DNA from: an uncultured Lachnospiraceae bacterium
GTDB taxonomy: Bacteria > Bacillota > Clostridia > Lachnospirales > Lachnospiraceae
DNA: 64,000 bases
Assembly: GCA_902789665.1 (NCBI GenBank)
Contig: CADAOY010000001.1
Coordinates: forward strand, 1-64,000
Direction of reading: 5' to 3'
The position numbers and the translations under genes are program-made. Below are positions 1-64,000 of the stretch, piece by piece; position 1 is the stretch's first letter; each line of letters opens with the position of its first letter. The notes beneath the pieces were generated by a model. That model saw nothing but the letters and a program-made list of their open reading frames with translations, ran no database searches and was not told the origin of the DNA.

Positions 1-872
1 TTTCTCGAAGTGAATATGATAAAATCGTCTGTCTGGGAGATCTCGTAGATGACTGGGATCAGGAAAAGAACCTGAGATTGTATTCGGAGACATTTGATGC
101 GCTTGAGAGATTAATAAATCGACATCCGAACTTTCTGCTCTGCTATGGAAATCATGACGTGAGTTACATCTGGGAGGCTCGCGAATCAGGATATTCTGAT
201 TATGCAAGGCGGGTAGTGATTGAAGGACTATCAAAACTTGAAAGGTGTGTTTCAGCTGGTAATATCGCTTATATCCATCGGATTGATAATGTTCTCTTCA
301 GTCATGCAGGATTGACTGAAATGTTTGTTTCTCATTTTCTTCCGGATTTCAGTGGTGGTATAGATGAACTTCTTGAAAAAATCAATGGTTTCCGAAGAGA
401 TGAACTGTGGTGCGATGCCTCTCCGATTTGGGCCAGACCGCAGGATGGCAGGATCGAAATGTACCCAAAAGGATATCTGCAGGTTGTGGGACACATACCG
501 GTTCGGAAAACAGATTACTTTGGAGAAGTTGTCACTGTAGATAATTTCTCTACTTATCGCAATGGAGATCCTATCGGAGATCAACGCTTTATCTGGGTAG
601 ATACGGAAACAAAGCAGTGGGGATTTGCAGATGGTAACGGAGAGCCTGAGAAACTGCCGGATTCGAAAATGGATATCCGCAATTATACGGTTGGCGATCA
701 TGTGAAGTTCAAGATCAGATATCATGGTTCTGACAAGGAAGAAATCCTCGATGGTACTGTTGAGATCATAGATCATTATTCCGGAGGTCATTCGTCAATT
801 GATGTTATGAGCGGAGATATTTTGTATAAACATCTTACTTTGGATGATGTACTTATGCTTGAACACAAATAA
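1..872 (+). CDS. Calcineurin-like metallophosphoesterase (5' end outside window)
   Basis: The open frame runs in from the window edge (codons in frame with base 3), so the true start lies upstream. Visible motifs are the phosphoesterase metal-binding blocks GDLVDD at the extreme left, then YGNHD about 30 residues later, and a late VVGHIP block, in the order expected for the PPP/ApaH-like calcineurin fold. By family it should be a cytosolic Mn/Fe-dependent phosphatase acting on phosphoproteins or nucleotides; the substrate cannot be read. The C-terminal ~70 residues after the catalytic core form an extra beta-rich tail of unknown role. No signal peptide can be assessed. Certain for the fold, open for the substrate. 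Confidence 0.85.
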   Translation, partial: SRSEYDKIVCLGDLVDDWDQEKNLRLYSETFDALERLINRHPNFLLCYGNHDVSYIWEARESGYSDYARRVVIEGLSKLERCVSAGNIAYIHRIDNVLFSHAGLTEMFVSHFLPDFSGGIDELLEKINGFRRDELWCDASPIWARPQDGRIEMYPKGYLQVVGHIPVRKTDYFGEVVTVDNFSTYRNGDPIGDQRFIWVDTETKQWGFADGNGEPEKLPDSKMDIRNYTVGDHVKFKIRYHGSDKEEILDGTVEIIDHYSGGHSSIDVMSGDILYKHLTLDDVLMLEHK

Positions 873-947
873 ATAGGGTTAAGATAACTATATTATCTGC
901 CGCTATAACAAGTAGCGATGGAAGCGTGTACGAGCTGGAAAGATCAT

Positions 948-992
948 AAAGGATGTTTTTTCTATAAATAGTAGAAAGAACATCCTTTTTTT
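948..992 (+). terminator. Rho-independent terminator after the phosphoesterase
   Basis: Arms AAAGGATGTT and AACATCCTTT are separated by an A/T-rich loop and followed by seven T. The left arm is preceded by A residues, so it could also work in reverse. Confidence 0.8.
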
Positions 993-1047
993 GCTGCGAT
1001 AATGCTGACGAAGAACGGAGTTCTGCTTTATAAATATATACAGGATA

Positions 1048-1056
1048 TGGTATAGT
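1048..1056 (+). promoter_or_regulatory. Candidate extended -10 promoter for the 32-aa/91-aa pair
   Basis: TGGTATAGT is an extended -10 element about 110 bp upstream of the next start codon; no convincing -35. The same nonamer occurs in two promoters near 54.25 and 56.2 kb. The rest of the 873-1175 gap shows only the terminator and AT-rich DNA. Confidence 0.35.
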
Positions 1057-1175
1057 AAAATAGTATACTTAAGAGAATTGTTTTTCAGGATAATGCAACA
1101 TGGGGTTTGATATTTTTGGTATAGAAAATGACTAGATAATTGAAACACGTAAAACATTTTATGGAGGCGGAAACC

Positions 1176-1274
1176 ATGTGGAGCAGATACAAATACGATT
1201 ACTCCCGGCTATGGCTTGAAAAGTATGAGGACGAGCTCGAAAGATTTAAGAAAAATGAAGAGGATTCCATATGA
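1176..1274 (+). CDS. Small 32-residue protein, coupled to the next gene
   Basis: A 32-codon frame starting at ATG 1176 with GGAGG at 1163-1167. The product is highly charged and aromatic (W, Y and many E/K/R) and likely a single helix. Its TGA overlaps the ATG of the next gene in an ATGA tetranucleotide, the classic arrangement for translational coupling, which supports real translation. An in-frame ATG at 1161 exists but it would place the ribosome-binding site inside the gene. Function unknown; it could be a leader peptide or a small partner of the 91-residue protein. Confidence 0.55.
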   Translation: MWSRYKYDYSRLWLEKYEDELERFKKNEEDSI

Positions 1275-1546
1275 CAGAAAATGAAAATCAGACAGATTGC
1301 ATTGTAACTGTTAAATCCAGAAAGAATAACAATGTTTATCATATGTTTAAGGACAGGATAGAAGTAGTATATGGGTCGGGAAAGACAGAAATTCCGTTAC
1401 CGGTTGATTATGTGGTGTTTCACGATTTGTATTATATAAACAATAAATTATATGCGATATTGGCGACCGGTGGACCTTATGATGTCAGATTTGAAATTGA
1501 TGAAGAAAAATGTGAACTGACGGGGAAAGCGATTACTACTTATTGA
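1271..1546 (+). CDS. Hypothetical 91-residue protein
   Basis: Not recognised. Short soluble protein, no membrane segment or signal peptide, with alternating hydrophobic/charged stretches suggestive of a small beta-rich domain (residues ~10-85). Start codon ATG overlaps the stop of the 32-codon gene by 4 nt, so translation is probably coupled. It stands 58 nt before the ferredoxin gene, possibly in the same transcript. Confidence 0.6.
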   Translation: MTENENQTDCIVTVKSRKNNNVYHMFKDRIEVVYGSGKTEIPLPVDYVVFHDLYYINNKLYAILATGGPYDVRFEIDEEKCELTGKAITTY

Positions 1547-1604
1547 TTTTTATAAATGATATGAAACGGGGAAGTATTATTTAAAAATTCTTAGGGAGAT
1601 AATT

Positions 1605-2423
1605 ATGAAAAAATACAGATTACCAATCATCATGCTAATAATATTTGAGGCAGTAGCTATAACGCTTTGGTTGACCAAGAATAATTTATTCTATCTGTTT
1701 AACTTCAGTTATATAGGTCTGTCCATATCGCTGGGAGTTTTCCTTTTCATAAAGAAATACAAACATGCCCGACGCATAGTGCAGCTTCTTGTCGGTTTAT
1801 ATATGCTGATATATCTGGGACTTATATGCCGGGAAAATATGCAGATAGAAGGCTTCTGGTACTATCTCTTTATGGGCGTTTTTGAGGCAGCAACAATACA
1901 TTATGCTGTGGCCAAAATATTCGGGCCGCTTATTTTTGGAAGAGGTTGGTGCGGATATGCCTGTTGGACAGCGATGGTGCTGGACTTTCTTCCGTACAAA
2001 GTGCCAAAGCAACCACGAAAAAAATTAGGATGGATCAGGTATATCACCTTTGTTTTTTCATTAATCTTTGTTGCAGCATTATTCCTTGCTCATGTGGGCA
2101 ACATTGAGAGAATTATGTTCTGGGCATTCATAATCGGGAATGTGGCATATTACGGAATCGGTATAGCAATGGCATTTGCTTTTAAAGATAACAGAGCGTT
2201 CTGTAAATATATCTGTCCAATAACAGTGTTCTTAAAACCAATGAGCTATTTTTCGGTGATAAGAATAAAGTGTGATAAAGAAAAATGCGTATCATGTGGT
2301 AAATGCAAACAGGTATGTCCAATGAATGTGGATGTGACGGATAATTCAAGAAAACGCAAAAATGGAACAGAGTGTATTCTGTGCATGGAATGTGTGAAGA
2401 GTTGTCCGAAGAATGCACTATAG
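1605..2423 (+). CDS. NapH/MauN-like membrane 4Fe-4S ferredoxin
   Basis: An integral membrane iron-sulfur protein of the NapH/NosR-C/MauN type that would pass electrons across or along the membrane. The first ~200 residues hold about six hydrophobic segments with the family block GRGWCGYACW near residue 110. The C-terminal ~50 residues carry two 4Fe-4S clusters' worth of cysteines, CVSCGKCKQVCP and CILCMECVKSCP. Length (272) is normal. RBS GGGAG precedes the ATG. No nitrate or nitrous oxide reductase genes are nearby, so its partner is unknown; a general flavin- or quinone-linked electron transfer role is inference. A strong terminator follows. Confidence 0.88.
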   Translation: MKKYRLPIIMLIIFEAVAITLWLTKNNLFYLFNFSYIGLSISLGVFLFIKKYKHARRIVQLLVGLYMLIYLGLICRENMQIEGFWYYLFMGVFEAATIHYAVAKIFGPLIFGRGWCGYACWTAMVLDFLPYKVPKQPRKKLGWIRYITFVFSLIFVAALFLAHVGNIERIMFWAFIIGNVAYYGIGIAMAFAFKDNRAFCKYICPITVFLKPMSYFSVIRIKCDKEKCVSCGKCKQVCPMNVDVTDNSRKRKNGTECILCMECVKSCPKNAL

Positions 2424-2457
2424 TCTTTTATCCTGGAATTTAAAGCGGGAACGCTAT

Positions 2458-2497
2458 AAAGACACTGTTTTATTGATATAAGACAGTGTCTTTTTTT
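2458..2497 (+). terminator. Rho-independent terminator
   Basis: AAAGACACTG and CAGTGTCTTT arms with a 15-nt A/T loop and a T7 tail end the ferredoxin transcript. Confidence 0.88.
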
Positions 2498-2589
2498 CTT
2501 TATTTAAGCCTTGAAAATGTGGTAAAATATATGTGGTATGTGCCAATGTTAGATGTGGCTTTTTGGTTGTAAATGTGGGGATAGGGATT

Positions 2590-4386
2590 ATGTTTAAAAA
2601 TAAATTAAATCAGTTATATAAACCGGACAGATTATTGTTCTATGTAGAAGCATCTGATGAGGATATTCAGGCCTTTTTCAAGGGGGAGATTAAGTCAGAT
2701 ATTATGAGTCATGCCAATGACTTTGGAACATATGATTATCCGGGTCTTTTTTATATAGATTCTCTGGGAGAGGATGTAATAGGTATTGAGTTCAGGGCAG
2801 ATGATGAGAGAATTGATTATCCGGATAATCTTAAGTCCATTAAGCTTGAGGGTGCCTTCTTTTATTCCATTGAAATTGAAAATGATGTTAAGGTTTCGCA
2901 AGAGTATATCAAAGAGTTATTTGCTGAAATAAAAGATGACGATGATGCCAGAAGAATATACAGTGATTTGGCTATAAAAAATTATCCTCATTTCATAGGT
3001 GTATTTCCGGAGCAGAGAAAAACCAGGATTATTTATGAGTGCAAACTCCTTTGCGACAATGCAAAATGCGTAATTGATGATGATATAAATGAAATGGATA
3101 AGGATATGCTTTATAAAAAAGCTTTCTTTGATCCTATTACCAATCATTATAACTGGAATCACCTGCTGGCTTACCTTGAGATGCCAATGGATTACGGCAT
3201 TAAGGATTTTGCCTTCGTTCATTTTGATGTTAAGGAATTCAGAATCATTAATGAGGTATATGGCCATATCGCGGCCAATAAAGTGCTTTGCAATATTGTT
3301 AAGGCAATGAATGAATCTGACATGGTATATGCCTCTGCAAGATGCCATAATGACAATTTTGCAATGATGATAAAGGACATGAATGAGGATGATACCAGGA
3401 AATGGCTGACTGAGTTTTTCGACAGTCTTTCATCTCTTGAAGAGAATCCACAGTATAAGATTTATTTTCGCTGCGGTGTTGTTCCAATGAAGTTTGCAAT
3501 TGTATCAGGAAACCGTGTGGCTGATGCAGGAAAGATGGCTCAGGCTCTGGGTGTAAATCATAATAAAACAGATATCATCTTTTATACTGAGAAAATGCAT
3601 GATGATATTTTGTGGGGAAATTTCATAAAAGCCTATCTGGATACAGCCATTAAAAATGATGAATTCCTGGTTTATCTTCAGCCGAAATTTGACAGCGCTA
3701 AGAATCACATTAAAGGAGCGGAGGCTTTAATTCGCTGGAATTATAAAAAAACGGAATTCTTATCTCCGGGAAGATTTATTCCATATTTCGAGAAAGACGG
3801 CACAATAGAAAAGGTTGATGATATCGTTTTGTCAAAGGTATGCGAAGCCATGGCAAAGTGGAAAAAGGAAGGCAAACCACTTTATCCAATATCAGTGAAT
3901 CTGTCCAGAAACCGACTCTATGATGAAAGTATCATTGAACACCTTATGGGCATAGTCGATTCGTACGGCGTGGACCATCAGCTCATTGATTTTGAATTAA
4001 CCGAAAGCGCAACCTATGATGATAAGGAACATATGATAAATGTTCTTAATGAGTTAAGGGCTAATGGTTTTAAGATTTCCATGGATGATTTTGGCACAGG
4101 TTATTCGTCATTTTCACTGCTCACAGAAATGCCTCTTGATACATTAAAACTGGACAAAAGCTTCGTCGACAAAGTTGGAAGCCAGTCCGACAGATTAGAG
4201 GACCTTGTGGTAATAAGACATATCGTAACCCTGGCCAATGAACTGAACTTTACATGTCTTGCTGAGGGAGCCGAGACAAAAGCCCAGGTTGATACTCTTG
4301 CAGAATTAGGGTGCGACCTGATACAGGGTTATTATTACAGCAAACCAATTCCTATCCCAGAGTATGAAAGCAGGTATATTCAGTGA
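2590..4386 (+). CDS. EAL-domain cyclic-di-GMP phosphodiesterase with degenerate GGDEF
   Basis: Turns over c-di-GMP by the EAL family reaction (to pGpG). From the chosen start the N-terminal ~175 residues are unrecognised and may be sensory. Then a GGDEF-like domain follows (about 180-330) whose signature is replaced by HNDNF, so it should not make c-di-GMP. An EAL domain fills the rest (about 345-598). The EAL catalytic set looks intact: AEALIRW, SVNLSRN, ELTES, DDFGTGYSS, LKLDKSF, EGAET and IQGYYYSKP. No membrane segment, so cytosolic. I chose ATG 2590 because a purine-rich GGGGATAGGG lies just upstream; an in-frame ATG at 2533 would add 19 residues without a good RBS. The degenerate GGDEF may be a GTP-sensing regulatory domain (known in this family, inferred here). 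Confidence 0.9.
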   Translation: MFKNKLNQLYKPDRLLFYVEASDEDIQAFFKGEIKSDIMSHANDFGTYDYPGLFYIDSLGEDVIGIEFRADDERIDYPDNLKSIKLEGAFFYSIEIENDVKVSQEYIKELFAEIKDDDDARRIYSDLAIKNYPHFIGVFPEQRKTRIIYECKLLCDNAKCVIDDDINEMDKDMLYKKAFFDPITNHYNWNHLLAYLEMPMDYGIKDFAFVHFDVKEFRIINEVYGHIAANKVLCNIVKAMNESDMVYASARCHNDNFAMMIKDMNEDDTRKWLTEFFDSLSSLEENPQYKIYFRCGVVPMKFAIVSGNRVADAGKMAQALGVNHNKTDIIFYTEKMHDDILWGNFIKAYLDTAIKNDEFLVYLQPKFDSAKNHIKGAEALIRWNYKKTEFLSPGRFIPYFEKDGTIEKVDDIVLSKVCEAMAKWKKEGKPLYPISVNLSRNRLYDESIIEHLMGIVDSYGVDHQLIDFELTESATYDDKEHMINVLNELRANGFKISMDDFGTGYSSFSLLTEMPLDTLKLDKSFVDKVGSQSDRLEDLVVIRHIVTLANELNFTCLAEGAETKAQVDTLAELGCDLIQGYYYSKPIPIPEYESRYIQ

Positions 4387-4408
4387 TTTGGAAAAAGATT
4401 TAAAGCTT

Positions 4409-4449
4409 GTTATTCTTTTGTTGCTACCAGTATGTCAGTATAGTATAGA
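4409..4449 (+). promoter_or_regulatory. Direct-repeat operator and promoter of the first giant-protein operon
   Basis: GTTATTC-TTTT-GTTGCTA, two heptamers with 11-bp period, is followed by TATAGT/TATAGA -10 candidates (4439-4449). The second heptamer supplies TTGCTA, spaced 17 bp from TATAGA. It matches similar repeats before the other three giant-protein transcription units, although the first half-site here is the most diverged. The remaining 4450-4590 leader shows nothing else recognisable; the RBS AAAGGGG precedes the start. Confidence 0.5.
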
Positions 4450-4590
4450 GCACATTGTTGATATAGATAATTCTTAAAAGTGGAGAAGATCGCGAAGCTT
4501 GATAAAAATGAGAGATATTATCACAGGGCAGATTATAATTTATATTAAAATAGTATGTAGTGCGTAATCGTACATGAAAGGGGTAGTATT

Positions 4591-7500
4591 ATGCCATTTG
4601 ATACAGTATTAAAATTTAAACCAACACTTAATAATTCAGACGAAGCATTAAATGCAATAATACAGGATGATGAGAATAGAAAAAATGATTTTACTCAGAG
4701 TATTACATCATTTATAAATTCAGCAATAAATGCCAATCCACATATTGAAAATTCAAAGACTTACATGATTAGAGCCATGGAGACTACTGAAGACTTAATG
4801 CATGAACTTACCATGGAATATGTGATTGGTATTATTCCTAAGGAATACTATATTGGAATGATAAGTAACCTTAATAAGTTACTTGATATGATAGCGAAAT
4901 TTGATCCTAAGAATCCTAATCAGGAGTTTGGCTATAATAAGTGGGAACAGGACTGGCCGAAACTTTTTGTTGAAAGTGAAGAAGGTGATTATGACAAGCA
5001 GAAGACGGCCATGATCCGTAGAATGGGAGGACTTCGTATTCATCTTAATCCTCTTACCGAAGATATGCTTGAATTACTTCCTCAGGGTACTCAGGATGCC
5101 TACAAAAAGGGTTTTGTCGTAGAGGATAAGGACAAGAAAAAAGATGAAAATAACAATGTCATAGACGATGATTTACTCTTTGGATTCAATGGTAATTATG
5201 ATTACAAATACGGTTTGAAGAATAAGTACCGTTTGATTAATGACAATGAAATGTCAGCTCTTGATGAGAAAACAGATTTTAGCAGAACTAAAAACGCAAT
5301 AGATGAATTTGTTAATGATTCAACTGATGATTTAAATACAAAATTAAATAAAAATGCAGATGAAAAGAAAGAGTTTGACACAGTTCTTTCCAACATTCAT
5401 TTTTCAGCTCAGGCAAAAGATGAAATTATTTCTTTATATATGCTCTGGGCAATGGCTGAGAAGAATATGTCTTTTGAAGATGCTTCAAAAGTATTCGAAG
5501 ACAATGGACCGGCTCAGGAAGATGTTGATGCATTTAAGAAATTCTGTAAGGATAATCAGATCTTAAATCAGAATGACAACGAGAATAAATATAGTGAGAA
5601 GATAAAGAACTGGTCTGACTTTATAGTTAAGGCCATGAACAAAATTAAAGGTTTTCAGATTCCGGATATTGATTACAGTGACAAGAATGCTGTTACTGAT
5701 AAATATAAGGAATTCTTTTTGCTTGCGAAGATGGGTTCTGTCGTATGCGACAAATTAATTGGAGTAATGCTAAATAGAGATAACCGCACAGAACTCAGTG
5801 CCCAGAGTGTTGCCGTAAAGGCCATGGGTGGTGAGAAAGAATTTATGAAAAATATTCGTTTCTGGTCAACCATGCGTAATATGACAAAGCATTTTACCAA
5901 CAGTTTTTACAGAGATGATATTAAAGATGTACTTGCTGAAGAAGAATCTTTAGAAGATAAAAAGGAAGCTCTTAATAAAGAATTTAACGACAGACAGGTT
6001 GAATTCCACCGTTTTGGTCAGATTATGGATAAGCAGAAAGGAAAGACCATTGGTGAAGCAACTGACAGTTTATCGCTTGAGTTCAGGGCTGGTGAAAAAG
6101 CTTACAATGATATTCTTTGGACGCAGTCTAAAACAATCCCTGATAATGAAGTTTTCGACTATGCAGAAGGTATAAATAAACAGGCCTATACTGATAAAAT
6201 GAATGCTTTTTATCAGGAAGAATTAAGCAAAGACAACAAGCATATTGCACACGAACTTCCAATGAAGAGTTATGAAATTGTGACTAATCCTAAGCATTCA
6301 AAGGAGCAGGCTAATGCTATTTTGTCATCTCCGGTTTCAGCAGAAGGAACAATTAAATTCTTAAAGAAAAAAGATGCCAAAGGCAAATTGTATTCGGAAT
6401 ATATCAATGAATTCTTCGGCAGATACTATACCGATGTAAGTGTTGATTCTTTACTTGATATTAATAAAACAATCTCCGATCTTTTCCTGATTGATGGTAA
6501 AACTCCAGAAGAACTCTGGGGTGAAAAATATAAGAATGTTCAGGATGCGGCAGATAAGGAACTTTATTACCGTACTGAAATATACAGGGCAATTCTTCAT
6601 CAGGAGAAAGATATTAAGGTAAGGGTTTATGAGCTTGAGAATAATAAACTTAAAGAGACTCAGACTGTAACCCTTCTTCCAAATAAGGATAAACTTGAGA
6701 ATTTACTTAACAGTTATGAGATGTATAAAGAGGTTGCAGGTGACCTTCTTGCAAAACTTAGTGCATATTATAACCACCTTGAGGAAAATCAGGAGAATAA
6801 TGCTGAATATCAGAATATGCACGATTCCTTAAAGAGGGTCGTTGATACAATTGGTAAGCTTGATAAGAAAAGTAATGTTAAGTTAACTGATGCTTTTGAA
6901 AATCTCAAACAGTTTAAGGATGCTTTTATTGCATATTGCAGAAAAGTAGAAGCTGATGGACCAGACGCTTATAGAGCTAATCTGGACACTGATTCTGTTC
7001 CTGATGAGTATGACTTAACTGATACAGTTGATGTCATGTCAGAACTTGTTAAGGATATGAGTGCGGAAATATTCACAGGAGAGACGAATAATATCAGCAC
7101 CAGTGAACCTACACCTAAAATACTTTATATTACAAAAAATAACTACGAAAGATTTACCTGCCAGTATCACGAATCAAAGTTAATGAACCCAAATGAAATC
7201 AAAGAAAAGGTTCGTGAATTAAAGGAAGATATAAAGAATAAAAAGCAATTTGCAGATGTAAGAACAAAGGTAATTAACAATCAGGCATTAACACCTGAAG
7301 AAATGATTATTTTTAATTCAAGTGTCAGATATTATAACACCAATGCATATCTTTCACAGCTCAAAACAGAAATTGGACAGAAACTTGTTTTGCCACAGAA
7401 TAATCCAAACAAACAGAGATATCGTGAAGCTTTCAGAAAGGTTCCTTTCGCATGCGACAGAAGTGACAGCATGACAGGTGTCTTCATTATCTGGAATATG

Positions 7501-10071
7501 GGACATAAGGGCATGTCATTCAAAGAAGCACTTGATCTCCTTAAATCAGACAAGGCCCAGGCTTCAATTGAGGAGTTTGTTACATTCTGTGAGAACAACA
7601 GTGTACAGGGTAATCCGAATCCGGTAAAAGGCAAAGAGTCAGCGCTCGCATGGGCTGAAATTATGAAGAATGCCACTGAAAGAATGAAGGATTATTCTTT
7701 ATCTGATCTGGATCTTAATGATAACAAATCAGTCGAGAAACATCTTGAAGAAATGTCCATGATCAGAAATATAAGCATCAATTTTGTACAGGAATTCGTA
7801 AAGAGAATAGGCTCTGCCAATATTCCGGCAGGTGTGGATGCAAATGGTACTGTATACGGTCTTAAAAATGGTGAAGAATATCTTTCAGATGCTTTAGGTG
7901 GAAAAGATAATCTTTTAAGAATGCAGCAGTACTGGGTGAATCTTCAGAGTCCATTTGGATTTATGGATAATGCATTTAATGATTTTAATGATGAAGTTTT
8001 AACTCAGTGGGAAAATGGAAATATATCACAGGCTTTGCCTTATTTAATCAGTTTTACAACTAATGAAGTATATGGAAGAATGGCTTTAAAGAGACTTAAG
8101 GAAAACGGTCTTAACTCTACAAAACCTCTTGATTACTACAGGGAAAACAGTATTCTTCCTAAGATACAGGCGTTATTTAATGATCTTCGCATGGGAACGG
8201 TTACTGTTCCTATAGAAACTGTTATTAATTATATTACAGGTCAGAACAGAAAACCTTTCGAAGATTTCATAACAAGTGAAATTGAAAAAAGAATTGAACC
8301 TATAGGCAAAACTAACTACTGGGGAACTGCCGGTAATACTCTTGCAAATACTTTTTCAAGAATGAAAAAAGAGGAAGCACAGAATCTTATGGCAGCAGAG
8401 GATGCCGATGCGATTCTGGCTTTCGTACAGAAAAAGAATTTAAATGATGAGAATGGTTTAAAATCCAATTACAAATTTATCACGGAATGCTTTAGTGAAT
8501 TCTTCTCTTCTGAAAGAGTTATGCTTGCAGATTCACTTAATCTTAATATTCTTGACTTGATTAAGATTGGTGATAAGAGCGCCAATGAACTCTGGGGTGA
8601 GAAGTATGGCCACCTTGAGAGAAATATGAAGCAGACCTGTATCTGCGCTGAGATTCTTAAGTGTATGCTTAAAGGTGATGAGGAAGTAACACACTTAAGT
8701 TTCAAGGTTGAGAATGGTGAAATAAAACCTGGTAAGACATATCTTATTATGCCTACAAGAGCTGAAGCCAAAAAAATGCATGACAGCGTAATGACTATTG
8801 GCCTTCTTAAGGATGATATAGGCTCGAAACTTGTAGAATATATGACTCTTCTTAAAACAACGCATCCTGAAAATAACAAAGATGCTAATTTAAGCAGTCC
8901 AAACCGACTGGGTTCACAGCCATATCAGAATATGTGTCGTGCTCTCTACAGATGTTATAATCTGATGCTTCCGGCAAATGCAGCGCAGTTTAGTATTCCT
9001 AAATTAAGGGATGCTCTTAATGATTTCCAGATTGCGGCAGAAGCCTACTCAAAGAGAGGCAAAACAAGTAATCCTGACAGAATGGTTGCAGCGGATCATG
9101 CAGCTAAAAGAGTTGGCGGATTCGTTAAAATTCTTGATAAATTCTGCGAAACCTGCAAAAAGGATTACTATACAGCTGACGGTGATTTTATCGATGCGAA
9201 ACTAACTCAGATGCAGACAATGACACAGGATCGCCGCAGGATAGTTATGCTTGCTGACGAGGCAGACAGGGTGATAGATCAGCAGAAACAAAGGCTGTAT
9301 ATAGATCTCAATATTGCTGCAAATGAATATGAATATAATCTTAAAAATATGGTTGGCAAACTTCCGGATGTAAAAGATGCCACAAAGAAATTCACTGCAT
9401 CTGATATGGCCAGATTATATGTATTTAATCAGAATGTCGAAGCCATTAAAAACCTTGAAGCCACAGATGATAATATCAATTACGTTAAAGATAAGTCAGA
9501 AAACCTTGATAAGACTATTTTTGATGATAAGGTTAACGCAATTAAGGACAATAAGGTATTCCAGTTAGTTGTTAAGAAATATCAGGCTGGCGCTGTAAAG
9601 ACGTGGGATGAGATTATCAAGAAAGCAGACCGCATTGTTGATGAATATGAAAATCGTCTTGAGAATAAAACAGCGGCAAAGCATGCAGAATATGTGCTCT
9701 CACCTAAAGTTAATCTTTCAGCGAAGAAAGATTTAAAGATGAACAGCAAATATGACAGACTTGGAGAGATTGTTGCAAGACAGATTATTGTTTATGCAAA
9801 TAATGATAATGGAACAGTAGCTCAGGCAATGGCAGCAGGCTTTATAGAATATAAGGATGTGGTGAAGGCATGTACAGATTCTTTAAAGAATGACAAGGTG
9901 CTTGATAAGGAAGGCATGAATATTGATAAACTTGCTAACCAGATTAAGGATAGGGAATATATGAATTCAGTAATGAATAAGATTGCAGGCGCCTTTAGAA
10001 GTTCAGTTGAACAGAAGGCTAAACAGCAGCCTGCAGAACATCACGCTCAGGCGAACGGTCCGGCTATGTAG
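4591..10071 (+). CDS. Giant protein, family A (copy 1), internally duplicated, function unknown
   Basis: An 1,826-residue cytosolic protein of no family I recognise. No signal peptide, membrane segment or enzyme motif; rich in K, D, N and E, predicted mostly helical. It has an N-terminal domain (about 1-270, with the block IGIIPKEYY also seen in copy 2), then a ~680-residue unit that occurs twice. Landmarks of the unit are YMLWAMAEKNMSFEDA (~280) and FIIWNMGHKGMSFKEA (~960), and LIDGKTPEELWGEKY (~630) and IGDKSANELWGEKY (~1320). A C-terminal domain (~1500-1826) follows, ending in a Q/A-rich tail. RBS AAAGGGG, ATG start. First gene of an operon with copy 2 (31-nt gap) and the 477-residue protein. 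Structural, scaffold or effector roles are all possible; nothing in the sequence decides. Confidence 0.85.
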   Translation: MPFDTVLKFKPTLNNSDEALNAIIQDDENRKNDFTQSITSFINSAINANPHIENSKTYMIRAMETTEDLMHELTMEYVIGIIPKEYYIGMISNLNKLLDMIAKFDPKNPNQEFGYNKWEQDWPKLFVESEEGDYDKQKTAMIRRMGGLRIHLNPLTEDMLELLPQGTQDAYKKGFVVEDKDKKKDENNNVIDDDLLFGFNGNYDYKYGLKNKYRLINDNEMSALDEKTDFSRTKNAIDEFVNDSTDDLNTKLNKNADEKKEFDTVLSNIHFSAQAKDEIISLYMLWAMAEKNMSFEDASKVFEDNGPAQEDVDAFKKFCKDNQILNQNDNENKYSEKIKNWSDFIVKAMNKIKGFQIPDIDYSDKNAVTDKYKEFFLLAKMGSVVCDKLIGVMLNRDNRTELSAQSVAVKAMGGEKEFMKNIRFWSTMRNMTKHFTNSFYRDDIKDVLAEEESLEDKKEALNKEFNDRQVEFHRFGQIMDKQKGKTIGEATDSLSLEFRAGEKAYNDILWTQSKTIPDNEVFDYAEGINKQAYTDKMNAFYQEELSKDNKHIAHELPMKSYEIVTNPKHSKEQANAILSSPVSAEGTIKFLKKKDAKGKLYSEYINEFFGRYYTDVSVDSLLDINKTISDLFLIDGKTPEELWGEKYKNVQDAADKELYYRTEIYRAILHQEKDIKVRVYELENNKLKETQTVTLLPNKDKLENLLNSYEMYKEVAGDLLAKLSAYYNHLEENQENNAEYQNMHDSLKRVVDTIGKLDKKSNVKLTDAFENLKQFKDAFIAYCRKVEADGPDAYRANLDTDSVPDEYDLTDTVDVMSELVKDMSAEIFTGETNNISTSEPTPKILYITKNNYERFTCQYHESKLMNPNEIKEKVRELKEDIKNKKQFADVRTKVINNQALTPEEMIIFNSSVRYYNTNAYLSQLKTEIGQKLVLPQNNPNKQRYREAFRKVPFACDRSDSMTGVFIIWNMGHKGMSFKEALDLLKSDKAQASIEEFVTFCENNSVQGNPNPVKGKESALAWAEIMKNATERMKDYSLSDLDLNDNKSVEKHLEEMSMIRNISINFVQEFVKRIGSANIPAGVDANGTVYGLKNGEEYLSDALGGKDNLLRMQQYWVNLQSPFGFMDNAFNDFNDEVLTQWENGNISQALPYLISFTTNEVYGRMALKRLKENGLNSTKPLDYYRENSILPKIQALFNDLRMGTVTVPIETVINYITGQNRKPFEDFITSEIEKRIEPIGKTNYWGTAGNTLANTFSRMKKEEAQNLMAAEDADAILAFVQKKNLNDENGLKSNYKFITECFSEFFSSERVMLADSLNLNILDLIKIGDKSANELWGEKYGHLERNMKQTCICAEILKCMLKGDEEVTHLSFKVENGEIKPGKTYLIMPTRAEAKKMHDSVMTIGLLKDDIGSKLVEYMTLLKTTHPENNKDANLSSPNRLGSQPYQNMCRALYRCYNLMLPANAAQFSIPKLRDALNDFQIAAEAYSKRGKTSNPDRMVAADHAAKRVGGFVKILDKFCETCKKDYYTADGDFIDAKLTQMQTMTQDRRRIVMLADEADRVIDQQKQRLYIDLNIAANEYEYNLKNMVGKLPDVKDATKKFTASDMARLYVFNQNVEAIKNLEATDDNINYVKDKSENLDKTIFDDKVNAIKDNKVFQLVVKKYQAGAVKTWDEIIKKADRIVDEYENRLENKTAAKHAEYVLSPKVNLSAKKDLKMNSKYDRLGEIVARQIIVYANNDNGTVAQAMAAGFIEYKDVVKACTDSLKNDKVLDKEGMNIDKLANQIKDREYMNSVMNKIAGAFRSSVEQKAKQQPAEHHAQANGPAM

Positions 10072-10102
10072 AGGGAAATAATCTTAGAAAAGAGGTAGAA
10101 AT

Positions 10103-13100
10103 ATGCCACGTACTATTTATTATGCATACAGAGATAAAATCGATGATCCAAAAGTCGCAAAGCAAAAACTGCTTGAAGAACAGAAGGCAAAGGAAGATAA
10201 ATTTGCCGCTGACTTCGCTTTGAATGTTGACAAAATGAAGCAGGCGGAGAAGGCAACTGATGAGGAGAAACAGAAAAATACATTTGTTAATGCAGAATAT
10301 TATAAAAGGTCGGCCATCGAGTGTATAAATAATTATATGCATGATCTGTCTCTTGATTACAGAATCGGATTAATACCTAAGGAGTATTTCCTTGAGAGAC
10401 TGTATCAGCTTAAGAAACTTAAGGCTGATTTTAACTATAAGTGCACTCTCCCTTCGCTATTTTTGGATAATCCGGAAGGTCATTTTGAAGAGAACAAGAC
10501 TGTCTATAACCGTATGATGGGTGGATACAGGAAACGCTGGAATCCTATGACTCCTGAAATAATGGCCCTGCTTCCTGATGACACAAGAGAGGCTTATGAA
10601 CTTGAAGAGCATTTGCTAAAATTTCGCGAGGAACAAAAGGCAAATGAGAATAACATTGATAATAATAATGAAATCATTGATGAAGAAGACAGAGATGATA
10701 TCGACATAAGCTTTGACAATCTTCCTGATGATGATGCAGATGATTTAGTTGCAGTTTATGCCGGTCCGTTAGATTACAAACGTGCTTTAAAAATAGAATA
10801 TCGTAATGTTACCAAAGAAGAGGCAGAGGCACTTAATAAGGATCTTGATGTATTTGTAACAACACAGATAATCAGCGACGAGCAGGATGCCTTTTTAGCA
10901 TTCTTCAAGAGTACATTCAAAGATGAAGCGGAAATCGAAAATTTTTATACATGTCTTACAAACAACAGTATTTCCCGCAGAGTTAATGACGTAGAAGCCG
11001 CTTTTATGGTATGGGCCATGGGCGAGGAAGGTATGTCCCTCTCAGAGTCCGTTAATTATATTGCCAGCCCAAACAAGGATGTAAAAGTATTTGAGAGATT
11101 TAAGAAATATTACAGGGACAATCAGGTCTTAAACAAAACAGACAATCCGGCTGAATTAAAGAAGGCTGTGGAGAATATTGTAAAAATGCTGGAAAATGCC
11201 ATGAAAAAAATCAGGGAATACAAGCTTCCTGATATAGATTTTATGGACTTAAAGGCAAAAGATGAAAAAGCATTTCAACATTATTACAGAGAATTTTGTG
11301 CCATATCTGATATTTGTCTGAATGTTAATCAGGACTTCATTCAGAAAGTTCTGGTATTAAATAACGGCAAGGAAGATGGCATTAATCTGATTGCTGTCAA
11401 TGCAGCAGGAGGATTGGATAAATATAGTGAGTTAATGTCTTTCTGGACAAAGTGTCAGGCCACCACTGAACTGTTCGTCAGAGCTTATGGAGACGTAGCT
11501 AAAAAAGATAATCTTAACCGTTTTGATAAAGAGAATTTCAGACGCGATATCAAGGTTGATATTGGTGTAAAAAAAGTTGCGGATTATATGTGCAGACGTA
11601 CACTAAAGAGACTGCAGGGCAAGCCTTTGGGTGAAGCTTTGGATAAAGATCATCTTATGGCTCAGGCAGACTGCATGGCTTTTAGAACAGGATATCAGAC
11701 CGGCGACAACTTAGATGATATACCTTTTGACGATATTTGCGACTATGCTAGCGGCGTGAATAGCCGTCCATTTATGGATATTGTTGAATCTCAGTTACCG
11801 GCTGCTTATAAAGAAACTTACTCTGACAGAACTAAGGCAATCGCATCAGGATATCGTACTATAGTTACGGAAAAGCCAAAACATTCCAAAGAAGTAATTG
11901 AAAATATTATTTATTCTCCTTCATCACCTAAAGAAGCATTGGAGTTTCTTAACAGTAAGGACGCATCCGGTAAAACATATAAGAATTATATTATGGATAT
12001 GTTTGCCCCGCTTTGTTCGGATGAAGTTGGACTGCTGAATATAAGAGAAACCGGTAATAAACTCTCAGAACTCTTCTTAATAGACGGTAAGAGCCTCAGT
12101 GAATTATATGGCGAAAAATACAAGGATATTAAGAATCCTGATGATAAAGAATGGCTTTTAAGAGTGGAACTTTTCAAGGCAATGCACATGCAAAACCGTG
12201 AAATCCAGGTAAAGACTTTTGAGATGGTTGATGGAGCTATTTATAAGGAAACAGGATACGTTACCCTGCTTCCTCGGATAACAAAAATGGAATCCATCAT
12301 CAATAACTATAATCTCTTTATGACTCAGACAAAAGACATGAAGAGTTCTTTAGAGGCTTATCAAAAAGTGCTTGATGCTCACAAGGAAAATACAAAAGAG
12401 TATAAAGCTCTTGTGAAGAGTCTTAAAGGATTAATTGGCAAACTTGATTATGCAGGATTTGTAGGTCGCACTTTTGATCTTGAGAAACTTCCGGAAGAGA
12501 TTAAGAAACTTAAGAAGGACATTGATACTTTTGCAGCTACTGCTGAAGATTATGATAAGCCTGAACATATTGCCAATAAGATGACTGTCAAGACTATTAA
12601 AGACAGTCTTGATGGCGCGGAGGAACTTGTTTCTGATCTTGTTAAGGGTATGAAGGGTGATATACTTGTCGGCGCGTATTTTGACCAAAGGCTTAATAAA
12701 GTAACGATTCAAAATGCAGAAAATCTGGTAACAGCATATAATAACTTTTCAACATCCTATAACAAGTCCAATGTATATAAAGCAGAAGAATTAAAAGACA
12801 AGCTTGAGGAAAAGAAAAAAGAACTAAAAGCAAAGAAAAAATATGCGGATGTTAAGAAAAAGTTTGCTGAAAAAAAGAATCTTACTTTGGAAGAGGTAGA
12901 GGTACTTAATAATAATGTTAGTCTTTACAATTCCTCCAAGCAGATGAGCGAGTTTGATATTGAACTTTCAAAGATGTTTACTCATCCGCAAAATGATCCA
13001 AAGGTAAAGGAACGTTTGGATATTCTTGCCGGTGTGCCTGTTAATAACACGAGAGGCAGCTCTATTGCAAAAGTTTTCGTTGCATGGAACATGGGTTATA

Positions 13101-15664
13101 ACAATATGTCATTTGAAGCTGCAGCAGCTCTTTTGAATTCAGACAGGGTAGCTCAGTCGATGGATGCTTTCTTTGAGTTTTGTAAAAATAATACCATAAT
13201 GGCTAACAAGCATCCTGATAAGGCAAAGGAAGCTGCATATAAGTGGGCAGAAATAATGCAGAATGCCACCAACAGGATGAAGGAATACAGATTCCCTGAT
13301 ATAGATTATAACGATTTTGAAGCGGTAAAACCTTACCTGAATGAATTCTCGTTATTAAAGGGCATATCCGTTGATTTTGTACAGGAACTCATACAAAGGA
13401 TGGGAAATTGCAGCATTCGTTCTGGAGTTGGTACAGACAACAAAGAGTATCCGCTTAGAAATGGTAAAGATTATTTTGAAGAGTACTTTGGCAGCACCAA
13501 CACCCTGCATGAGATGGAGATTTTCTGGAGAAAATTACAGGTGCCTGCCGGATTATTTGATGCGGCCCATAATGTTGCGAATGATACAACATTCTTTGAC
13601 AGGTGGAAAACGGGCAGTAATTTCACCCTTAGAAACAATATGTATGCATCAGCAGTATCCGATGTCTGTGCAAGGAAATATCTCAATAACTTAAAGGGAA
13701 AAACCATTGACAGTATTTCCAGATATGAATGTAGTTTAGGAAATGTTCTTCTTAAAGTAAACAAGTTTTCAGGTGCAAGATATCAGAGTGGAGAACTGGG
13801 AGAGCAGACCGCAGCAGTTCTTGATTACATGGATGGAACAAATAAAGGACCTCTGTCAGAAGTAATAGAAAAAGATGTTTCTAAAGACGTTAATGCGTTT
13901 ACCAAAGGCAAGCTTGCAGCTAACTGCATAGATTCATTTATTGAAAATATGCACTTTAATGAAGCGGAAGTTGCAGCCCTTCTTGGTGCCGGAGATGATG
14001 CTCAGGCAATGCTTAACTTTGTTAATTCATCGACCGGTGCAGCTAATTCACATTTAAACATTCTTAATGGTATGTTCGCAATATTTTATGCCAGGGATAC
14101 CCTGAATGCTGTCCAGTCTGTGGGCATGGATGTGCTTGATCTGTTCAGGATTGATGGAAAGAGCGCAGAAGAACTCTGGGGAGCAAAATATAATAATTAT
14201 TCCAGGGTAGAAAAACAAAGATGTTTAAAGGCTGAAATAGTCAAGGCGACTTTGCAGGGTGAGAAGGAGATAAAAATTCAGTCCATAATTATAAAAGACG
14301 GTAAATACCTGTTGAGCGATCTTTATACTGCAATTCCTAAGAAAGCAGATACAGTGAAATTTGTTGAGAATGTTGCATTATTCTCGGCAGTTGCAGATAA
14401 AATGATTGAGAAACTGAACGCATTTCATCAAACGCTTAAGAATACGCAGAGAGATAAGAATGCCAATTTCAAGAGTAATGCCAACGAAGGCTCTGAACCG
14501 TATCAGAAGATGTGCAAGGCTTTGGCAAGTGCTCTTTATCTGCTCCAGAATCCTAATCATGATGCTTATTCAATGGGAAGGATTCAAAGAAGACTTAAAG
14601 AATTCCATGAAGCTGCTGAATTCTATTATAAGAGAGGCAAGACATCCAATCCTGCAAGGCTTGAAGTTGCAAGAGAGGCCACTAATGACATTCGCTTCTA
14701 TGTGGATGCATTAGCAGATATTAATAAGAAATCAGATTTGCCACTGTTTATCAGAAGTGGCAAGAATGCCTGCGTGGAATCAGAGTTCTTTGTTGTAAAA
14801 AGATGTGCTGATGATTTGAAAAATTATTACCGGACATCTGCGCCACTGCCTGAGATGAATCAAAATGAAACTCATGAAAAACTTCAGGGTGTTCTTAATC
14901 TTAAGAAAGCGCAGTACGAGTACAGAATGCATATTACATCGGCCATTGGCGGCGTACCGGATTCATCGAAGAAACTGAGTACAGCAGATGCTGCCAAACT
15001 GCTTACATTTAATCAGTACATGGAGGTGGCTTCGGCAGATTATAATACTGCGCAAAGCGTTAAAGGGTTAAAGGATCAATTCAGCGTCGGTGATTTTAAC
15101 AATTCGGTTAACGAACTTAAGAATAACAAAGTCTTTGAATTATTTGTTAAAAAATACCCGCGCAAAGCTCCTTACAAGTGGGCGGATGCCTTGAAAAAGG
15201 CTTCTGACATAGTAAATGAGTGCAGAGCATCTCTTAAGTCTTTAAATACTTTACAGTCTGATATTAAGGACTATGTACTTGATGACAGGATTAAACTTAC
15301 AGCAAAGAAAAATCATAAACAAAAAGACAGATATGACAGATTAGGTGAAGTCATTGCAAAGCAGATTATTATCGATCCTCATAATAAGTCAGTTCCGCAG
15401 GCAATAGGAGCAGGACTGGTAAGTTACAAGGATATTGTGAAGGCATGTACAGACAGTCTTAGAAAAGACAACGTGCTCGCATATGATAATCCTGCATTTA
15501 CTCCTGAGAATCTTCAGGAGCGAATTACAGACGGAAGTCTTAAAGCGGAAGTACTTAATAAGATTTCATCGCAGTTTACAAATAAGATGAAACAGGAAGC
15601 TAAAAAACAGGAGCCTGAAACACAGAATGCACCAAGACAGAGCACTGCAGGACCTGTTGTATAA
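10103..15664 (+). CDS. Giant protein, family A (copy 2), function unknown
   Basis: An 1,853-residue paralogue of the preceding gene, colinear along its whole length: N-terminal IGLIPKEYF block, FMVWAMGEEGMSLSES (~298) and FVAWNMGYNNMSFEAA (~988), LIDGKSLSELYGEKY (~655) and RIDGKSAEELWGAKY (~1343), and a related C-terminal domain with NKVFELFVKKYP and YDRLGEVIAKQII. Residues ~190-215 are very acidic. Divergence between copies is high away from these blocks, so the duplication is old. RBS AAAGAGGT, ATG start. No secretion signal or enzyme motif. Shares operon and presumably role with copy 1. Confidence 0.85.
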   Translation: MPRTIYYAYRDKIDDPKVAKQKLLEEQKAKEDKFAADFALNVDKMKQAEKATDEEKQKNTFVNAEYYKRSAIECINNYMHDLSLDYRIGLIPKEYFLERLYQLKKLKADFNYKCTLPSLFLDNPEGHFEENKTVYNRMMGGYRKRWNPMTPEIMALLPDDTREAYELEEHLLKFREEQKANENNIDNNNEIIDEEDRDDIDISFDNLPDDDADDLVAVYAGPLDYKRALKIEYRNVTKEEAEALNKDLDVFVTTQIISDEQDAFLAFFKSTFKDEAEIENFYTCLTNNSISRRVNDVEAAFMVWAMGEEGMSLSESVNYIASPNKDVKVFERFKKYYRDNQVLNKTDNPAELKKAVENIVKMLENAMKKIREYKLPDIDFMDLKAKDEKAFQHYYREFCAISDICLNVNQDFIQKVLVLNNGKEDGINLIAVNAAGGLDKYSELMSFWTKCQATTELFVRAYGDVAKKDNLNRFDKENFRRDIKVDIGVKKVADYMCRRTLKRLQGKPLGEALDKDHLMAQADCMAFRTGYQTGDNLDDIPFDDICDYASGVNSRPFMDIVESQLPAAYKETYSDRTKAIASGYRTIVTEKPKHSKEVIENIIYSPSSPKEALEFLNSKDASGKTYKNYIMDMFAPLCSDEVGLLNIRETGNKLSELFLIDGKSLSELYGEKYKDIKNPDDKEWLLRVELFKAMHMQNREIQVKTFEMVDGAIYKETGYVTLLPRITKMESIINNYNLFMTQTKDMKSSLEAYQKVLDAHKENTKEYKALVKSLKGLIGKLDYAGFVGRTFDLEKLPEEIKKLKKDIDTFAATAEDYDKPEHIANKMTVKTIKDSLDGAEELVSDLVKGMKGDILVGAYFDQRLNKVTIQNAENLVTAYNNFSTSYNKSNVYKAEELKDKLEEKKKELKAKKKYADVKKKFAEKKNLTLEEVEVLNNNVSLYNSSKQMSEFDIELSKMFTHPQNDPKVKERLDILAGVPVNNTRGSSIAKVFVAWNMGYNNMSFEAAAALLNSDRVAQSMDAFFEFCKNNTIMANKHPDKAKEAAYKWAEIMQNATNRMKEYRFPDIDYNDFEAVKPYLNEFSLLKGISVDFVQELIQRMGNCSIRSGVGTDNKEYPLRNGKDYFEEYFGSTNTLHEMEIFWRKLQVPAGLFDAAHNVANDTTFFDRWKTGSNFTLRNNMYASAVSDVCARKYLNNLKGKTIDSISRYECSLGNVLLKVNKFSGARYQSGELGEQTAAVLDYMDGTNKGPLSEVIEKDVSKDVNAFTKGKLAANCIDSFIENMHFNEAEVAALLGAGDDAQAMLNFVNSSTGAANSHLNILNGMFAIFYARDTLNAVQSVGMDVLDLFRIDGKSAEELWGAKYNNYSRVEKQRCLKAEIVKATLQGEKEIKIQSIIIKDGKYLLSDLYTAIPKKADTVKFVENVALFSAVADKMIEKLNAFHQTLKNTQRDKNANFKSNANEGSEPYQKMCKALASALYLLQNPNHDAYSMGRIQRRLKEFHEAAEFYYKRGKTSNPARLEVAREATNDIRFYVDALADINKKSDLPLFIRSGKNACVESEFFVVKRCADDLKNYYRTSAPLPEMNQNETHEKLQGVLNLKKAQYEYRMHITSAIGGVPDSSKKLSTADAAKLLTFNQYMEVASADYNTAQSVKGLKDQFSVGDFNNSVNELKNNKVFELFVKKYPRKAPYKWADALKKASDIVNECRASLKSLNTLQSDIKDYVLDDRIKLTAKKNHKQKDRYDRLGEVIAKQIIIDPHNKSVPQAIGAGLVSYKDIVKACTDSLRKDNVLAYDNPAFTPENLQERITDGSLKAEVLNKISSQFTNKMKQEAKKQEPETQNAPRQSTAGPVV

Positions 15665-15678
15665 GGAAAGGCTGAAAT

Positions 15679-17112
15679 ATGAAGGGCTGTGATTATAAGA
15701 ATCTGACTATTTCTTTTAATAAATTTCATAATCTTGTTGATAAAGATGTACCTGAGTATGGGGAGTACTGTCTTCTTGAATTAAAAGACGGACGTTTGAC
15801 CGGTGGATCATGGAATCCGTCTGACTGGGAACACAAAACCGCAGAAGGCAGCTTCATAAGGGGAACTGGTGAGAGCGTAGAGGCTTCTGAAGTAGCCAGG
15901 TGGCATTCTCTTGATAAGGATACCATAGCAGGCTGTCTTGAAAAAGACGGGGTTAATTATATTGATATCGGCCCTGAAACTGATGATGGCTCTTCAGTAG
16001 AAGTAGAAGGGTTTAAGTCCTTTAAGGATAAGGATTATCCAAAGAGCGAACAGTTCTGTTTTCTTATTATGAAAAATGGTGATCTGGCGGCAGGAAGATG
16101 GGATAAGCTGGATGAAGAAGACGGGGATTTTATCTATGGGTCTGCCCTTGCAAGTCATAACATGGAAGATGTGTGGGCGTGGGCGCCATTAAGTCCGGAT
16201 GAGTTTTTTGAAATGGAGCAGGAGTCGGAAAGAGAAGAAAAACTCGAAGAAGAAATGAATCTCAATCCTTCGACTGATAAAAAGAAATTCAAATACGGAA
16301 CAGATATTGAAGTCTATTATGACAAAGCATTGGAGAAACTTCTTGTTAAATATCCATGGGCGACCAAAAATCAGATGAAGAAGGTAACCCCATGGGAGAT
16401 AACTCCGCTTCACGGAAAAAATGTATTCGGACAGGTTTCAACCGGATACAAAAATGCCAGGATTGTTGATGAATGGACAGATGGAGAGAGTGCCGATGAG
16501 TTCATAGATTTCCTGTGTGAATATACGAAGAGAGCAGTGGAGAATTCCAATCCTGAAGAGAAATTCAAGTATGGTACTGATATTAAGGTATATTTGCAGA
16601 AGGCATTTGATGAGGTTAAAAAAGAATATTCGTGGTTAGAACCACAAATGCTGGAAGTTAAATGGCATTATGATATCCAGAAGATTAATGGTGAGTTGGA
16701 GTTTGTAACCGCATACGGAGACAGCTATAAATACTACATACGTGAGTGCGGGTCAGCTGAAGAATTCATTAAAACTGTCATCAGAGATTATCAGGAAGAA
16801 GCGCTTGAAGCCAATCCGGTTGTGGATTCATATGATGTTCATTTTGGCCATGTTGAGATTCATGGATGGAATCTTGAACGCTACAGAGTTTACAAGCTTA
16901 AGAGCGGCGACTATAAGGTAAGTGTTCAGGCAGGTGACAGAGTGACAGGTGGAACCAGGGAATTCTTTATTACACCGAACTGCTTTAAGACGAAATCCTA
17001 TGAGACATTCTTAGACCGTTACCTTGAGATAGTTCCGGGGGAGCACTTCGGTCTAAAGAAAAAAGATCTTCTTGCTGACGAGAAGTTAAAAAAGTTTTTG
17101 GGTTTTAAATAA
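15679..17112 (+). CDS. Repeat-built 477-residue protein in the giant-protein operon
   Basis: Function unknown. The protein reads as A-A-B-B-C. Two ~65-residue units near 8-75 and 108-175 share the pattern 'Y-x-C-x-L-x-x-K-x-G-x-L-x-x-G-x-W'. Two ~90-residue units near 205-295 and 297-380 each open with KFKYGTDI. A distinct ~100-residue C-terminal domain follows. Soluble, no signal peptide; the W/Y/G pattern suggests small beta modules, unlike its helical neighbours. It starts 14 nt after copy 2 of the giant protein with RBS AAGGAAAGG, so it is almost certainly co-transcribed and perhaps a partner. Confidence 0.75.
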   Translation: MKGCDYKNLTISFNKFHNLVDKDVPEYGEYCLLELKDGRLTGGSWNPSDWEHKTAEGSFIRGTGESVEASEVARWHSLDKDTIAGCLEKDGVNYIDIGPETDDGSSVEVEGFKSFKDKDYPKSEQFCFLIMKNGDLAAGRWDKLDEEDGDFIYGSALASHNMEDVWAWAPLSPDEFFEMEQESEREEKLEEEMNLNPSTDKKKFKYGTDIEVYYDKALEKLLVKYPWATKNQMKKVTPWEITPLHGKNVFGQVSTGYKNARIVDEWTDGESADEFIDFLCEYTKRAVENSNPEEKFKYGTDIKVYLQKAFDEVKKEYSWLEPQMLEVKWHYDIQKINGELEFVTAYGDSYKYYIRECGSAEEFIKTVIRDYQEEALEANPVVDSYDVHFGHVEIHGWNLERYRVYKLKSGDYKVSVQAGDRVTGGTREFFITPNCFKTKSYETFLDRYLEIVPGEHFGLKKKDLLADEKLKKFLGFK

Positions 17113-17191
17113 TATTCCATAAATATGGAGACTTAAATTCGTATATTAGGTAATTAAGGGAATAATGTGCGTTTTTAAGGAGGATAAATAA

Positions 17192-17929
17192 ATGAAAAAA
17201 CTTATAGTCGCAGGCTTACTTGGAACCATAGCGGTGCTGGGAGCAGGATGTACACTGCCGGGTAATCACAGTGCAGGCAGTGGCGATGTAATTGAAGACG
17301 GTATATATGTTGATGACATTGTTACAGATGATGAGCCACAGCGTGAGATAGAGCCGGAGATAATTGAAGATGGAGAGGATGTAAATCACGGTCACTCAAT
17401 AACGGAAAGAACAGAACCGGATTTTAATGAAATGCTTCGTTCAGATGAAGTTCTGTATGATGGAGATGAAGCATATGATTTTCTTATGGATAACATTGTT
17501 TATCCTGAAAGAGAGCCATATACATTTCAACTGACAGATTCTTCCGTGAACGACCCGGGAGCATATCTGTGGTATGATTTTACTCCATTTTATAATAATA
17601 TTCCTGTTGTTGGCGCAGAATTCAGGGTAATAACATTTAATGACGGAACCATACTCGAGGGATATGAAGGATTCTTTCGTATTGTTCCTGATGACTTGAG
17701 CAATATAAAGACTCCTGAAGAAATCCTTGAGATATATAATAAGCAGTCAAATGATGCCAATGATTACAGATTCTTTGATGAGTATTATTTATATCAAAAA
17801 GGTGGCCAAAGCTGTCCATATGTATATGTTTATCGTTATGACTGTGGTGATGTGCTTCGTAACACAACACTTACTCTCAATGCTGAAACCGGTGAGATGC
17901 TGGGATGTAGGCCTGATGCGATAGATTAA
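17192..17929 (+). CDS. Probable lipoprotein
   Basis: 245 residues with a short basic N-terminus, a hydrophobic stretch and a lipobox-like GAGC ending at Cys20, so likely lipid-anchored outside the membrane. The -3 residue is Gly rather than the preferred Leu, which makes the lipobox imperfect. The next ~70 residues are acidic and low in hydrophobics (a linker), followed by a globular domain (~90-245) that is not recognised. Strong AAGGAGG RBS. It follows the giant-protein operon by 79 nt; no separate promoter is obvious. A bidirectional terminator closes it. Confidence 0.72.
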   Translation: MKKLIVAGLLGTIAVLGAGCTLPGNHSAGSGDVIEDGIYVDDIVTDDEPQREIEPEIIEDGEDVNHGHSITERTEPDFNEMLRSDEVLYDGDEAYDFLMDNIVYPEREPYTFQLTDSSVNDPGAYLWYDFTPFYNNIPVVGAEFRVITFNDGTILEGYEGFFRIVPDDLSNIKTPEEILEIYNKQSNDANDYRFFDEYYLYQKGGQSCPYVYVYRYDCGDVLRNTTLTLNAETGEMLGCRPDAID

Positions 17930-17955
17930 AGATAGCAGAAAAATTAAAACAAATA

Positions 17956-17995
17956 AAGCCCCGTCCGGATTTAACAACCAAATCCGTCGGGGCTT
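17956..17995. terminator. Convergent terminator
   Basis: Arms AAGCCCCGTCCGGATTT and AAATCCGTCGGGGCTT flank a 7-nt loop. The T-rich tail is better on the minus strand, serving the two minus-strand giant genes, but it sits tail-to-tail and can serve both. Confidence 0.85.
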
Positions 17996-18043
17996 AAATT
18001 ATGCCTTAAATCAATTTATTGTTTCTGATTTATAATCAGATAA

Positions 18044-20098
18044 TTATAATTTGATATTTGGCCTGGCATCAGTCTTAGGTTTGTTCTTAGCCTTTGCTGC
18101 GTCACTCTTTGCTTTTAATTCCTTCTTTGTTTCATCTTTTTGCTTCGCATTCTGGCGTGATGTGAGGGTTGATCTGTAGGAATTTCTTAATTCTACTCTG
18201 TCAGTATACTCATTAACAAAGTTCTTTTGGAGATTAATTGTGTTTAACTCTTTTGCATTATCATCTCTTCCATGAACTTTGTCAAAGTTCACCTTATCAG
18301 CATAATAGTTGGCGCGCTCACCAATATATCCAAGCTTATCAAAAAGATTTATGGCCATATCGATACGAGGCTGTTCTCGGTACTGCTTTAGGCTGGAGTT
18401 CCTTCTTGATCTGTCTTTATCAAACTGATCCTGTTTGTGATCAAGGTATCTTTGAACAAGATCTTTGGTTTCGTTAATCTTTGGTCCTAACTCTGTAAAA
18501 ATCTCCGCATATGATTTAACATCATCGTCATCAAAGGCTTCTTCTCTTTCCTTTTTAAGACGCTTAACATCTCTTACAAGATTAATCAGACTTCTCTTCA
18601 TATCTGAGAATTCATCTGATGAACGAAGAGTCTTTGGATCAACTTTTTTCAAATCCTTAAGCATGTAATCAAAGTTCTTCTCGAGCTCTTCCATGGTCAT
18701 ACCTTTTAGGTATTTTTCATTGGATCCTGCAACCTTTCTAAAAAGCAGGGAATTGTTGCCCATTTCTACTATTGTAAGATTTCTTGCTGCAGTATCATAG
18801 TATGATTTAATTAAAGGTACATCTGCAAGTTTATTTCTGGTTTCCTCGTTGCGGGAATAAAGCTGTCTGAAAATTTCATTATATGGTTTAAGTACCGGCT
18901 CAAAATCACGTAAAAGAGAATTTCTTACATCAGGAGATGTAACATATGAATTAAATAATCTGTCTACAGGTTCCTTCATAAGCTTTTTGAGATCCAGAAG
19001 CTGTTTCTTCTCTTCTTCAGTAGTATCTTTATTTTTTAAAGCTTTATTAACGAATTCCTTCGCCTTCTTAACTTCACGAAGAAATGGCATATCCACTGCA
19101 GGCCAGCCTCTGTCCATGAGCTCTATCTCAAAATCGATATCATCAAGTCTTTCTCTGGTATATGATTTCTTGCCGCTGAGATCATCTGCATACAGTTTAT
19201 TTTCCGAGATTTTTTTATTGTCATTAAGAATCGGATGCATGGAAGAAACAGCAAGATTCTTTGTCAGAAAATGCTCCTGAGTATTTAAGTATTCCCTGTA
19301 ATCGTGGTTATATGTCGGATTATAACCTATAAGTTTATCCTTATCACGATACTTCTTATCGCGGAGATATTTGGTCATATAAAAGTTCTGGGTATTTATA
19401 TACTGTTCAAGGAGGCCAAAATTCTCGCTGGCCATATCAAACTTCTTCGGGTCTGTTTTATAAGTATTATCCTTGGAGTTTGAATCCTTGAAAAAAATCC
19501 CCGGCATAACTTTGATGCCATTCAAAGCAGTTCTGTAGTAGTCTGAAAAACCATCTATTTCATCAAGATAATTTTCTGATTTTAAGATAGTAATATTATT
19601 CTTTAAAACCTGAAGCAGCATCTTCTGATGTTTGGAAGCATTTTTATTATATTTCTTCTGCATCTTATCAAGAAGGTTATCGTAATCATCTAATAGTTCA
19701 TAGAAATCCTTAATTACTTTTTGATCAGAAGTTATGCTGTATGTAAGACCTTTTTGGTTAGGAACAGGACTTGTATTTACGGTAGAATTGCCATCTGCCA
19801 CATCCATGGAATAATCCGTATATAAACTGTCAAATTCCTGTGATAATTCATTTAATTCATTATCATAATCAAGAAAGATATTCTTAAGTTCAAGACACTC
19901 ATTGTTAAAGGCTCTTATTAAATCCACAGGTATTGCAGAAGGGATTTTTGGCGTATCGTCTTCATATACATCCGAGTCTTCACTTAAGTCTACTCCATCA
20001 AAGAAAGTATCAATATCTTCCTGATCTCCTCCGTAAACGTCCCCGGGTTCCATATCTTTAGCTTCGTCAATTACGTCATAGTTATCAGATTCTTTCAT
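18044..20098 (-). CDS. Large coiled protein, family B (copy 2), function unknown
   Basis: 684 residues, soluble, no signal peptide or enzyme motif. The first ~45 residues are strongly acidic, the core is helical and charged, and the last ~40 are K/A-rich and basic. Conserved with the upstream paralogue are the MKESDN start, GWPAVDMPF (~330), FNSYVTSPDVR (~380), MLKDLKKVDPKT followed by SS..F..MKRSL (~480-505), and REQPRIDMA (~590). The VD..T..SS..F..MK..L pattern also occurs in the 797-residue protein at 23-25 kb. RBS GGAGG lies in the 21-nt gap from the upstream gene, so the two form an operon. Confidence 0.82.
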   Translation of the reverse strand: MKESDNYDVIDEAKDMEPGDVYGGDQEDIDTFFDGVDLSEDSDVYEDDTPKIPSAIPVDLIRAFNNECLELKNIFLDYDNELNELSQEFDSLYTDYSMDVADGNSTVNTSPVPNQKGLTYSITSDQKVIKDFYELLDDYDNLLDKMQKKYNKNASKHQKMLLQVLKNNITILKSENYLDEIDGFSDYYRTALNGIKVMPGIFFKDSNSKDNTYKTDPKKFDMASENFGLLEQYINTQNFYMTKYLRDKKYRDKDKLIGYNPTYNHDYREYLNTQEHFLTKNLAVSSMHPILNDNKKISENKLYADDLSGKKSYTRERLDDIDFEIELMDRGWPAVDMPFLREVKKAKEFVNKALKNKDTTEEEKKQLLDLKKLMKEPVDRLFNSYVTSPDVRNSLLRDFEPVLKPYNEIFRQLYSRNEETRNKLADVPLIKSYYDTAARNLTIVEMGNNSLLFRKVAGSNEKYLKGMTMEELEKNFDYMLKDLKKVDPKTLRSSDEFSDMKRSLINLVRDVKRLKKEREEAFDDDDVKSYAEIFTELGPKINETKDLVQRYLDHKQDQFDKDRSRRNSSLKQYREQPRIDMAINLFDKLGYIGERANYYADKVNFDKVHGRDDNAKELNTINLQKNFVNEYTDRVELRNSYRSTLTSRQNAKQKDETKKELKAKSDAAKAKNKPKTDARPNIKL

Positions 20099-20119
20099 AA
20101 CTTTTCCTCCAGGTAATTA

Positions 20120-22204
20120 TTAGAATTTAATTGTTCTGCCTGCCTTCTTTTCTTCAGGCATGATGTTGTTTTTAAAAGTCTTATCTGCTCTCTTGGCATG
20201 CTCAATATTTGCATCGTTATTTGCTCTTCTTTGGTTAGAAGTAAGATTGCCTCTGTAATTCTGAAGTTCTGTATATCTGTTAGCTGAAACTTTGTTAAAA
20301 TCAGCCTGCACCTTATCCATATACTGCTGTTTTTCTTCCTTGGTAGCTCCAGGATTGTTATTACTAAACTTATTGGCACTTAAGATATAATCTGCACGCT
20401 CCGTAATATAACCAAGTTTTTCATAAAGGTTGGTTGCCATTTCGATACGTGGCTGTTCCCTGAACTGCTTAATCCATTTATTTCTTCTCTGACCATTTAA
20501 TCTGAACTGATCCTTCTTGTAATCAAGATAGGCCTTGGTTAACTGCTTTGTCTGCTGCATATCATCAACAATTTTACTAAGGAACTGGTCATAACTTGGT
20601 AATTTATCTATCTGACTCAAATCAGTATCTGAATGCTTTGCTATTCGCTGATTCATTGCCTTAACTTCATTAACAAGACTGGTTAAACTTCTTTTCATTT
20701 CTATAAACTGACCTGATGATGAAACAGTTTTGGGATCAACCTTCTTTAAATCCTTAAGCATATATTCAAGGTTGGTCTGAAGTTCTTCCAGTGAAAGACC
20801 GGTCAGTGTATTATCACCATTCTGGTCTTTAGTGATTATAAGTGGATTGGTTCCGGCTTCAAGGAATTTAATCGGCTTACTTACAGTATTATAGTAAGAT
20901 CTGACAAGCGGAAGATCTGTTCCGGTATAACCGTTTTTAACTGAATCGCGGTAAACGATTGGTAATTTTACTTCATTGTATTTTTTAATTGCCGGTTCCA
21001 AATCTGCCAGCAGTTTATCTCTTACGGCAGGAGATGTTACATATGAATTAAATGCTCTTTCGCAAGGTTCCTTCATGGCAGCCTGAATTTCTTCGTACTT
21101 CTTTCTTAAGTCAGAAGGAATATTCTTATTTCTTAAGTCCTTTGCAAGCTGTTTCTGAGCTTCCTTAAGAGCTCTGAAGAATACCATATCCGCTGCCGGC
21201 CAGCCGTTATTCATCAGCTTAAGTTCCATATCAATACTCTGGATTCTCTGTGATGTATATGAACTGTCTGAACCGAATCTTATTTTATAATCCTTGCCTT
21301 CATCGTCAGCAGTGGACTCACTTCCTATTCTGTTCTGATTCATATTTGCATAGAGGTGATTCTGTTTAAGATACTGTTTCTGCTTATTAAGATATTTTCT
21401 GTATTCGCTGTTGTAGTTAAACGATGCATTGTAAAGATGAACATTGTCTTTGGTACGAGCCTCGTTTACAGGCTTAAAAGTGCCCATATAGAAATTCTGC
21501 GTACTGATATACTGATCAAGTAAATTGTAATCATTGATATATTTATCAAATTTTTCCGGCTTGAGTTCAAGCTCTTCCGGATTCTCAGGGTTTGTAAAAT
21601 AAATGCCAGGTAATCTGCCGGCGCCATCGATTGATGTCAAATAATAATCCGGAAATTCGCTAATGTTATCAAGATAATCATCGGCAGTAATAATATCAAG
21701 ATTATTCTTTAGTACTGTAACAAGTTTTTTCTGATTTTCAGTACCTTCTTTTTTGTAATACTTTTCCATCGCAGCGAGAACTTTCTTATAATTTTCAACC
21801 GCCTCGCCATATGATTTGATGGTTTCCTGGTCATCCGTAATGTCAAATGAAACAGGGTGTCCCGGAATAGATACTCTGGTTGACTTTACCTTATTTTCCG
21901 ATACTTTATCAAAATAGTCGTACTGTAAATTTTCAAATTTATTCATGGCACTATCAAGAGGGTCCACAAATTCAGGAAAAATATACTTTAAGTTGAATAA
22001 TTCCTCTTTCAAACGAAGGATAAGTGTGGCGTTTATGAATACCGGGTCTCCGGCTACAGGCTCGTTAAACTTAATATCGTCAAAATCATCGTCCTTAGGT
22101 GAGTATTTCTCGCCCGGAACAACATCTTCGTGTGATACGTTATCCTTTGATACTTCAATATCATTTCCTTCAATTACGGTTGAGTTGTTATCTGATTCCT
22201 TCAT
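20120..22204 (-). CDS. Large coiled protein, family B (copy 1), function unknown
   Basis: 694-residue paralogue of the downstream gene and first in their operon. Same plan: acidic N-terminus, charged helical body, basic C-terminal tail. Shared blocks are GWPAADMVF, FNSYVTSPAVR, MLKDLKKVDPKT with SS..F..MKRSL (~480-507) and REQPRIEMA. No membrane segment or export signal. Its promoter region carries the 11-bp-period repeat seen upstream of the other giant-protein genes, and it is divergent from mntP. RBS AGGAGG reads just upstream of the ATG. Confidence 0.82.
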   Translation of the reverse strand: MKESDNNSTVIEGNDIEVSKDNVSHEDVVPGEKYSPKDDDFDDIKFNEPVAGDPVFINATLILRLKEELFNLKYIFPEFVDPLDSAMNKFENLQYDYFDKVSENKVKSTRVSIPGHPVSFDITDDQETIKSYGEAVENYKKVLAAMEKYYKKEGTENQKKLVTVLKNNLDIITADDYLDNISEFPDYYLTSIDGAGRLPGIYFTNPENPEELELKPEKFDKYINDYNLLDQYISTQNFYMGTFKPVNEARTKDNVHLYNASFNYNSEYRKYLNKQKQYLKQNHLYANMNQNRIGSESTADDEGKDYKIRFGSDSSYTSQRIQSIDMELKLMNNGWPAADMVFFRALKEAQKQLAKDLRNKNIPSDLRKKYEEIQAAMKEPCERAFNSYVTSPAVRDKLLADLEPAIKKYNEVKLPIVYRDSVKNGYTGTDLPLVRSYYNTVSKPIKFLEAGTNPLIITKDQNGDNTLTGLSLEELQTNLEYMLKDLKKVDPKTVSSSGQFIEMKRSLTSLVNEVKAMNQRIAKHSDTDLSQIDKLPSYDQFLSKIVDDMQQTKQLTKAYLDYKKDQFRLNGQRRNKWIKQFREQPRIEMATNLYEKLGYITERADYILSANKFSNNNPGATKEEKQQYMDKVQADFNKVSANRYTELQNYRGNLTSNQRRANNDANIEHAKRADKTFKNNIMPEEKKAGRTIKF

Positions 22205-22262
22205 GTTTATTCCTCCATAATTCCGCTTTTTTTCAAGCCTGAATCCCCTTTGTTACAAGCAT

Positions 22263-22294
22263 ATTATAGCATATAAGAGCAACATAAGTGCAAC
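22263..22294 (-). promoter_or_regulatory. Direct-repeat operator and extended -10 promoter of the family B operon
   Basis: On the minus strand: GTTGCAC (22294-22288), TTAT, GTTGCTC (22283-22277), then TGCTATAAT, a consensus extended -10 (TATAAT 22268-22263). The first heptamer gives TTGCAC 19 bp from the -10. The repeat pair is the clearest of four such elements in the window. Confidence 0.62.
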
Positions 22295-22397
22295 AAGGAA
22301 GGAAAGCTGTAAACCTTGCATAAAATCAGCGTTATTTGTATAATTAAAAGGCTATACCAAAAAGGAAAAACATTAGGGATTTATTAAGGGATTTATT

Positions 22398-22979
22398 ATG
22401 GATATATTTGAAGTTTTATTATTATCAGTTGGTCTTGCCATGGACGCTTTTGCAGTCTCTGTGTGCAAAGGTCTTGCTGCAAAGAAAGTAACAATAAAAG
22501 AATACCTTTTATGCGGATTATGGTTTGGTTCATTCCAGGCAATTATGCCATTCATCGGATTTTTGTTGGGCACCCGTTTTGAAAAAATCATCAACATCAT
22601 TGCTCCATGGCTTGCATTCGTACTTCTTGCATTTATCGGAGGCAAAATGATTAAGGAAGCTTTTGATAATGATGAAGAGGTCAAACCGGGCTTTGATCTT
22701 AAAACCATGTTTTTGATGGCAGTAGCCACAAGTATCGACGCCCTTGCAGTAGGCATCACCTTTGTTGCCTATCCTGCAAACGTCCTTAAGATGGGCGTTA
22801 TTGCCAATGTAATCTTCACAGTCATCCTTATCGGCGTTATTACCTTAATTGTCTCAATGATTGGCGTGTGGATTGGCAAAAAGTTCGGTGACAAATTAAA
22901 AAAAGGAGCCGAAATCGCAGGCGGTGTAATACTGATTCTAATTGGCTTAAAGACAATAATCGAGTATCTCTTTTTCTAA
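22398..22979 (+). CDS. mntP: Manganese efflux pump MntP
   Basis: 193 residues with six hydrophobic segments. The family's paired aspartate motifs are present: LAMDAFAVS in the first helix and SIDALAVG in the fourth, plus a GxGxM-like IGGKMIKEAF. By family it exports Mn(II) through the cytoplasmic membrane and protects against Mn excess. ATG start with AAGGGA upstream. In many bacteria it is controlled by a Mn riboswitch (yybP-ykoY) or MntR; I see no clear match to either in the 190-nt leader. It sits between two giant-protein units but has its own divergent position; no functional link is implied. Confidence 0.93.
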   Translation: MDIFEVLLLSVGLAMDAFAVSVCKGLAAKKVTIKEYLLCGLWFGSFQAIMPFIGFLLGTRFEKIINIIAPWLAFVLLAFIGGKMIKEAFDNDEEVKPGFDLKTMFLMAVATSIDALAVGITFVAYPANVLKMGVIANVIFTVILIGVITLIVSMIGVWIGKKFGDKLKKGAEIAGGVILILIGLKTIIEYLFF

Positions 22980-23012
22980 GTTGCACTTTTGTTGTACTAA
23001 TGATTCTATCAT
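22980..23012 (+). promoter_or_regulatory. Direct-repeat operator before the 797-residue gene
   Basis: GTTGCAC (22980-22986), TTTT, GTTGTAC (22991-22997), then a weak -10 TATCAT at 23007. It starts one base after the mntP stop codon and shares spacing and sequence with the operators of the other giant-protein operons. Confidence 0.55.
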
Positions 23013-23043
23013 AGTTATTAGTTAAACAAAAAAGGAGAACACT

Positions 23044-25437
23044 ATGGCATCGGATATTTACAATAAATCAAAAAAAATACAGAAACAGGCTGAAATGGAT
23101 GCAGAGAATACAAAGCAGATCCTGCTGGAGAATTTCTTTGACATGAAAGAAGACAACAGGGAATCCATGGTTGCCGAGATGATGCTGAATTTGTACATAG
23201 TTAATACAGGAAAAGCTCTTGATGAAAAGAAGAAAAAGACAGCGGAAGAAATCGTGATGAAGGGCTTATATAACTATAATATTGAAAATGATGAGGCCGA
23301 ACGACTTAAGAAAAAATATCCGGATATGTTTAATGACAAGATTAATAACATTGTTGAACATGATTTGGAAGAGAGAAGGTTTGAAGACCTGGATGTAATA
23401 CTGGCTAAAGAAGATGGTAAGGATACCATAAGAAATCTCTATCTTGAAGAACTTAAGAAAAGCCAGGCCTACATTAATGTTATTAATGCAAGAAGTACAG
23501 ATGAACTTGATGATGCTCTGACCGCCCTGGAAGCAGAAACCATTGGGGGACTTGATAAGATAACAAATGTTAAACTTCCAAATGTTTCAGAAGAACACAA
23601 CATAAAAAATTATGATGACTATAAGGCGGGAGTAGACAGATCAATTGAGTATCTTATGAACGACCTTAATACACACGAGTGGAAAAAGGATGTGGAAGAA
23701 CAGACTTTAAAGGATCTTCATCCAAAAGCTCTTCAGAAAAATGCTGCATTTATTGATGGTCTTTATGAAGGTATAAAGGGTGTTGATTATCTTACAAGCA
23801 GTCCTAACTTCAGAGCCATGAAGAAGGAACTTGAGAACCTGAAGAAACTGGCAGACAGACTTGCAAAGAAGAAAAAGTTTGTGAGTCAGAGGGAGAAAAT
23901 TCTTTATAAGAATCAGGCTGATAAAGTAATAAAACTTGCGGATGTTTATCTTGAAAACAAGAAGGACATTAATGGTCCGTATGCTGAAAACAGAGTTAAA
24001 CAGGTAAGGGATTTAAGAAGAAAATTAAGGACAAATAATCTTGCTCACGGAGAATTATATGCGTCAATAGAAATTGAGACAATTGACTGGGCCTATGGTA
24101 AAAGGTATGACAATATGAACAGATATGATGCCATAGGATATGTTAACAGAAATATTTTCCTTGGCAAGTATACACCTAAGGATGTTTTATCCAAGCCATC
24201 TGATTTTTCACTTGGACGTTCTGCAGGATTTTCAATTTCAGTTTTTGTATTGCTTAACATGGGATATAAGGCTGAGGATATTCTTGATAATCAGAAATTT
24301 CATGAGGAAAAGGCTCAGGTTTTTGATGATGTTTTAAGAAGATGTACCAGCGGCACAGAAGAAGATAAAGAGTGGCTTGCTCGTCAGATGTATGAGGGAT
24401 TTAAGAAGGCTGATGCATTCCAGGATGAAACTCTTAAGAAAATTGATTTTACAAAAGAAGAAATATTTACAGATAAATATTATGCAATGATGCATAACAT
24501 GTCGGCTGTTATTTTTGATGTGTTCCAGGAAATGAATCATGTGCTGGACAAAGTGGAAAATCTGTATAAGGAAGATGAGACAATACCGAATAAAAAGGAA
24601 GAAGAATTCTATTACTACAGAAGAAACAGACATGGAATTATCAATCACCTTAGTGACGAAATCACCAAAATGAGAAGCCCTTATGTACAGATAAAACTGG
24701 ACCCGAAGAGTTCTGATGGATACTATGAGGAATTAATAAATCACAGTGTTAAGTGTAAGTTCTATATGGATCTTCTTAAGGATACACAGCAGAAGGGACT
24801 GCCGTATACTGAGGCTTCAGTGCCTCTGAGCAGTGTAATGGATAATTTCTCTGTTGATGCCGACAGGTATCTTGGGGATTATTACAAGGCTTATGTTATG
24901 ACAGCTGATGAGACTTCAGCCATTGTTGACAATATTATGGATTTAAGTATTTATAAGAATCTTAAGATTGATTTAAATAACAAAAAGCAGATATTCTCCA
25001 ATCTGCCAATGCCTGATGATATTAAGTTGCTGGCAGCAGATAAGAAATTCATAAAGAGTGCGGAGAAGGCAATAAAGCATTTTGAAAATGATAATTTTGA
25101 TGATGCCGAGGCAGTTGATAATTATGTGAAGGATGCCGCCACAATCGCAGTTTATAACATGTATAGAATGACCGGCAAGCATCCTGTGGATCCGAAGACT
25201 CAAAAGCCTATGGAACTTGAGAAAGCGGCCAGGGCGCTTAGCGGTAATAAGGTATTTCTGAAGATGATAAGGAATAAGGATGGAAATCTTTTCCGTCATC
25301 CTTTGGAAGTGCTAAAGGTACTTAAGTCCCCTGAGAAACTTGTGAAGCTTGCTAATGCGATGGAAGGGAAGAAGCCCCAGGGCGCGGAGGTTAAAGCAAA
25401 ACCTAAGGCACCCGGACATAATCTGCCACGTGCATAG
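23044..25437 (+). CDS. Large protein, family C, sharing modules with families A and B
   Basis: 797 residues, soluble, K/D/E-rich, helical, no signal peptide. Residues ~240-265 read KGVDYLTSSPNFRAMKKEL, a close cousin of the KKVDPKT..SS..F..MKRSL block of the two family B proteins. Residues ~389-500 contain FVLLNMGYKAEDIL, followed by a W-containing helix and an IDF...Y..M..MS segment, matching the order of the repeated 'W-x-MG...MS' module of the family A giants. The tail NKVFLKMIRNKDG...LKVLKSPEKLVKLA recalls their C-termini. The protein therefore bridges families A and B. RBS AAAGGAG, ATG start; a terminator follows, so it is monocistronic. Function unknown. Confidence 0.82.
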   Translation: MASDIYNKSKKIQKQAEMDAENTKQILLENFFDMKEDNRESMVAEMMLNLYIVNTGKALDEKKKKTAEEIVMKGLYNYNIENDEAERLKKKYPDMFNDKINNIVEHDLEERRFEDLDVILAKEDGKDTIRNLYLEELKKSQAYINVINARSTDELDDALTALEAETIGGLDKITNVKLPNVSEEHNIKNYDDYKAGVDRSIEYLMNDLNTHEWKKDVEEQTLKDLHPKALQKNAAFIDGLYEGIKGVDYLTSSPNFRAMKKELENLKKLADRLAKKKKFVSQREKILYKNQADKVIKLADVYLENKKDINGPYAENRVKQVRDLRRKLRTNNLAHGELYASIEIETIDWAYGKRYDNMNRYDAIGYVNRNIFLGKYTPKDVLSKPSDFSLGRSAGFSISVFVLLNMGYKAEDILDNQKFHEEKAQVFDDVLRRCTSGTEEDKEWLARQMYEGFKKADAFQDETLKKIDFTKEEIFTDKYYAMMHNMSAVIFDVFQEMNHVLDKVENLYKEDETIPNKKEEEFYYYRRNRHGIINHLSDEITKMRSPYVQIKLDPKSSDGYYEELINHSVKCKFYMDLLKDTQQKGLPYTEASVPLSSVMDNFSVDADRYLGDYYKAYVMTADETSAIVDNIMDLSIYKNLKIDLNNKKQIFSNLPMPDDIKLLAADKKFIKSAEKAIKHFENDNFDDAEAVDNYVKDAATIAVYNMYRMTGKHPVDPKTQKPMELEKAARALSGNKVFLKMIRNKDGNLFRHPLEVLKVLKSPEKLVKLANAMEGKKPQGAEVKAKPKAPGHNLPRA

Positions 25438-25451
25438 AGTTGATTAGATGG

Positions 25452-25481
25452 CTCCCGTCACTTATGTGGTGGGAGTTTTTT
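25452..25481 (+). terminator. Rho-independent terminator
   Basis: CTCCCGTCAC, TTAT loop, GTGGTGGGAG, T6 tail; ten pairs including two G-U. Confidence 0.82.
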
Positions 25482-25491
25482 GTTTGCCGCG

Positions 25492-25597
25492 CTCTCTCGC
25501 CCCTCGTGCCGGACTCTCACGCCCACCGGGCGAGAGGGTGCCCCACTCCCCTCTCTCCACCCGCGCTCTCTCGCCGTAGGCGAGAGAGTGTGGGTGG
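25492..25597. repeat. GC-rich inverted-repeat cluster
   Basis: A ~105-bp pyrimidine/GC-rich block unlike its AT-rich surroundings. It holds a 19-bp stem with 3-nt loop (arms 25557-25575 and 25579-25597; two G-T pairs) and an outer pair CTCTCGCCC (25494-25502) and GGGCGAGAG (25528-25536). No gene is visible. It lies between the family C terminator and the pse cassette. Confidence 0.75.
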
Positions 25598-25614
25598 CAC
25601 ATCCTCTCGAAATG

Positions 25615-25623
25615 TGATATTAT
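25615..25623 (+). promoter_or_regulatory. Candidate promoter of the pseudaminic acid cassette
   Basis: TGATATTAT resembles an extended -10 about 22 bp before the pseF start codon; no good -35, and the leader would be short. Confidence 0.35.
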
Positions 25624-25645
25624 AAAGGGGTTGGAGGATTGTATT

Positions 25646-26332
25646 ATGGCAAATCTGGCAATTATAACAGCAAGGGGTGGCTCTAAGAGAATCCCGAAGA
25701 AGAATATTAAGGAATTCTGTGGCAAGCCTATTATCGCGTACGGCATTGAGGCTGCCATTAAGAGCGGTGTCTTCGATGAGGTAATGGTTTCTACCGATAG
25801 TGAAGAGATTGCAGAGGTTGCAAAGAAATATGGCGCGAAGGTCCCATTTATGAGATCTGATGAGGCTGCTAACGACTTTGCACCAACAGCAAAGGTTATA
25901 GAAGAAGTAGTAATTGAGTATGAGAAGGAAGGCAGAACCTTCGATAAGGTATGCTGCATATATCCGACTGCCCCTTTTATCACGGCTGACCGACTTAAGG
26001 AAGCAATGGAGAAATTAATAAGCACAGGTGCATATTCCGTTGTGCCGGTAGTTCAGTATTCTTTTCCGCCACAAAGAGGACTTGAGATAAAGGATGGCGT
26101 GCTTAAGTATATTCACCCTGAGCATACATTTACAAGGTCCCAGGACTTAGAGCCTGTATATCATGATGCAGGACAATTCTACTGTCTTGATAAAGAGCAG
26201 TTTATGAAGGGACTGTCATTATTTGGTGATACAACAAAAGAACTTATTCTGGACGAACTTGAGGTTCAGGACATCGATACAATGACAGACTGGCAACTTG
26301 CAGAACTTAAATATCAACTTTTACATAAATAA
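25646..26332 (+). CDS. pseF: Pseudaminic acid cytidylyltransferase (CMP-Pse synthase)
   Basis: Activates pseudaminic acid with CTP to CMP-Pse in the cytosol. The nucleotidyltransferase signature ARGGSKRIPKKN is at residues ~8-19, followed by FDEVMVSTDSEEIAEVAKKYGA and YPTAPF (~112). DAGQFYC (~173) fits PseF better than NeuA or LegF. 228 residues is normal. ATG 25646 is chosen because GGAGG lies 8 nt upstream; the upstream in-frame TTG has none. First of four tightly packed pse genes (23-nt gap to the next). Confidence 0.88.
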   Translation: MANLAIITARGGSKRIPKKNIKEFCGKPIIAYGIEAAIKSGVFDEVMVSTDSEEIAEVAKKYGAKVPFMRSDEAANDFAPTAKVIEEVVIEYEKEGRTFDKVCCIYPTAPFITADRLKEAMEKLISTGAYSVVPVVQYSFPPQRGLEIKDGVLKYIHPEHTFTRSQDLEPVYHDAGQFYCLDKEQFMKGLSLFGDTTKELILDELEVQDIDTMTDWQLAELKYQLLHK

Positions 26333-26355
26333 TCGAAATTACATCCGGAGACAAT

Positions 26356-27969
26356 ATGAAATTCGATATTAATAACCTGGACAAAACATATATCATTGCC
26401 GAAATGAGCGCCAATCATGCTGGAAGCATGGAAAGAGCGAAAGAGATTATCCATAAGGCGAAAGAGGCAGGTGCTGACTGTGTGAAGATTCAGACTTACA
26501 CACCTGATACCCTGACCATCGACTGCCATAATGAATATTTTAATATTAAAAATGGTACCTGGGAGGGAGAGAATCTCTACAGTCTTTATGGCAAGGCCTA
26601 TACTCCTTGGGAGTGGCAGAAAGAACTTAAGGAAGAGGCTGACAAGGTGGGGATTGATTTTCTCTCGACGCCTTTTGATAAGACAGCTGTGGATTTCCTT
26701 GAAGATATAGGAATGGAATTTTATAAGATTGCATCTTTTGAACTTATTGATATTCCTCTTATTACATATGTGGCATCCAAGCAAAAGCCAATGATAATGT
26801 CTACCGGTATGGCAAGCGAGGAAGAGATTAAGGATGCGCTTGAGGCAGTATACAGCACAGGTAACAGACAGGTTGCACTTCTTAAATGTTCAAGTGTTTA
26901 CCCGGCTGATCCTAAGGGGATGCATTTATCTACCATTAAAGATATGCAGAAAAAATTCAATGTTCCTATTGGTTTATCCGACCATTCCATGGGACATTTC
27001 TCAGCAGGCGTTGCAGTATCAATGGGCGCTAAAATAATAGAGAAACATTTCTGTCTTGGAAGGGAAATTGAGAATCCTGATGCATCATTCTCAATGACAC
27101 CTGATGAATTCGTTGCCATGACCACGGAAATCAGAAAGATAGAAGAAGCCATGGGACAGCCTTTCTATGGTGTATCCAAAGATGAAGAATCAAGTGTTGT
27201 ATTCAGGCGTTCAATCTTCACGGTAGATAAGGTGAAGGCAGGGGATAATCCCACAGATGAGAATGTGAGAATCATTCGTCCGGGATATGGCATTAAGCCT
27301 AAATATATTGATGATATTAAGGATCTTAAGTTTGAAAAAGACCTTGAATACGGTCAGCCTGTAAGATTTGAAAGTTTTAAGAAGGGCGCCATATTATTCC
27401 TTACAAATAATGAGAATACTTATGATTTATATGAGTGGCTTAAGGGAAGAGAAGAATATACTGCCCTTATGAAGCAAAGAGTGACTCTGGATCAAATCAA
27501 AGCGCTTGAGCCGTCATTTATCATAAGCTTTAATTACAAATATATAATCGATAAAGAGATTATTGAATATATGAATGGAAGGATAATCAATCTTCATATT
27601 TCATATCTTCCATATAACCGTGGTTCTGCGCCAAACTTCTTCTCATTCTACGAAGACAGTCCTAAGGGCGTAACCATACACCAGATGGCAGCAGGTCTTG
27701 ATACAGGTGATATTCTGTGCCAAAGAAAAGTTGAATTTGGTGATTTAAGCAAAGTAACTTTTGTAACTGCTTATGATAAGCTCATAGCTTCCATAAAAGA
27801 TTTATTTAAGGAAAACTGGGATGGAATTAAGAGTGGAAGCCTTAAGGGTATCCCACAGTCAGGCAGTGGAAGTTATCATACGCTTAAAGATTTTAAGAGC
27901 CTGACTGAAGGTATCGATTTTAGCTGGAACATGAATATTAAGGATGCCCTTGAAAAAATAAAGGGATAA
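26356..27969 (+). CDS. pseI: Pseudaminic acid synthase fused to a formyltransferase domain
   Basis: Residues ~1-270 are the NeuB/PseI barrel that condenses a 6-deoxy-diacetamido sugar with phosphoenolpyruvate (MSANHAGSMERA, KIQTYTPDTLT, YKIASFE, MSTGMAS, LSDHSMG, IEKHFCL). Residues ~280-345 are the SAF antifreeze-like domain (RRSIFTVDKVKAGD, IRPGYGI). Residues ~350-500 are an added formyltransferase domain recognised by INLHISYLPYNRG and later DTGDILCQ, the Asn-His-Ser and Asp-containing core of methionyl-tRNA and sugar formyltransferases. Ordinary PseI proteins are about 340-350 residues, so this is a true fusion, in frame and without sign of a sequencing break. The inferred product is an N-formylated pseudaminic acid derivative, or the domain formylates an intermediate. 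Confidence 0.88.
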   Translation: MKFDINNLDKTYIIAEMSANHAGSMERAKEIIHKAKEAGADCVKIQTYTPDTLTIDCHNEYFNIKNGTWEGENLYSLYGKAYTPWEWQKELKEEADKVGIDFLSTPFDKTAVDFLEDIGMEFYKIASFELIDIPLITYVASKQKPMIMSTGMASEEEIKDALEAVYSTGNRQVALLKCSSVYPADPKGMHLSTIKDMQKKFNVPIGLSDHSMGHFSAGVAVSMGAKIIEKHFCLGREIENPDASFSMTPDEFVAMTTEIRKIEEAMGQPFYGVSKDEESSVVFRRSIFTVDKVKAGDNPTDENVRIIRPGYGIKPKYIDDIKDLKFEKDLEYGQPVRFESFKKGAILFLTNNENTYDLYEWLKGREEYTALMKQRVTLDQIKALEPSFIISFNYKYIIDKEIIEYMNGRIINLHISYLPYNRGSAPNFFSFYEDSPKGVTIHQMAAGLDTGDILCQRKVEFGDLSKVTFVTAYDKLIASIKDLFKENWDGIKSGSLKGIPQSGSGSYHTLKDFKSLTEGIDFSWNMNIKDALEKIKG

Positions 27970-27982
27970 AAAGGGGATAGGA

Positions 27983-29035
27983 ATGAATATACTCTTTAGG
28001 GCAGATGCAAACAGTAACATAGGTCAGGGGCATGTGATGAGAATGCTGTCTTTGGCTGATGCCATGATGGCCTTTGATAATCGATGCTTCTTTGTATGCG
28101 CTTTGGATACCAATGCCCAGGCCATCCTGGAAAGAGGATATGAAGTTCATACCCTTTCAACTGATTATGACCATATGCCGGATGAACTACCGGAGCTTAC
28201 AAAAATTATTCACGAACTTCACTGTAAAATTGTTATCGTGGACAGTTATAATGCAGACACGCATTACCTGAAGGAACTGAAGAAAGTAAGACCTGTTGTG
28301 TATATGGAAGACATTGCATCCTTCACAAGACCTGTGGATGTGCTGGTAAATTATAATATTAATGCTTCTGAGTGGGAGTATGAAAATTTATATAAATATG
28401 AGAAACCGCCTATATTTATTATAGGGCCTGAGTATGCGCCATTAAGGAAGGATTTTGCAAATCTTTCTGAGAGACTTTTAAAGGAAGAAGTCAGAAAAGT
28501 TGCTGTTACTTTTGGGGGAGCAGATCCGATGCATCTGGCTCTGGGATTTCTTAAAACCTTACTTGAAAGTAAACAGGAAGTTGCATCAAAAGAGTTTATA
28601 TTTATTCTTGGTGCAATGAATCCGGATATCGATGAGATTAAGGCTTTGGCTTCAGGAAAAGAAAACATTAAGATTCAGGTTAATGTCAGAAGCATGAAGC
28701 AGCTTTTTATGGAGTGCGATCTGGCTGTCAGCGCAGCCGGAAGTACACAGTATGAAATATGTGCATGCCAGGTGCCATGTGTTAACTTCTCAATGGCAGA
28801 TAATCAGGTTCCGGGTGGTGAAGAATTCGGTGCAAGAGGAATCTTTAGTTATGCAGGTGATGCAAGAACCACGGAAGATTTCTTCAATGTGATTATAGAT
28901 AAGTTACAGTCTCTTTCAGATGATTATGAAAGACGAGTTCGTATGGTTATGATGCAACATCATTTTGTTGATGGCAACGGAGCTAAAAGGCTGGCTGAAA
29001 AAATTCTTGAACTGAAAGAACTTAAGAGGATATAG
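27983..29035 (+). CDS. pseG: UDP-2,4-diacetamido-trideoxy-altropyranose hydrolase
   Basis: Removes UDP from UDP-6-deoxy-AltdiNAc to give the free sugar for PseI. The start FRADANSNIGQGHVMRMLSLA is the PseG signature with the catalytic His of GHVMR, and the C-terminal half shows the GT-B-like VTFGGADP and AAGSTQYE blocks for UDP binding. 350 residues, usual length. RBS AAGGGGATAGG; 13 nt after pseI. The pathway genes pseB, pseC and pseH are not in this window. Confidence 0.85.
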   Translation: MNILFRADANSNIGQGHVMRMLSLADAMMAFDNRCFFVCALDTNAQAILERGYEVHTLSTDYDHMPDELPELTKIIHELHCKIVIVDSYNADTHYLKELKKVRPVVYMEDIASFTRPVDVLVNYNINASEWEYENLYKYEKPPIFIIGPEYAPLRKDFANLSERLLKEEVRKVAVTFGGADPMHLALGFLKTLLESKQEVASKEFIFILGAMNPDIDEIKALASGKENIKIQVNVRSMKQLFMECDLAVSAAGSTQYEICACQVPCVNFSMADNQVPGGEEFGARGIFSYAGDARTTEDFFNVIIDKLQSLSDDYERRVRMVMMQHHFVDGNGAKRLAEKILELKELKRI

Positions 29036-29039
29036 AGTT

Positions 29040-30113
29040 ATGGATAAAAAAGGCAGAGTATATATATGCCATACATATTATCATGTTTTCGTAAGCTGTC
29101 TTAAGGAGTTAAATCTTAAGGACAGGTCGGAAGGTGCAGACCTTATCATATCCACAATGTCTACGGATTTCGAGGATTTTCCGGAGAGGTTCAGGGAATG
29201 TGGAATATTCGAGAATGTGTATATTTTTGAAGAGAAAAGAGAGGATGCTTTTCCGGAGATTCTTAAGTATAAAAAAGATCAGGGAAATATAGTCGCAAAT
29301 ATGTGGAACAGGATTATCTTCACAAGGAAGTTTGCCAAGTGCCTTGCTCCTTCTATTCCGACTGATCTAAAAAAATATAAAGATGTCTATGTGTTCTGTG
29401 ATAATGATCCAATCGGATATTACCTCAACATGAATCATATATATTATCATGCAGTGGAAGACGGGCTTGATACGCTTCGTCCATTTGTTCCGGCGCTGGA
29501 AGATAACAAGGGGCACTGGAAGTTAAAGAGGTTCTTTTCAAAGAATCTTAATCTGATTTTTATTCGTGACGGTTATGGTAAATACTGTCTTGAGATGGAA
29601 GTTAATAACTTATCATTAGTAGAGGATGACCCGAAGGTTTACAGGGAAGTTCCACGTAATGAACTTATGCAGAATCTCTCTCCTGAAAGCAGGGAACTTC
29701 TGGTTCGTACCTTTGTGCGTAACTACGATAAGATGATAGATGTATGCCATAATCTTGGTAAGGATAAGAAAAATATCATGATTCTTACTGAGCCGCTTAC
29801 TCCGAATTTTGATACGAGAGAGAGAATCTTTAAGGATCTGGTTGAGAAGTATTCCAAGGAAGGTACAGTATTTCTTAAGCCGCATCCGCGGGATGACCTT
29901 AAGTATCAGGAACGTTTCCCGGATGTGCTTCAGTTTGACAGAACAATACCTATGGAGATATTCAACTTCTTTGATGAGATTAAATTCGATTTGGTTGTAG
30001 CAATATATACGCAACTTGGCTCTATTAAATTTGCGAAAGAAGCTATTCAGCTTGGCAACGCCTTCATGGATAACTACGAAGATCCAAGCGTGCATAGTAA
30101 GATAAAGAGGTGA
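29040..30113 (+). CDS. GT52-like (sialyltransferase-type) glycosyltransferase
   Basis: 357 residues. The N-terminus YICHTYYHVFVSCLKELNL and the late FLKPHPRDDLKY block resemble glycosyltransferase family 52, the CMP-nonulosonate transferases related to bacterial alpha-2,3-sialyltransferases and polysialyltransferases. In this context it most likely transfers Pse or its formyl derivative from the CMP-sugar made by the upstream genes to a surface glycan or protein. The acceptor is unknown. It starts 4 nt after pseG, with AAGAGGA inside the pseG end as RBS. Soluble or peripheral, no membrane segment. Confidence 0.7.
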   Translation: MDKKGRVYICHTYYHVFVSCLKELNLKDRSEGADLIISTMSTDFEDFPERFRECGIFENVYIFEEKREDAFPEILKYKKDQGNIVANMWNRIIFTRKFAKCLAPSIPTDLKKYKDVYVFCDNDPIGYYLNMNHIYYHAVEDGLDTLRPFVPALEDNKGHWKLKRFFSKNLNLIFIRDGYGKYCLEMEVNNLSLVEDDPKVYREVPRNELMQNLSPESRELLVRTFVRNYDKMIDVCHNLGKDKKNIMILTEPLTPNFDTRERIFKDLVEKYSKEGTVFLKPHPRDDLKYQERFPDVLQFDRTIPMEIFNFFDEIKFDLVVAIYTQLGSIKFAKEAIQLGNAFMDNYEDPSVHSKIKR

Positions 30114-30116
30114 CAA

Positions 30117-30300
30117 CTCTTACGCTCCCCTCTCGCCAAAAACTGCATTCGCTCTCGCGTCGGTCAAAGCTACTCTTCGAAGCTCATTGAAGCAAGCTTC
30201 AGGATCGCTTCTCAGAGCACTTTGCCCTAGCGTTCGCTACAACTTTGCAAAATCGCTTCTCAGAGCATTTTTGTCTCGGGGTCGCTGCATCAATAGACAT
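30117..30300. repeat. GC-rich intergenic region with a 16-bp direct repeat
   Basis: ATCGCTTCTCAGAGCA occurs at 30204-30219 and 30252-30267 (48-bp period). The stretch also holds CTCTCGCC and CGCTCTCGCG words like those in the GC-rich block before pseF, so the pse cassette is bracketed by similar non-coding DNA. No gene or clear terminator. Confidence 0.6.
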
Positions 30301-30312
30301 AAAGGAACAACC

Positions 30313-30789
30313 ATGAAAAAAGAAGAAAAAACAAATGTAATGCGTGTCTTAGACAGCAAGAAAATAGAATACCAAAGCCACTCATACGAAGCCGATCCGA
30401 CGCTTACGGGCGAGCAGATTGCAGGCATCCTTGGGGAGCCTGTTGACAAGGTATTTAAGACTTTGGTAACCCAGGGTAAGAGCAATACTTATTATGTATT
30501 TGTGGTTCCGGTTGCGAAAGAACTTGATTTAAAGAAGGCTGCCAAGGCAGCAGGCGAGAAGAGTATCGCAATGATAAAGCAGAAAGAACTTCTGCCACTT
30601 ACAGGTTATGTGCATGGCGGCTGCTCACCAATTGGCATGAAGAAGGCATTCAAAACCTTCATCCACGAAACTGCCCCTGGCTTCGACACAATCTTCGTCA
30701 GTGCCGGCCGTGTCGGCGCCCAGATCCAGCTTAGCCCATCCGACCTCATAAGCGTCGCCAACTGCACCCCGGCAGATATAATTGTATAA
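30313..30789 (+). CDS. ybaK: Cys-tRNA(Pro)/Cys deacylase, YbaK/EbsC family
   Basis: A cytosolic editing factor that hydrolyses mischarged aminoacyl-tRNA, typically Cys-tRNA(Pro). 158 residues from ATG 30313 (RBS AAAGGA), the normal length. Family features: TNVMRVLD near the N-terminus, VFKTLVTQG with the catalytic-site Lys (~48), GYVHGGCSPIGMKK (~102) and a late SAGRVGAQIQLSPSDL. The upstream in-frame extension to 30187 runs through repetitive DNA and lacks an RBS. The stop is separated by one base from the convergent gene's stop. Confidence 0.9.
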   Translation: MKKEEKTNVMRVLDSKKIEYQSHSYEADPTLTGEQIAGILGEPVDKVFKTLVTQGKSNTYYVFVVPVAKELDLKKAAKAAGEKSIAMIKQKELLPLTGYVHGGCSPIGMKKAFKTFIHETAPGFDTIFVSAGRVGAQIQLSPSDLISVANCTPADIIV

Positions 30790-30790
30790 A

Positions 30791-31072
30791 CTACCCATCA
30801 CTTATAAACCACTCCTGATGGGGTGGGTTGTTGTATAAGTGGACAAGGCGTTCGTGGCCGTGCATGTCGATGATGCAGTCAAAAATCAGCGTACAGTTAT
30901 CAACGTAGACTCCGTCAGGGGTTATGTGGGTGCCGCGGTGGGAGAGGTCCCTGAAACGCACTATGACATAACTTTCACGGAGGCCTTCGTCTCCAGTCAT
31001 TCTTATTTTATTTGGCACAACGTGACCGTCTTTATAGTGAGTGACAATCACGTCTACATTTCTTAATTTCAT
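30791..31072 (-). CDS. Hypothetical 93-residue protein
   Basis: Not recognised. Small, probably beta-rich domain with charged strands (VDVIVTHYKDGHVVP, SYVIVRFRDLS) and no signal or membrane segment. Start ATG at 31072 is favoured by GAGGT six bases upstream; ATGs at 31078 and 31093 would overlap or lack that RBS. Convergent with ybaK. Confidence 0.55.
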   Translation of the reverse strand: MKLRNVDVIVTHYKDGHVVPNKIRMTGDEGLRESYVIVRFRDLSHRGTHITPDGVYVDNCTLIFDCIIDMHGHERLVHLYNNPPHQEWFISDG

Positions 31073-31152
31073 TTCCATACCTCGTAGCAGCATTATAGAA
31101 CATATGTTTGTACATGTAAATCGAACAAATTATAAAATTTTTAATTTATTTA

Positions 31153-31161
31153 TGTTACAAT
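31153..31161 (+). promoter_or_regulatory. Extended -10 immediately before the STAS-kinase gene
   Basis: TGTTACAAT (TACAAT 31156-31161) lies only six bases before ATG 31168, and no Shine-Dalgarno is visible. If used, transcription would begin at or next to the start codon, giving a leaderless message. Confidence 0.4.
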
Positions 31162-31167
31162 AGAAAT

Positions 31168-32334
31168 ATGAAAGTCGAAATCAGGGATAAACAAATACAT
31201 ATATTATTAGAAGGCAGAATCGATGCCAGTAATGCAGCGGATGTTGAGAAGGAAGTTATGAATGTAATTTCAGACAATCCGGGTCTGCCTGTTATTTTTG
31301 ACGCTGAAAAACTGGACTACATTTCCAGTGCCGGTCTTCGTGTTATGCTTAAGGCTCACAAAACAACAAAAGGGTCTTTAAGCGTAATCAATGTTTCAAG
31401 AGATGTATATGATATTTTTGAGACCACAGGTTTTACAGATATTCTTGATATTCAGAAAGCCTACAGACAAATGTCAATTGAGGGATGCGAAGTAGTAGGA
31501 GAAGGATTTATCGGAACAGTGTACAGGACTGATCCGGAAACAATTGTGAAGGTTTATAAGTGCGATAATCCGGTTCCGAAAATCAAGAACGAGCAGAAGA
31601 TGGCAAAGCTTGCTTTAGTCAGTGGCATACCAACAGCCATTTCATATGACATTGTAAAGGTGGGAGACAGCTACGGATCTGTTTTCGAACTTTTCAATTC
31701 CAGCACCTTAAATGACATTGTTAAAAATAACGAGAAGCCTTTCGAGGAAGTTGTAGAGCAGTATGCAAAACTTATTAAGGAAGTACATGAGACTGAACTT
31801 GATAATGATGAGATACCTTCAGCAAAAGGTATATTTGAAGGGTATGTGAAGTTGCAGGAAGAATATATCGGCAAGGAAAACGCAGATAGAATTCTTAAAT
31901 TCATTGATACAATTCCTGACAGCAAAGGCGCAATTCACAGCGACCTTCAGATGAAGAACGTAATGATTGTGGACGGCGAAATGATGCTCATCGACATGGA
32001 CGGTTTATCCACCGGCGATCCGGTATACGACCTCCAGGCATTGTATGTAACATACAAAATGTTTAAGGAAGACGAGCCAGACAACACCATGAATTTCCTT
32101 GGTCTTTCAGCAGAAATCTGCGACCAGGTCTGGGACAGGGTTTTCGCATTATATTATGCAGATAAAAACGAGGAAGAGAAGGCGGAAATTTTCGACAAAC
32201 TTTTTCTTTTAGCCTGTGTAAGATTCATGAATTTGGTCACCAATTCAGCCCTTAAAGAAGGCGAACTTGGACGCACCAGAATTATGCACACAAAAGAACA
32301 CATTGAAGATATACTTGATAAATTAGGTTTTTAA
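31168..32334 (+). CDS. STAS domain fused to aminoglycoside-phosphotransferase-like kinase
   Basis: Residues ~1-105 form a STAS anti-sigma-antagonist domain, with the phosphorylatable serine context DYISSAGLRVML (~50). Residues ~110-385 form an APH/choline-kinase-like fold: GEGFIGTVYR as nucleotide loop, VKVYK lysine, catalytic HSDLQMKNVMI (~257) and metal-binding LIDMDG (~270). It resembles Lachnospiraceae and Fibrobacter paralogous kinases of unknown substrate (family knowledge). The fusion suggests a kinase acting on, or regulated by, a STAS switch, but no RsbW-like kinase or sigma factor is nearby. Cytosolic. No RBS is visible; see the promoter entry. Confidence 0.82.
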   Translation: MKVEIRDKQIHILLEGRIDASNAADVEKEVMNVISDNPGLPVIFDAEKLDYISSAGLRVMLKAHKTTKGSLSVINVSRDVYDIFETTGFTDILDIQKAYRQMSIEGCEVVGEGFIGTVYRTDPETIVKVYKCDNPVPKIKNEQKMAKLALVSGIPTAISYDIVKVGDSYGSVFELFNSSTLNDIVKNNEKPFEEVVEQYAKLIKEVHETELDNDEIPSAKGIFEGYVKLQEEYIGKENADRILKFIDTIPDSKGAIHSDLQMKNVMIVDGEMMLIDMDGLSTGDPVYDLQALYVTYKMFKEDEPDNTMNFLGLSAEICDQVWDRVFALYYADKNEEEKAEIFDKLFLLACVRFMNLVTNSALKEGELGRTRIMHTKEHIEDILDKLGF

Positions 32335-32346
32335 AGGAGGTATGGT

Positions 32347-32739
32347 ATGGAAAGAGTTTACAAGTTTTTAAAGGACGCAGGTACTTATTATCTTGCAACA
32401 GTTGAGGTTGATCAGCCAAGGGTAAGACCTTTTGGTACAATCAATCTGTTTGATGGTAAATTATACATTCAGACAGGAAAAGTAAAAGAAGTATCAAAGC
32501 AGATTCATGCTAATCCAAAGGCAGAGATATGTGCATTCTTAAATGGCGACTGGGTTAGAATCGAGTGCGAACTTGTTGAAGATGACAACCTTGCAGCAAG
32601 AGAGGATATGCTTAATAACTATCCTGAATTAAAGGCAATGTATAAGGCGGATGATGGAAATACAGAAGTATTCTACTTAAAGAATGCCAAGGCAACATTC
32701 TCATCATTCACCAAGGCTCCTGAGGTAGTTGAATTCTAA
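32347..32739 (+). CDS. Pyridoxamine 5'-phosphate oxidase-like flavoprotein
   Basis: 130 residues, an FMN-binding split-barrel protein of the PPOX class. The pattern YYLATVEVDQPRVRPFG near residue 15 and KLYIQTGKVKEVSKQI (~40) are typical. Probably an FMN- or F420-dependent reductase of small substrates; the exact reaction is unknown. Strong AAAGGAGGT RBS, 12 nt after the STAS-kinase gene, and it shares TAAATG with the next start, so the genes are likely one operon. Confidence 0.85.
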   Translation: MERVYKFLKDAGTYYLATVEVDQPRVRPFGTINLFDGKLYIQTGKVKEVSKQIHANPKAEICAFLNGDWVRIECELVEDDNLAAREDMLNNYPELKAMYKADDGNTEVFYLKNAKATFSSFTKAPEVVEF

Positions 32740-33561
32740 ATGGACGAAGAAAAACGTAAACAAATAACATATCTTATTATTGAATTTTCAGCCTTCATGA
32801 TGATGCTTGTTCTTGGAATGCTCTTTTCATATTTTGGAGGAGAAGGCTTCACCAAATATCTGCCACTTTTATTCGGACTTACGGCAGCAGCAGTTGTAAT
32901 ACTTCAAGCTGTCTCAATAGAAAAAATCATCCGCATAAACAAAGAGGCAAAGGAGATGGCAGTTAAAGAGCCATCAAATCCGGAAGAAAAGTTCATAAAA
33001 AACTTAAAGGATTCCGACGATATAGATATTGCAAAAATTATCGCAAACAAGAGAGACAGAAGCAGCATCGTATCATCCGTAAGCGGAGAGATAGTTCCAA
33101 CTGTTTTAATCTACACACTTGGAACTGGTTACTACAGGGTGGCAGATGGCGATGAGGGCGCAGTGGAAAAGAATATGTACCCACGCCTTAAGGCAGCATG
33201 GCTGGAAGCTTTGGAGACATTCGATAAAACTCACGTCAGTGATTTCTATGACGAAAACATGGAATTCTCAGTGGCAAGATATGAAGAATTCTGTTATGAT
33301 GATTACGCAAGACAGTGTACTGACAACGTAAAGAAATATATCAAAGAAAAAATTAACAAAGCACCATACAGAATAAATGCATATGATGATGCCACAGTGG
33401 AAATCGTGGCAGACAAAGAAGATTTATATACACTCTATACCGACGAAATCAAAGATGATATAGAGAAGTGGATTAAAGACCGTGGTAAAAAATACGTATC
33501 CGGAAAATATGAAATGGATATGGATTGTTTGCTGAAGGTTGTTTATAAAGGGCGAGAGTGA
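32740..33561 (+). CDS. Membrane-anchored hypothetical protein
   Basis: 273 residues. Two hydrophobic segments (~8-30 and ~38-60) are followed by a ~210-residue acidic soluble domain that is not recognised. The start ATG directly abuts the preceding stop (TAAATG), indicating translational coupling; its own RBS is weak. Topology would put the soluble part in the cytosol if the N-terminus is inside. Confidence 0.65.
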   Translation: MDEEKRKQITYLIIEFSAFMMMLVLGMLFSYFGGEGFTKYLPLLFGLTAAAVVILQAVSIEKIIRINKEAKEMAVKEPSNPEEKFIKNLKDSDDIDIAKIIANKRDRSSIVSSVSGEIVPTVLIYTLGTGYYRVADGDEGAVEKNMYPRLKAAWLEALETFDKTHVSDFYDENMEFSVARYEEFCYDDYARQCTDNVKKYIKEKINKAPYRINAYDDATVEIVADKEDLYTLYTDEIKDDIEKWIKDRGKKYVSGKYEMDMDCLLKVVYKGRE

Positions 33562-33574
33562 TAGGAGTTAGCTT

Positions 33575-33790
33575 ATGAGTTTTTTAGATAATTTCACTAA
33601 AGGAACATTATGCAGGATTGCAGCCGGAGTCGTGGCTGTAATCGCCTTCTTTCCAACTGCAATTCTCCTCTTACTTGCCATAACCGGTAGCGCTCCAATG
33701 TGGATTCCACTAACTATCGGCATAAGTGCAGCAGTTATTATGGTGATTTTGTTTATAGTTGGATTTGTGTTGGATTTGAAGGATCAATAG
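33575..33790 (+). CDS. Small two-helix membrane protein
   Basis: 71 residues with two clear transmembrane segments (~13-37 and ~42-66) and a charged end (LDLKDQ). RBS AGGAG, 13 nt after the previous gene, so last in the 31-33.8 kb operon. Not recognised. Confidence 0.65.
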   Translation: MSFLDNFTKGTLCRIAAGVVAVIAFFPTAILLLLAITGSAPMWIPLTIGISAAVIMVILFIVGFVLDLKDQ

Positions 33791-33833
33791 GTGTAAAAAA
33801 CTCCTGCCTTACAGTGGAGAAGTTTAACTAATT

Positions 33834-33866
33834 AGAGAACTGATTATTTCAGTTCTCTTTTTTTTT
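33834..33866 (+). terminator. Rho-independent terminator
   Basis: AGAGAACTG, 7-nt loop, CAGTTCTCT, then a long T run: ends the upstream operon. Confidence 0.88.
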
Positions 33867-33931
33867 CATAAAGAAAAATTGGAGGTAAAAGTGGAACCAT
33901 TAAAGTAGTTCAATGGAGTTCTTATGAGCGT

Positions 33932-33959
33932 AAAAAACCAGGCTTATGCCTGGTTTTTT
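33932..33959. terminator. Bidirectional terminator
   Basis: AAAAAACCAGGC, TTAT, GCCTGGTTTTTT is perfectly symmetric. It lies at the 3' end of the minus-strand Rpn remnant and can stop transcription from both sides. Confidence 0.85.
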
Positions 33960-33997
33960 CGTTACTTATGTTTTATTTGAATGAACTTTTTGACTTA

Positions 33998-34440
33998 TTA
34001 TAACATTGACTTGTATTTAGGGTAATCCTCTTTCGGTACATTTAATATGTCCATAGCTTCTTCTGCAGTTTTTCCCAGATTACTCATAATTCCCTTTATG
34101 GAATTTAATATGGCTTCTATTTTACCCTCAGCTCTGCCCTCTGTAACACCATCATGATAAGCAGTTATTTCTGGAAATTCGATTACTTTACCACCCATAA
34201 TATCACCTACTTCCTGCTGAACAACCTTGTGTTTCATTGTAATCTTGAATAAAACACTATGTGTTAGCCTAATTATAACACGACATGTTTGAGAGGACAA
34301 TATGCCGTTTTTTTGATACTCGTCAAGTTTGTTAATAATATCTGTATATAGCTTTTTTAATGATTCTATTCTGCTTTTGTCAGCATTGATAGTTTTTAAG
34401 TCGTTCTCATAATTGAAAATATAAAATGGAAATTGACAGA
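33998..34440 (-). pseudogene. C-terminal remnant of an Rpn-family PD-(D/E)XK nuclease
   Basis: Reading the minus strand, the frame enters without a start codon or RBS near 34440 (FNYENDLKTINADKS...) and runs to a stop at 33998. The pattern (short IYNYE..L, KLYTDIINKLDEY, ITMKHK...GDIMGGKVIEF, then EGRAEGKIEAIL) is the C-terminal third of Rpn-type recombination-promoting nucleases common in Lachnospiraceae. The catalytic N-terminal domain is missing. A TTG at 34300 could start a 100-residue product but is not needed. The truncation point coincides with the promoter of the repeat RNA described next, suggesting a past insertion or deletion. Confidence 0.65.
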
Positions 34441-34461
34441 ATATATATTTAAAATTAATAT
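34433..34461 (+). promoter_or_regulatory. Promoter of the repeat RNA
   Basis: Consensus -35 TTGACA (34433-34438), 17-bp spacer, -10 TAATAT (34456-34461). The predicted start, about 34468, coincides with the first base of the repeat array. Confidence 0.62.
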
Positions 34462-34468
34462 ATATGTA

Positions 34469-34570
34469 GCAGTGAACCCTACTGTGAGTGGGAACGATAA
34501 AAGCAGTGAACCCTACTGCGAGTGGGAACGATAAAAGTGGTGAATCCTACCATTAAGTGGAAACTATCAG
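34469..34570 (+). repeat. Three tandem 34-bp repeats
   Basis: Units 34469-34502, 34503-34536 and 34537-34570. Units 1 and 2 differ at one position; unit 3 is diverged at about a third of positions but keeps the unit length and both potential stems. Units are directly abutting, with no spacers. Confidence 0.92.
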
Positions 34571-34571
34571 G

Positions 34572-34599
34572 GGCTGTGCGAAAGCACAGCCTTATTTTT
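34572..34599 (+). terminator. Terminator of the repeat RNA
   Basis: GGCTGTGC, GAAA tetraloop, GCACAGCC, then TTATTTTT. It begins two bases after the last repeat and has no upstream protein gene on this strand. Confidence 0.87.
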
Positions 34600-34676
34600 G
34601 TGTATAAAAAATATATTTTTCAATTCAAACACTTATCCCATTTTTGGGACTCATATTTTGATAATGTATATATATC

Positions 34677-34808
34677 ACAAACGAAAACGTTTGTCATAAT
34701 TAAACTCCTTTCATGTATTTGAGGGTTACACCACTCATTCTGAGTTACTTGTTGTTTGTTCATCTGTTTACCTTTCTTTGTGCTTTAAAAATAAGGGTGA
34801 GTGGTGTA
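34677..34808. promoter_or_regulatory. Inverted repeats in the 34600-34913 gap
   Basis: ACAAACG-AAAA-CGTTTGT (34677-34694) is an 18-bp palindrome of operator or weak-hairpin type. TACACCACTCA (34727-34737) and TGAGTGGTGTA (34798-34808) are perfect 11-bp arms around a 60-bp loop. No gene is visible in the gap. Confidence 0.45.
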
Positions 34809-34821
34809 GAGACTCTCATTT

Positions 34822-34844
34822 AAATGTCGCCTGTAAAGTGACAT
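34822..34844. repeat. Short dispersed palindrome (copy 1)
   Basis: AAATGTCGCCT followed by GTGACAT, pairing ATGTCGC with GTGACAT. Related copies lie at 36725, 53011 and 57746. Confidence 0.45.
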
Positions 34845-34913
34845 ATAAGATAAGCAATTATTATATACTCCTCTTAACAAATGGAAATGTCCAGGAAAGT
34901 GGAGGTACGAGAT

Positions 34914-35483
34914 ATGATTAGAATATGTCCAAGATGTGGAAGTAAAAACATAGCAAGATATTTATATGGCTACCCTTTATTTGATGAAAAACTGATAGCA
35001 GATTTAGAGGCAAAAAAAGTTGTGCTTGGCGGCTGCGTCATCGGCAGCGTAGAGATAGATGGGGAGTGGGTATTCAGCAAGGGTTATGCATACTGCAATG
35101 ACTGCAAAAAAGATATAGATACTCCGCCTATTGTGTTTAATAAGAAAAAGGGATGCTGGGAGTTCTATAAGGATATTGTTAAGGAGATAAGGTTTAGTAC
35201 TTATGGATATTTAAGCGGATATAAAGAGCATGTCATTAAAAGAGATGATGGCAAAATCCCCGCCTACGAGTGGGATCAAATCATGGATAAACTATATTCC
35301 CGAATTCATATCCATGAATGGAAAAATAAATATGCCGATAAAGAATTAGTTTATGAAGATGGTGAGGAGTGGAAAGTTGAATTGATTCTTGATGGCAGAA
35401 GAAAAAGAACTTATCGTGGTGAGAATATGTACCCGCCACACTGGAGAGCGTTTGTAAAGATATTCAGGGATTTGGAGAAATAA
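34914..35483 (+). CDS. Zinc-ribbon hypothetical protein
   Basis: 189 residues from ATG 34914, chosen because GGAGG lies 8 nt upstream. Two CxxC knuckles (CPRCG at ~4, CNDCKK at ~63) should form one zinc ribbon, with an unrecognised ~110-residue domain behind. Soluble. No resemblance to the ToxN/AbiQ fold (about 170 residues, no zinc ribbon), despite its place downstream of the ToxI-like RNA. It is 16 nt upstream of the serpin and probably co-transcribed with it. Confidence 0.65.
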   Translation: MIRICPRCGSKNIARYLYGYPLFDEKLIADLEAKKVVLGGCVIGSVEIDGEWVFSKGYAYCNDCKKDIDTPPIVFNKKKGCWEFYKDIVKEIRFSTYGYLSGYKEHVIKRDDGKIPAYEWDQIMDKLYSRIHIHEWKNKYADKELVYEDGEEWKVELILDGRRKRTYRGENMYPPHWRAFVKIFRDLEK

Positions 35484-35499
35484 AGCGGAGGTGACGATT

Positions 35500-36696
35500 A
35501 TGAGCGATAATTACTATTTATTAGATGATAGTGATATGAATCCTGATATTGATGTTGAAGATATTCTTAAAAACATACCTGTACCAAGCTGGTATGATGG
35601 ATATTTAAATCTTACTAAAGAAATGTTAAAAATTTCATGTAAAGATAACCAGAATGAAAATGTGCTTGTATCTCCATTTTCAATGTATATGGTTCTTGGC
35701 ATGGCACTTGATGCTGCTGATGGCAAAACCCAGAAAGAAATCAAAGGTCTGTTTCAAAAGGGATATTCAATCACGCGTATCAATGAAATTAACCAGATGT
35801 TACAAAGAGATTTCTGCAAACAAATGAAGGCTGGCAAAGTTACTTCTTCCAATGCTTTATGTGTTAAGAATGATTATGCTAAATATATCCTTGATAGCTA
35901 CAAGGAAGTGATTACGAAATACTATGGTGCTGAAATTTTTGAGATAGAAGGAAAATCTCCTGATCCAATCAATGCCTGGGTAGAAAATAAAACAGATGGC
36001 ATGATTCCGGAAATAATGGATGAGATTTTAGATGACTGGAAATTAAGCCTTTTAAATGCGGTTTCGTTTAATGCTAAATGGAGGGTTCCATATGACGAAG
36101 ATAATATTATTGTTGAAGAAGAAGTTTTCAATAATATCGATGGAACTGAATCGGAAGTTACAATGCTGGAAAGTGTCGAATATGAATATTTAGAGGATAA
36201 GTATTTCACCGGTTTTGCCAAACCGTATAAAGGAGATAAATATGAACTTATGTGTCTTCTACCAAGAAAAAATAAGCCTATAAACGGCAAAATGCTTGAT
36301 GAAATAGATTTTGCATCATATTATAAGAACCTTCAATTATGCTATGAAGTTTATGCATCCATGCCAGAATTTGAGTGTATGTCCGATGTCAAATTAAAAA
36401 GTATGTGTGAAGAAATGGGTATGAAATCGTTATTTACTCAGAAAGCAAATCTTGGAAATATGTTGGCAGAAACACCTGATCCGGTTATAATCGATTCGAT
36501 TATTCAGAAGGCATACATAAAAGTTGACCGTGCTGGCACCAAAGCAGCTGCTGTTACTATGATTGATTGTGTAGCAGGATGCGCAGACGATGATGATATG
36601 CAAAGATACGTTACCCTTAACAGACCTTTCATCTATGCCATTATGAATAAGCAATATGGTCTGCCGATTATGGTGGGCGTAGTAAATAAATTATAA
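35500..36696 (+). CDS. Serpin-family protease inhibitor (intracellular)
   Basis: 398 residues matching the serpin fold: NVLVSPFSMYMVLGMALDAADGKT (helices B-C, here shown as two blocks NVLVSPFSMY and LGMALDAADGKT), NAWVENKTDGMIPEI, LLNAVSFNAKW, and the hinge-like AGTKAAAVT before a reactive loop containing DCVAGC, then RPFIYAI. The small-residue hinge (TKAAAVT) suggests an inhibitory serpin; the P1 residue is uncertain (around V-A-G-C). No signal peptide, so it would act on a cytosolic protease or be released by lysis. Two cysteines in the loop are unusual. ATG 35500 has AGCGGAGGTG as RBS; the GTG at 35491 sits inside that RBS. Confidence 0.87.
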   Translation: MSDNYYLLDDSDMNPDIDVEDILKNIPVPSWYDGYLNLTKEMLKISCKDNQNENVLVSPFSMYMVLGMALDAADGKTQKEIKGLFQKGYSITRINEINQMLQRDFCKQMKAGKVTSSNALCVKNDYAKYILDSYKEVITKYYGAEIFEIEGKSPDPINAWVENKTDGMIPEIMDEILDDWKLSLLNAVSFNAKWRVPYDEDNIIVEEEVFNNIDGTESEVTMLESVEYEYLEDKYFTGFAKPYKGDKYELMCLLPRKNKPINGKMLDEIDFASYYKNLQLCYEVYASMPEFECMSDVKLKSMCEEMGMKSLFTQKANLGNMLAETPDPVIIDSIIQKAYIKVDRAGTKAAAVTMIDCVAGCADDDDMQRYVTLNRPFIYAIMNKQYGLPIMVGVVNKL

Positions 36697-36724
36697 TTTA
36701 TAAATCCCCTTTTTGCATTACAGA

Positions 36725-36749
36725 AAATGTCGCCTACCAAGGGACGTAT
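36725..36749. repeat. Short dispersed palindrome (copy 2)
   Basis: AAATGTCGCCT then GGGACGTAT; a weaker pairing than copies 1 and 4 but the same first 11 bases. Confidence 0.4.
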
Positions 36750-36814
36750 GAAAGATGTAATTAGTTTATACTATTTATAACAGATTGATAGTGTTTAGAA
36801 AGTGAGTTGAAATT

Positions 36815-37075
36815 ATGATACCGGAAAAATGGTTTAAGTATTATACGTCGCAACATTTTGTGGCATTTTCAGGCGATGACGGAGGCCCCTATTCAATTGA
36901 AAAGGTTGACGAACTTTCTGATCTTGCGGAGGAAACAGTTAAGAAAAGAAAAGAGGTGCTTTCTGCAGATAAGTTTGAAACAAATGGTGAATATCAGATT
37001 TATCTTCTGGCTGTATCTGAGTGTGCCTGGGCTGAAAAACTTGGGGCAGTGATAGAGAAACCAATTATTGATTAA
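36815..37075 (+). CDS. Hypothetical 86-residue protein
   Basis: Not recognised. Acidic, soluble, with one helical middle segment (KVDELSDLAEETVKKRKEV). RBS is AGTGAG, modest. Followed closely by a terminator, which supports a short transcription unit. Confidence 0.5.
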   Translation: MIPEKWFKYYTSQHFVAFSGDDGGPYSIEKVDELSDLAEETVKKRKEVLSADKFETNGEYQIYLLAVSECAWAEKLGAVIEKPIID

Positions 37076-37088
37076 ATAGGAATTGAGA

Positions 37089-37112
37089 AGACCAGGCATC
37101 GCCTGGTTTTTT
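37089..37112 (+). terminator. Rho-independent terminator
   Basis: ACCAGGC-ATC-GCCTGGT with a T6 tail, of the CCAGG/CCTGG type recurring in this window. Confidence 0.85.
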
Positions 37113-37169
37113 CTATTATATATAAAAAGAACGAAGAACAAGTCCCTTTTTCGGTACAGTTAAATGATG

Positions 37170-37227
37170 TATAATATATTATGTTTTTTTTAAAAATAGG
37201 TAACGATAGGTAACGAACTGTTTACCT
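37170..37227 (+). promoter_or_regulatory. Promoter and candidate operator of the HTH-like gene
   Basis: TATAAT at 37170-37175 is followed by tandem AGGTAACGAT and AGGTAACGAA (37198-37217) and an inverted TTTACCT (37221-37227), giving GGTAA...TTACC symmetry. Placement just after the likely start suits repression by the downstream gene's own product (inference). Confidence 0.45.
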
Positions 37228-37298
37228 TTACTTTCATATAAAGCGAGTGTACGATTATTTTAACAGCGCTGGTTATACAATAACAAAGGAGAAAAAAC

Positions 37299-38117
37299 AT
37301 GGGCAATAGAAAAATCGTTTATAAAGGCGAAGAATACTCATTTTCAAAGTTAAAATATATTAAATGTTTTGAGCAGTATCGAATGGATCATGCTTTGACA
37401 AAAACGCAATTAGACATTCAAATCTCAGAAATATGTAATATTGGATCTGATGCAGTAAAAAAATGGAGAGGAACAAAGGATTCAGGAACTTCTCCTTCTG
37501 ATATTAAAATGATTGAAAGAATGACATCTTTTTTTGGCCTTAACAGTCTTGATTATTTATTGTCCAAATTTGAAACGGAGGATAATAATCTTATGAATGG
37601 TTTAAATGAGAGACAAGCAATAAAAAATGTTATAAAAAGCTTTTCAAGATTAATAAAAGTTTATTTGAAAACAAAAATGGAATGTGATAACAAGTTGTTG
37701 CAAATTGCGATGAATAACTATTATTTTTTTGAGACAAGTGAAAAAGAAAAGATAGTAGATTGTCTTGTACAATTTGATGGTGAAAACTATATTTATGATG
37801 CAATTGCAAAAGAGGCCGACTATATATGCACTGATTTAGTTGCTGAGTCAATTGATTTACCTAAAGAATTTATGGACTCAATATTAATGCTGATTCATCA
37901 AATTGTATACGAAGATGAAGTCGAAAAAAAATATATGACAGAGAGTGACCTTAAAGAAATAATGGATAAAGAACACACACACCTGTCAAATGATGAAATA
38001 AAAATATACAATGAGTCTCTTGTTTATCATGCTACATTTAAGTATTGTGAAAGGTTTAATGAGATATTAGAAAAATACAATGTTAGCATCGGTGAATACA
38101 TATATTTGATGTGTTAA
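37299..38117 (+). CDS. HTH-like regulator or island-associated protein
   Basis: 272 residues. The first ~95 residues contain a helix-turn-helix-like segment (LTKTQLDIQISEICNIG, then SDAVKKWRG, reminiscent of XRE or P22-repressor folds), followed by a 170-residue all-helical domain with no recognised motif. Repeats upstream look like an operator, so autoregulation is plausible. AT-rich with many ATA, TTA and AAA codons, unlike the resident genes. RBS AAAGGAG. It may control the neighbouring island; that is inference. Confidence 0.55.
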   Translation: MGNRKIVYKGEEYSFSKLKYIKCFEQYRMDHALTKTQLDIQISEICNIGSDAVKKWRGTKDSGTSPSDIKMIERMTSFFGLNSLDYLLSKFETEDNNLMNGLNERQAIKNVIKSFSRLIKVYLKTKMECDNKLLQIAMNNYYFFETSEKEKIVDCLVQFDGENYIYDAIAKEADYICTDLVAESIDLPKEFMDSILMLIHQIVYEDEVEKKYMTESDLKEIMDKEHTHLSNDEIKIYNESLVYHATFKYCERFNEILEKYNVSIGEYIYLMC

Positions 38118-38156
38118 TAACATGTTTATGATGTAATGGAAAAAAAGGTGAATGAA

Positions 38157-38483
38157 ATGAATAAAGGTTTGGAAATTAGAAATAAAAAATTGGAAAAACA
38201 AAGAATAAAAAGAAATACGGTAAAAGATGAACAAGTTGGATTATGACGCTTTATAGACTTTAAAGTTGAAGTTATAGAAAAGGTCAATGGAAAATATCGA
38301 CACACTGGGCATGAACTTGGAAAAGGCTTACAGATTGAGAATAAAGTTTATTTGCTCGATGGACGTTATAAATTTGTTAATAGAAAAAGTTTAAAAATAA
38401 TAAAAATATATAATGAGATTCCAAATTGGGCTAGTGATAGTATGATTACCGATTATAGTAGGTATAACAAAGAAAAAATTTAA
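38157..38483 (+). pseudogene. Small gene interrupted by an in-frame TGA
   Basis: ATG 38157 (RBS AAAGGTG) opens a basic frame of 29 codons that meets TGA at 38244. The same frame then continues open for a further 78 codons to TAA at 38481, with protein-like composition (RFIDFKVEVIEKVNGKY...). One change of TGA to a sense codon such as TGG would restore a 108-residue protein. Most simply a nonsense-inactivated gene. Alternatives are readthrough or two separate small genes, but the second half has no good start. Product not recognised. Confidence 0.5.
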
Positions 38484-38577
38484 TTTAATAAAGTCAGACA
38501 TATCAGCTCGACTCTTGTTTATGTGAATAATCAACTGCTTGACGTGTGTCTTATTAACATTTGAGAAGGAGATTATT

Positions 38578-39765
38578 ATGGTAAAAAGAGCTGTTGCATT
38601 ATGCGAAGGTAAATTAATCGGAATAGAAACAATTTATACGGTTATTGATGGAAGACAAATCAATATACAAAACAAGGTAGAAGAACTGCGTGAGAAAAGC
38701 AAGAGTAAGAAACTTTTCTGCCCTTGTGGCTGTGGAGCAAATCTTGTTTTGGTGGCTGGAGATAGAAATCTAAGAGAACAGCATTTCAGAATACATTCAG
38801 ATAGTTCTGATATTAAATGTGATTACATAGATGAAAGTAGAACTTCAATTGAGTCTAAGATTGTTTTGAAATGCTGGTTAGATGAAAAACTTAAGACTGA
38901 TGATTTGAAGATGAGAGTGCAAATTCAGGATATTGAGGATAATGACAGAAAATATGAATTTACATTATTGTCTGAAAAGAAAAAGATAGCAGTTAATTAT
39001 TGCCACAAAAGAGCCAACTTATCTGATGAAAAGATCAAGATATTAGAGTCAAATAGCAAAGGTATAAATATAATTCATATAGTCGATGACAAAAATGATT
39101 TAATGTCTTATCAGTATCCGGAAATGATGATGAAAATGCAAAATGTACAAGGATACTGCTTGTTATTATTGATAGATGGAAAAGACTATTATAAAGCAAA
39201 ACTTAAAGCAACATATTGCATTCAAACTAAAGAAGGTTTGTGGACTAGTATCTCCATAGCAGAAGGATTATTGGCAAGTTTTAATATTATGGATGGAAAA
39301 TTGTATTTCTATCAGAAACCTATATTGGAAATTAAAGATGCTGCAGTTAAGAAGTATTATTATGATCTTGAATTAAAGGAGAAACGTCTTGATGAAGAAC
39401 GAAGAATAAGGGAAGAACAAGAAAGGCTATTTCGAGAAAAACGAGAGCGAGAAAGGATTCAAGAACAAAAATATTGGGAAGAAATTAGGGCAAAACGACA
39501 AAAAGAACTAGAAGAACAAAGGAAAAGAGAAGAGGAAGAGGCAAGAAAAAGAGAAGAAATAAGAAAACAACGCCGAGAAGAAGAGATAAAAATGTTGACT
39601 GAGCAACTTAATCAGCAAGAAAGAATAGTATATGACAGTAGAAATAGGCGATTAATAAAATGCGAGAAATGTGGAAAAATTGGATATGAAGGGCAATTTT
39701 GTATTTTTGGAGGTAAAGGTAGAGTGAACTTAGGGATTTGCCTTGGATGTGAAAAAAGAAATTAA
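38578..39765 (+). CDS. CoiA-like nuclease-related protein with coiled coil and zinc ribbon
   Basis: 395 residues from ATG 38578 (RBS GAAGGAG). Residues ~30-75 hold CPCGCGANLVLV...REQHFRIH, the Cys/His finger that starts CoiA-like competence or defence nucleases. Residues ~80-190 would be the associated restriction-like domain, but I cannot see a full D-ExK set. Residues ~270-350 form a very charged R/E coiled coil. The C-terminal 45 residues hold CEKCG and CLGCE, a zinc ribbon. It is the left-most intact gene of the defence-like island and shares its A-rich codon use. A DNA-binding role is likely; function is not established. Confidence 0.6.
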   Translation: MVKRAVALCEGKLIGIETIYTVIDGRQINIQNKVEELREKSKSKKLFCPCGCGANLVLVAGDRNLREQHFRIHSDSSDIKCDYIDESRTSIESKIVLKCWLDEKLKTDDLKMRVQIQDIEDNDRKYEFTLLSEKKKIAVNYCHKRANLSDEKIKILESNSKGINIIHIVDDKNDLMSYQYPEMMMKMQNVQGYCLLLLIDGKDYYKAKLKATYCIQTKEGLWTSISIAEGLLASFNIMDGKLYFYQKPILEIKDAAVKKYYYDLELKEKRLDEERRIREEQERLFREKRERERIQEQKYWEEIRAKRQKELEEQRKREEEEARKREEIRKQRREEEIKMLTEQLNQQERIVYDSRNRRLIKCEKCGKIGYEGQFCIFGGKGRVNLGICLGCEKRN

Positions 39766-39970
39766 GAAAGGAAAATGATTGTATAAATTGTTATTTGTTA
39801 TTATAACGTCACCAATGGGTTTGCCAGTAGAATGGTATTATAAAGTTGATTTAATAGATAAAAAATATATAAAATCTTTGATATTTCGTGTAAAATCAAG
39901 GCCTTTGTAGTATAATTATATGGGGATTTGGGGTTGTGAAAGTGCATTTTGTATAATGTTTATAATTAAA

Positions 39971-40000
39971 AGCATAGGACCGGAAGTTCCTGTGCTTTTT
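39971..40000 (+). terminator. Terminator or leader hairpin before the first GIY-YIG-DUF2075 gene
   Basis: AGCATAGGA, loop, TTCCTGTGCT, TTTTT. It ends 29 bases before the next start codon. The TATAAT at 39911-39916 lies upstream of it, so it could be an attenuator for the downstream gene. Nothing else is recognised in 39766-40029. Confidence 0.6.
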
Positions 40001-40029
40001 GTGTTAGTTATGATGGAGTGTAGAAAAAC

Positions 40030-41658
40030 ATGGTATCTTATGTTGATTTAAAAATAGATGACGAGATATGTGCGAATTTAAAAACCTGGAATTACGGAGA
40101 AAACTGGCCAATTGTTTATGTTTATTATAATGCAACAAAGGCATATGTTGGTGAAACGCTGGATGCACGTGAAAGAACTATTCAGCATAGCAAAGAAGGT
40201 GCATTTGCAGATTTTACAAACGTGTTATATATGACAAAAAAAACATTTAATAAATCTGTTATCCTTGATATGGAATCTAACTTGATAAAACATATGGGGA
40301 CAGAAGGTACACGCACGTTAATTAATGGGAATCATGGAATTATAAATCATAATTATTTTTATAAAGAAGCATATGAAGATGATTTTAAAGAGATATGGAA
40401 TCTGTTAAGGGAAAAGGGAATAGTAAGTAAAAGCTTAATTGATATAGAAAACTCAGAATTGTATAAGTATTCACCTTATAAATCACTTACTTCAGAGCAA
40501 AAGGATGCATCATACAAAATATTAAAGAAAATAACCGAAATTAATAATGCGACGCAAAAGTCATTGGTTGAAGTTATTGGTGGCGCAGGTACAGGAAAAA
40601 CAATATTAGCAGTATACCTTATAAAATTAATTAGTGATATTAAGTCAAATTTAAAAGTGTGGAATTCAATTGATGATGCAAATGATGCGGATATTATTGA
40701 AAAACTTAGTAAATCATTAACTGGCATAGAAAAAATAGGCTTTGTTGTTCCAATGGTTCAGTTGAGGAATACCATGAAAGAAATCTTCAAATCTATTAAT
40801 GGATTATCTGAAGATATGATTTATTCGCCAGAAGAGGTTGTAAATGAATCAAAATTTGATGTTCTTATTGTAGATGAAGCGCATAGACTATATAAGAGAA
40901 AACATCTTCCAGGAGCTCATATATATGCAAAGTTTGACAAAATAAACAAAGAATTAATGGGTGATGATTTCAAAGGGAATGAAGATGATTTGACAGAACT
41001 TGATTGGATTATTAGAAGTAGTCGTATACAAGTTCTCTTTTATGATAATTTACAAGAAATACGTTCTACAGATATTGGTTCTGTAAGGTTTGATGAAATA
41101 TGTGCGCCTGTGCTTTATGACAAAATACCATTAGTGTCACAGATGCGTTGTAAGGGTGGTACAGGTTATTATGAATATGTAAAGAAGATATTAGATAACA
41201 ATAATGTCGAAAGTAAAGAATATGTAAAAATTGATAATTATGATTTAAAAGTCGTTGACTCAGTTGATGATTTATATAATCGAATCAAAACATATAATGA
41301 TAAATTGTGTAAAGTTGTCGCTGGACCAGGCTGGAGTTTAGAAGAAGATATTTGTATCGATAATAATGTTCTTCATTGGGGTGATGATATTACTAGTATT
41401 CATAAAATTCAAGGTTTTGATTTAGATTACGCAGGTGTGGTTTTTGGTAAAGAAGTTTTTTATAATAAATCAACAAAACGTATTGAAGTAAATAAAAAAG
41501 AATTAAAAGATAGTTTTACTAAGTCAGATGGTGACGACCAGATGAGACGATATATTTTGAATATTTACCTAACATTAATGACGAGAGGTATACATGGTAC
41601 CTATGTTTATGCGGTTGATGATGATTTAAGGGAATATTTAAAGGAATTCTTCTCTTGA
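40030..41658 (+). CDS. GIY-YIG nuclease fused to DUF2075 ATPase/helicase (copy 1)
   Basis: 542 residues. An N-terminal GIY-YIG endonuclease-like domain (~25-110: IVYVYYNATKAYVGETLD, with an Arg-His segment after it) is followed by a DUF2075 P-loop NTPase. Walker A is GGAGTGKT (~184), Walker B/DEAH is VLIVDEAHR (~280), then VSQMRC (~370), HKIQGFDLDYAGVVFG (~460) and LMTRGIHGTYVYA. DUF2075 proteins are superfamily 1-like helicases found in defence and mobile regions (family knowledge). A homologous gene lies at 48.75 kb. It precedes the Sau3AI-like endonuclease by 21 nt, indicating an operon. Confidence 0.85.
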   Translation: MVSYVDLKIDDEICANLKTWNYGENWPIVYVYYNATKAYVGETLDARERTIQHSKEGAFADFTNVLYMTKKTFNKSVILDMESNLIKHMGTEGTRTLINGNHGIINHNYFYKEAYEDDFKEIWNLLREKGIVSKSLIDIENSELYKYSPYKSLTSEQKDASYKILKKITEINNATQKSLVEVIGGAGTGKTILAVYLIKLISDIKSNLKVWNSIDDANDADIIEKLSKSLTGIEKIGFVVPMVQLRNTMKEIFKSINGLSEDMIYSPEEVVNESKFDVLIVDEAHRLYKRKHLPGAHIYAKFDKINKELMGDDFKGNEDDLTELDWIIRSSRIQVLFYDNLQEIRSTDIGSVRFDEICAPVLYDKIPLVSQMRCKGGTGYYEYVKKILDNNNVESKEYVKIDNYDLKVVDSVDDLYNRIKTYNDKLCKVVAGPGWSLEEDICIDNNVLHWGDDITSIHKIQGFDLDYAGVVFGKEVFYNKSTKRIEVNKKELKDSFTKSDGDDQMRRYILNIYLTLMTRGIHGTYVYAVDDDLREYLKEFFS

Positions 41659-41679
41659 CGTTTATGGGAGAGTCGAAAA

Positions 41680-43155
41680 ATGTTTGATCCAGAAAAAGGC
41701 TATGATCCGGCAAACCCGGAAAGTATTGAAAAATATGCACAACAATTGGTAGACAAAACTTTTTTAGATGTAATACGTGAAAAGGGTAATGTTGAACAAG
41801 TTAATATAGAAGCCTACGCAAATAAACTTCGTAAAGGTGGATTGGGTAATCTGTTAGAAGAAGTATTCTTCGGATATGAGGCCAATTCAAATCAAGAAGC
41901 TGATTTTGCAGAAGCGGGCGTTGAATTAAAGACTTCTCCATTTGAAATCAATTCAAAAGGTGAATTACGAGCTGGTGAAAGACTTGTTCTTACAATGATA
42001 GACTATAATCATCCAGTCGAAATCAATTTTTATCAATCGCATGCTTGGGAAAAAATGGCCCAAATAATGCTTATATATTATTGGCGAAATAAGCAGTTAG
42101 ATAACAATCTTTTGTATCCAATTAAATATATAAAATTGTTTACACCGCCTGAAGAGGATTTGGTGATTATCAAGCGAGATTATAATTATATCATTGATAT
42201 GATTCAACAGGGGCGCGCACATGAATTATCGGAAGCAGATACAATGTATTTAGGTGCTTGCACTAAAGGGGCAACAGCAGAGAAGAGTACAGTTCCTCAG
42301 TTTTATGGAGAACATATTCCTGCGAGAAAAAGAGCTTTTTGTTTTAAAAATTCATACATGACATACGTTCTTAATCATTATATAGTTGGAAATAAAAATG
42401 ATGAAAAGATTATTAAGGATTCAAGTGAAATTAAGGATAGATCATTTGGAGAATTATTAATTGATAAATTAAGTGTTTATACTGGAAAAATTGATTATGA
42501 GATAGCTCAACAGTATTCAATTAATGTAGCGAATAAAGGTTATCGAGCAATGCTGGCATACGCGATGCTTGGTGTAAAAGGGAATAAAGCTGAAGAGTTT
42601 ATAAAGGCCAATATTGAAGTCAAAACAATTCGGTTAGATAAAAAAGGGAGAAATCCAGAACACTTTCGTTTGCATGATTTTGATTTTATTGAACTTGCAA
42701 ATCAAGATTGGGAAGACTCCGATTTGTATGAACAACTTGAAGGAACACAGTTTTTGTTAGTTGTTTATCAAGAAACTAACGAAGGCATAGTATATGTTGG
42801 AAGCCAATTGTGGCATATGAATTCGGAGCAAATAGAAATTGTTCATCAAGGCTGGGAAGCAGTAAAAAGAAAACTTAATGAAGGGGTTACACTTACAGTT
42901 GAAGAAAAAGAAAATGGGAATGTTGTAGTTCATAATGACTTGCCTAAAATAACTGACAATCCTATATTCCATATAAGGCCACACCAACAACAGGCGTATT
43001 ATCGTCTAAAAGATGGACAAGAGTATGGAAAGGGAACTGTATCAAATGGTAGACAGCTTCCCGATGGACAATATATGCCTACCCATTCGTATTGGTTACA
43101 TGGTAAATTCATTCTCTCAATGTTAGATAAAAATATAATTCATATCTGTAAATGA
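41680..43155 (+). CDS. Sau3AI-like type II restriction endonuclease
   Basis: 491 residues, the length of Sau3AI (two MutH-like halves, the first catalytic). The N-terminal core reads KGGLGNLLEEVFFGYEANSN, then DFAEAGVELKTSP, giving the D75...E82-x-K84 catalytic set of the MutH/Sau3AI fold. The second half (~240-490) should be the DNA-binding pseudo-domain. By family it cuts GATC, blocked by C5 methylation, fitting the C5 methyltransferase that follows. The recognition site here is inferred, not seen. RBS GGGAG; same operon as the preceding GIY-YIG-DUF2075 gene. Confidence 0.85.
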   Translation: MFDPEKGYDPANPESIEKYAQQLVDKTFLDVIREKGNVEQVNIEAYANKLRKGGLGNLLEEVFFGYEANSNQEADFAEAGVELKTSPFEINSKGELRAGERLVLTMIDYNHPVEINFYQSHAWEKMAQIMLIYYWRNKQLDNNLLYPIKYIKLFTPPEEDLVIIKRDYNYIIDMIQQGRAHELSEADTMYLGACTKGATAEKSTVPQFYGEHIPARKRAFCFKNSYMTYVLNHYIVGNKNDEKIIKDSSEIKDRSFGELLIDKLSVYTGKIDYEIAQQYSINVANKGYRAMLAYAMLGVKGNKAEEFIKANIEVKTIRLDKKGRNPEHFRLHDFDFIELANQDWEDSDLYEQLEGTQFLLVVYQETNEGIVYVGSQLWHMNSEQIEIVHQGWEAVKRKLNEGVTLTVEEKENGNVVVHNDLPKITDNPIFHIRPHQQQAYYRLKDGQEYGKGTVSNGRQLPDGQYMPTHSYWLHGKFILSMLDKNIIHICK

Positions 43156-43161
43156 TAATAC

Positions 43162-43190
43162 TTGATCAGATTGCTCATAAATGATATAAT
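43162..43190 (+). promoter_or_regulatory. Promoter of the methyltransferase
   Basis: TTGATC (43162-43167), 17-bp spacer, TGATATAAT with -10 at 43185-43190. It gives the methylase its own transcription start between the endonuclease and methylase genes, useful for expressing protection first. The 5' leader is about 100 nt. Confidence 0.65.
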
Positions 43191-43201
43191 AATCTCGAAG
43201 G

Positions 43202-43239
43202 AGAGAACGGATTCTGCTTATCCATTGTAGAAGTTCTCT
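43202..43239 (+). promoter_or_regulatory. Hairpin in the methyltransferase leader
   Basis: AGAGAAC (43202-43208) and GTTCTCT (43233-43239) can pair in the 5' leader. No T tail, so it is a regulatory or operator candidate rather than a terminator. Confidence 0.4.
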
Positions 43240-43294
43240 AATTATCCTTAGAACCCTATCGTTTATGGCGGTAGAAGACAATATGGAGGTTGTT

Positions 43295-44515
43295 ATGCAA
43301 AAGTCAGTTTGCGAGCTCTTCGCAGGAGTTGGCGGTTTTCGACTTGGATTGGAAAGATTAAATTCAGGTTGGGAAACTGTATGGTTTTCTCAATGGGAAC
43401 CCGGAAAAACAAAACAATGGGCGCATGATTGTTATGTTGCGCATTTTGGAGATTCTGTAGATTTAAATGGGGACCCTTCTTCCACAGGCGTGGATATTAG
43501 TACAGTAGATAAAAAATTAATACCTAATCATAATCTGTTGGTTGGCGGATTTCCATGTCAAGATTATTCGGTTGCACACTCTCTTTCTTCATCAAAAGGA
43601 ATAGAAGGAAAGAAGGGGGTATTATGGTGGCAGATTAGAGATGTGATTATAGCCAAGAAACCGCCATTCTGTTTGTTCGAAAATGTGGACAGATTATTAA
43701 AGTCTCCCGCTAGTCAGAGGGGGAGAGATTTTGGAATAATGTTATCGTGCCTCAATGATTTAGGATATATTGTTGAGTGGCGTGTTGTAAATGCAGCTTT
43801 ATATGGCGCTGCACAAAGAAGAAGAAGAGTCTTTATTTTTGCATACAAGAAAACGACTAAGTATGCGAAAAATATGAAAAAGAAAACACCTGAAGATATA
43901 GTAGGAACTACTGGCTTTATGGCAAGCGCTTTTCCTATTAGACCTATATTTGCATTAAATGAATGTAAGATAGGTGATGATATTATTGAAGTGTCTGATT
44001 CATTTAAATTTGCTTTTTCGAATGCTGGTCTTATGAGAGATGGGAACATTTATACTACAGATGTTGTTGAAGTAGAAGAGAAGCCTATTCTGTTGAAAAA
44101 GATTCTTCAGAAAAATGTTGCCGAACATTACTATATTTCTGAGGAGGCTTTACCGAAGTGGGAATATCAAAAAGGAGCAAAAAAAATTCCGCGTAAGGCT
44201 GCTAATGGTCATGAATATATATTCTCTGAAGGACCAGTTGCTTTTCCTGATCCATGGGATAGACCTGGAAGAACTATGCTTACTAGTGAATCTACTCTTA
44301 ATCGTAGTACACATGTTGTCGAAGATCCAGGAACTCACAGACTTAGAATTCTTACTCCAGTTGAAGCAGAACGATTGCAAGGTTTTGATGACAAGTGGAC
44401 TTCATCAGGCGGAATGCCAGAAAGAATGAGATATTTTTGTATGGGCAATGCACTGGTAGTTCCGATGATAACCAGAATGGGTGTTGAAATGACGAGAATT
44501 ATAGAAGCAGAGTAA
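43295..44515 (+). CDS. DNA (cytosine-5-)-methyltransferase of the R-M system
   Basis: 406 residues. Motif I is ELFAGVGGFRLG (~7-18). Motif IV is GGFPCQDYS with catalytic Cys88. Motif VI is FENVDRLL, motif VIII QRRRRVFIF. Motifs IX-X are at the C-terminus (PVEAERLQGF, then GNALVVP). A target-recognition domain lies at ~200-310. Likely methylates the cytosine of GATC by pairing with the Sau3AI-like enzyme (inference). ATG 43295 follows GGAGG by 5 nt; the upstream ATG at 43265 has no RBS. Own promoter; 42 nt before the ParB-like gene. Confidence 0.93.
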   Translation: MQKSVCELFAGVGGFRLGLERLNSGWETVWFSQWEPGKTKQWAHDCYVAHFGDSVDLNGDPSSTGVDISTVDKKLIPNHNLLVGGFPCQDYSVAHSLSSSKGIEGKKGVLWWQIRDVIIAKKPPFCLFENVDRLLKSPASQRGRDFGIMLSCLNDLGYIVEWRVVNAALYGAAQRRRRVFIFAYKKTTKYAKNMKKKTPEDIVGTTGFMASAFPIRPIFALNECKIGDDIIEVSDSFKFAFSNAGLMRDGNIYTTDVVEVEEKPILLKKILQKNVAEHYYISEEALPKWEYQKGAKKIPRKAANGHEYIFSEGPVAFPDPWDRPGRTMLTSESTLNRSTHVVEDPGTHRLRILTPVEAERLQGFDDKWTSSGGMPERMRYFCMGNALVVPMITRMGVEMTRIIEAE

Positions 44516-44557
44516 AAGAAACTGCATATATTCAAACATAAAAGGAGGAATAAAAGT

Positions 44558-45862
44558 ATGGCAGTAATAGGACAAGATTTTCCAAAAAGTAAAAATGCTC
44601 GTAGAGAAAAATTAAATGAAATTAAGGGAAATGCAAAATTAGCGATAAGTACTGTAAAAGTACCTGGTCATGGCATGCAGAATGTGTATAGAATTCCTTT
44701 AGAATACTTATCATACAATCCGTATAATACAAGATTTTTAGCCCAGGCAAAAACATTAGAGACTAGAATTGGACGAGAGCTAAGTGACGAACGACCTGAA
44801 GATGTTGTGGAGATAGAAAAATTTATTTGGGATTACAAAAAAGACAAAAATGAAAGTACTATAGCTTCTTTAATAAAAGAAGGACAATTACAGCCTGGAG
44901 TTGTTACACCATCTGGCTTAATCCTTTCTGGAAACAGACGTTTTAGATTATTAAATGAAATACAACGCAATTATAAAAAATATGCAAAACCAGGTGTAAA
45001 TTTAGATGGTTTGCAGTATTTTGAGGCTGCAATACTTGATACTGATTTGTCGGATAAGGAGATAAGAAAATACGAATCGTTTTACCAATATGGAAACGAG
45101 GATAAAGTAGAATATGATCCAATACAAAAGTATATTGCGGCAAAAGAACAGAAAGAATTAGGTTATGATGAAAAAGAAATTGCAGATAATTTTTTGACAT
45201 TATCTGGAGGGAAAGAATCAAAAGTTAAAGAGTGGCTTGCTGAATTTGAGCTGATGGAAGAATATTTAAATTATATTGGAGAAGATGGTATTTACACAGC
45301 GCTAGAACAGAGAGAAGAGGCTTTTATTAATTTATATAAGACATTAAAAAGTTTTAAACAAGGGAAAGCTGGCAAAGGCATTTGGGCTTTTGACGAATTG
45401 GATTTAGAAGAATTAAAATTTAGATATTTTGATTATATTTGGAAAAACATCGCAACACATGAATTTAGAGAATTTCCAAAAATATTTAGCGATTATAATC
45501 GTTGGCAAATATTCAATTCTAGAGTAAAAAAAGCAACAAGTGATCAGATTGCTTCTTTAGATGACTATAGAGAGCAATATAAAGATGAGTCTGAAAGTAC
45601 AGTTTCTCTAATTAGAGAAAAAGATTACAAAAAAATGGTAGATAAAGAACTAAACAAAGCGTTGGGTGACGAAAAAGCAGTTATAATTAATAAAGAAACG
45701 GATGAAACACCGTGGAAACTGGTTGATCAAATTGATGAGAGAATAAATAAGTTAGAATTACTGATTGACTGTGATTCAAAAGAGGTAAAATCGGAAGAAT
45801 TTCTACAACGAGTAAAAGAAATAATGAGTCATATTGGTCATATTAAACAGAGGATAGATTAA
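44558..45862 (+). CDS. ParB/Spo0J-like nuclease-domain protein
   Basis: 434 residues. The N-terminal ~200 residues resemble the ParB N-terminal (CTPase/nuclease) fold: VYRIPLEYLSYNPYNTRF, then VTPSGLILSGNRRFRLL with the GNRR box, followed by a putative helical DNA-binding middle (ELGYDEKEIADNF). The C-terminal half is unrecognised and helical. In phage-defence neighbourhoods such proteins act as DNA-binding or nicking partners. Strong AAAGGAGG RBS. Its stop codon overlaps the start of the SNF2-like gene by one base, so they are translated together. Confidence 0.7.
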   Translation: MAVIGQDFPKSKNARREKLNEIKGNAKLAISTVKVPGHGMQNVYRIPLEYLSYNPYNTRFLAQAKTLETRIGRELSDERPEDVVEIEKFIWDYKKDKNESTIASLIKEGQLQPGVVTPSGLILSGNRRFRLLNEIQRNYKKYAKPGVNLDGLQYFEAAILDTDLSDKEIRKYESFYQYGNEDKVEYDPIQKYIAAKEQKELGYDEKEIADNFLTLSGGKESKVKEWLAEFELMEEYLNYIGEDGIYTALEQREEAFINLYKTLKSFKQGKAGKGIWAFDELDLEELKFRYFDYIWKNIATHEFREFPKIFSDYNRWQIFNSRVKKATSDQIASLDDYREQYKDESESTVSLIREKDYKKMVDKELNKALGDEKAVIINKETDETPWKLVDQIDERINKLELLIDCDSKEVKSEEFLQRVKEIMSHIGHIKQRID

Positions 45863-47808
45863 TGAAGGTAGTTATTGATTATATTGAAGAATCAAATTGT
45901 ATTAGAATCAGCCCTGATGATTTTAACTTTTCACAGTTAAAGGGGTTGTTAAGCTATATAAAATTATTAAAAGGAAGATATATAAATCAAAATTTAATTG
46001 AAATACTACTTGAAGAAGAAGATGTGACATTCTTATATAATAGAATTAAGAGAGTTTTTGAAAACGAGTACTCTTGTGAAATTAGTTCTAATATTTCTGC
46101 ACAAAGAGTTTTTGATGAAGCTGAAGAGGAATTGAAAAGATTTAAGGTTTTTTCAGAAAGTGCAAGAAAAATAAGGGATAATGAGATTGATACTAATGAT
46201 TTTAATGACTTCTGCAAAAGACTCGCTGACACAACTTTTAAAAGAAATTTAAAAACATATCAATTATTGTCTGCATATCACTTAGCTTTTTCACAAAATG
46301 CTTGTAATTTTTCAGTGCCAGGAGCAGGAAAAACATCAATTGTTCTTGCTGCTTTTGAGTATTTAAGAAAAACCGAAGATTTAAACAAAAAAGTTGATAA
46401 ACTAGTTGTTATTGGACCGCTCTCATCTTTTATTGCATGGAAAGTTGAATTTGAAGCATGCTTCGGTTATTCACCTAATTGTTTAGAAATACGAGGTGGA
46501 GTAAATAAAAAAATAATAGATGATAATCTTCTGTCAACTCGAAACGAGTTGGATTTGCTGATAATAAGTTACGGAAGTGTCTCGGGTAACTATGATGATA
46601 TTATGTTTTTCTTGAGCCATAATAGATGTATGGTTGTACTTGATGAAGCTCATAGAATAAAAAAGGTTTCAGATGATGCACAAAGTAATTATGTGTTATC
46701 GCTTGCTCCAAAGGCAAAATCTAGAGTTATACTTACTGGTACTCCTGCTGCAAATAGTTACGTAGATTTATATAATCTTTATAAGTTCATTTGGCCATAC
46801 AATAATATAATTGGTTACTCGGTTGCTCAATTGTCTGCTATGAGTAAACAAGAAGGTGATAGTCGCGTACAAGATTTGATACAGAGAATTTCTCCGTTTT
46901 TTATTCGAGTAAGAAAAAAAGATTTAAATTTACCACAACCTAATTTTAGAAGACCAGAAATAGTTGAAATGTCAGATATTCAAAAAGAAATATATGAGTC
47001 TATCGAAAAAATAGTTGTAAATAAGTATGAAACTAGTGGATTACCAGACAATATAAAAAAAGCAGCGGCTATAAGACTGAGACAGGCTGCTTCGAATCCA
47101 GGGTTACTATTAAAAGCTATTGAAGATGATTATATCGATTTTGATGAAATGACGGTAACTAATCTAAAAACTGATGATATTGAATTAGATAAACAATTAA
47201 TATCCAAAATTATATTATATAAATCCTTAGAAATTCCTAATAAATTTATTAGAACTCTTGAAATAACGAAAGAGCTCATTAAAAATAACGAAAGAGTAAT
47301 TATATGGTGTGAATTTGTCGGTACTTGTGAAGACTTAAGTGGTTATTTCGCTGATAATGGAGTTAATAATAGATTGTTGTATGGAAAAATTAATCAAGAA
47401 GAGCGAGAGGAAACAATTAGAGAATTTCTAGAAAGTAATTCATCGTTTAATGTTATTATTGCAAATCCACATGCAGTTGGTGAATCGATATCTCTTCATA
47501 AAACATGTCATAATGCTATCTATTTAGAACAAGGTTTTAATGCAGGTGTATATATGCAATCAAAAGATAGAATTCATAGAGTTGGTCTTAAAGATTCAGA
47601 TATAACAAACTACTATTTTATTCAATCAGCTAACAGCGTTGACCATGTTATTTATGATCGCGTTTTGGCAAAAGAAGAAAAAATGATTGAATTGATAGAA
47701 AGTCAGGAAATTCCATTGATGTTAAACATTGACTATGAAGAATATTCAGACGAAGATATAAAAGCGATTATAAAGGATTATTATGAAAGAAGAAAACGTT
47801 TTGTTTAG
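45862..47808 (+). CDS. SNF2-family helicase/ATPase
   Basis: 648 residues. After a ~130-residue unrecognised N-terminus come the two RecA-like lobes. Walker A is VPGAGKTS (~152) with an NACNFSVPG approach, motif Ia is IGPLSSFIAWK, DEAH box LDEAHRIKK (~261) and motif III TGTPAAN. In lobe 2 VIIWCEFV is followed by NAIYLEQGFNAGVYMQSKD and RIHRVG, the SNF2 motif V/VI. Likely a double-stranded DNA translocase driving the neighbouring ParB-like and DUF3883 proteins (inference). Overlaps both neighbours (1 nt upstream, 26 nt downstream). Confidence 0.88.
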   Translation: MKVVIDYIEESNCIRISPDDFNFSQLKGLLSYIKLLKGRYINQNLIEILLEEEDVTFLYNRIKRVFENEYSCEISSNISAQRVFDEAEEELKRFKVFSESARKIRDNEIDTNDFNDFCKRLADTTFKRNLKTYQLLSAYHLAFSQNACNFSVPGAGKTSIVLAAFEYLRKTEDLNKKVDKLVVIGPLSSFIAWKVEFEACFGYSPNCLEIRGGVNKKIIDDNLLSTRNELDLLIISYGSVSGNYDDIMFFLSHNRCMVVLDEAHRIKKVSDDAQSNYVLSLAPKAKSRVILTGTPAANSYVDLYNLYKFIWPYNNIIGYSVAQLSAMSKQEGDSRVQDLIQRISPFFIRVRKKDLNLPQPNFRRPEIVEMSDIQKEIYESIEKIVVNKYETSGLPDNIKKAAAIRLRQAASNPGLLLKAIEDDYIDFDEMTVTNLKTDDIELDKQLISKIILYKSLEIPNKFIRTLEITKELIKNNERVIIWCEFVGTCEDLSGYFADNGVNNRLLYGKINQEEREETIREFLESNSSFNVIIANPHAVGESISLHKTCHNAIYLEQGFNAGVYMQSKDRIHRVGLKDSDITNYYFIQSANSVDHVIYDRVLAKEEKMIELIESQEIPLMLNIDYEEYSDEDIKAIIKDYYERRKRFV

Positions 47809-48673
47809 TAAGTTGCTTCCGTTGCATAGAATACAAAGTTTTTATCATGAAATTGGAAGCACAATAAAAACGAATGTCGACATTTCTAACTATGGAAGTA
47901 GTCGTATAGCATTAAATAATACTATAGAATTGTTGACTAAGATTGGTTTAATAGGAAAGCTTGATGATTGTTATCATAAAATAATAATATTGACAGATGA
48001 CGAATTTTCAAGAATTTTTTTTGAAAAAATATTCTCGGTTTATTCTGAAGAGTTTACATATAATCTATATGAAAAAAGACGTTTTGACTTACAGACAAAA
48101 AAAGTATATTTCGATAGGAATGCTATTCCATTGAAGTATGCTGCTCTTTTTATGTTATTAAATGATTATGAAGAAGTAATATTGAATGATAATAAATGGA
48201 TTGTTAATGGAGAATTACTTAATAATTTATTTAAGGAAAAGAAAACTGGAAGAAAGATTTCTCTTGCAGAATTAGAAAAACGTCTGCAAAGGGAAAAAGA
48301 ATTAGGCGAGGAAGCTGAAGCATTTGTTTTACAATACGAAACACAAAAGTTAATAGAAAAGGGCATAAATAAAAAACCTTTGCAAATTTCTACAATTGAC
48401 GTAACGGCAGGTTATGATATTTTGTCCTATGGATATTCAGAACATGATGAAAAATATATAGAGGTAAAAAGTTCTGATAATAAAATGCTGTTTCACTTTT
48501 CAAATAATGAGTTGGCGACAGCAAAGAAATTTCGAATGAAATATTGGATATATATTTTTAATAGAGTTGATGAAACAATTATCGAAATAAACAATCCCTA
48601 TGAAACTTTGTTTGTCGGGGATTCTGATGAATGGATAATTGAATCGGATGGATATGTTATTCATAAAATATAG
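47783..48673 (+). CDS. DUF3883 (PD-(D/E)XK-like) protein
   Basis: 296 residues. The C-terminal ~120 residues show the DUF3883 pattern: EAFVLQYETQKLI, then DVTAGYDILSYG, then KYIEVKSSD (~226), and a Phe/Asn/Glu helix, consistent with a restriction-endonuclease-like core using D...E-x-K. The first ~170 residues are unrecognised. It overlaps the SNF2 gene by 26 nt in another frame, so the two are translationally coupled. Together the ParB-like, SNF2 and DUF3883 genes look like a three-part module: DNA recognition, motor and nuclease. Confidence 0.72.
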   Translation: MKEENVLFSKLLPLHRIQSFYHEIGSTIKTNVDISNYGSSRIALNNTIELLTKIGLIGKLDDCYHKIIILTDDEFSRIFFEKIFSVYSEEFTYNLYEKRRFDLQTKKVYFDRNAIPLKYAALFMLLNDYEEVILNDNKWIVNGELLNNLFKEKKTGRKISLAELEKRLQREKELGEEAEAFVLQYETQKLIEKGINKKPLQISTIDVTAGYDILSYGYSEHDEKYIEVKSSDNKMLFHFSNNELATAKKFRMKYWIYIFNRVDETIIEINNPYETLFVGDSDEWIIESDGYVIHKI

Positions 48674-48750
48674 TTTTTTAAGTAAGAAAGTCTTTTTTAT
48701 TTGTGATGTGAGAAATAATAGATGAATAATATTTTTGAGGGTTGTTAACG

Positions 48751-50643
48751 ATGACTTCTATCAAACCAGTTTATTATAAGGCAATTGAATATCAGGGTTT
48801 TTTAAATAATCTGTCATCTGATATAAGTAAAGCATTGGGGAAGGATGCTGATTTATTATTGGAGTATCCGGCAGTATATGTTCACGTCTGGCAGAGTAAG
48901 GCTGATTTGTTAAATAATCAATTTAGTATATACATTGGGGAGACTAATGATATTGTTGAAAGAACAAAAGAGCATTGGAATGAAGCTCAAAAACAGATGA
49001 TTATTCCAAAAACTCAATTGAAAAGGGGTCAGTGGCAACATCATCTAATAGATGATAAGGATATAAATGGAAAACAGGTAGTTTCTACTGTATATTTTTT
49101 TGGGCATAAATTATTTCATAAGTCAATGACCCTTGATATTGAGAATAAACTTATTGATTACTGTTTAGCTATGCCAACTGCGAATATTCTTAATGGTAGA
49201 ACGAATCCACAAGGTAATTATTCCGGAGATGAAAAGGTTGATGCTATTTTTAGTATGATTTGGAGAATCCTTAGAAACGAAAACAGTAAATTGTTTTTGT
49301 CAGAAGATGAGATTGTAAAATCGGCTATATATAAAGCTTCGCCAAATCATAGATTGACTCCAGATCAAAAAATGGCAAAGCAGATGATTATTGATAGAGT
49401 TTCTGATGCTATTATTAATAATAAAACAGGCCAGTTAATATTTGTTGAGGGTGAAGTTGGTACAGGAAAAACAGTATTAACAAGTAGTACATTTTATGGA
49501 ATTCTTGAGAACGACTTTCTAAAGAGTGAAAATATAAAAGCTTGTCTATTGATTAATCAGGGAGAACAACGTAAAGTTTATGACAATATCGCTCGCAAAC
49601 TGGGATATTCAGACGAAACAGTTCAAAACCCAACAACTTTCTTAATTCATCATTCACTCATTGATAATAATAGATATGTTCCAGATGTAAATAAAATGAT
49701 GGATATTGTGTTTGTTGATGAGGCACATTTATTGTGGGATCAAAGAAATCAAAAATATGATAACCGATTTAAGTATTCACAATTGGATGAAATTATTAAG
49801 AGATCAAGAGTTACAGTTATTATGTATGATGAAAATCAAGTTGTTCAAAAAGGACAGGTTACATCATATGAGTATATGATTGAAAAAAGAGAACTATCAA
49901 AACAACAAGGACCTTCTCCGAGTACCGGAGAGAGTAATTATATTGTTTTAAATAATCAACTTCGAATGAATTGTTCGTCAAATACAATGAAGTGGGTAGA
50001 TGATATTTCAAAATCATTATTAATTAGTAGTTTAAAACTTAATCAAAAAAACCAAGATTCACGTGGATATGAAATAAAAATATTTAATGATCCGACTTCT
50101 ATGTATAATGAAATAAGAAAAAAAGCTTCAAAAGATGAATCAAAATTGTCAAGGTTGGTTGCTAATTTTGAGTGGGAATATAAAAATAATAGTAGAATAG
50201 GGAATATACCATGGTCTGTAGATATAGGTAATTTTTCGCTTCCATGGAATGAAGAATTATTTCATATAAACAAGGAACCTACTCTAAATTCTAGAGAAAG
50301 AAAATATTACAATAATCTTGATTGGGCAGAAAAAGAAACATCTATAGATGAGGTTGGTTCTATTTATACAGTACAGGGGTTTGATTTATCTTATGTTGGT
50401 GTAATATTAGGACCTTCAATTAAGTATAATAAGCGTACAAAAAAAGTGTATTTTGATTATTCGAATGCATTTAGGCCATCCTATATGACTGGAAAAAGAA
50501 GATTTGGTAATAATGAAATCAATGTGGAAAATTTAATTGCTCAACATGAATTACGTATTCTTTTGACGCGTGGAACAAGTGGGTTATTTATTTATGCTTG
50601 TGATGATGATTTGCGTAAAGCATTAAAAGATTCATTGACTTGA
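48751..50643 (+). CDS. GIY-YIG nuclease fused to DUF2075 ATPase/helicase (copy 2)
   Basis: 630 residues. N-terminal GIY-YIG-like domain (YPAVYVHVWQ...FSIYIGETND, ~40-75). Then a DUF2075 helicase: Walker A EGEVGTGKT (~233), DEAH FVDEAHLLW (~322), NNQLRMNC (~405), YTVQGFDLSYVGVILG (~545) and LLTRGTSGLFIYACDDDL at the end. Same order as copy 1 but diverged and with a longer insert between lobes. ATG 48751 is chosen; GAGG lies about 10 nt upstream, somewhat far. The last bases are 20 nt before the Nmad3 start, so they are one operon. Confidence 0.85.
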   Translation: MTSIKPVYYKAIEYQGFLNNLSSDISKALGKDADLLLEYPAVYVHVWQSKADLLNNQFSIYIGETNDIVERTKEHWNEAQKQMIIPKTQLKRGQWQHHLIDDKDINGKQVVSTVYFFGHKLFHKSMTLDIENKLIDYCLAMPTANILNGRTNPQGNYSGDEKVDAIFSMIWRILRNENSKLFLSEDEIVKSAIYKASPNHRLTPDQKMAKQMIIDRVSDAIINNKTGQLIFVEGEVGTGKTVLTSSTFYGILENDFLKSENIKACLLINQGEQRKVYDNIARKLGYSDETVQNPTTFLIHHSLIDNNRYVPDVNKMMDIVFVDEAHLLWDQRNQKYDNRFKYSQLDEIIKRSRVTVIMYDENQVVQKGQVTSYEYMIEKRELSKQQGPSPSTGESNYIVLNNQLRMNCSSNTMKWVDDISKSLLISSLKLNQKNQDSRGYEIKIFNDPTSMYNEIRKKASKDESKLSRLVANFEWEYKNNSRIGNIPWSVDIGNFSLPWNEELFHINKEPTLNSRERKYYNNLDWAEKETSIDEVGSIYTVQGFDLSYVGVILGPSIKYNKRTKKVYFDYSNAFRPSYMTGKRRFGNNEINVENLIAQHELRILLTRGTSGLFIYACDDDLRKALKDSLT

Positions 50644-50663
50644 GCATGGTAAGGAGAAAATAT

Positions 50664-51524
50664 ATGAAGGTTATTTTATCCAGAAAAGGTTTCGATTCAG
50701 AAAATGGTAAAACAGCTAGTCCGGTAATGCCAGATGGCGCAATGTTGTCTATGCCAATACCTTCTGGTGATTCTGTTGCTTTTGACTATTTGGGTTATAA
50801 AGATAAATCTTACCTAAAGATTTGGAAAGAGTTAAAGCCGAATTGCATAGATAGTTCATGCTGCCATCTTGATCCAGATATTAGGATGAATAATCGTTGT
50901 ATTCCAAATATTGTGAGACCGGGTCATCCATTGCATGAGTTGCCAGATGATTGGCAAGCAATTTTTGGACAGGTCGATGCGGCAGAAACTCACTTAGAGA
51001 ACCAAGGGGTGACGATAGGAGATTTGTTTCTATTTTTTGGTTGGTTTAGACAAACAGAAGAAGTTGATGGAGTTTTAAGATATAAAAGAGGATCAAAAGA
51101 TGCTCATATGCTATTTGGGTATTTGCAAATAGGAGATATCATACGAGGAGAAGATGTAAAAAAGTATTCGTGGCATCCACATTCAAAGTATTATCAGCCG
51201 AATAGCAATAATACAATGTATGTTGCATCAAAAAAGTTGGTTATTGACGGAGAAGATTTAGGGATTCCAGGATTTGGAACATTTAGATATTCAGATGAGC
51301 TTGTTCTTACTATGAAAGGTCAAACAAAGTCAAGATGGGAATTACCTGACTTTTTTAGAGAAGTTAATATTTCGTGCCATGATGCAAATAGTTTTACTCC
51401 TGAAGGTTATTTTCAAACTGTACGTATTGGTCAGGAGTTTGTGGTTAGTGAATCTGACAAAGTTACAAATTGGGCTAAGAGCATAATTCTAAATAATTAT
51501 GATGAAATGAATAAAAAAGTATAA
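50664..51524 (+). CDS. Nmad3-type putative DNA-base-modification protein
   Basis: 286 residues beginning MKVILSRKGFDSENGKTASP and followed by MPDGAMLSMPIPSGD. These match the start of Nmad3 (nucleotide-modification-associated domain 3) proteins as I recall them. A Cys/His-containing block SSCCHLDPD (~60) may bind metal, and a late FGTFRYSDELVLT block may complete the fold. Predicted, not demonstrated, to modify bases or to act with modified DNA. RBS AAGGAG; start 50664 rather than the TTG inside the preceding gene's end. It is directly downstream of the second GIY-YIG-DUF2075 gene. Confidence 0.65.
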   Translation: MKVILSRKGFDSENGKTASPVMPDGAMLSMPIPSGDSVAFDYLGYKDKSYLKIWKELKPNCIDSSCCHLDPDIRMNNRCIPNIVRPGHPLHELPDDWQAIFGQVDAAETHLENQGVTIGDLFLFFGWFRQTEEVDGVLRYKRGSKDAHMLFGYLQIGDIIRGEDVKKYSWHPHSKYYQPNSNNTMYVASKKLVIDGEDLGIPGFGTFRYSDELVLTMKGQTKSRWELPDFFREVNISCHDANSFTPEGYFQTVRIGQEFVVSESDKVTNWAKSIILNNYDEMNKKV

Positions 51525-51641
51525 TGATTTATATAAGTACACAAAATGGGACTTGCAATATGATATTCTTATATCGTAAAGATAAGTTAATTGTTTATCA
51601 TAATATTTGTCCTTTCTGTTTTTATATTTTACAATGTGTGA

Positions 51642-51674
51642 AACGGGAACTGTCAAATGACAGTCCCCGTTTTG
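51642..51674 (+). terminator. Rho-independent terminator at the island's right end
   Basis: AACGGGAACTGTCA, AA, TGACAGTCCCCGTTTT: long stem and T run, about 120 bp after the Nmad3 stop. Confidence 0.83.
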
Positions 51675-51700
51675 CATAACATGTAGCATGAAGTAATTTT

Positions 51701-51709
51701 TGATATAAT
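51701..51709 (+). promoter_or_regulatory. Extended -10 promoter for the DUF6508-like gene
   Basis: TGATATAAT, consensus extended -10, 26 bp before the start codon; no clear -35. Confidence 0.5.
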
Positions 51710-51735
51710 TGTTGTTAAGTATAAGGAGGATTTAT

Positions 51736-52167
51736 ATGTCAAAGTTTGATGAAATACTTGCATTAGAAGAGGAACTTAAAACGGACAGCTTTGGTGAATT
51801 GATAGTTGATAATGCACATAGGGGGACTAAGGATGATCCTATGCATATGCCATATGTGGTTTATACTGATGTAGTAAAACGGTTGATGAATGCTGTATAC
51901 TCATTTCGTAATAATAATCCGGAATATGGATTAAATGAATATTTGAAAATTCTTGAAGACAATGGCTGTAGAGATTTAGATATTAATAGTCTTGATGTTT
52001 CGACTGTTGATGATAAAGTTGTTATGGCAATGCTTTTTGCAATTATAAGGGGAGAACGTTTTTGCGATGGCTTAATTTTAGATTCACTGAAGTCTGGTGC
52101 GGTTTCAAAATTGATTGAACGGCTGAGGGTGATAAGTGAGAACGAAAATGACAATTCAAACTGCTAA
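51736..52167 (+). CDS. DUF6508-like hypothetical protein
   Basis: 143 residues from ATG 51736 (AGGAGGA upstream). The succession PMHMPYVVYTDVVKRL, then YLKILEDNGC, then DVSTVDDKVVMAMLFAIIRGERFCDG and LIERL resembles the DUF6508 family, whose role is unknown to me. Soluble helical protein. Next gene is 30 nt on, so probably co-transcribed with the NADAR gene. Confidence 0.6.
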   Translation: MSKFDEILALEEELKTDSFGELIVDNAHRGTKDDPMHMPYVVYTDVVKRLMNAVYSFRNNNPEYGLNEYLKILEDNGCRDLDINSLDVSTVDDKVVMAMLFAIIRGERFCDGLILDSLKSGAVSKLIERLRVISENENDNSNC

Positions 52168-52197
52168 AGGCGGGAATATTTCAAAGAGGAGGTAAAT

Positions 52198-52944
52198 ATG
52201 AAGGATATACAGCAGTTAGAAAATGAAATTATGAATGACCCAGCAGCAGGAAGAGCTTTTGCGAGAGCTATGAATCTTGGGAATTTAGGGGTTATTGCAC
52301 CGCATAAAGCAAAGTATTATGACAGATACAATATCCAGTGGCTTGAAGACTGCGTTGATAGTGGCGAGAAACTTGAGTTTGTTACTTTTTGGAAAATTGA
52401 CAAGGGTTGGGAAAATGCTTGCTTTTCTCAGTGGTATCAGGGGAAGCCATTTGTTATTAATGGACGAGAGTATTATACTGCGGAACAATATATGATGTCT
52501 GAAAAGGCGTTAATGTTCAAGGATTATAAAATCTATGATCAAATAATGAGAACTAAGGATCCAGCCGAATGTAAGAGACTTGGAAAACAGGTAGATATGG
52601 ATATAAATGATAGAAAGAGATGGGGCAGAGCTGCAAGAGAGGTTATTTGGCATGGTAATCTCGGAAAGTTTCAGGGTGATATAGAACTGGTTGATGCATT
52701 GCTTAGTACTGAGCAAGCCGTACTCGTTGAAGCAAGTTCGAGTGATGCTATATATGGATCTGGGATTGCCAAGGAGGATTTACTTAATCCAGATGGATCT
52801 TTGAAGGTACATCCGAGAGATTGGCATACATCTGACAAACCTGATATTCATGCTGAGAATAAACTTGGATTTGTGCTTATGGGTATCAGGGATTTGTTTA
52901 GAGATTTGATGAAGATGGACAGGGATGAAAAATACAATGAATAG
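52198..52944 (+). CDS. NADAR-family ADP-ribose glycosidase
   Basis: 248 residues. After an N-terminal extension (~60 residues), the NADAR/YbiA core is plain: CFSQWYQGKPFVINGREYYTAEQYMM (split as ACFSQWYQGKPF and YYTAEQYMMSEKALMF), ECKRLGKQV, and LVEASSSDAIYGSG near the end. Family members cleave N-glycosidic bonds, in riboflavin intermediates or, for DarT-linked forms, guanine ADP-ribosylation on DNA. No DarT-like gene is adjacent. Strong GAGGAGG RBS. See the later ARH and macrodomain genes. Confidence 0.85.
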   Translation: MKDIQQLENEIMNDPAAGRAFARAMNLGNLGVIAPHKAKYYDRYNIQWLEDCVDSGEKLEFVTFWKIDKGWENACFSQWYQGKPFVINGREYYTAEQYMMSEKALMFKDYKIYDQIMRTKDPAECKRLGKQVDMDINDRKRWGRAAREVIWHGNLGKFQGDIELVDALLSTEQAVLVEASSSDAIYGSGIAKEDLLNPDGSLKVHPRDWHTSDKPDIHAENKLGFVLMGIRDLFRDLMKMDRDEKYNE

Positions 52945-52952
52945 TGCAGGGA

Positions 52953-52978
52953 AGATCAGGTGAGAGCCTGGTCTTTTC
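52953..52978 (+). terminator. Terminator of the CCAGG-TGAGAG-CCTGG type
   Basis: AGATCAGG, TGAGAG, CCTGGTCT, T4: eight pairs with one T-G. Followed by a GGCGGAGATTTTGCAT tail also present near 55400. Confidence 0.8.
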
Positions 52979-53010
52979 TGTTTGGGGGCGGAGATTTTGC
53001 ATGAGTTTGA

Positions 53011-53030
53011 AAAGTCGCTTGTGGGGCGAC
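53011..53030. repeat. Short dispersed palindrome (variant copy)
   Basis: AAAGTCGCTTGTGGGGCGAC: arms GTCGC and GCGAC. Similar to the copies at 34822 and 57746 but less conserved at the start. Confidence 0.35.
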
Positions 53031-53141
53031 CGAGGACGTGGATAAATATACTACTATGTTTTTGTAAGCAAGAAAAACTGATGCGTTGCAAGGGATACAA
53101 GTATTATGTTTTGTGCAGAGAGAAATGGGAGGTGATGAGAT

Positions 53142-53630
53142 ATGGGAAGTGGTCGTGAATTAAAATGTCCTAAATGTGAATATAGTTTTTGGGAACGCTT
53201 TGGCGTTGGGATGCTATTTCCAAGGGAATACGCAAGGACTGTTCAGGATGCAAGAGAAGGTAAATTGGGAGAGGAAATACAGACGTTTTTTGCAGAACAC
53301 GAAGAAGGTGCGATTCGGGCATCCTATGTAACATTATGCTGCGATAAATGTGGTGCTTTAAAGACAGGGCAAGATCTTACAATGTTTGTGCCGAAGGATA
53401 ATAAAACGGTGCAATCTGAGCATGGCAGATGGTCAGTTGCAGCTTCGTTTGAAGGGGCGCGGTATGTAGATGATATGGATCTTGATGAATTTTACAACGA
53501 GTATATGAAGTACCTACATAAATGTGATGAATGCGGAGGCAGTATGCATATTGTAAAAAGGAGAGAATCTTTGAAATGTCCTAAATGTAGGACGAAGTTG
53601 GAAGTGGCAGGTTTTATAAATTGGGATTAG
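53142..53630 (+). CDS. Zinc-ribbon-rich hypothetical protein
   Basis: 162 residues with CxxC knuckles at ~9 (CPKCEY), ~67 (CCDKCG), ~127 (CDECGG) and ~144 (CPKCRT), enough for two zinc ribbons. The middle is acidic and charged. Soluble, possibly a nucleic-acid- or protein-binding adaptor; function unknown. Good GGGAGGTGA RBS. Next gene 30 nt on. Confidence 0.6.
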   Translation: MGSGRELKCPKCEYSFWERFGVGMLFPREYARTVQDAREGKLGEEIQTFFAEHEEGAIRASYVTLCCDKCGALKTGQDLTMFVPKDNKTVQSEHGRWSVAASFEGARYVDDMDLDEFYNEYMKYLHKCDECGGSMHIVKRRESLKCPKCRTKLEVAGFINWD

Positions 53631-53660
53631 TGACGGTGCGTTTTATTTAGGAGGAGGCCT

Positions 53661-54104
53661 ATGGAAAAGATTTATTTGACTGATACGATTCTTCTATATG
53701 AAGGGGAGATGATGTTTGGGAAGCCTTATGGGTATGGGAAGGTTTATTATTCGACCGGGAGGGTTTACCAGGAGGGGATTTTTGATGTTAAAGGGCTTGT
53801 TGAGGGGAAAGAATACTATCCAAACGGGAATGTTCGTTTTGAAGGGAAATATCAAATCTGTTCCGGGTATGGACCTAATTATCCGGATAAAGGAAAAGTT
53901 TATAATGAATCCGGGGAATTGATTTATGATGGGGAGGTTGTTTGTAGGCTCGGTGGAGTTGGATATCCGACGGTAGTTGAGCCGGAAGGTTATGGACCTG
54001 TTGTTCAGAAGAAACATCCAAATATACAATATTTTATGTGGGAAGATAGGGATAGGATGAACGAGGAAGGAGGACAGAGATATGAGGAGATGAAGGGTGA
54101 ATGA
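53661..54104 (+). CDS. MORN-repeat-like protein
   Basis: 147 residues with three or four MORN/toxin-antitoxin-type beta hairpins. The pattern YEGEMMFGKPYGYGKVYY (near 13), EGKEYYPNGNVRFEGKY (~48) and GKVYNESGELIYDGE (~75) has the G-Y/F-G, N/G-G spacing of MORN repeats. Probably cytosolic with a protein- or membrane-binding scaffold. Acidic C-terminus. RBS AGGAGGAGG. Function unknown. Confidence 0.65.
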   Translation: MEKIYLTDTILLYEGEMMFGKPYGYGKVYYSTGRVYQEGIFDVKGLVEGKEYYPNGNVRFEGKYQICSGYGPNYPDKGKVYNESGELIYDGEVVCRLGGVGYPTVVEPEGYGPVVQKKHPNIQYFMWEDRDRMNEEGGQRYEEMKGE

Positions 54105-54110
54105 TTTTTA

Positions 54111-54259
54111 TTCGTCATTTTTACTAATGGCGTGAGGCCAGTGTTTGCAAGGGGTTGAGAGTTCTGGAGTGATGAAAATGGTGGATTTATTATACAATAC
54201 TACCAAAGTTTTTGTTTTTGGGGGATTGGTATTGAAATTGGATTTTGGTGTGGTATAGT
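54111..54259 (+). repeat. 149-bp intergenic repeat (copy 1) with an embedded promoter
   Basis: From TTCGTCATTTTTACTA to TATAGT, about 80% matching the same-length segment at 56073-56221. It ends in TTGAAA (54232-54237), 16-bp spacer, TGGTATAGT (-10 at 54254-54259), a promoter reading into the Rpn gene below. CAATAC and TTGGTATTG within it form a partly inverted pair. No coding frame. Confidence 0.82.
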
Positions 54260-54367
54260 AGGTTTAAATATAAGCGTATGATATGATTGTATTAGTTGTT
54301 TTTGGCATTACCATTGAAATGGATTATTAAGGCAAAGTGTTTTTTAATCTTACTTTAGGAGGGTAAT

Positions 54368-55339
54368 GTGGAAAATAACTACATTTTAAATAATAATTAT
54401 GCTGAGATCCAACAGAATAATAGCATAATTCAGTATGACAGTACGGTTAAGAAAGTACTGTCCACCAGAATTTATCTGGCAGAGATTCTTAAAGATGTTG
54501 TGCCTGAATATGCGAATGTTTCTAGAAGTGAAATTATGCAGTCATGTTTTGATGGCGAGATTCAGATTGGACCATTGGTTGATGATGTGAAAATTACCGG
54601 TCAAAGGAATGAAGATGATTCGCCGAATGAAGGTAGTGTCAGATATGATATCAAGTTTACTTCAATTGTTCCTGGAATTAATAATAAAATACGATTGATT
54701 ATTAATCTTGAGGCGCAGAAAAGTGATAAGTTGTCATATCCATTAGTAAAACGTGGTAATTATTATACGGCCAGAATGATATCGTCTCAGAAGAATACGG
54801 TATTTGTTAATAATCACTATGAGGATATATGTAAGGTCTATTCCATTTGGATTGTGATGAATTCGGACAAAGATGCCAATACAGTTGTGCGATATCATAT
54901 GCATAAGGATGATGTAGTTGGTAATCCGTCTGAATGCGTTGACAATTATGATCTTCAAAATATAATTGTAATTAAATTAGGGGATGCCGACGATATTTCA
55001 TGTGAAGAAAATGCAGATATTCTTAAGTTTCTGGATGTGCTGCTGTCAATGAGCATGGGAGTAGATGATAAGATACGGATTCTGGAAGAAGATTTTAATA
55101 TACCAATGACAACTGAGGTTGAGAAAGGGGTAAATGATATGTGTAATTTAGGTGAAGGAATATATGAAAATGGAATTGCTGAAGGGACTGCGAAAGGTAG
55201 GATAGAAGGAAGAGAAGAAGGCGTAATTAGTACTCTGCTGGATCTTGTTAAGGATGGAAGTATTTCGATAGAGTTGGCTGCGAAAAAAGCTAACAAGAGC
55301 GTTGAAGAAATTGAAGACCTCATGAGAGAAAAGGCATAA
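54368..55339 (+). CDS. Rpn-family PD-(D/E)XK nuclease (putative transposase)
   Basis: 323 residues. The core VRYDIKF...INLEAQK (~100-120) gives the D...E-x-Q/K arrangement of the PD-(D/E)XK transposase-like family to which RpnA belongs. The C-terminus ends in a charged GIAEGTAKGRIEGREEG helix and a short coiled tail, as in Rpn proteins. Family knowledge: DNA-cleaving proteins promoting recA-independent recombination. GTG start with AGGAGGG RBS. Preceded by the 149-bp repeat; a second family member lies at 56352. Confidence 0.82.
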   Translation: MENNYILNNNYAEIQQNNSIIQYDSTVKKVLSTRIYLAEILKDVVPEYANVSRSEIMQSCFDGEIQIGPLVDDVKITGQRNEDDSPNEGSVRYDIKFTSIVPGINNKIRLIINLEAQKSDKLSYPLVKRGNYYTARMISSQKNTVFVNNHYEDICKVYSIWIVMNSDKDANTVVRYHMHKDDVVGNPSECVDNYDLQNIIVIKLGDADDISCEENADILKFLDVLLSMSMGVDDKIRILEEDFNIPMTTEVEKGVNDMCNLGEGIYENGIAEGTAKGRIEGREEGVISTLLDLVKDGSISIELAAKKANKSVEEIEDLMREKA

Positions 55340-55362
55340 CGTTATATAGATTGAATTATGGG

Positions 55363-55391
55363 AAAGACTGGGTGTGAGCCTGGTCTTTTTT
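55363..55391 (+). terminator. Terminator of the CCAGG/CCTGG type
   Basis: AAAGACTGGGTGTGAGCCTGGTCTTT stem (shown as AAAGACTGG and CCTGGTCTTT) with T tail; one bulge. Followed by GGGACGGAGATTTTGCAT. Confidence 0.78.
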
Positions 55392-55418
55392 GTTTTGGGA
55401 CGGAGATTTTGCATAATA

Positions 55419-55427
55419 TGTTATAAT
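55419..55427 (+). promoter_or_regulatory. Extended -10 promoter for the carbonic anhydrase gene
   Basis: TGTTATAAT, consensus extended -10, about 65 bp before the start. Confidence 0.55.
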
Positions 55428-55490
55428 GTATTTACCTGTTATCAGGTGTGTGGTGTTGTTGAAAGGCGGGGATTAAACAAAAGGGGATAG

Positions 55491-56060
55491 ATGATGACTG
55501 AAGCAAACAGACAGATAATTGAAGAACTTAAGGCCGGGAATGAGGAGTATGTCAAAAAAGGTCTGATTAGTGGGGATGTCAGTGGTGATATGCGTCTTAA
55601 GAGTGCAAGGCTTGGGCAGCATCCCAAGGCGATTGTGATTACGTGCTCGGATTCGAGGGTGATCCCGGAGGTGATTTTTAACGCGGGGATTGGAGAACTG
55701 TTCGTAATCAGGGTTGCGGGGAATGTGCTGGATAATCATCAGCTTGGAAGTATTGAATATGCGGCTTCCCATTTAGATGCCAACCTTATAATCATGATGG
55801 GACATACCAGGTGTGGAGCGATTTCGGCTGTGATGAAGTCCCATGGGGGAAGTGACAGGTATATTAAATATATTATGGAAGATATCCGTTCGGCCATAGG
55901 GGATGAGAAGGATGATTACGAGGCTACGAGGCTGAATGCGCTGCATGGGGTGAAGGAAATCGTTCAGGCGTTCCATGAGCATCCGGAGATTGAGAGTGAT
56001 GAGCTGGATGTGGTTGGGGCGGTTTATGATATTGCGTCGGGAAAAGTGGAGTGGTTATAA
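55491..56060 (+). CDS. Beta-class carbonic anhydrase
   Basis: Interconverts CO2 and bicarbonate in the cytosol. 189 residues. Zinc ligands are the Cys of VITCSDSR (Cys52) and HTRCGA (His105, Cys108), with the Asp54-Arg56 dyad of the SDSR motif present. VIRVAGNV (~72) is also typical. Two in-frame ATGs open the gene (55491 and 55494); AAAGGGGATAG suits the second slightly better. Single-gene unit between terminator and the 149-bp repeat. Confidence 0.92.
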   Translation: MMTEANRQIIEELKAGNEEYVKKGLISGDVSGDMRLKSARLGQHPKAIVITCSDSRVIPEVIFNAGIGELFVIRVAGNVLDNHQLGSIEYAASHLDANLIIMMGHTRCGAISAVMKSHGGSDRYIKYIMEDIRSAIGDEKDDYEATRLNALHGVKEIVQAFHEHPEIESDELDVVGAVYDIASGKVEWL

Positions 56061-56072
56061 GTTGTAAAAACC

Positions 56073-56221
56073 TTCGTCATTTTTACTAGTGGCGCGAAGC
56101 CAGTGTTTATGGGGGTTTTGAGAGTTGGGAGTGTGGAAAATATGAAATTTATTATACAATACTACCAAAGTTTTATTTTTTGTGGGTTTGATATTGAAGA
56201 ATAATTTAGGTGTGGTATAGT
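56073..56221 (+). repeat. 149-bp intergenic repeat (copy 2) with an embedded promoter
   Basis: Partner of 54111-54259. It keeps TATTATACAATACTACCAAA and ends in TTGAAG (56194-56199), 16-bp spacer, TGGTATAGT (-10 at 56216-56221). It sits upstream of the second Rpn gene, just as copy 1 sits upstream of the first. The remaining 56222-56351 leader holds only the RBS region. Confidence 0.82.
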
Positions 56222-56351
56222 GAGCATAAATCTACTTTGTGATTTAAGTTTGATTTAATGGTGTAGGAATAAAAGACAACTAGAGAAATAAGAACATTGA
56301 GCTTTAAAGGCAGAATTATTAAAAGTTGTTATTTTTGAAAGGAGTTTTTTA

Positions 56352-57173
56352 TTGAACTACAAAAAGTATGAAAGTTTAACTTTCGCCGATGATTTTATGT
56401 TCGGCACTGTTACATTGGACAAATCAATCAGCAGGGAACTGCTGGCATGCCTGCTTCAAAGAGAGGTAGGAGAACTGGAAGACATCCAGGATCAGAAAGA
56501 ATACAAATATGCATACGAAGGCAAGAAAATTCGTATAGATTTGTATACAAAGGAGAATGATAATATTTACGATGCCGAGATGCAAAGATTAGATAACCGT
56601 AGGTTAGAGAACCTGGAATTGTCTAAACGTTCGCATTATTATCACTCCATGATTGCTGTGGATCAGTTGAATAAGGGCGATAATTACAGATTGCTTGAAA
56701 ATAGCAACGTAATCTTTATTTGTACCTTTGATCCGTTTGGAATGGATTACCCCTGGTATCATTTTAGTATGAGGGATGAGAGAAATAAAGAAATGGAGTT
56801 AGAATATGGAGTTCACTCATACTTCTTTAATGCTACGTATAGTGGTGATGATGCACCTGAGGGGATTAAGAATTTGTACAGGTATATTCAGACGCAAGAG
56901 GTGTCAGATGAGTTGACAAATAAGATTCATGAGGCTGTCAAGAAAGCAAGGATGAATTCGAAATGGAGGTCTATCTATATGAAAGAAAGAATAATATTGA
57001 TGGAACAGAGGCTTGAGGGTAGAGAGGAAGGCAGAGAAGAAGGCATAGTGGAAGGCAGGATTAATATGTTGCTTGATATTGTTAAAGATGGACTGATTTC
57101 AGTTGTTGATGCTGCTCAAAAGGCCGGTATGAGTGTGGATGAGTTTGAGAGTATAATGAAAAAACAAAAGTAG
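56352..57173 (+). CDS. Rpn-family PD-(D/E)XK nuclease (putative transposase), second type
   Basis: 273 residues. FADDFMFGTV near residue 11 and RIDLYTKENDNIYDAEMQ (~58), with D...E-x-Q, are the signature of the transposase-like PD-(D/E)XK family. FFNATYSG..APEGIKNLYRYI is a typical middle and a GREEGREEGIVEGRI helix ends it. TTG start with GGAG spaced 7 nt. Sequence and length differ from the 54.4-kb gene, so this is a related subfamily rather than a recent copy, although the upstream regions are nearly alike. Confidence 0.82.
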   Translation: MNYKKYESLTFADDFMFGTVTLDKSISRELLACLLQREVGELEDIQDQKEYKYAYEGKKIRIDLYTKENDNIYDAEMQRLDNRRLENLELSKRSHYYHSMIAVDQLNKGDNYRLLENSNVIFICTFDPFGMDYPWYHFSMRDERNKEMELEYGVHSYFFNATYSGDDAPEGIKNLYRYIQTQEVSDELTNKIHEAVKKARMNSKWRSIYMKERIILMEQRLEGREEGREEGIVEGRINMLLDIVKDGLISVVDAAQKAGMSVDEFESIMKKQK

Positions 57174-57221
57174 ATTCTATGAGCCGTACGTTGTCATAAA
57201 AGTTTATATCGTTTTGTATGG

Positions 57222-57249
57222 AAGACCAGGTGAGAGCCTGGTCTTTTTT
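57222..57249 (+). terminator. Terminator of the CCAGG-TGAGAG-CCTGG type
   Basis: AAGACCAGG, TGAGAG, CCTGGTCTT, T6. Nearly identical loop to the 52953 terminator. Confidence 0.87.
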
Positions 57250-57277
57250 GTGGATAAATGAGTTTATGTGCTATAAT
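57248..57277 (+). promoter_or_regulatory. Promoter of the PPC-domain gene
   Basis: TTGTGG, 18-bp spacer, TGCTATAAT (TATAAT 57272-57277); partly overlapping the previous terminator tail. Confidence 0.5.
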
Positions 57278-57309
57278 GTATTTATATATATATAAGTGGG
57301 GGTTAAACT

Positions 57310-57744
57310 ATGGAATACAGAAAATATGGTGAAACTTATTATGTTCGTATGGACAGGGGAGATGAGGTTGTTGCAACTCTTCTGGACATATGCAAAAAAG
57401 AAGGGATTCGTTCAGCGTGCTATTCCGGGATAGGTGGATGCAGTGATGTGGAGATGCAGGTTTTTATTCCGGAGAAGAAAGAGTTTGAGACTACGAAAGT
57501 GGAAGGGATGCTGGAACTGGTGTCTCTTATGGGAGATGTTGTATGTGATGATGAAGGAAAACTCTGTCATCATACACATGCAATGTTTGCATATAAAGAA
57601 GGCGATGAGCACAAGGTTATTGCCGGACACATGAAATCCACCACGGTTCTTTATACGGCTGAAATTGAGCTTCGTCCTGTTAAGGGAGGAGTTATTAGTA
57701 AGCAGTTTGATCCTGAGACTGGCACAGGTTTCTGGAAGTTTTGA
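57310..57744 (+). CDS. PPC/DUF296-domain protein
   Basis: 144 residues. A single PPC (DUF296) domain: YYVRMDRGDEVVATLLDICKKE at the start, then a GIGGCSDVEM turn, LMGDVV, and HHTHAMFAY with the cluster of histidines seen in bacterial members. In plants the domain is AT-hook linked; the bacterial stand-alone forms are small trimeric proteins of unknown role. Cytosolic. RBS GGGGG. Confidence 0.82.
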   Translation: MEYRKYGETYYVRMDRGDEVVATLLDICKKEGIRSACYSGIGGCSDVEMQVFIPEKKEFETTKVEGMLELVSLMGDVVCDDEGKLCHHTHAMFAYKEGDEHKVIAGHMKSTTVLYTAEIELRPVKGGVISKQFDPETGTGFWKF

Positions 57745-57745
57745 T

Positions 57746-57766
57746 AAATGTCGCCTCGCAGGTGAC
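57746..57766. repeat. Short dispersed palindrome (copy 4)
   Basis: AAATGTCGCCT-CGC-AGGTGAC; GTCGCCT pairs with AGGTGAC (one G-T). Confidence 0.45.
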
Positions 57767-57826
57767 CGAATAACCGGGATTATGAAGTATGATTGATTTA
57801 TCAAAATAACCGGGGAGGTGAAGTTT

Positions 57827-58627
57827 ATGAAAGGTGCAATTTACGGAGACATTATTGGAAGCAGATTTGAGTTTGACAGAGGGCCATGGAGTAAGGAGTT
57901 TGAACTTTTTACCAATAAGTGTTCTTTTACGGATGATTCTGTTATGAGCGTTGCAGTGGCTGAGGCGCTGATGAATGCAGGGTTAGATGCGGACGAGGAG
58001 GCTGTAACTTCTGAGTGCGTTAAGGCTATGCAGAAATGGGGAAGATTATATCCTCATGCCGGATATGGCGGACGTTTCAGATACTGGCTGATTGAAAAAT
58101 CCCCGAAGCCGTACAACAGCTGGGGCAATGGTTCTGCCATGAGAGTCTCTCCTGTGGGATGGGCTTATGATTCTTTAGAGAGAACGATGGAAGTTGCAGG
58201 ATGGACTGCTGAGGTTACTCATAATCATCCGGAAGGAATAAAGGGAGCCAGGTGTACAGCGGCTGTTATGTTCTTAGCACGCAGTGGTAAGAGTAAAGAG
58301 GAGATTAAGGAATATGTAATCTCTGCATTTGGATATGACTTATCTACTACTGTGGCTGAGTATAGTGCCAACCACCGTCATGATGAATCCTGTATGGATA
58401 CTCTTCCTAAAGCGCTGGTTGCTTTCTTTGAAGGGGTTTCATATGAGGATGTTGTTCGTAATGCCATATCCATGGGTGGAGATACAGATACAATTGCGGC
58501 TATAGCCGGAGCTATGGCAGATGCGTTTTATGGAATTCCTGAGTGGATTGAGAGTGAAGGCGATAAGTATGTGGGCGGGGATTTGGCCCAGGTGCTTGGG
58601 AAATTCGCAGAGTTTATAAAAAAGTAA
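57827..58627 (+). CDS. ADP-ribosylglycohydrolase (ARH/DraG family)
   Basis: 266 residues from ATG 57827 (GGGGAGGTG upstream; the GTG within it is not the start). Family features: MKGAIYGDIIGSRFEF, FTDDSVMSVAVAEAL with the metal-binding TDD (~39), and MGGDTDTIAAIAGAMADAFYG (given in two parts GGDTDTIAA and GAMADAFYG), the second metal site. Such enzymes remove ADP-ribose from arginine, serine or DNA; the target here is unknown. Cytosolic. It lies 68 nt before the macrodomain gene. Confidence 0.9.
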   Translation: MKGAIYGDIIGSRFEFDRGPWSKEFELFTNKCSFTDDSVMSVAVAEALMNAGLDADEEAVTSECVKAMQKWGRLYPHAGYGGRFRYWLIEKSPKPYNSWGNGSAMRVSPVGWAYDSLERTMEVAGWTAEVTHNHPEGIKGARCTAAVMFLARSGKSKEEIKEYVISAFGYDLSTTVAEYSANHRHDESCMDTLPKALVAFFEGVSYEDVVRNAISMGGDTDTIAAIAGAMADAFYGIPEWIESEGDKYVGGDLAQVLGKFAEFIKK

Positions 58628-58655
58628 AATTGGAATATGTTGGTGCCGGAAATTG

Positions 58656-58664
58656 TGTTATAAT
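58656..58664 (+). promoter_or_regulatory. Candidate extended -10 before the macrodomain gene
   Basis: TGTTATAAT at 58656-58664, ~30 bp before the start codon; no good -35. Confidence 0.45.
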
Positions 58665-58694
58665 GAATTACAGGTTTAGCGAAGGAGGTATGAC

Positions 58695-59234
58695 ATGCAG
58701 AGTTTGGAATTGATACATGGGTCATGCGTTGAGCAGGATGTTGATGCTGTTGTTAATGCAGCTAACGGATTTCTGGCAGCAGGTACGGGGATATGTGGTG
58801 TTATTTTTGACAAGGCCGGTGAGGATGAGCTTACCGAGGCTTGTGATAAGATTGATAAGCCGGTTGAGGATGGACAGGCAGTTATTACTCCGTCTTTTGG
58901 GATAAAGAATGTTAAGGCGATTATTCATGCGGTTGGACCGGATTTCGGATTTACGCCGGAGGCTTTTGATAAGCTTTTTGATGCATATTATAATTCACTT
59001 TCGGTTCTTAAGGAGAATGGATATCACAGCATTGCGTTTCCGCTTATTTCAGCAGGTGTATTCGGAATAGGGCTTGATAATCCGGTTGCTGTTTCTACGG
59101 AGCATTGCGTGAAGGCTTACAAGCAGTTTGTGAAGGATAATCCTGATTATGAACTTAAGGTAATTCTTTGTGCATATACTGCGCATGAGTATGAGAGTGC
59201 GAATCCGGAGTTTGAGAAGGATTATGAGGGTTAA
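58695..59234 (+). CDS. Macrodomain protein (ADP-ribose binding or hydrolase)
   Basis: 179 residues, a stand-alone macrodomain. DAVVNAANGFLAAGTGICG (~17-35) is the ADP-ribose-binding loop, AIIHAVGPDF (~76) the middle, and FPLISAGVFGIGLDNPV (~115) the phosphate loop. The MacroD-type set of Asn-Gly and Gly-rich loops suggests O-acetyl-ADP-ribose or mono-ADP-ribosyl hydrolase activity, inferred. GAAGGAGG RBS. It is the third ADP-ribose-handling protein in 6.5 kb. Confidence 0.88.
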   Translation: MQSLELIHGSCVEQDVDAVVNAANGFLAAGTGICGVIFDKAGEDELTEACDKIDKPVEDGQAVITPSFGIKNVKAIIHAVGPDFGFTPEAFDKLFDAYYNSLSVLKENGYHSIAFPLISAGVFGIGLDNPVAVSTEHCVKAYKQFVKDNPDYELKVILCAYTAHEYESANPEFEKDYEG

Positions 59235-59266
59235 AACCTACGCAATAGCAGGGTTATGAATTGTAT

Positions 59267-59560
59267 ATGAATTATAATAAAGAATGGGAAATGGCGAAGA
59301 ATAATCTGGTGATGAATGTGGTGAATCTGGGATTCCCGGAGGAACTGGGAGAGGAGATTGCCAGGCAGCTTGGGAGCCCGAAGGCTATGGAGAGAATGAG
59401 GGCGTATCTTTATAATGTGAAGCCTAAGAGCGTGGAACTTGTTATTGATGAGATGCTTGCCATTATGAGCGACATTGAGAGATGGAAGGATAAGAAGTTA
59501 AGCGAAGAGGCTAATGCGGCATATAATGATGTGCTTAACTATGGATTTGGCGAGGAATAA
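59267..59560 (+). CDS. Hypothetical 97-residue protein
   Basis: Not recognised. Helical, acidic, with an UBA-like or short helix-bundle look (LGFPEELGEEIARQLGSPKAMERM). Start uncertain: ATG 59267 has only a weak RBS, and ATG 59291 is possible. A terminator follows 5 bases after the stop, which supports a real gene. Confidence 0.55.
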   Translation: MNYNKEWEMAKNNLVMNVVNLGFPEELGEEIARQLGSPKAMERMRAYLYNVKPKSVELVIDEMLAIMSDIERWKDKKLSEEANAAYNDVLNYGFGEE

Positions 59561-59564
59561 GTTT

Positions 59565-59589
59565 AAAGGCAGTTTTTACTGCCTTTTTT
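59565..59589 (+). terminator. Rho-independent terminator
   Basis: AAAGGCAG, TTTTTA, CTGCCTTTTTT. Confidence 0.85.
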
Positions 59590-59593
59590 ATGT

Positions 59594-59660
59594 TATAATC
59601 GGGGTATATAGGGGTTAAAATTTGCTTGTTGCACATTTGTTAACATTGATGGGGTAGAGT
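59594..59660 (+). promoter_or_regulatory. Direct-repeat operator before the proline-rich giant gene
   Basis: GTTGCAC (59628-59634), ATTT, GTTAACA (59639-59645), 11-bp period, followed by a weak TAGAGT at 59655. A better-looking -10, TGTTATAAT with TATAAT at 59594-59599, lies just upstream, so the repeat may act as an operator downstream of that start. It is the fourth member of the set described for the giant-protein operons. Confidence 0.48.
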
Positions 59661-59707
59661 TAAGGCAGATGTTGATAAAAATTCTTTGTGTTTAGGAGGA
59701 TTTGGAT

Positions 59708-62700
59708 ATGCCAAAGAAATCAAAACTTACAGCAAATAATGTATTGGAAACCTACGGATGGGTAGCGCCTATTCTTGAAGAAGAGGATGGTTTTTACGGA
59801 ACCAGGGAAGATTATTCCAAGGAAGTGGGGGCTGATTTTGCCCGTGTTCTTAAGGAAAATCTGGGCTTTGATTTAGAAGCCGATTCTGAGGATGTAAACA
59901 GAAGAATCATCTTTACTACTGAAAAAGGTAAAAGGGCACTCGATAAATATCTTGAGGATATGAATGATGCCAATGCCATGCCGGATTCTCCACAGAAGGT
60001 GCAGAAGATCGAGAAGGCTGCAAAGGATATGATCAATATCCTTTATGAGATGCTGGCTAAAGGCAGATTCGTATTCATTCCACTTGGTGAGTCAGATCCA
60101 AGACAGCTTAGATATGATGCCCAAAACAAGAGATTTGCTGTATCTGTTCCTCTTAATTCCATAGACACAAACGAACTTAATAATAAATTTATTCCAAGAG
60201 ACGAAAAGGGTAATGTTATCTCCTATGAAGTTAAGGAGAATATTAAGCTTGATGAGCCTAAGCCTGTAACGATGAGTCTTCCACAGCCACCGGATGAGGT
60301 AAAGCCTTTTACAATGGTGCATCCAAGTACAATGGAGCCTTTCTGGAAGGAGCCTCCTAAGTTCAGACCATATCCTACTGAACCTAAGGATATGCTTAAG
60401 GAAAAGCCACGTGACCAGTGGGTTAAGGAAGAATATGAAAGACTTAAGAAGGAGGCGAATTTTACAGAGCCTCAGTATATCTTTGATATTCCGAAAGAGC
60501 CTGTTTTCCTGATTAAGCCTCCAAAGGAAGTTAAGTTCCCTGGAGTGAAGAAGACTGGTCTGGTTAAGCCGGAGAAACCGGCAGAACAGGCTGAATATGA
60601 AAGAATAATAGATGAACTTGATAAGGATTATTCTGAAGAGCCGGATTTCCCTGAAGGATTCTATCAGATGAGTCCTAAGCCGGCACCTTTATTTGAGGTT
60701 ACAGAGCCTGTTTTAGATGAGCCTGTAGCGCCGGATGAACCACAGTATCAGGCGCTTCATGATGAGCCTAAGTTTAAGTATATGTTTGAGCCTACATTTA
60801 TGATTGAGGTACCTCAGTGGCAGCCTACAATGGAGAGACCTGTGGAACCTAAGCCGCCGGTTATGCCAAAATATCCTAAGAAACCTGTGCTTAGAAAGAA
60901 ACCTGATAATCCACCTGTGGAGCCAAGTATGGCTTACAGATTCTTCCACTGGGGTGCAATGAGCAGATATAATCAGGCCAAGGCTGATTATGACAAGAAC
61001 CTTGCCAACTGGGAAGAAGAGAGAAAAGATTACCTGCAGCTGCTTAGCTCATATGATATGGTTGTTGAAATTGTTAATCAGCAGGCTAAGGAAGCTCTTG
61101 AAAAGTATAATAGCGAGATGAAGGTTTATATTGGCCAAATGACCGAATATAACAATCAGCTCGAACAGTATAAAAGTCAGGTGAAGGACTTAGATTCACA
61201 TAACAATGCCCGCTTTGATAATTATGTAGCTGAAAAGAGAGCATACGACCAGCAAAGAGAAGAATTAGGCGCTGAGTATGATGCTGAATTACAGCGTTTC
61301 AGAGAAAGACATGCTGAGTGGGAGCAGGAAAATGCTGAGATCATTCAGGCCAACAAGGCGCTTGAAGAACAGTACTTAAACAGCCCTGAATATAAGAAAT
61401 ATGAAGCAAAGGCTAAATGGTACAATGACAATATCAAGCCATATGAACTTGATCGCAAGAAACTTGAAGAAGTAAAGAAGCAGCATGCTGACAAGTATAA
61501 AGAAGACCTTAAGAAACTTGAGGAGCTTAAGGAAGCACATAAGGCATATGAAGAAGAATTGAAACCTGGAAAGAAACTTTTCGAGGAACAGATTAGAATT
61601 CTTCATGGAGATGAGCCTGATTTCGAGCAGAAGAAAGATGGCTACATGGCAGATTTTATTGCACGTAATGAGCAGGAGAATATTAAGTATACTGAAAGAT
61701 TAAAGGCATACAACACAAACAAGAATATACTTCTTAACAGAAAAGCAGTTCTTGCAATGGACCCTACCCGTCTTCAATATGTTAAGGACTTGGATGAATA
61801 TGAACTGAATAACGAGAAGGTTCAGATTGACAGGTCAATAAAAACTCAGTATGACAATGAAGTCAATAAAATTGATTTGGATTATCATGAAGAGAAGGAG
61901 CCAACAAAGGAAGAACAGGAAAAGATAAACAAAGAACTTGATAAGGCTATTTTGCGAGGCAATATTAATGCTACATCTAATCTGGTTACTTTCCAGGATG
62001 ATGGAAATGGTAATACAGTAAAGAAGTATTATTCTGATGAGTTAGAGAAAGAATATGAAAAACTTTATGGTGATGAGGATGCAGAAGATGAATTCGAAGT
62101 CACTAATAATCGTCTGGACTATTCATTCGTGGACGATGATTTTGCAGATCTGATTGAAATTACCAGGTTTGAAGAGCAGCAGATTAAATATCATCAGTAT
62201 CTGAAAGACTTAAAGAAGTTTGAAAGACTGGAGAAGCGCCACGAGCAGAAGCATAAAGAGTGGGAAGAAGAGATAAAGAGAATCCAGCATAATAATGAAA
62301 ATTATAATGCGATGTACAAGCAGTATGAAGAACATCTGAATGATCTTTACAAGAGAGCTTCTGATAATATTGATATTAAGGTTAAGGAAAACAATACTGA
62401 AATTTTGAACTATCCCGATAAAGTTAAAGAGTGGGAAAGAGACAGAATTCAGTATAATCAGTCGGTATATAATGCAAAGATTGATTATAACAGCAGAACA
62501 CTTAAGTGGTTCTATTACAGAGAGGAATATGAAGAGAAAGAGAAACTTCATGATTCTCAGGTAAAGAAATATGCAGTAGATCTGGAGAATTATCAGAATG
62601 ATATTAAGACATATACCAAACTTCAGGAGGATTATAATCTTAAATATAACAAGTACAAAGATGATCTTAAGAAGTATAAGCAGATTGAACTTGAGAATGA

Positions 62701-63601
62701 TGCAAACTTAAAAGAGTACAAAAATAAGAAGAAAGAATATATACAGAAAGTATGTCAGGATCCAAAACTCAAGGATTATTATGAGAACAAAGGCCAGTAT
62801 TTTAATGGTGACATTAAGTGGTCACATGAACTTCAGACAGGCAAAAAAGTTTCCAACTGGAGAAGTAAGTATAGTGACGATAAGAAACTCGACAGCTACT
62901 TCGACAGACATCAGAGAATAATTGCTGAATATGATAAGTTTAAGAAGAAAGCCAATTCGGTTACCAAGATTGATGACCAGCAGCAGAAGATGTATGAAGA
63001 GCATCTGGCTGAAAAGAAGAAGTATTCCAAATATACAACTGCTGCAAAGCCGTTGTTCAAACTTATCAGATTATATTATACTCAGATTAAGGATGAGATT
63101 GATAAGGTAAATACTTTTACAGAGAAGAAATATGCCGAACTTGCATCAATGATGATGTATATTGAAGTAGTGGAGAGACATATTCAGAAAGAATATGACT
63201 TATGCAACAATAAGGCTGATTTCGATCCTCATGAATATATGAAGTATTTAGAACAGGAAAATATGACCAAGTCAATCAAGGCTATTCGTGAAGATCCTGT
63301 ATTTAAGCAGGCGATAAAGAGTCATCAGGACTGGGCAACAGATCAAAGAGGCATGAATGATGAGATAGCCATTAAGCGTCAGAAACTCTTCCTTAAGGAT
63401 GAGGACTATAAGTTTAAGAAGATATTTGAAACTGCTCATGAGAAAAACAAAACTGTTGCCAAGAATCCAATCTTCCGCGGTTATTTAGGACCATTTGATA
63501 TGGCTTTAAAGAAACAGTATGAAGATTCGATTAAGAAGCAGCAGCCAAAGGTAACTAACATAAACAATAACAACAATGCTAAAAAATTAGTAAAGAAGTA
63601 A
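59708..63601 (+). CDS. 1,297-residue proline-rich/coiled-coil protein, family D, function unknown
   Basis: No family recognised. The N-terminal ~155 residues look globular (YGWVAPILEEEDGFYGTRED..., KGRFVFIPLGESDPRQL). Residues ~180-410 are rich in Pro, Glu and Lys with many EPK, PKP and EPP-type steps, probably an extended stalk. From ~415 to ~1250 a very charged, heptad-like region (KYNSEMKVYIGQMTEYNNQLEQY and similar, here cited in part: MTEYNNQLEQY) predicts long coiled coil with many Tyr. The tail is Asn/Lys-rich. No signal peptide, membrane segment or enzyme motif. RBS AGGAGGA before ATG 59708. It is 11 nt upstream of a family A giant, so they form one operon. Confidence 0.8.
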   Translation: MPKKSKLTANNVLETYGWVAPILEEEDGFYGTREDYSKEVGADFARVLKENLGFDLEADSEDVNRRIIFTTEKGKRALDKYLEDMNDANAMPDSPQKVQKIEKAAKDMINILYEMLAKGRFVFIPLGESDPRQLRYDAQNKRFAVSVPLNSIDTNELNNKFIPRDEKGNVISYEVKENIKLDEPKPVTMSLPQPPDEVKPFTMVHPSTMEPFWKEPPKFRPYPTEPKDMLKEKPRDQWVKEEYERLKKEANFTEPQYIFDIPKEPVFLIKPPKEVKFPGVKKTGLVKPEKPAEQAEYERIIDELDKDYSEEPDFPEGFYQMSPKPAPLFEVTEPVLDEPVAPDEPQYQALHDEPKFKYMFEPTFMIEVPQWQPTMERPVEPKPPVMPKYPKKPVLRKKPDNPPVEPSMAYRFFHWGAMSRYNQAKADYDKNLANWEEERKDYLQLLSSYDMVVEIVNQQAKEALEKYNSEMKVYIGQMTEYNNQLEQYKSQVKDLDSHNNARFDNYVAEKRAYDQQREELGAEYDAELQRFRERHAEWEQENAEIIQANKALEEQYLNSPEYKKYEAKAKWYNDNIKPYELDRKKLEEVKKQHADKYKEDLKKLEELKEAHKAYEEELKPGKKLFEEQIRILHGDEPDFEQKKDGYMADFIARNEQENIKYTERLKAYNTNKNILLNRKAVLAMDPTRLQYVKDLDEYELNNEKVQIDRSIKTQYDNEVNKIDLDYHEEKEPTKEEQEKINKELDKAILRGNINATSNLVTFQDDGNGNTVKKYYSDELEKEYEKLYGDEDAEDEFEVTNNRLDYSFVDDDFADLIEITRFEEQQIKYHQYLKDLKKFERLEKRHEQKHKEWEEEIKRIQHNNENYNAMYKQYEEHLNDLYKRASDNIDIKVKENNTEILNYPDKVKEWERDRIQYNQSVYNAKIDYNSRTLKWFYYREEYEEKEKLHDSQVKKYAVDLENYQNDIKTYTKLQEDYNLKYNKYKDDLKKYKQIELENDANLKEYKNKKKEYIQKVCQDPKLKDYYENKGQYFNGDIKWSHELQTGKKVSNWRSKYSDDKKLDSYFDRHQRIIAEYDKFKKKANSVTKIDDQQQKMYEEHLAEKKKYSKYTTAAKPLFKLIRLYYTQIKDEIDKVNTFTEKKYAELASMMMYIEVVERHIQKEYDLCNNKADFDPHEYMKYLEQENMTKSIKAIREDPVFKQAIKSHQDWATDQRGMNDEIAIKRQKLFLKDEDYKFKKIFETAHEKNKTVAKNPIFRGYLGPFDMALKKQYEDSIKKQQPKVTNINNNNNAKKLVKK

Positions 63602-63612
63602 GAGGTGGAAAA

Positions 63613-64000
63613 ATGCCATACAGTTTTAATTCAAGAGAAGAAAGAGAAGAAGCGTATAATACAATTTTTGATGATGCTGAAAGTGCCTCAAAGGAATTTA
63701 TGGAAGATAACTTAGATGGATTGTTTGATACCATTGATAATTATGTTTCAACCATGGCAACAGATGATGTTCGTTATAAGGTAGCTCTTCCTGATTTTAA
63801 GTCCAAGACAGGTGCTTTTATGGCATGGATGGTTGGCGAGAAGGGAATGAGTATTGATGAAGCATCGAAGATGTTTGATGGGGACCAGCCGGGTGCTGAA
63901 GAACTTGTCCAGGAGTTTGGTATGTTTTTGATGGAGCATTCCGTCCTTTTAGGTACTGATGGTTCATTAACTACAATGGAATATAATAAAGGCCTTGTTG
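63613..64000 (+). CDS. Family A giant protein, third copy (3' end outside window)
   Basis: Opens at ATG 63613 (AGAGGTGG upstream), 11 nt after the family D gene, and runs off the window after 129 codons. Residues ~67-85 read AFMAWMVGEKGMSIDEASK, the same module as FMVWAMGEEGMSLSES and YMLWAMAEKNMSFEDA of the 1,826/1,853-residue proteins, followed by an acidic GDQPGAEELVQEFGMFLMEHSVL segment (cited in part: AEELVQEFGMFLMEH). In those two giants the first module starts after a ~270-residue N-terminal domain; here it starts at ~65, so the N-terminus is shorter and lacks the IPKEY block. Size beyond the edge unknown. Confidence 0.75.
   Translation, partial: MPYSFNSREEREEAYNTIFDDAESASKEFMEDNLDGLFDTIDNYVSTMATDDVRYKVALPDFKSKTGAFMAWMVGEKGMSIDEASKMFDGDQPGAEELVQEFGMFLMEHSVLLGTDGSLTTMEYNKGLV

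What the first reader, a model, noticed from the sequence alone, without database searches (positions are those of the whole stretch)
22263..23012. Shared 11-bp-period direct repeat in front of all four giant-protein operons
Seen: GTTGCAC-N4-GTTG-type heptamer pairs at 4409-4426 (+), 22294-22277 (-), 22980-22997 (+) and 59628-59645 (+). The consensus is roughly GTTGCAC-WTWT-GTTGCWC, in three cases with CTT just before. Each lies upstream of one of the four transcription units that encode the families A, B, C and D giants, and I did not find such a pair in other promoter regions of the window. One-helical-turn spacing and a place around the -35 suggest an activator binding one face of the DNA. 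This would make unrelated-looking giants on both strands a single regulon.
Basis: partly seen in the sequence, partly recalled or inferred. Interest (0 to 1): 0.85.

Follow-up and report, generated by a model that had tools for sequence, protein, structure and literature searches.

The report
Shared switch for secretion machine, giants
A short repeated DNA sequence in a rumen bacterium sits at a fixed distance in front of the genes for about two dozen large, mostly unknown proteins and of a type IV secretion machine, so one control protein probably switches on both, and the large proteins may be what the machine exports.

Summary
A matrix trained on 24 sites outside the window ranks the four claimed sites 1-4 within it. 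Genome-wide the box is GTTGCAC-WTTT-GTTR, usually 12 nt before a -10: 26 hits against 1 reversed. Of 22 sites with at most 2 mismatches, 16 precede ORFs of 600 aa or more and 3 precede ORFs of 482-598 aa; three precede a type IV secretion (T4SS) pilin, a CvpA-like/lysozyme operon and a Nif11-like peptide.

Beside the T4SS lies a two-component system whose regulator has an OmpR/SARP-like winged helix; the box has SARP-box geometry. Across 70 T4SS loci, regulator types A and B go with different boxes (p=9e-10 and 2e-4). Among 61 genomes one giant family occurs in 9 of 11 with this T4SS and 1 of 50 without.

Best reading: a SARP-like response regulator co-activates a chromosomal T4SS and giant proteins. 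That the giants are its substrates is inferred; tail-charge support did not replicate in other species. Binding, expression and secretion are untested.

The parts
22277..22294 (-). Box GTTGCAC-TTAT-GTTGCTC before the 694-aa giant
22263..22268 (-). -10 element TATAAT, 8 bp downstream of the box
   Evidence: spacing compared
20120..22204 (-). Giant family B, 694 aa, first gene
   Evidence: no Pfam family over its cut-off
18044..20098 (-). Giant family B, 684 aa, second gene, 37% identical to the first
   Evidence: no Pfam match
22980..22997 (+). Box GTTGCAC-TTTT-GTTGTAC before the 797-aa giant
23007..23012 (+). -10 element TATCAT, 9 bp downstream of the box
23044..25437 (+). Giant family C, 797 aa
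   Evidence: no Pfam match
59628..59645 (+). Box GTTGCAC-ATTT-GTTAACA before the family D giant
59655..59660 (+). -10 element TAGAGT, 9 bp downstream of the box
59708..63601 (+). Giant family D, about 1297 aa (ATG 59708; the list gives the in-frame TTG 59702)
   Evidence: ortholog 90.5% identical behind a box in G022 (L132)
63613..64000 (+). Second gene of the family D unit, runs off the window, related to family A
4409..4426 (+). Weakest box, GTTATTC-TTTT-GTTGCTA; no -10 at 8-9 bp
4591..10071 (+). Giant family A, 1826 aa
10103..15664 (+). Giant family A, 1853 aa, 31% identical to the first over 1821 aligned columns
15679..17112 (+). 477-aa ORF continuing the family A unit, no Pfam match

Best explanation
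The repeat is the binding box of one response regulator of the OmpR/SARP-like winged-helix class. Two protomers bind heptamers 11 bp apart, centred between -35 and -10, and hold the housekeeping sigma factor at promoters whose -35 is poor (inferred from geometry and homology). The regulator is most likely the one encoded beside the chromosomal T4SS at C3:159214-160029(-), partnered by the histidine kinase next to it. The same box drives the T4SS operon (pilin, VirD4, VirB6-like, VirB4) and about two dozen large-protein genes scattered over the chromosome, including the four units of this window. The giants therefore probably act with the T4SS, most simply as its substrates or as parts it displays. 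That last step is inference.
For: Enrichment: 40 hits against 2 control and 26 against 1. Matrix trained outside the window ranks the four sites 1-4. Fixed spacing to a -10 in sites chosen without it: 11 of 19. Targets: 16 of 22 sites with at most 2 mismatches precede ORFs of at least 600 aa, and one precedes the T4SS pilin. T4SS identity: T4SS_pilin E=7e-13 and T4SS-DNA_transf (VirD4) E=3e-55 over cut-off; VirB4 by Pfam P-loop_TraG E=3e-18 over cut-off. Regulator fold: Trans_reg_C in 23 of 29 homologs at E<=1, best 1.2e-7; profile hits on SaeR, EmbR, AfsR, weak, E=0.009-0.09. Geometry equals that published for SARPs (PMC10936776, passages). Box present in 22 of 28 T4SS loci with the regulator in the locus and 5 of 45 without, reversed control 0 of 73. 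Regulator type covaries with box type. The seven top-scoring regulators of 61 genomes all lie in genomes with at least 5 boxes. Giants and T4SS co-occur, 9 of 11 against 1 of 50. In G002 the box lies between regulator and pilin.
Against: No binding, expression or secretion data exist here. G014 has the T4SS and giants but only one hit of this box; its promoters carry a related TTTGCAAC-type element, mostly with a 10-bp period, and an ECF-like sigma gene adjoins its T4SS. G022 has five boxes and giants but neither T4SS nor regulator; it is 84% complete. G012 (fragmentary, divergent) and G034 have the T4SS without these giants and with 0 and 1 box hits. In loci with one regulator type, 2 of 17 type A loci carry a type B box, 1 of 8 type B loci a type A box, and only 4 of 8 type B loci a type B box by the pattern. 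Basic C-terminal tails in this genome (median +4 against -1) did not replicate: six box-led proteins of 480 aa or more in G002 and G024 had 0 to +3, and all box-led proteins of 300 aa or more in the T4SS loci had a median of -1.5 against 0 (p=0.08). In those loci box targets were not longer than other ORFs (268 against 322 aa), since most are T4SS parts. The site at 4409 lacks a -10 at the right distance. Pfam did not recognise the DNA-binding domain of this species' own regulator (0.24).
Confidence: 0.77

Rival explanations
1. The box is the promoter of an ECF-type sigma factor, not an activator site.
For: An ECF-like sigma gene (named by eye, no family search) of 145-175 aa lies upstream of the T4SS in 16 of the 80 named loci by a motif search and beside it in G004 and G014. 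G014's TTTGCAAC element resembles ECF -35 elements (recalled).
Against: The box is a repeat of two heptamers, perfect in several species (GTTGGAC-ATTT-GTTGGAC), as expected of a dimer. The -10 is of the housekeeping type. Box type follows regulator type, and loci without the regulator mostly lack the box.
Confidence: 0.08
2. The activator is another OmpR-family regulator elsewhere in the genome, and the regulator beside the T4SS is a bystander.
For: Other OmpR-family regulators were not inventoried in this genome. G022 and G017 have at least 5 boxes without a high-scoring intact copy of this regulator.
Against: Box presence and box type track this regulator across loci. Only one copy of this domain family scores at E<=1e-8 in G000. 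The box also precedes the regulator gene itself in L168 and L200.
Confidence: 0.13
3. The giants are not T4SS substrates but cytoplasmic or scaffold proteins that merely share the regulator.
For: No secretion data. Tail charge did not replicate outside this genome. Most targets lack strong hydrophobic segments and would be cytosolic without a dedicated exporter.
Against: Giants follow the T4SS even in G014, where the box is different. Shared control of machinery and giants. One of them (805 aa) carries a calpain-type protease match, a domain that would suit an exported protein (reading is mine).
Confidence: 0.38
4. The T4SS is the conjugation apparatus of an integrated mobile element, and the giants are element cargo.
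For: VirD4, the VirB6-like protein and the pilin pass the cut-offs of families named for conjugation (CD1115, Mbov_0396, Mbov_0395), and VirB4 comes near that of Mbov_0397 (532 bits, cut-off 590). One relaxase exists in the genome (C8).
Against: No PF00589 integrase on C3 and the only PF03432 relaxase is on C8. 8 of 24 genomes with the T4SS have no PF03432 relaxase. Targets are spread over at least six contigs. Other relaxase and integrase families were not tested.
Confidence: 0.15
5. Chance similarity among AT-rich promoters.
For: The simple 3-mismatch scan of the window alone is not significant.
Against: Reversed-pattern controls are near zero genome-wide and in box-rich relatives, and a matrix trained outside the window ranks the four sites 1-4.
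Confidence: 0.01

Closest known systems
SARP regulators of Streptomyces and their boxes (AfsR, structure paper PMC10936776, passages read)
   Same: Two direct repeats 11 bp apart, the 3' repeat 8 bp (here 8-9) from the -10, upstream repeat over the -35; winged helix related to OmpR.
   Different: Here a receiver domain precedes the winged helix, the organism is a low-GC relative of rumen Lachnospiraceae, and the targets are a T4SS and giants rather than antibiotic genes. Profile similarity to AfsR is weak (E=0.09).
OmpR/PhoB-family response regulators, e.g. SaeR (its box GTTAAN6GTTAA occurs in two papers of the listing, not read)
   Same: Receiver plus winged helix; direct repeats one helical turn apart; similar GTT core.
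   Different: The DNA-binding domain is diverged, unrecognised by Pfam in this species, and carries an extra conserved C-terminal stretch.
Gram-positive and mycoplasma conjugative T4SS (NCBIfam CD1115, Mbov_0395, Mbov_0396 families)
   Same: VirD4, pilin and VirB6-like protein over those families' cut-offs; VirB4 related to Mbov_0397 but below its cut-off.
   Different: Chromosomal, next to a two-component system and a STAS/RsbW/SpoIIE set, with no PF03432 relaxase or PF00589 integrase on the contig.
Streptococcus suis VirD4-89K T4SS with effector SspA-1 (PMC4897608, abstract and introduction read)
   Same: A Gram-positive T4SS reported to export a protein.
   Different: Its substrate is a surface-associated subtilisin-like protease; here the candidates are two dozen large, mostly orphan proteins.
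Relaxase-less T4SS of Patescibacteria (PMC12102498, abstract read)
   Same: Monoderm-type chromosomal T4SS, mostly without relaxase, thought to be co-opted.
   Different: Different phylum and lifestyle; no giant regulon or shared box described in the abstract.

Membership tests
SARP-type regulation | Direct repeats 11 bp apart with the 3' repeat about 8 bp from the -10 | tested here: met
   11 bp by the alignment; distance mostly 9, sometimes 8; published rule
SARP family (protein) | N-terminal OmpR-like winged helix followed by a BTA domain | tested here: inconclusive
   Winged helix supported; weak hits to EmbR and AfsR; no BTAD match in Pfam; here the winged helix is C-terminal to a receiver
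OmpR/PhoB response regulators | Receiver domain | tested here: met
   Response_reg E=4.6e-19
OmpR/PhoB response regulators | C-terminal Trans_reg_C winged helix | tested here: met
   23 of 29 homologs match at E<=1, best 1.2e-7; the species' own copy only 0.24, below cut-off
LytTR regulators | LytTR DNA-binding domain | tested here: not met
   Not among the Pfam matches; the receiver alone resembles LytR-type receivers
Sigma-54 promoter | TGGCAC-N5-TTGCW with invariant GG and GC | tested here: not met
   T in place of the first G, GC of the second half absent in most of 27 sites, and a housekeeping -10 follows; consensus recalled
Type IV secretion system | VirB4 ATPase, VirD4 coupling ATPase, VirB2-like pilin, VirB6-like channel protein in one operon | tested here: met
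   VirB6-like by NCBIfam E=1.5e-33; gene order
Integrative conjugative element | Relaxase and integrase with the T4SS | tested here: not met
   PF03432 only on C8; PF00589 only on C1 and C4; other relaxase and integrase families not searched
T4SS protein substrates | VirD4-dependent export | not testable with these tools
   Needs secretion assays
T4SS protein substrates | C-terminal, often basic, recruitment signal (recalled) | tested here: inconclusive
   Met in G000, not replicated in proteins of other species

The most novel reading that the evidence does not exclude
A widespread, chromosomal, relaxase-free T4SS of rumen and gut Firmicutes is dedicated to exporting or injecting giant proteins, and one two-component system switches on the machine and all its giant cargo together. 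The four giant units of this window would then be T4SS cargo scattered far from the machine.
Probability: 0.47. Interest if true: 0.92.

Novelty: new variant of a known kind. Interest (0 to 1): 0.8.

Why it matters
Protein-exporting T4SSs in Gram-positive bacteria are barely known (my own knowledge; one paper calls SspA-1 of S. suis the first such virulence effector, PMC4897608, abstract). Here a regulatory code names the machine's probable partners in one step, turning some two dozen large genes of this genome, nearly all without a known domain, into testable candidates. The box can be read out of related genomes without experiment, and box and regulator change together across species.

Tried and rejected
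A simple consensus scan of the window was not significant; the genome-wide pattern and a matrix trained outside the window replaced it. A sigma-54 reading was considered because TTGCAC-N5-TTGC has that spacing, and dropped: the invariant GG is missing and a -10 follows. A LytTR reading was dropped because no LytTR domain matched. Pfam was run on 28 proteins of 480 aa or more of this genome (six of the window, two, twenty); 27 gave nothing over cut-off, one (C1:332200, 805 aa) a calpain-type protease match (E=9e-9, over cut-off, though no single stretch passed 0.001). A search for relatives of the 797-aa giant in named genomes found none. A de novo direct-repeat search with loose rules was too noisy (31 of 73 regions with hits against 26 reversed) and was replaced. 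The C-tail signal was tested on other species and did not replicate. Three sites with 3 mismatches were dropped before the 28-gene comparison (C1:112528, C3:41654 before an RpoB-like gene, C4:64776), and five were added (C1:22280, C1:4409, C3:164503, C3:270303, C10:18072); the count of 22 sites quoted in the summary uses no such choice, but the pattern asks for a -10, so the spacing was checked on the 19 sites with at most 1 mismatch. Of the 40 hits, several lie inside other ORFs or lack a -10 and were not pursued (for example C1:107139, C5:896).

Full report
1. The observation. A loose scan in the window is no better than chance (5 hits, 4.47 expected). The window lies in a 2,248,303-base genome of 10 contigs, G000. 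There, GTTGCACNTTTGTTG with up to 2 mismatches gives 40 hits against 2 for the reversed pattern. Adding a -10 at fixed distance gives 26 hits with up to 3 mismatches against 1. A matrix built from 24 sites outside the window ranks the four claimed sites 1, 2, 3 and 4 on both strands of the window, scores 25.4, 23.3, 22.2, 16.5; rank 5 has 12.1, and the maximum of 20 Markov shuffles was 16.2. The site at 4409 is thus likely but weak, and has no -10 at 8-9 bp.

2. Anatomy. In 27 aligned sites (most had been found with a pattern that includes the -10) the first heptamer GTTGCAC, the linker TTTT or ATTT and the GTT of the second repeat are strongly conserved, the rest of the second heptamer is loose, and T precedes in 25 of 27. 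As an unselected check, the 19 sites with at most 1 mismatch have TANNNT 12 nt after the 15-mer in 11 (one more at 11 nt); no other offset from 0 to 59 has more than 3. This puts the repeats at about -38 to -32 and -27 to -21: a box that replaces the -35.

3. Targets. Of the 26 sites, 22 have at most 2 mismatches. All 22 were examined in fetched stretches. The first ORF downstream has at least 600 aa in 16 (including a 1812-aa protein with a signal-like N-terminus in the T4SS region, and one running beyond the stretch at 3210 aa), 482-598 aa in 3, and in the other 3 is the T4SS pilin (139 aa), a CvpA-like protein (282 aa; Colicin_V E=4e-5, below cut-off) heading an operon with a phage-tail-lysozyme domain, and a 98-aa Nif11-like peptide (family name recalled, not tested). 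One of the 22, at C5:42536, lies inside the end of an upstream ORF, 222 bp before a 1657-aa ORF. For 28 sites chosen as told under Tried and rejected, downstream proteins have median 802 aa against 296 in 161 other ORFs of the same stretches (p=9e-10); those without strong hydrophobic segments have C-terminal 25-residue charge +4 against -1 (25 and 100 proteins, p=2e-9). Several of the giants are distantly related to each other. Of 28 proteins of 480 aa or more scanned with Pfam, 27 have no match over cut-off; the 805-aa protein at C1:332200 has a calpain-type cysteine protease match.

4. The T4SS. The site C3:157286(-) lies about 80 bp before the pilin start of an operon on the minus strand: pilin (T4SS_pilin 7e-13), a 768-aa protein, VirD4 (3e-55), a 326-aa protein, a VirB6-like protein (NCBIfam 1.5e-33), VirB4 (Pfam P-loop_TraG 3e-18 over cut-off; NCBIfam Mbov_0397 1.8e-159 but 532 bits against a cut-off of 590) and a STAS protein, then a second box and the 1812-aa protein. 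Further along lie RsbW-like and SpoIIE-like genes (SpoIIE E=5e-42; RsbW by sequence look only), another box, a 562-aa protein, another box and the CvpA-like/lysozyme operon. The relaxase family PF03432 occurs once, on C8, and PF00589 integrases on C1 and C4 only. Of 24 genomes, chosen from the 80 loci, that carry this T4SS, 8 have no PF03432 relaxase; where the others' relaxases lie relative to the T4SS was not worked out.

5. The regulator. Upstream of the pilin lie a histidine kinase (split in my stretches at the border of L079 and L080), a 226-aa protein that looks membrane-bound and a response regulator of 271 aa. Its receiver is clear. Its C-terminal part has no Pfam match above cut-off in this species, but 23 of 29 homologs match Trans_reg_C at E<=1, best 1.2e-7, and a profile finds SaeR, EmbR and AfsR weakly (E=0.009 to 0.09). 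The AfsR paper states that SARP boxes are direct repeats 11 or 22 bp apart with the 3' repeat 8 bp from the -10, and that the domain binds as a side-by-side dimer over the -35, holding sigma region 4 (PMC10936776, passages). The box here has this geometry.

6. Across species. In 61 genomes (G000 and 60 relatives), VirB4 at 40% identity or more and E of 1e-40 or less occurs in 11. At least 5 boxes of a generalised pattern occur in 9, eight of them among the 11. In the matches listed (the list is cut, the counts are not) the commonest form elsewhere is GTTGGAC-ATNT-GTTGGAC; G002 has 26 hits and G004 18. A profile of giant family A finds matches in 10 genomes, 9 of them among the 11. Fisher tests: T4SS and giants 3e-8; T4SS and boxes 5e-7; top regulator score and boxes 8e-8 (species are related, so these p-values overstate independence). 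Exceptions: G014 (T4SS, giants, one box hit only), G022 (giants, five boxes, no T4SS or regulator, 84% complete; the stretch L080 next to the T4SS has only three short weak matches there), G012 and G034 (T4SS, no such giants, 0 and 1 box hits).

7. Covariation. From 80 named loci with this VirD4 (the best 80 of 199 relatives; rumen and gut Lachnospiraceae, Ruminococcus, Pseudobutyrivibrio, Eubacterium and others), 73 had enough upstream sequence: 22 of 28 with the regulator in the locus have a box before virD4, 5 of 45 without, and 0 of 73 reversed. Some of the 45 are cut short by contig ends. In 70 loci of 8 kb or more, regulators at least 50% identical in the DNA-binding part to that of G000 (type A) go with boxes that begin GTTR and then C or A (18 of 20 against 6 of 50, p=9e-10) but not with GTTGGAC boxes (p=0.30). 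The others (type B) go with GTTGGAC boxes (7 of 11 against 5 of 59, p=1.6e-4) but not with the former (p=1.0). All three loci with both types carry both boxes (L136, L140, L142). With one type only: type A loci have box A in 15 and box B in 2 of 17; type B loci have box B in 4 and box A in 1 of 8. The recognition-helix region differs between the types. This is the best evidence for which protein reads the box. The two box patterns were written after seeing examples, and some loci are related, so the p-values are indicative.

8. Dissociation. In G014 the element before three giants and before the second T4SS gene is TTTGCAAC-like with a 10-bp (once 11-bp) period (four promoters, by eye). So giants and T4SS stay together under what looks like a changed switch, which favours a functional tie beyond shared regulation.

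9. What is shown and what is inferred. Shown by sequence: the box, its spacing, its targets, the T4SS, co-occurrence and covariation. Inferred: that the adjacent regulator binds it, that it activates, and that the giants are exported. The tail-charge argument for export fails to replicate outside this genome: six box-led proteins of 480 aa or more in G002 and G024 have tails of 0 to +3, and in the T4SS loci box targets of 300 aa or more have a median of -1.5 against 0 (p=0.08) and box targets are not longer than other ORFs, most being T4SS parts.

10. Literature. Five searches of the open-access library combining type IV secretion with Lachnospiraceae, rumen, Gram-positive, family names or giant proteins (listings only, except passages of PMC12857230, the abstract and introduction of PMC4897608 and the abstract of PMC12102498) showed no description of this system in what was listed. 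Subscription papers and preprints are not held.

Noticed in passing
L156, L157, L160, L162-L164, L166, L171, L174, L176, L179, L186, L190, L191, L198, L201; also L115:7396-7875 and L116:7431-7910: An ECF-like sigma gene (by eye) of 145-175 aa lies upstream of the T4SS operon, in several loci followed directly by another ORF start that could be its anti-sigma factor; it looks like an alternative regulator in lineages where the response regulator was not seen in the locus.
   Followed up: partly
L226, L227, L228 and L115 (genome G014): A TTTGCAAC-TTTT-TGC type element before three giants and before the second T4SS gene, resembling the box but different in sequence and mostly 10 bp in period.
   Followed up: partly
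L077:2201-4615 (C1:332200): The 805-aa box-led protein has a calpain-type cysteine protease match (Pfam PF00648, E=9e-9), the only known domain found among the giants scanned.
   Followed up: no
L084:2090-2730 and L085:7696-8282: Small proteins of 96-105 aa with a Nif11-like leader ending in SGG and a Cys-rich part; one pair lies just behind a box.
   Followed up: no
L168:3484-4290, L200:5433-6254: A box precedes the regulator gene itself, suggesting autoregulation.
   Followed up: no
L183, L189 (also L118, L120): Type B regulators whose open frame is only 191-217 aa, as if the receiver were missing or diverged.
   Followed up: no
window 4591-15664; L226:8779-18531: Family A giants hold repeated modules of several hundred residues; the profile matches twice in each of the two window giants and three times in the 3250-aa protein of G014.
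   Followed up: no
L078 and L079 (C3:118500-158000): The T4SS region also holds a STAS/RsbW/SpoIIE partner-switching set and lies some 20 kb from a flagellin-like gene (by eye).
   Followed up: no
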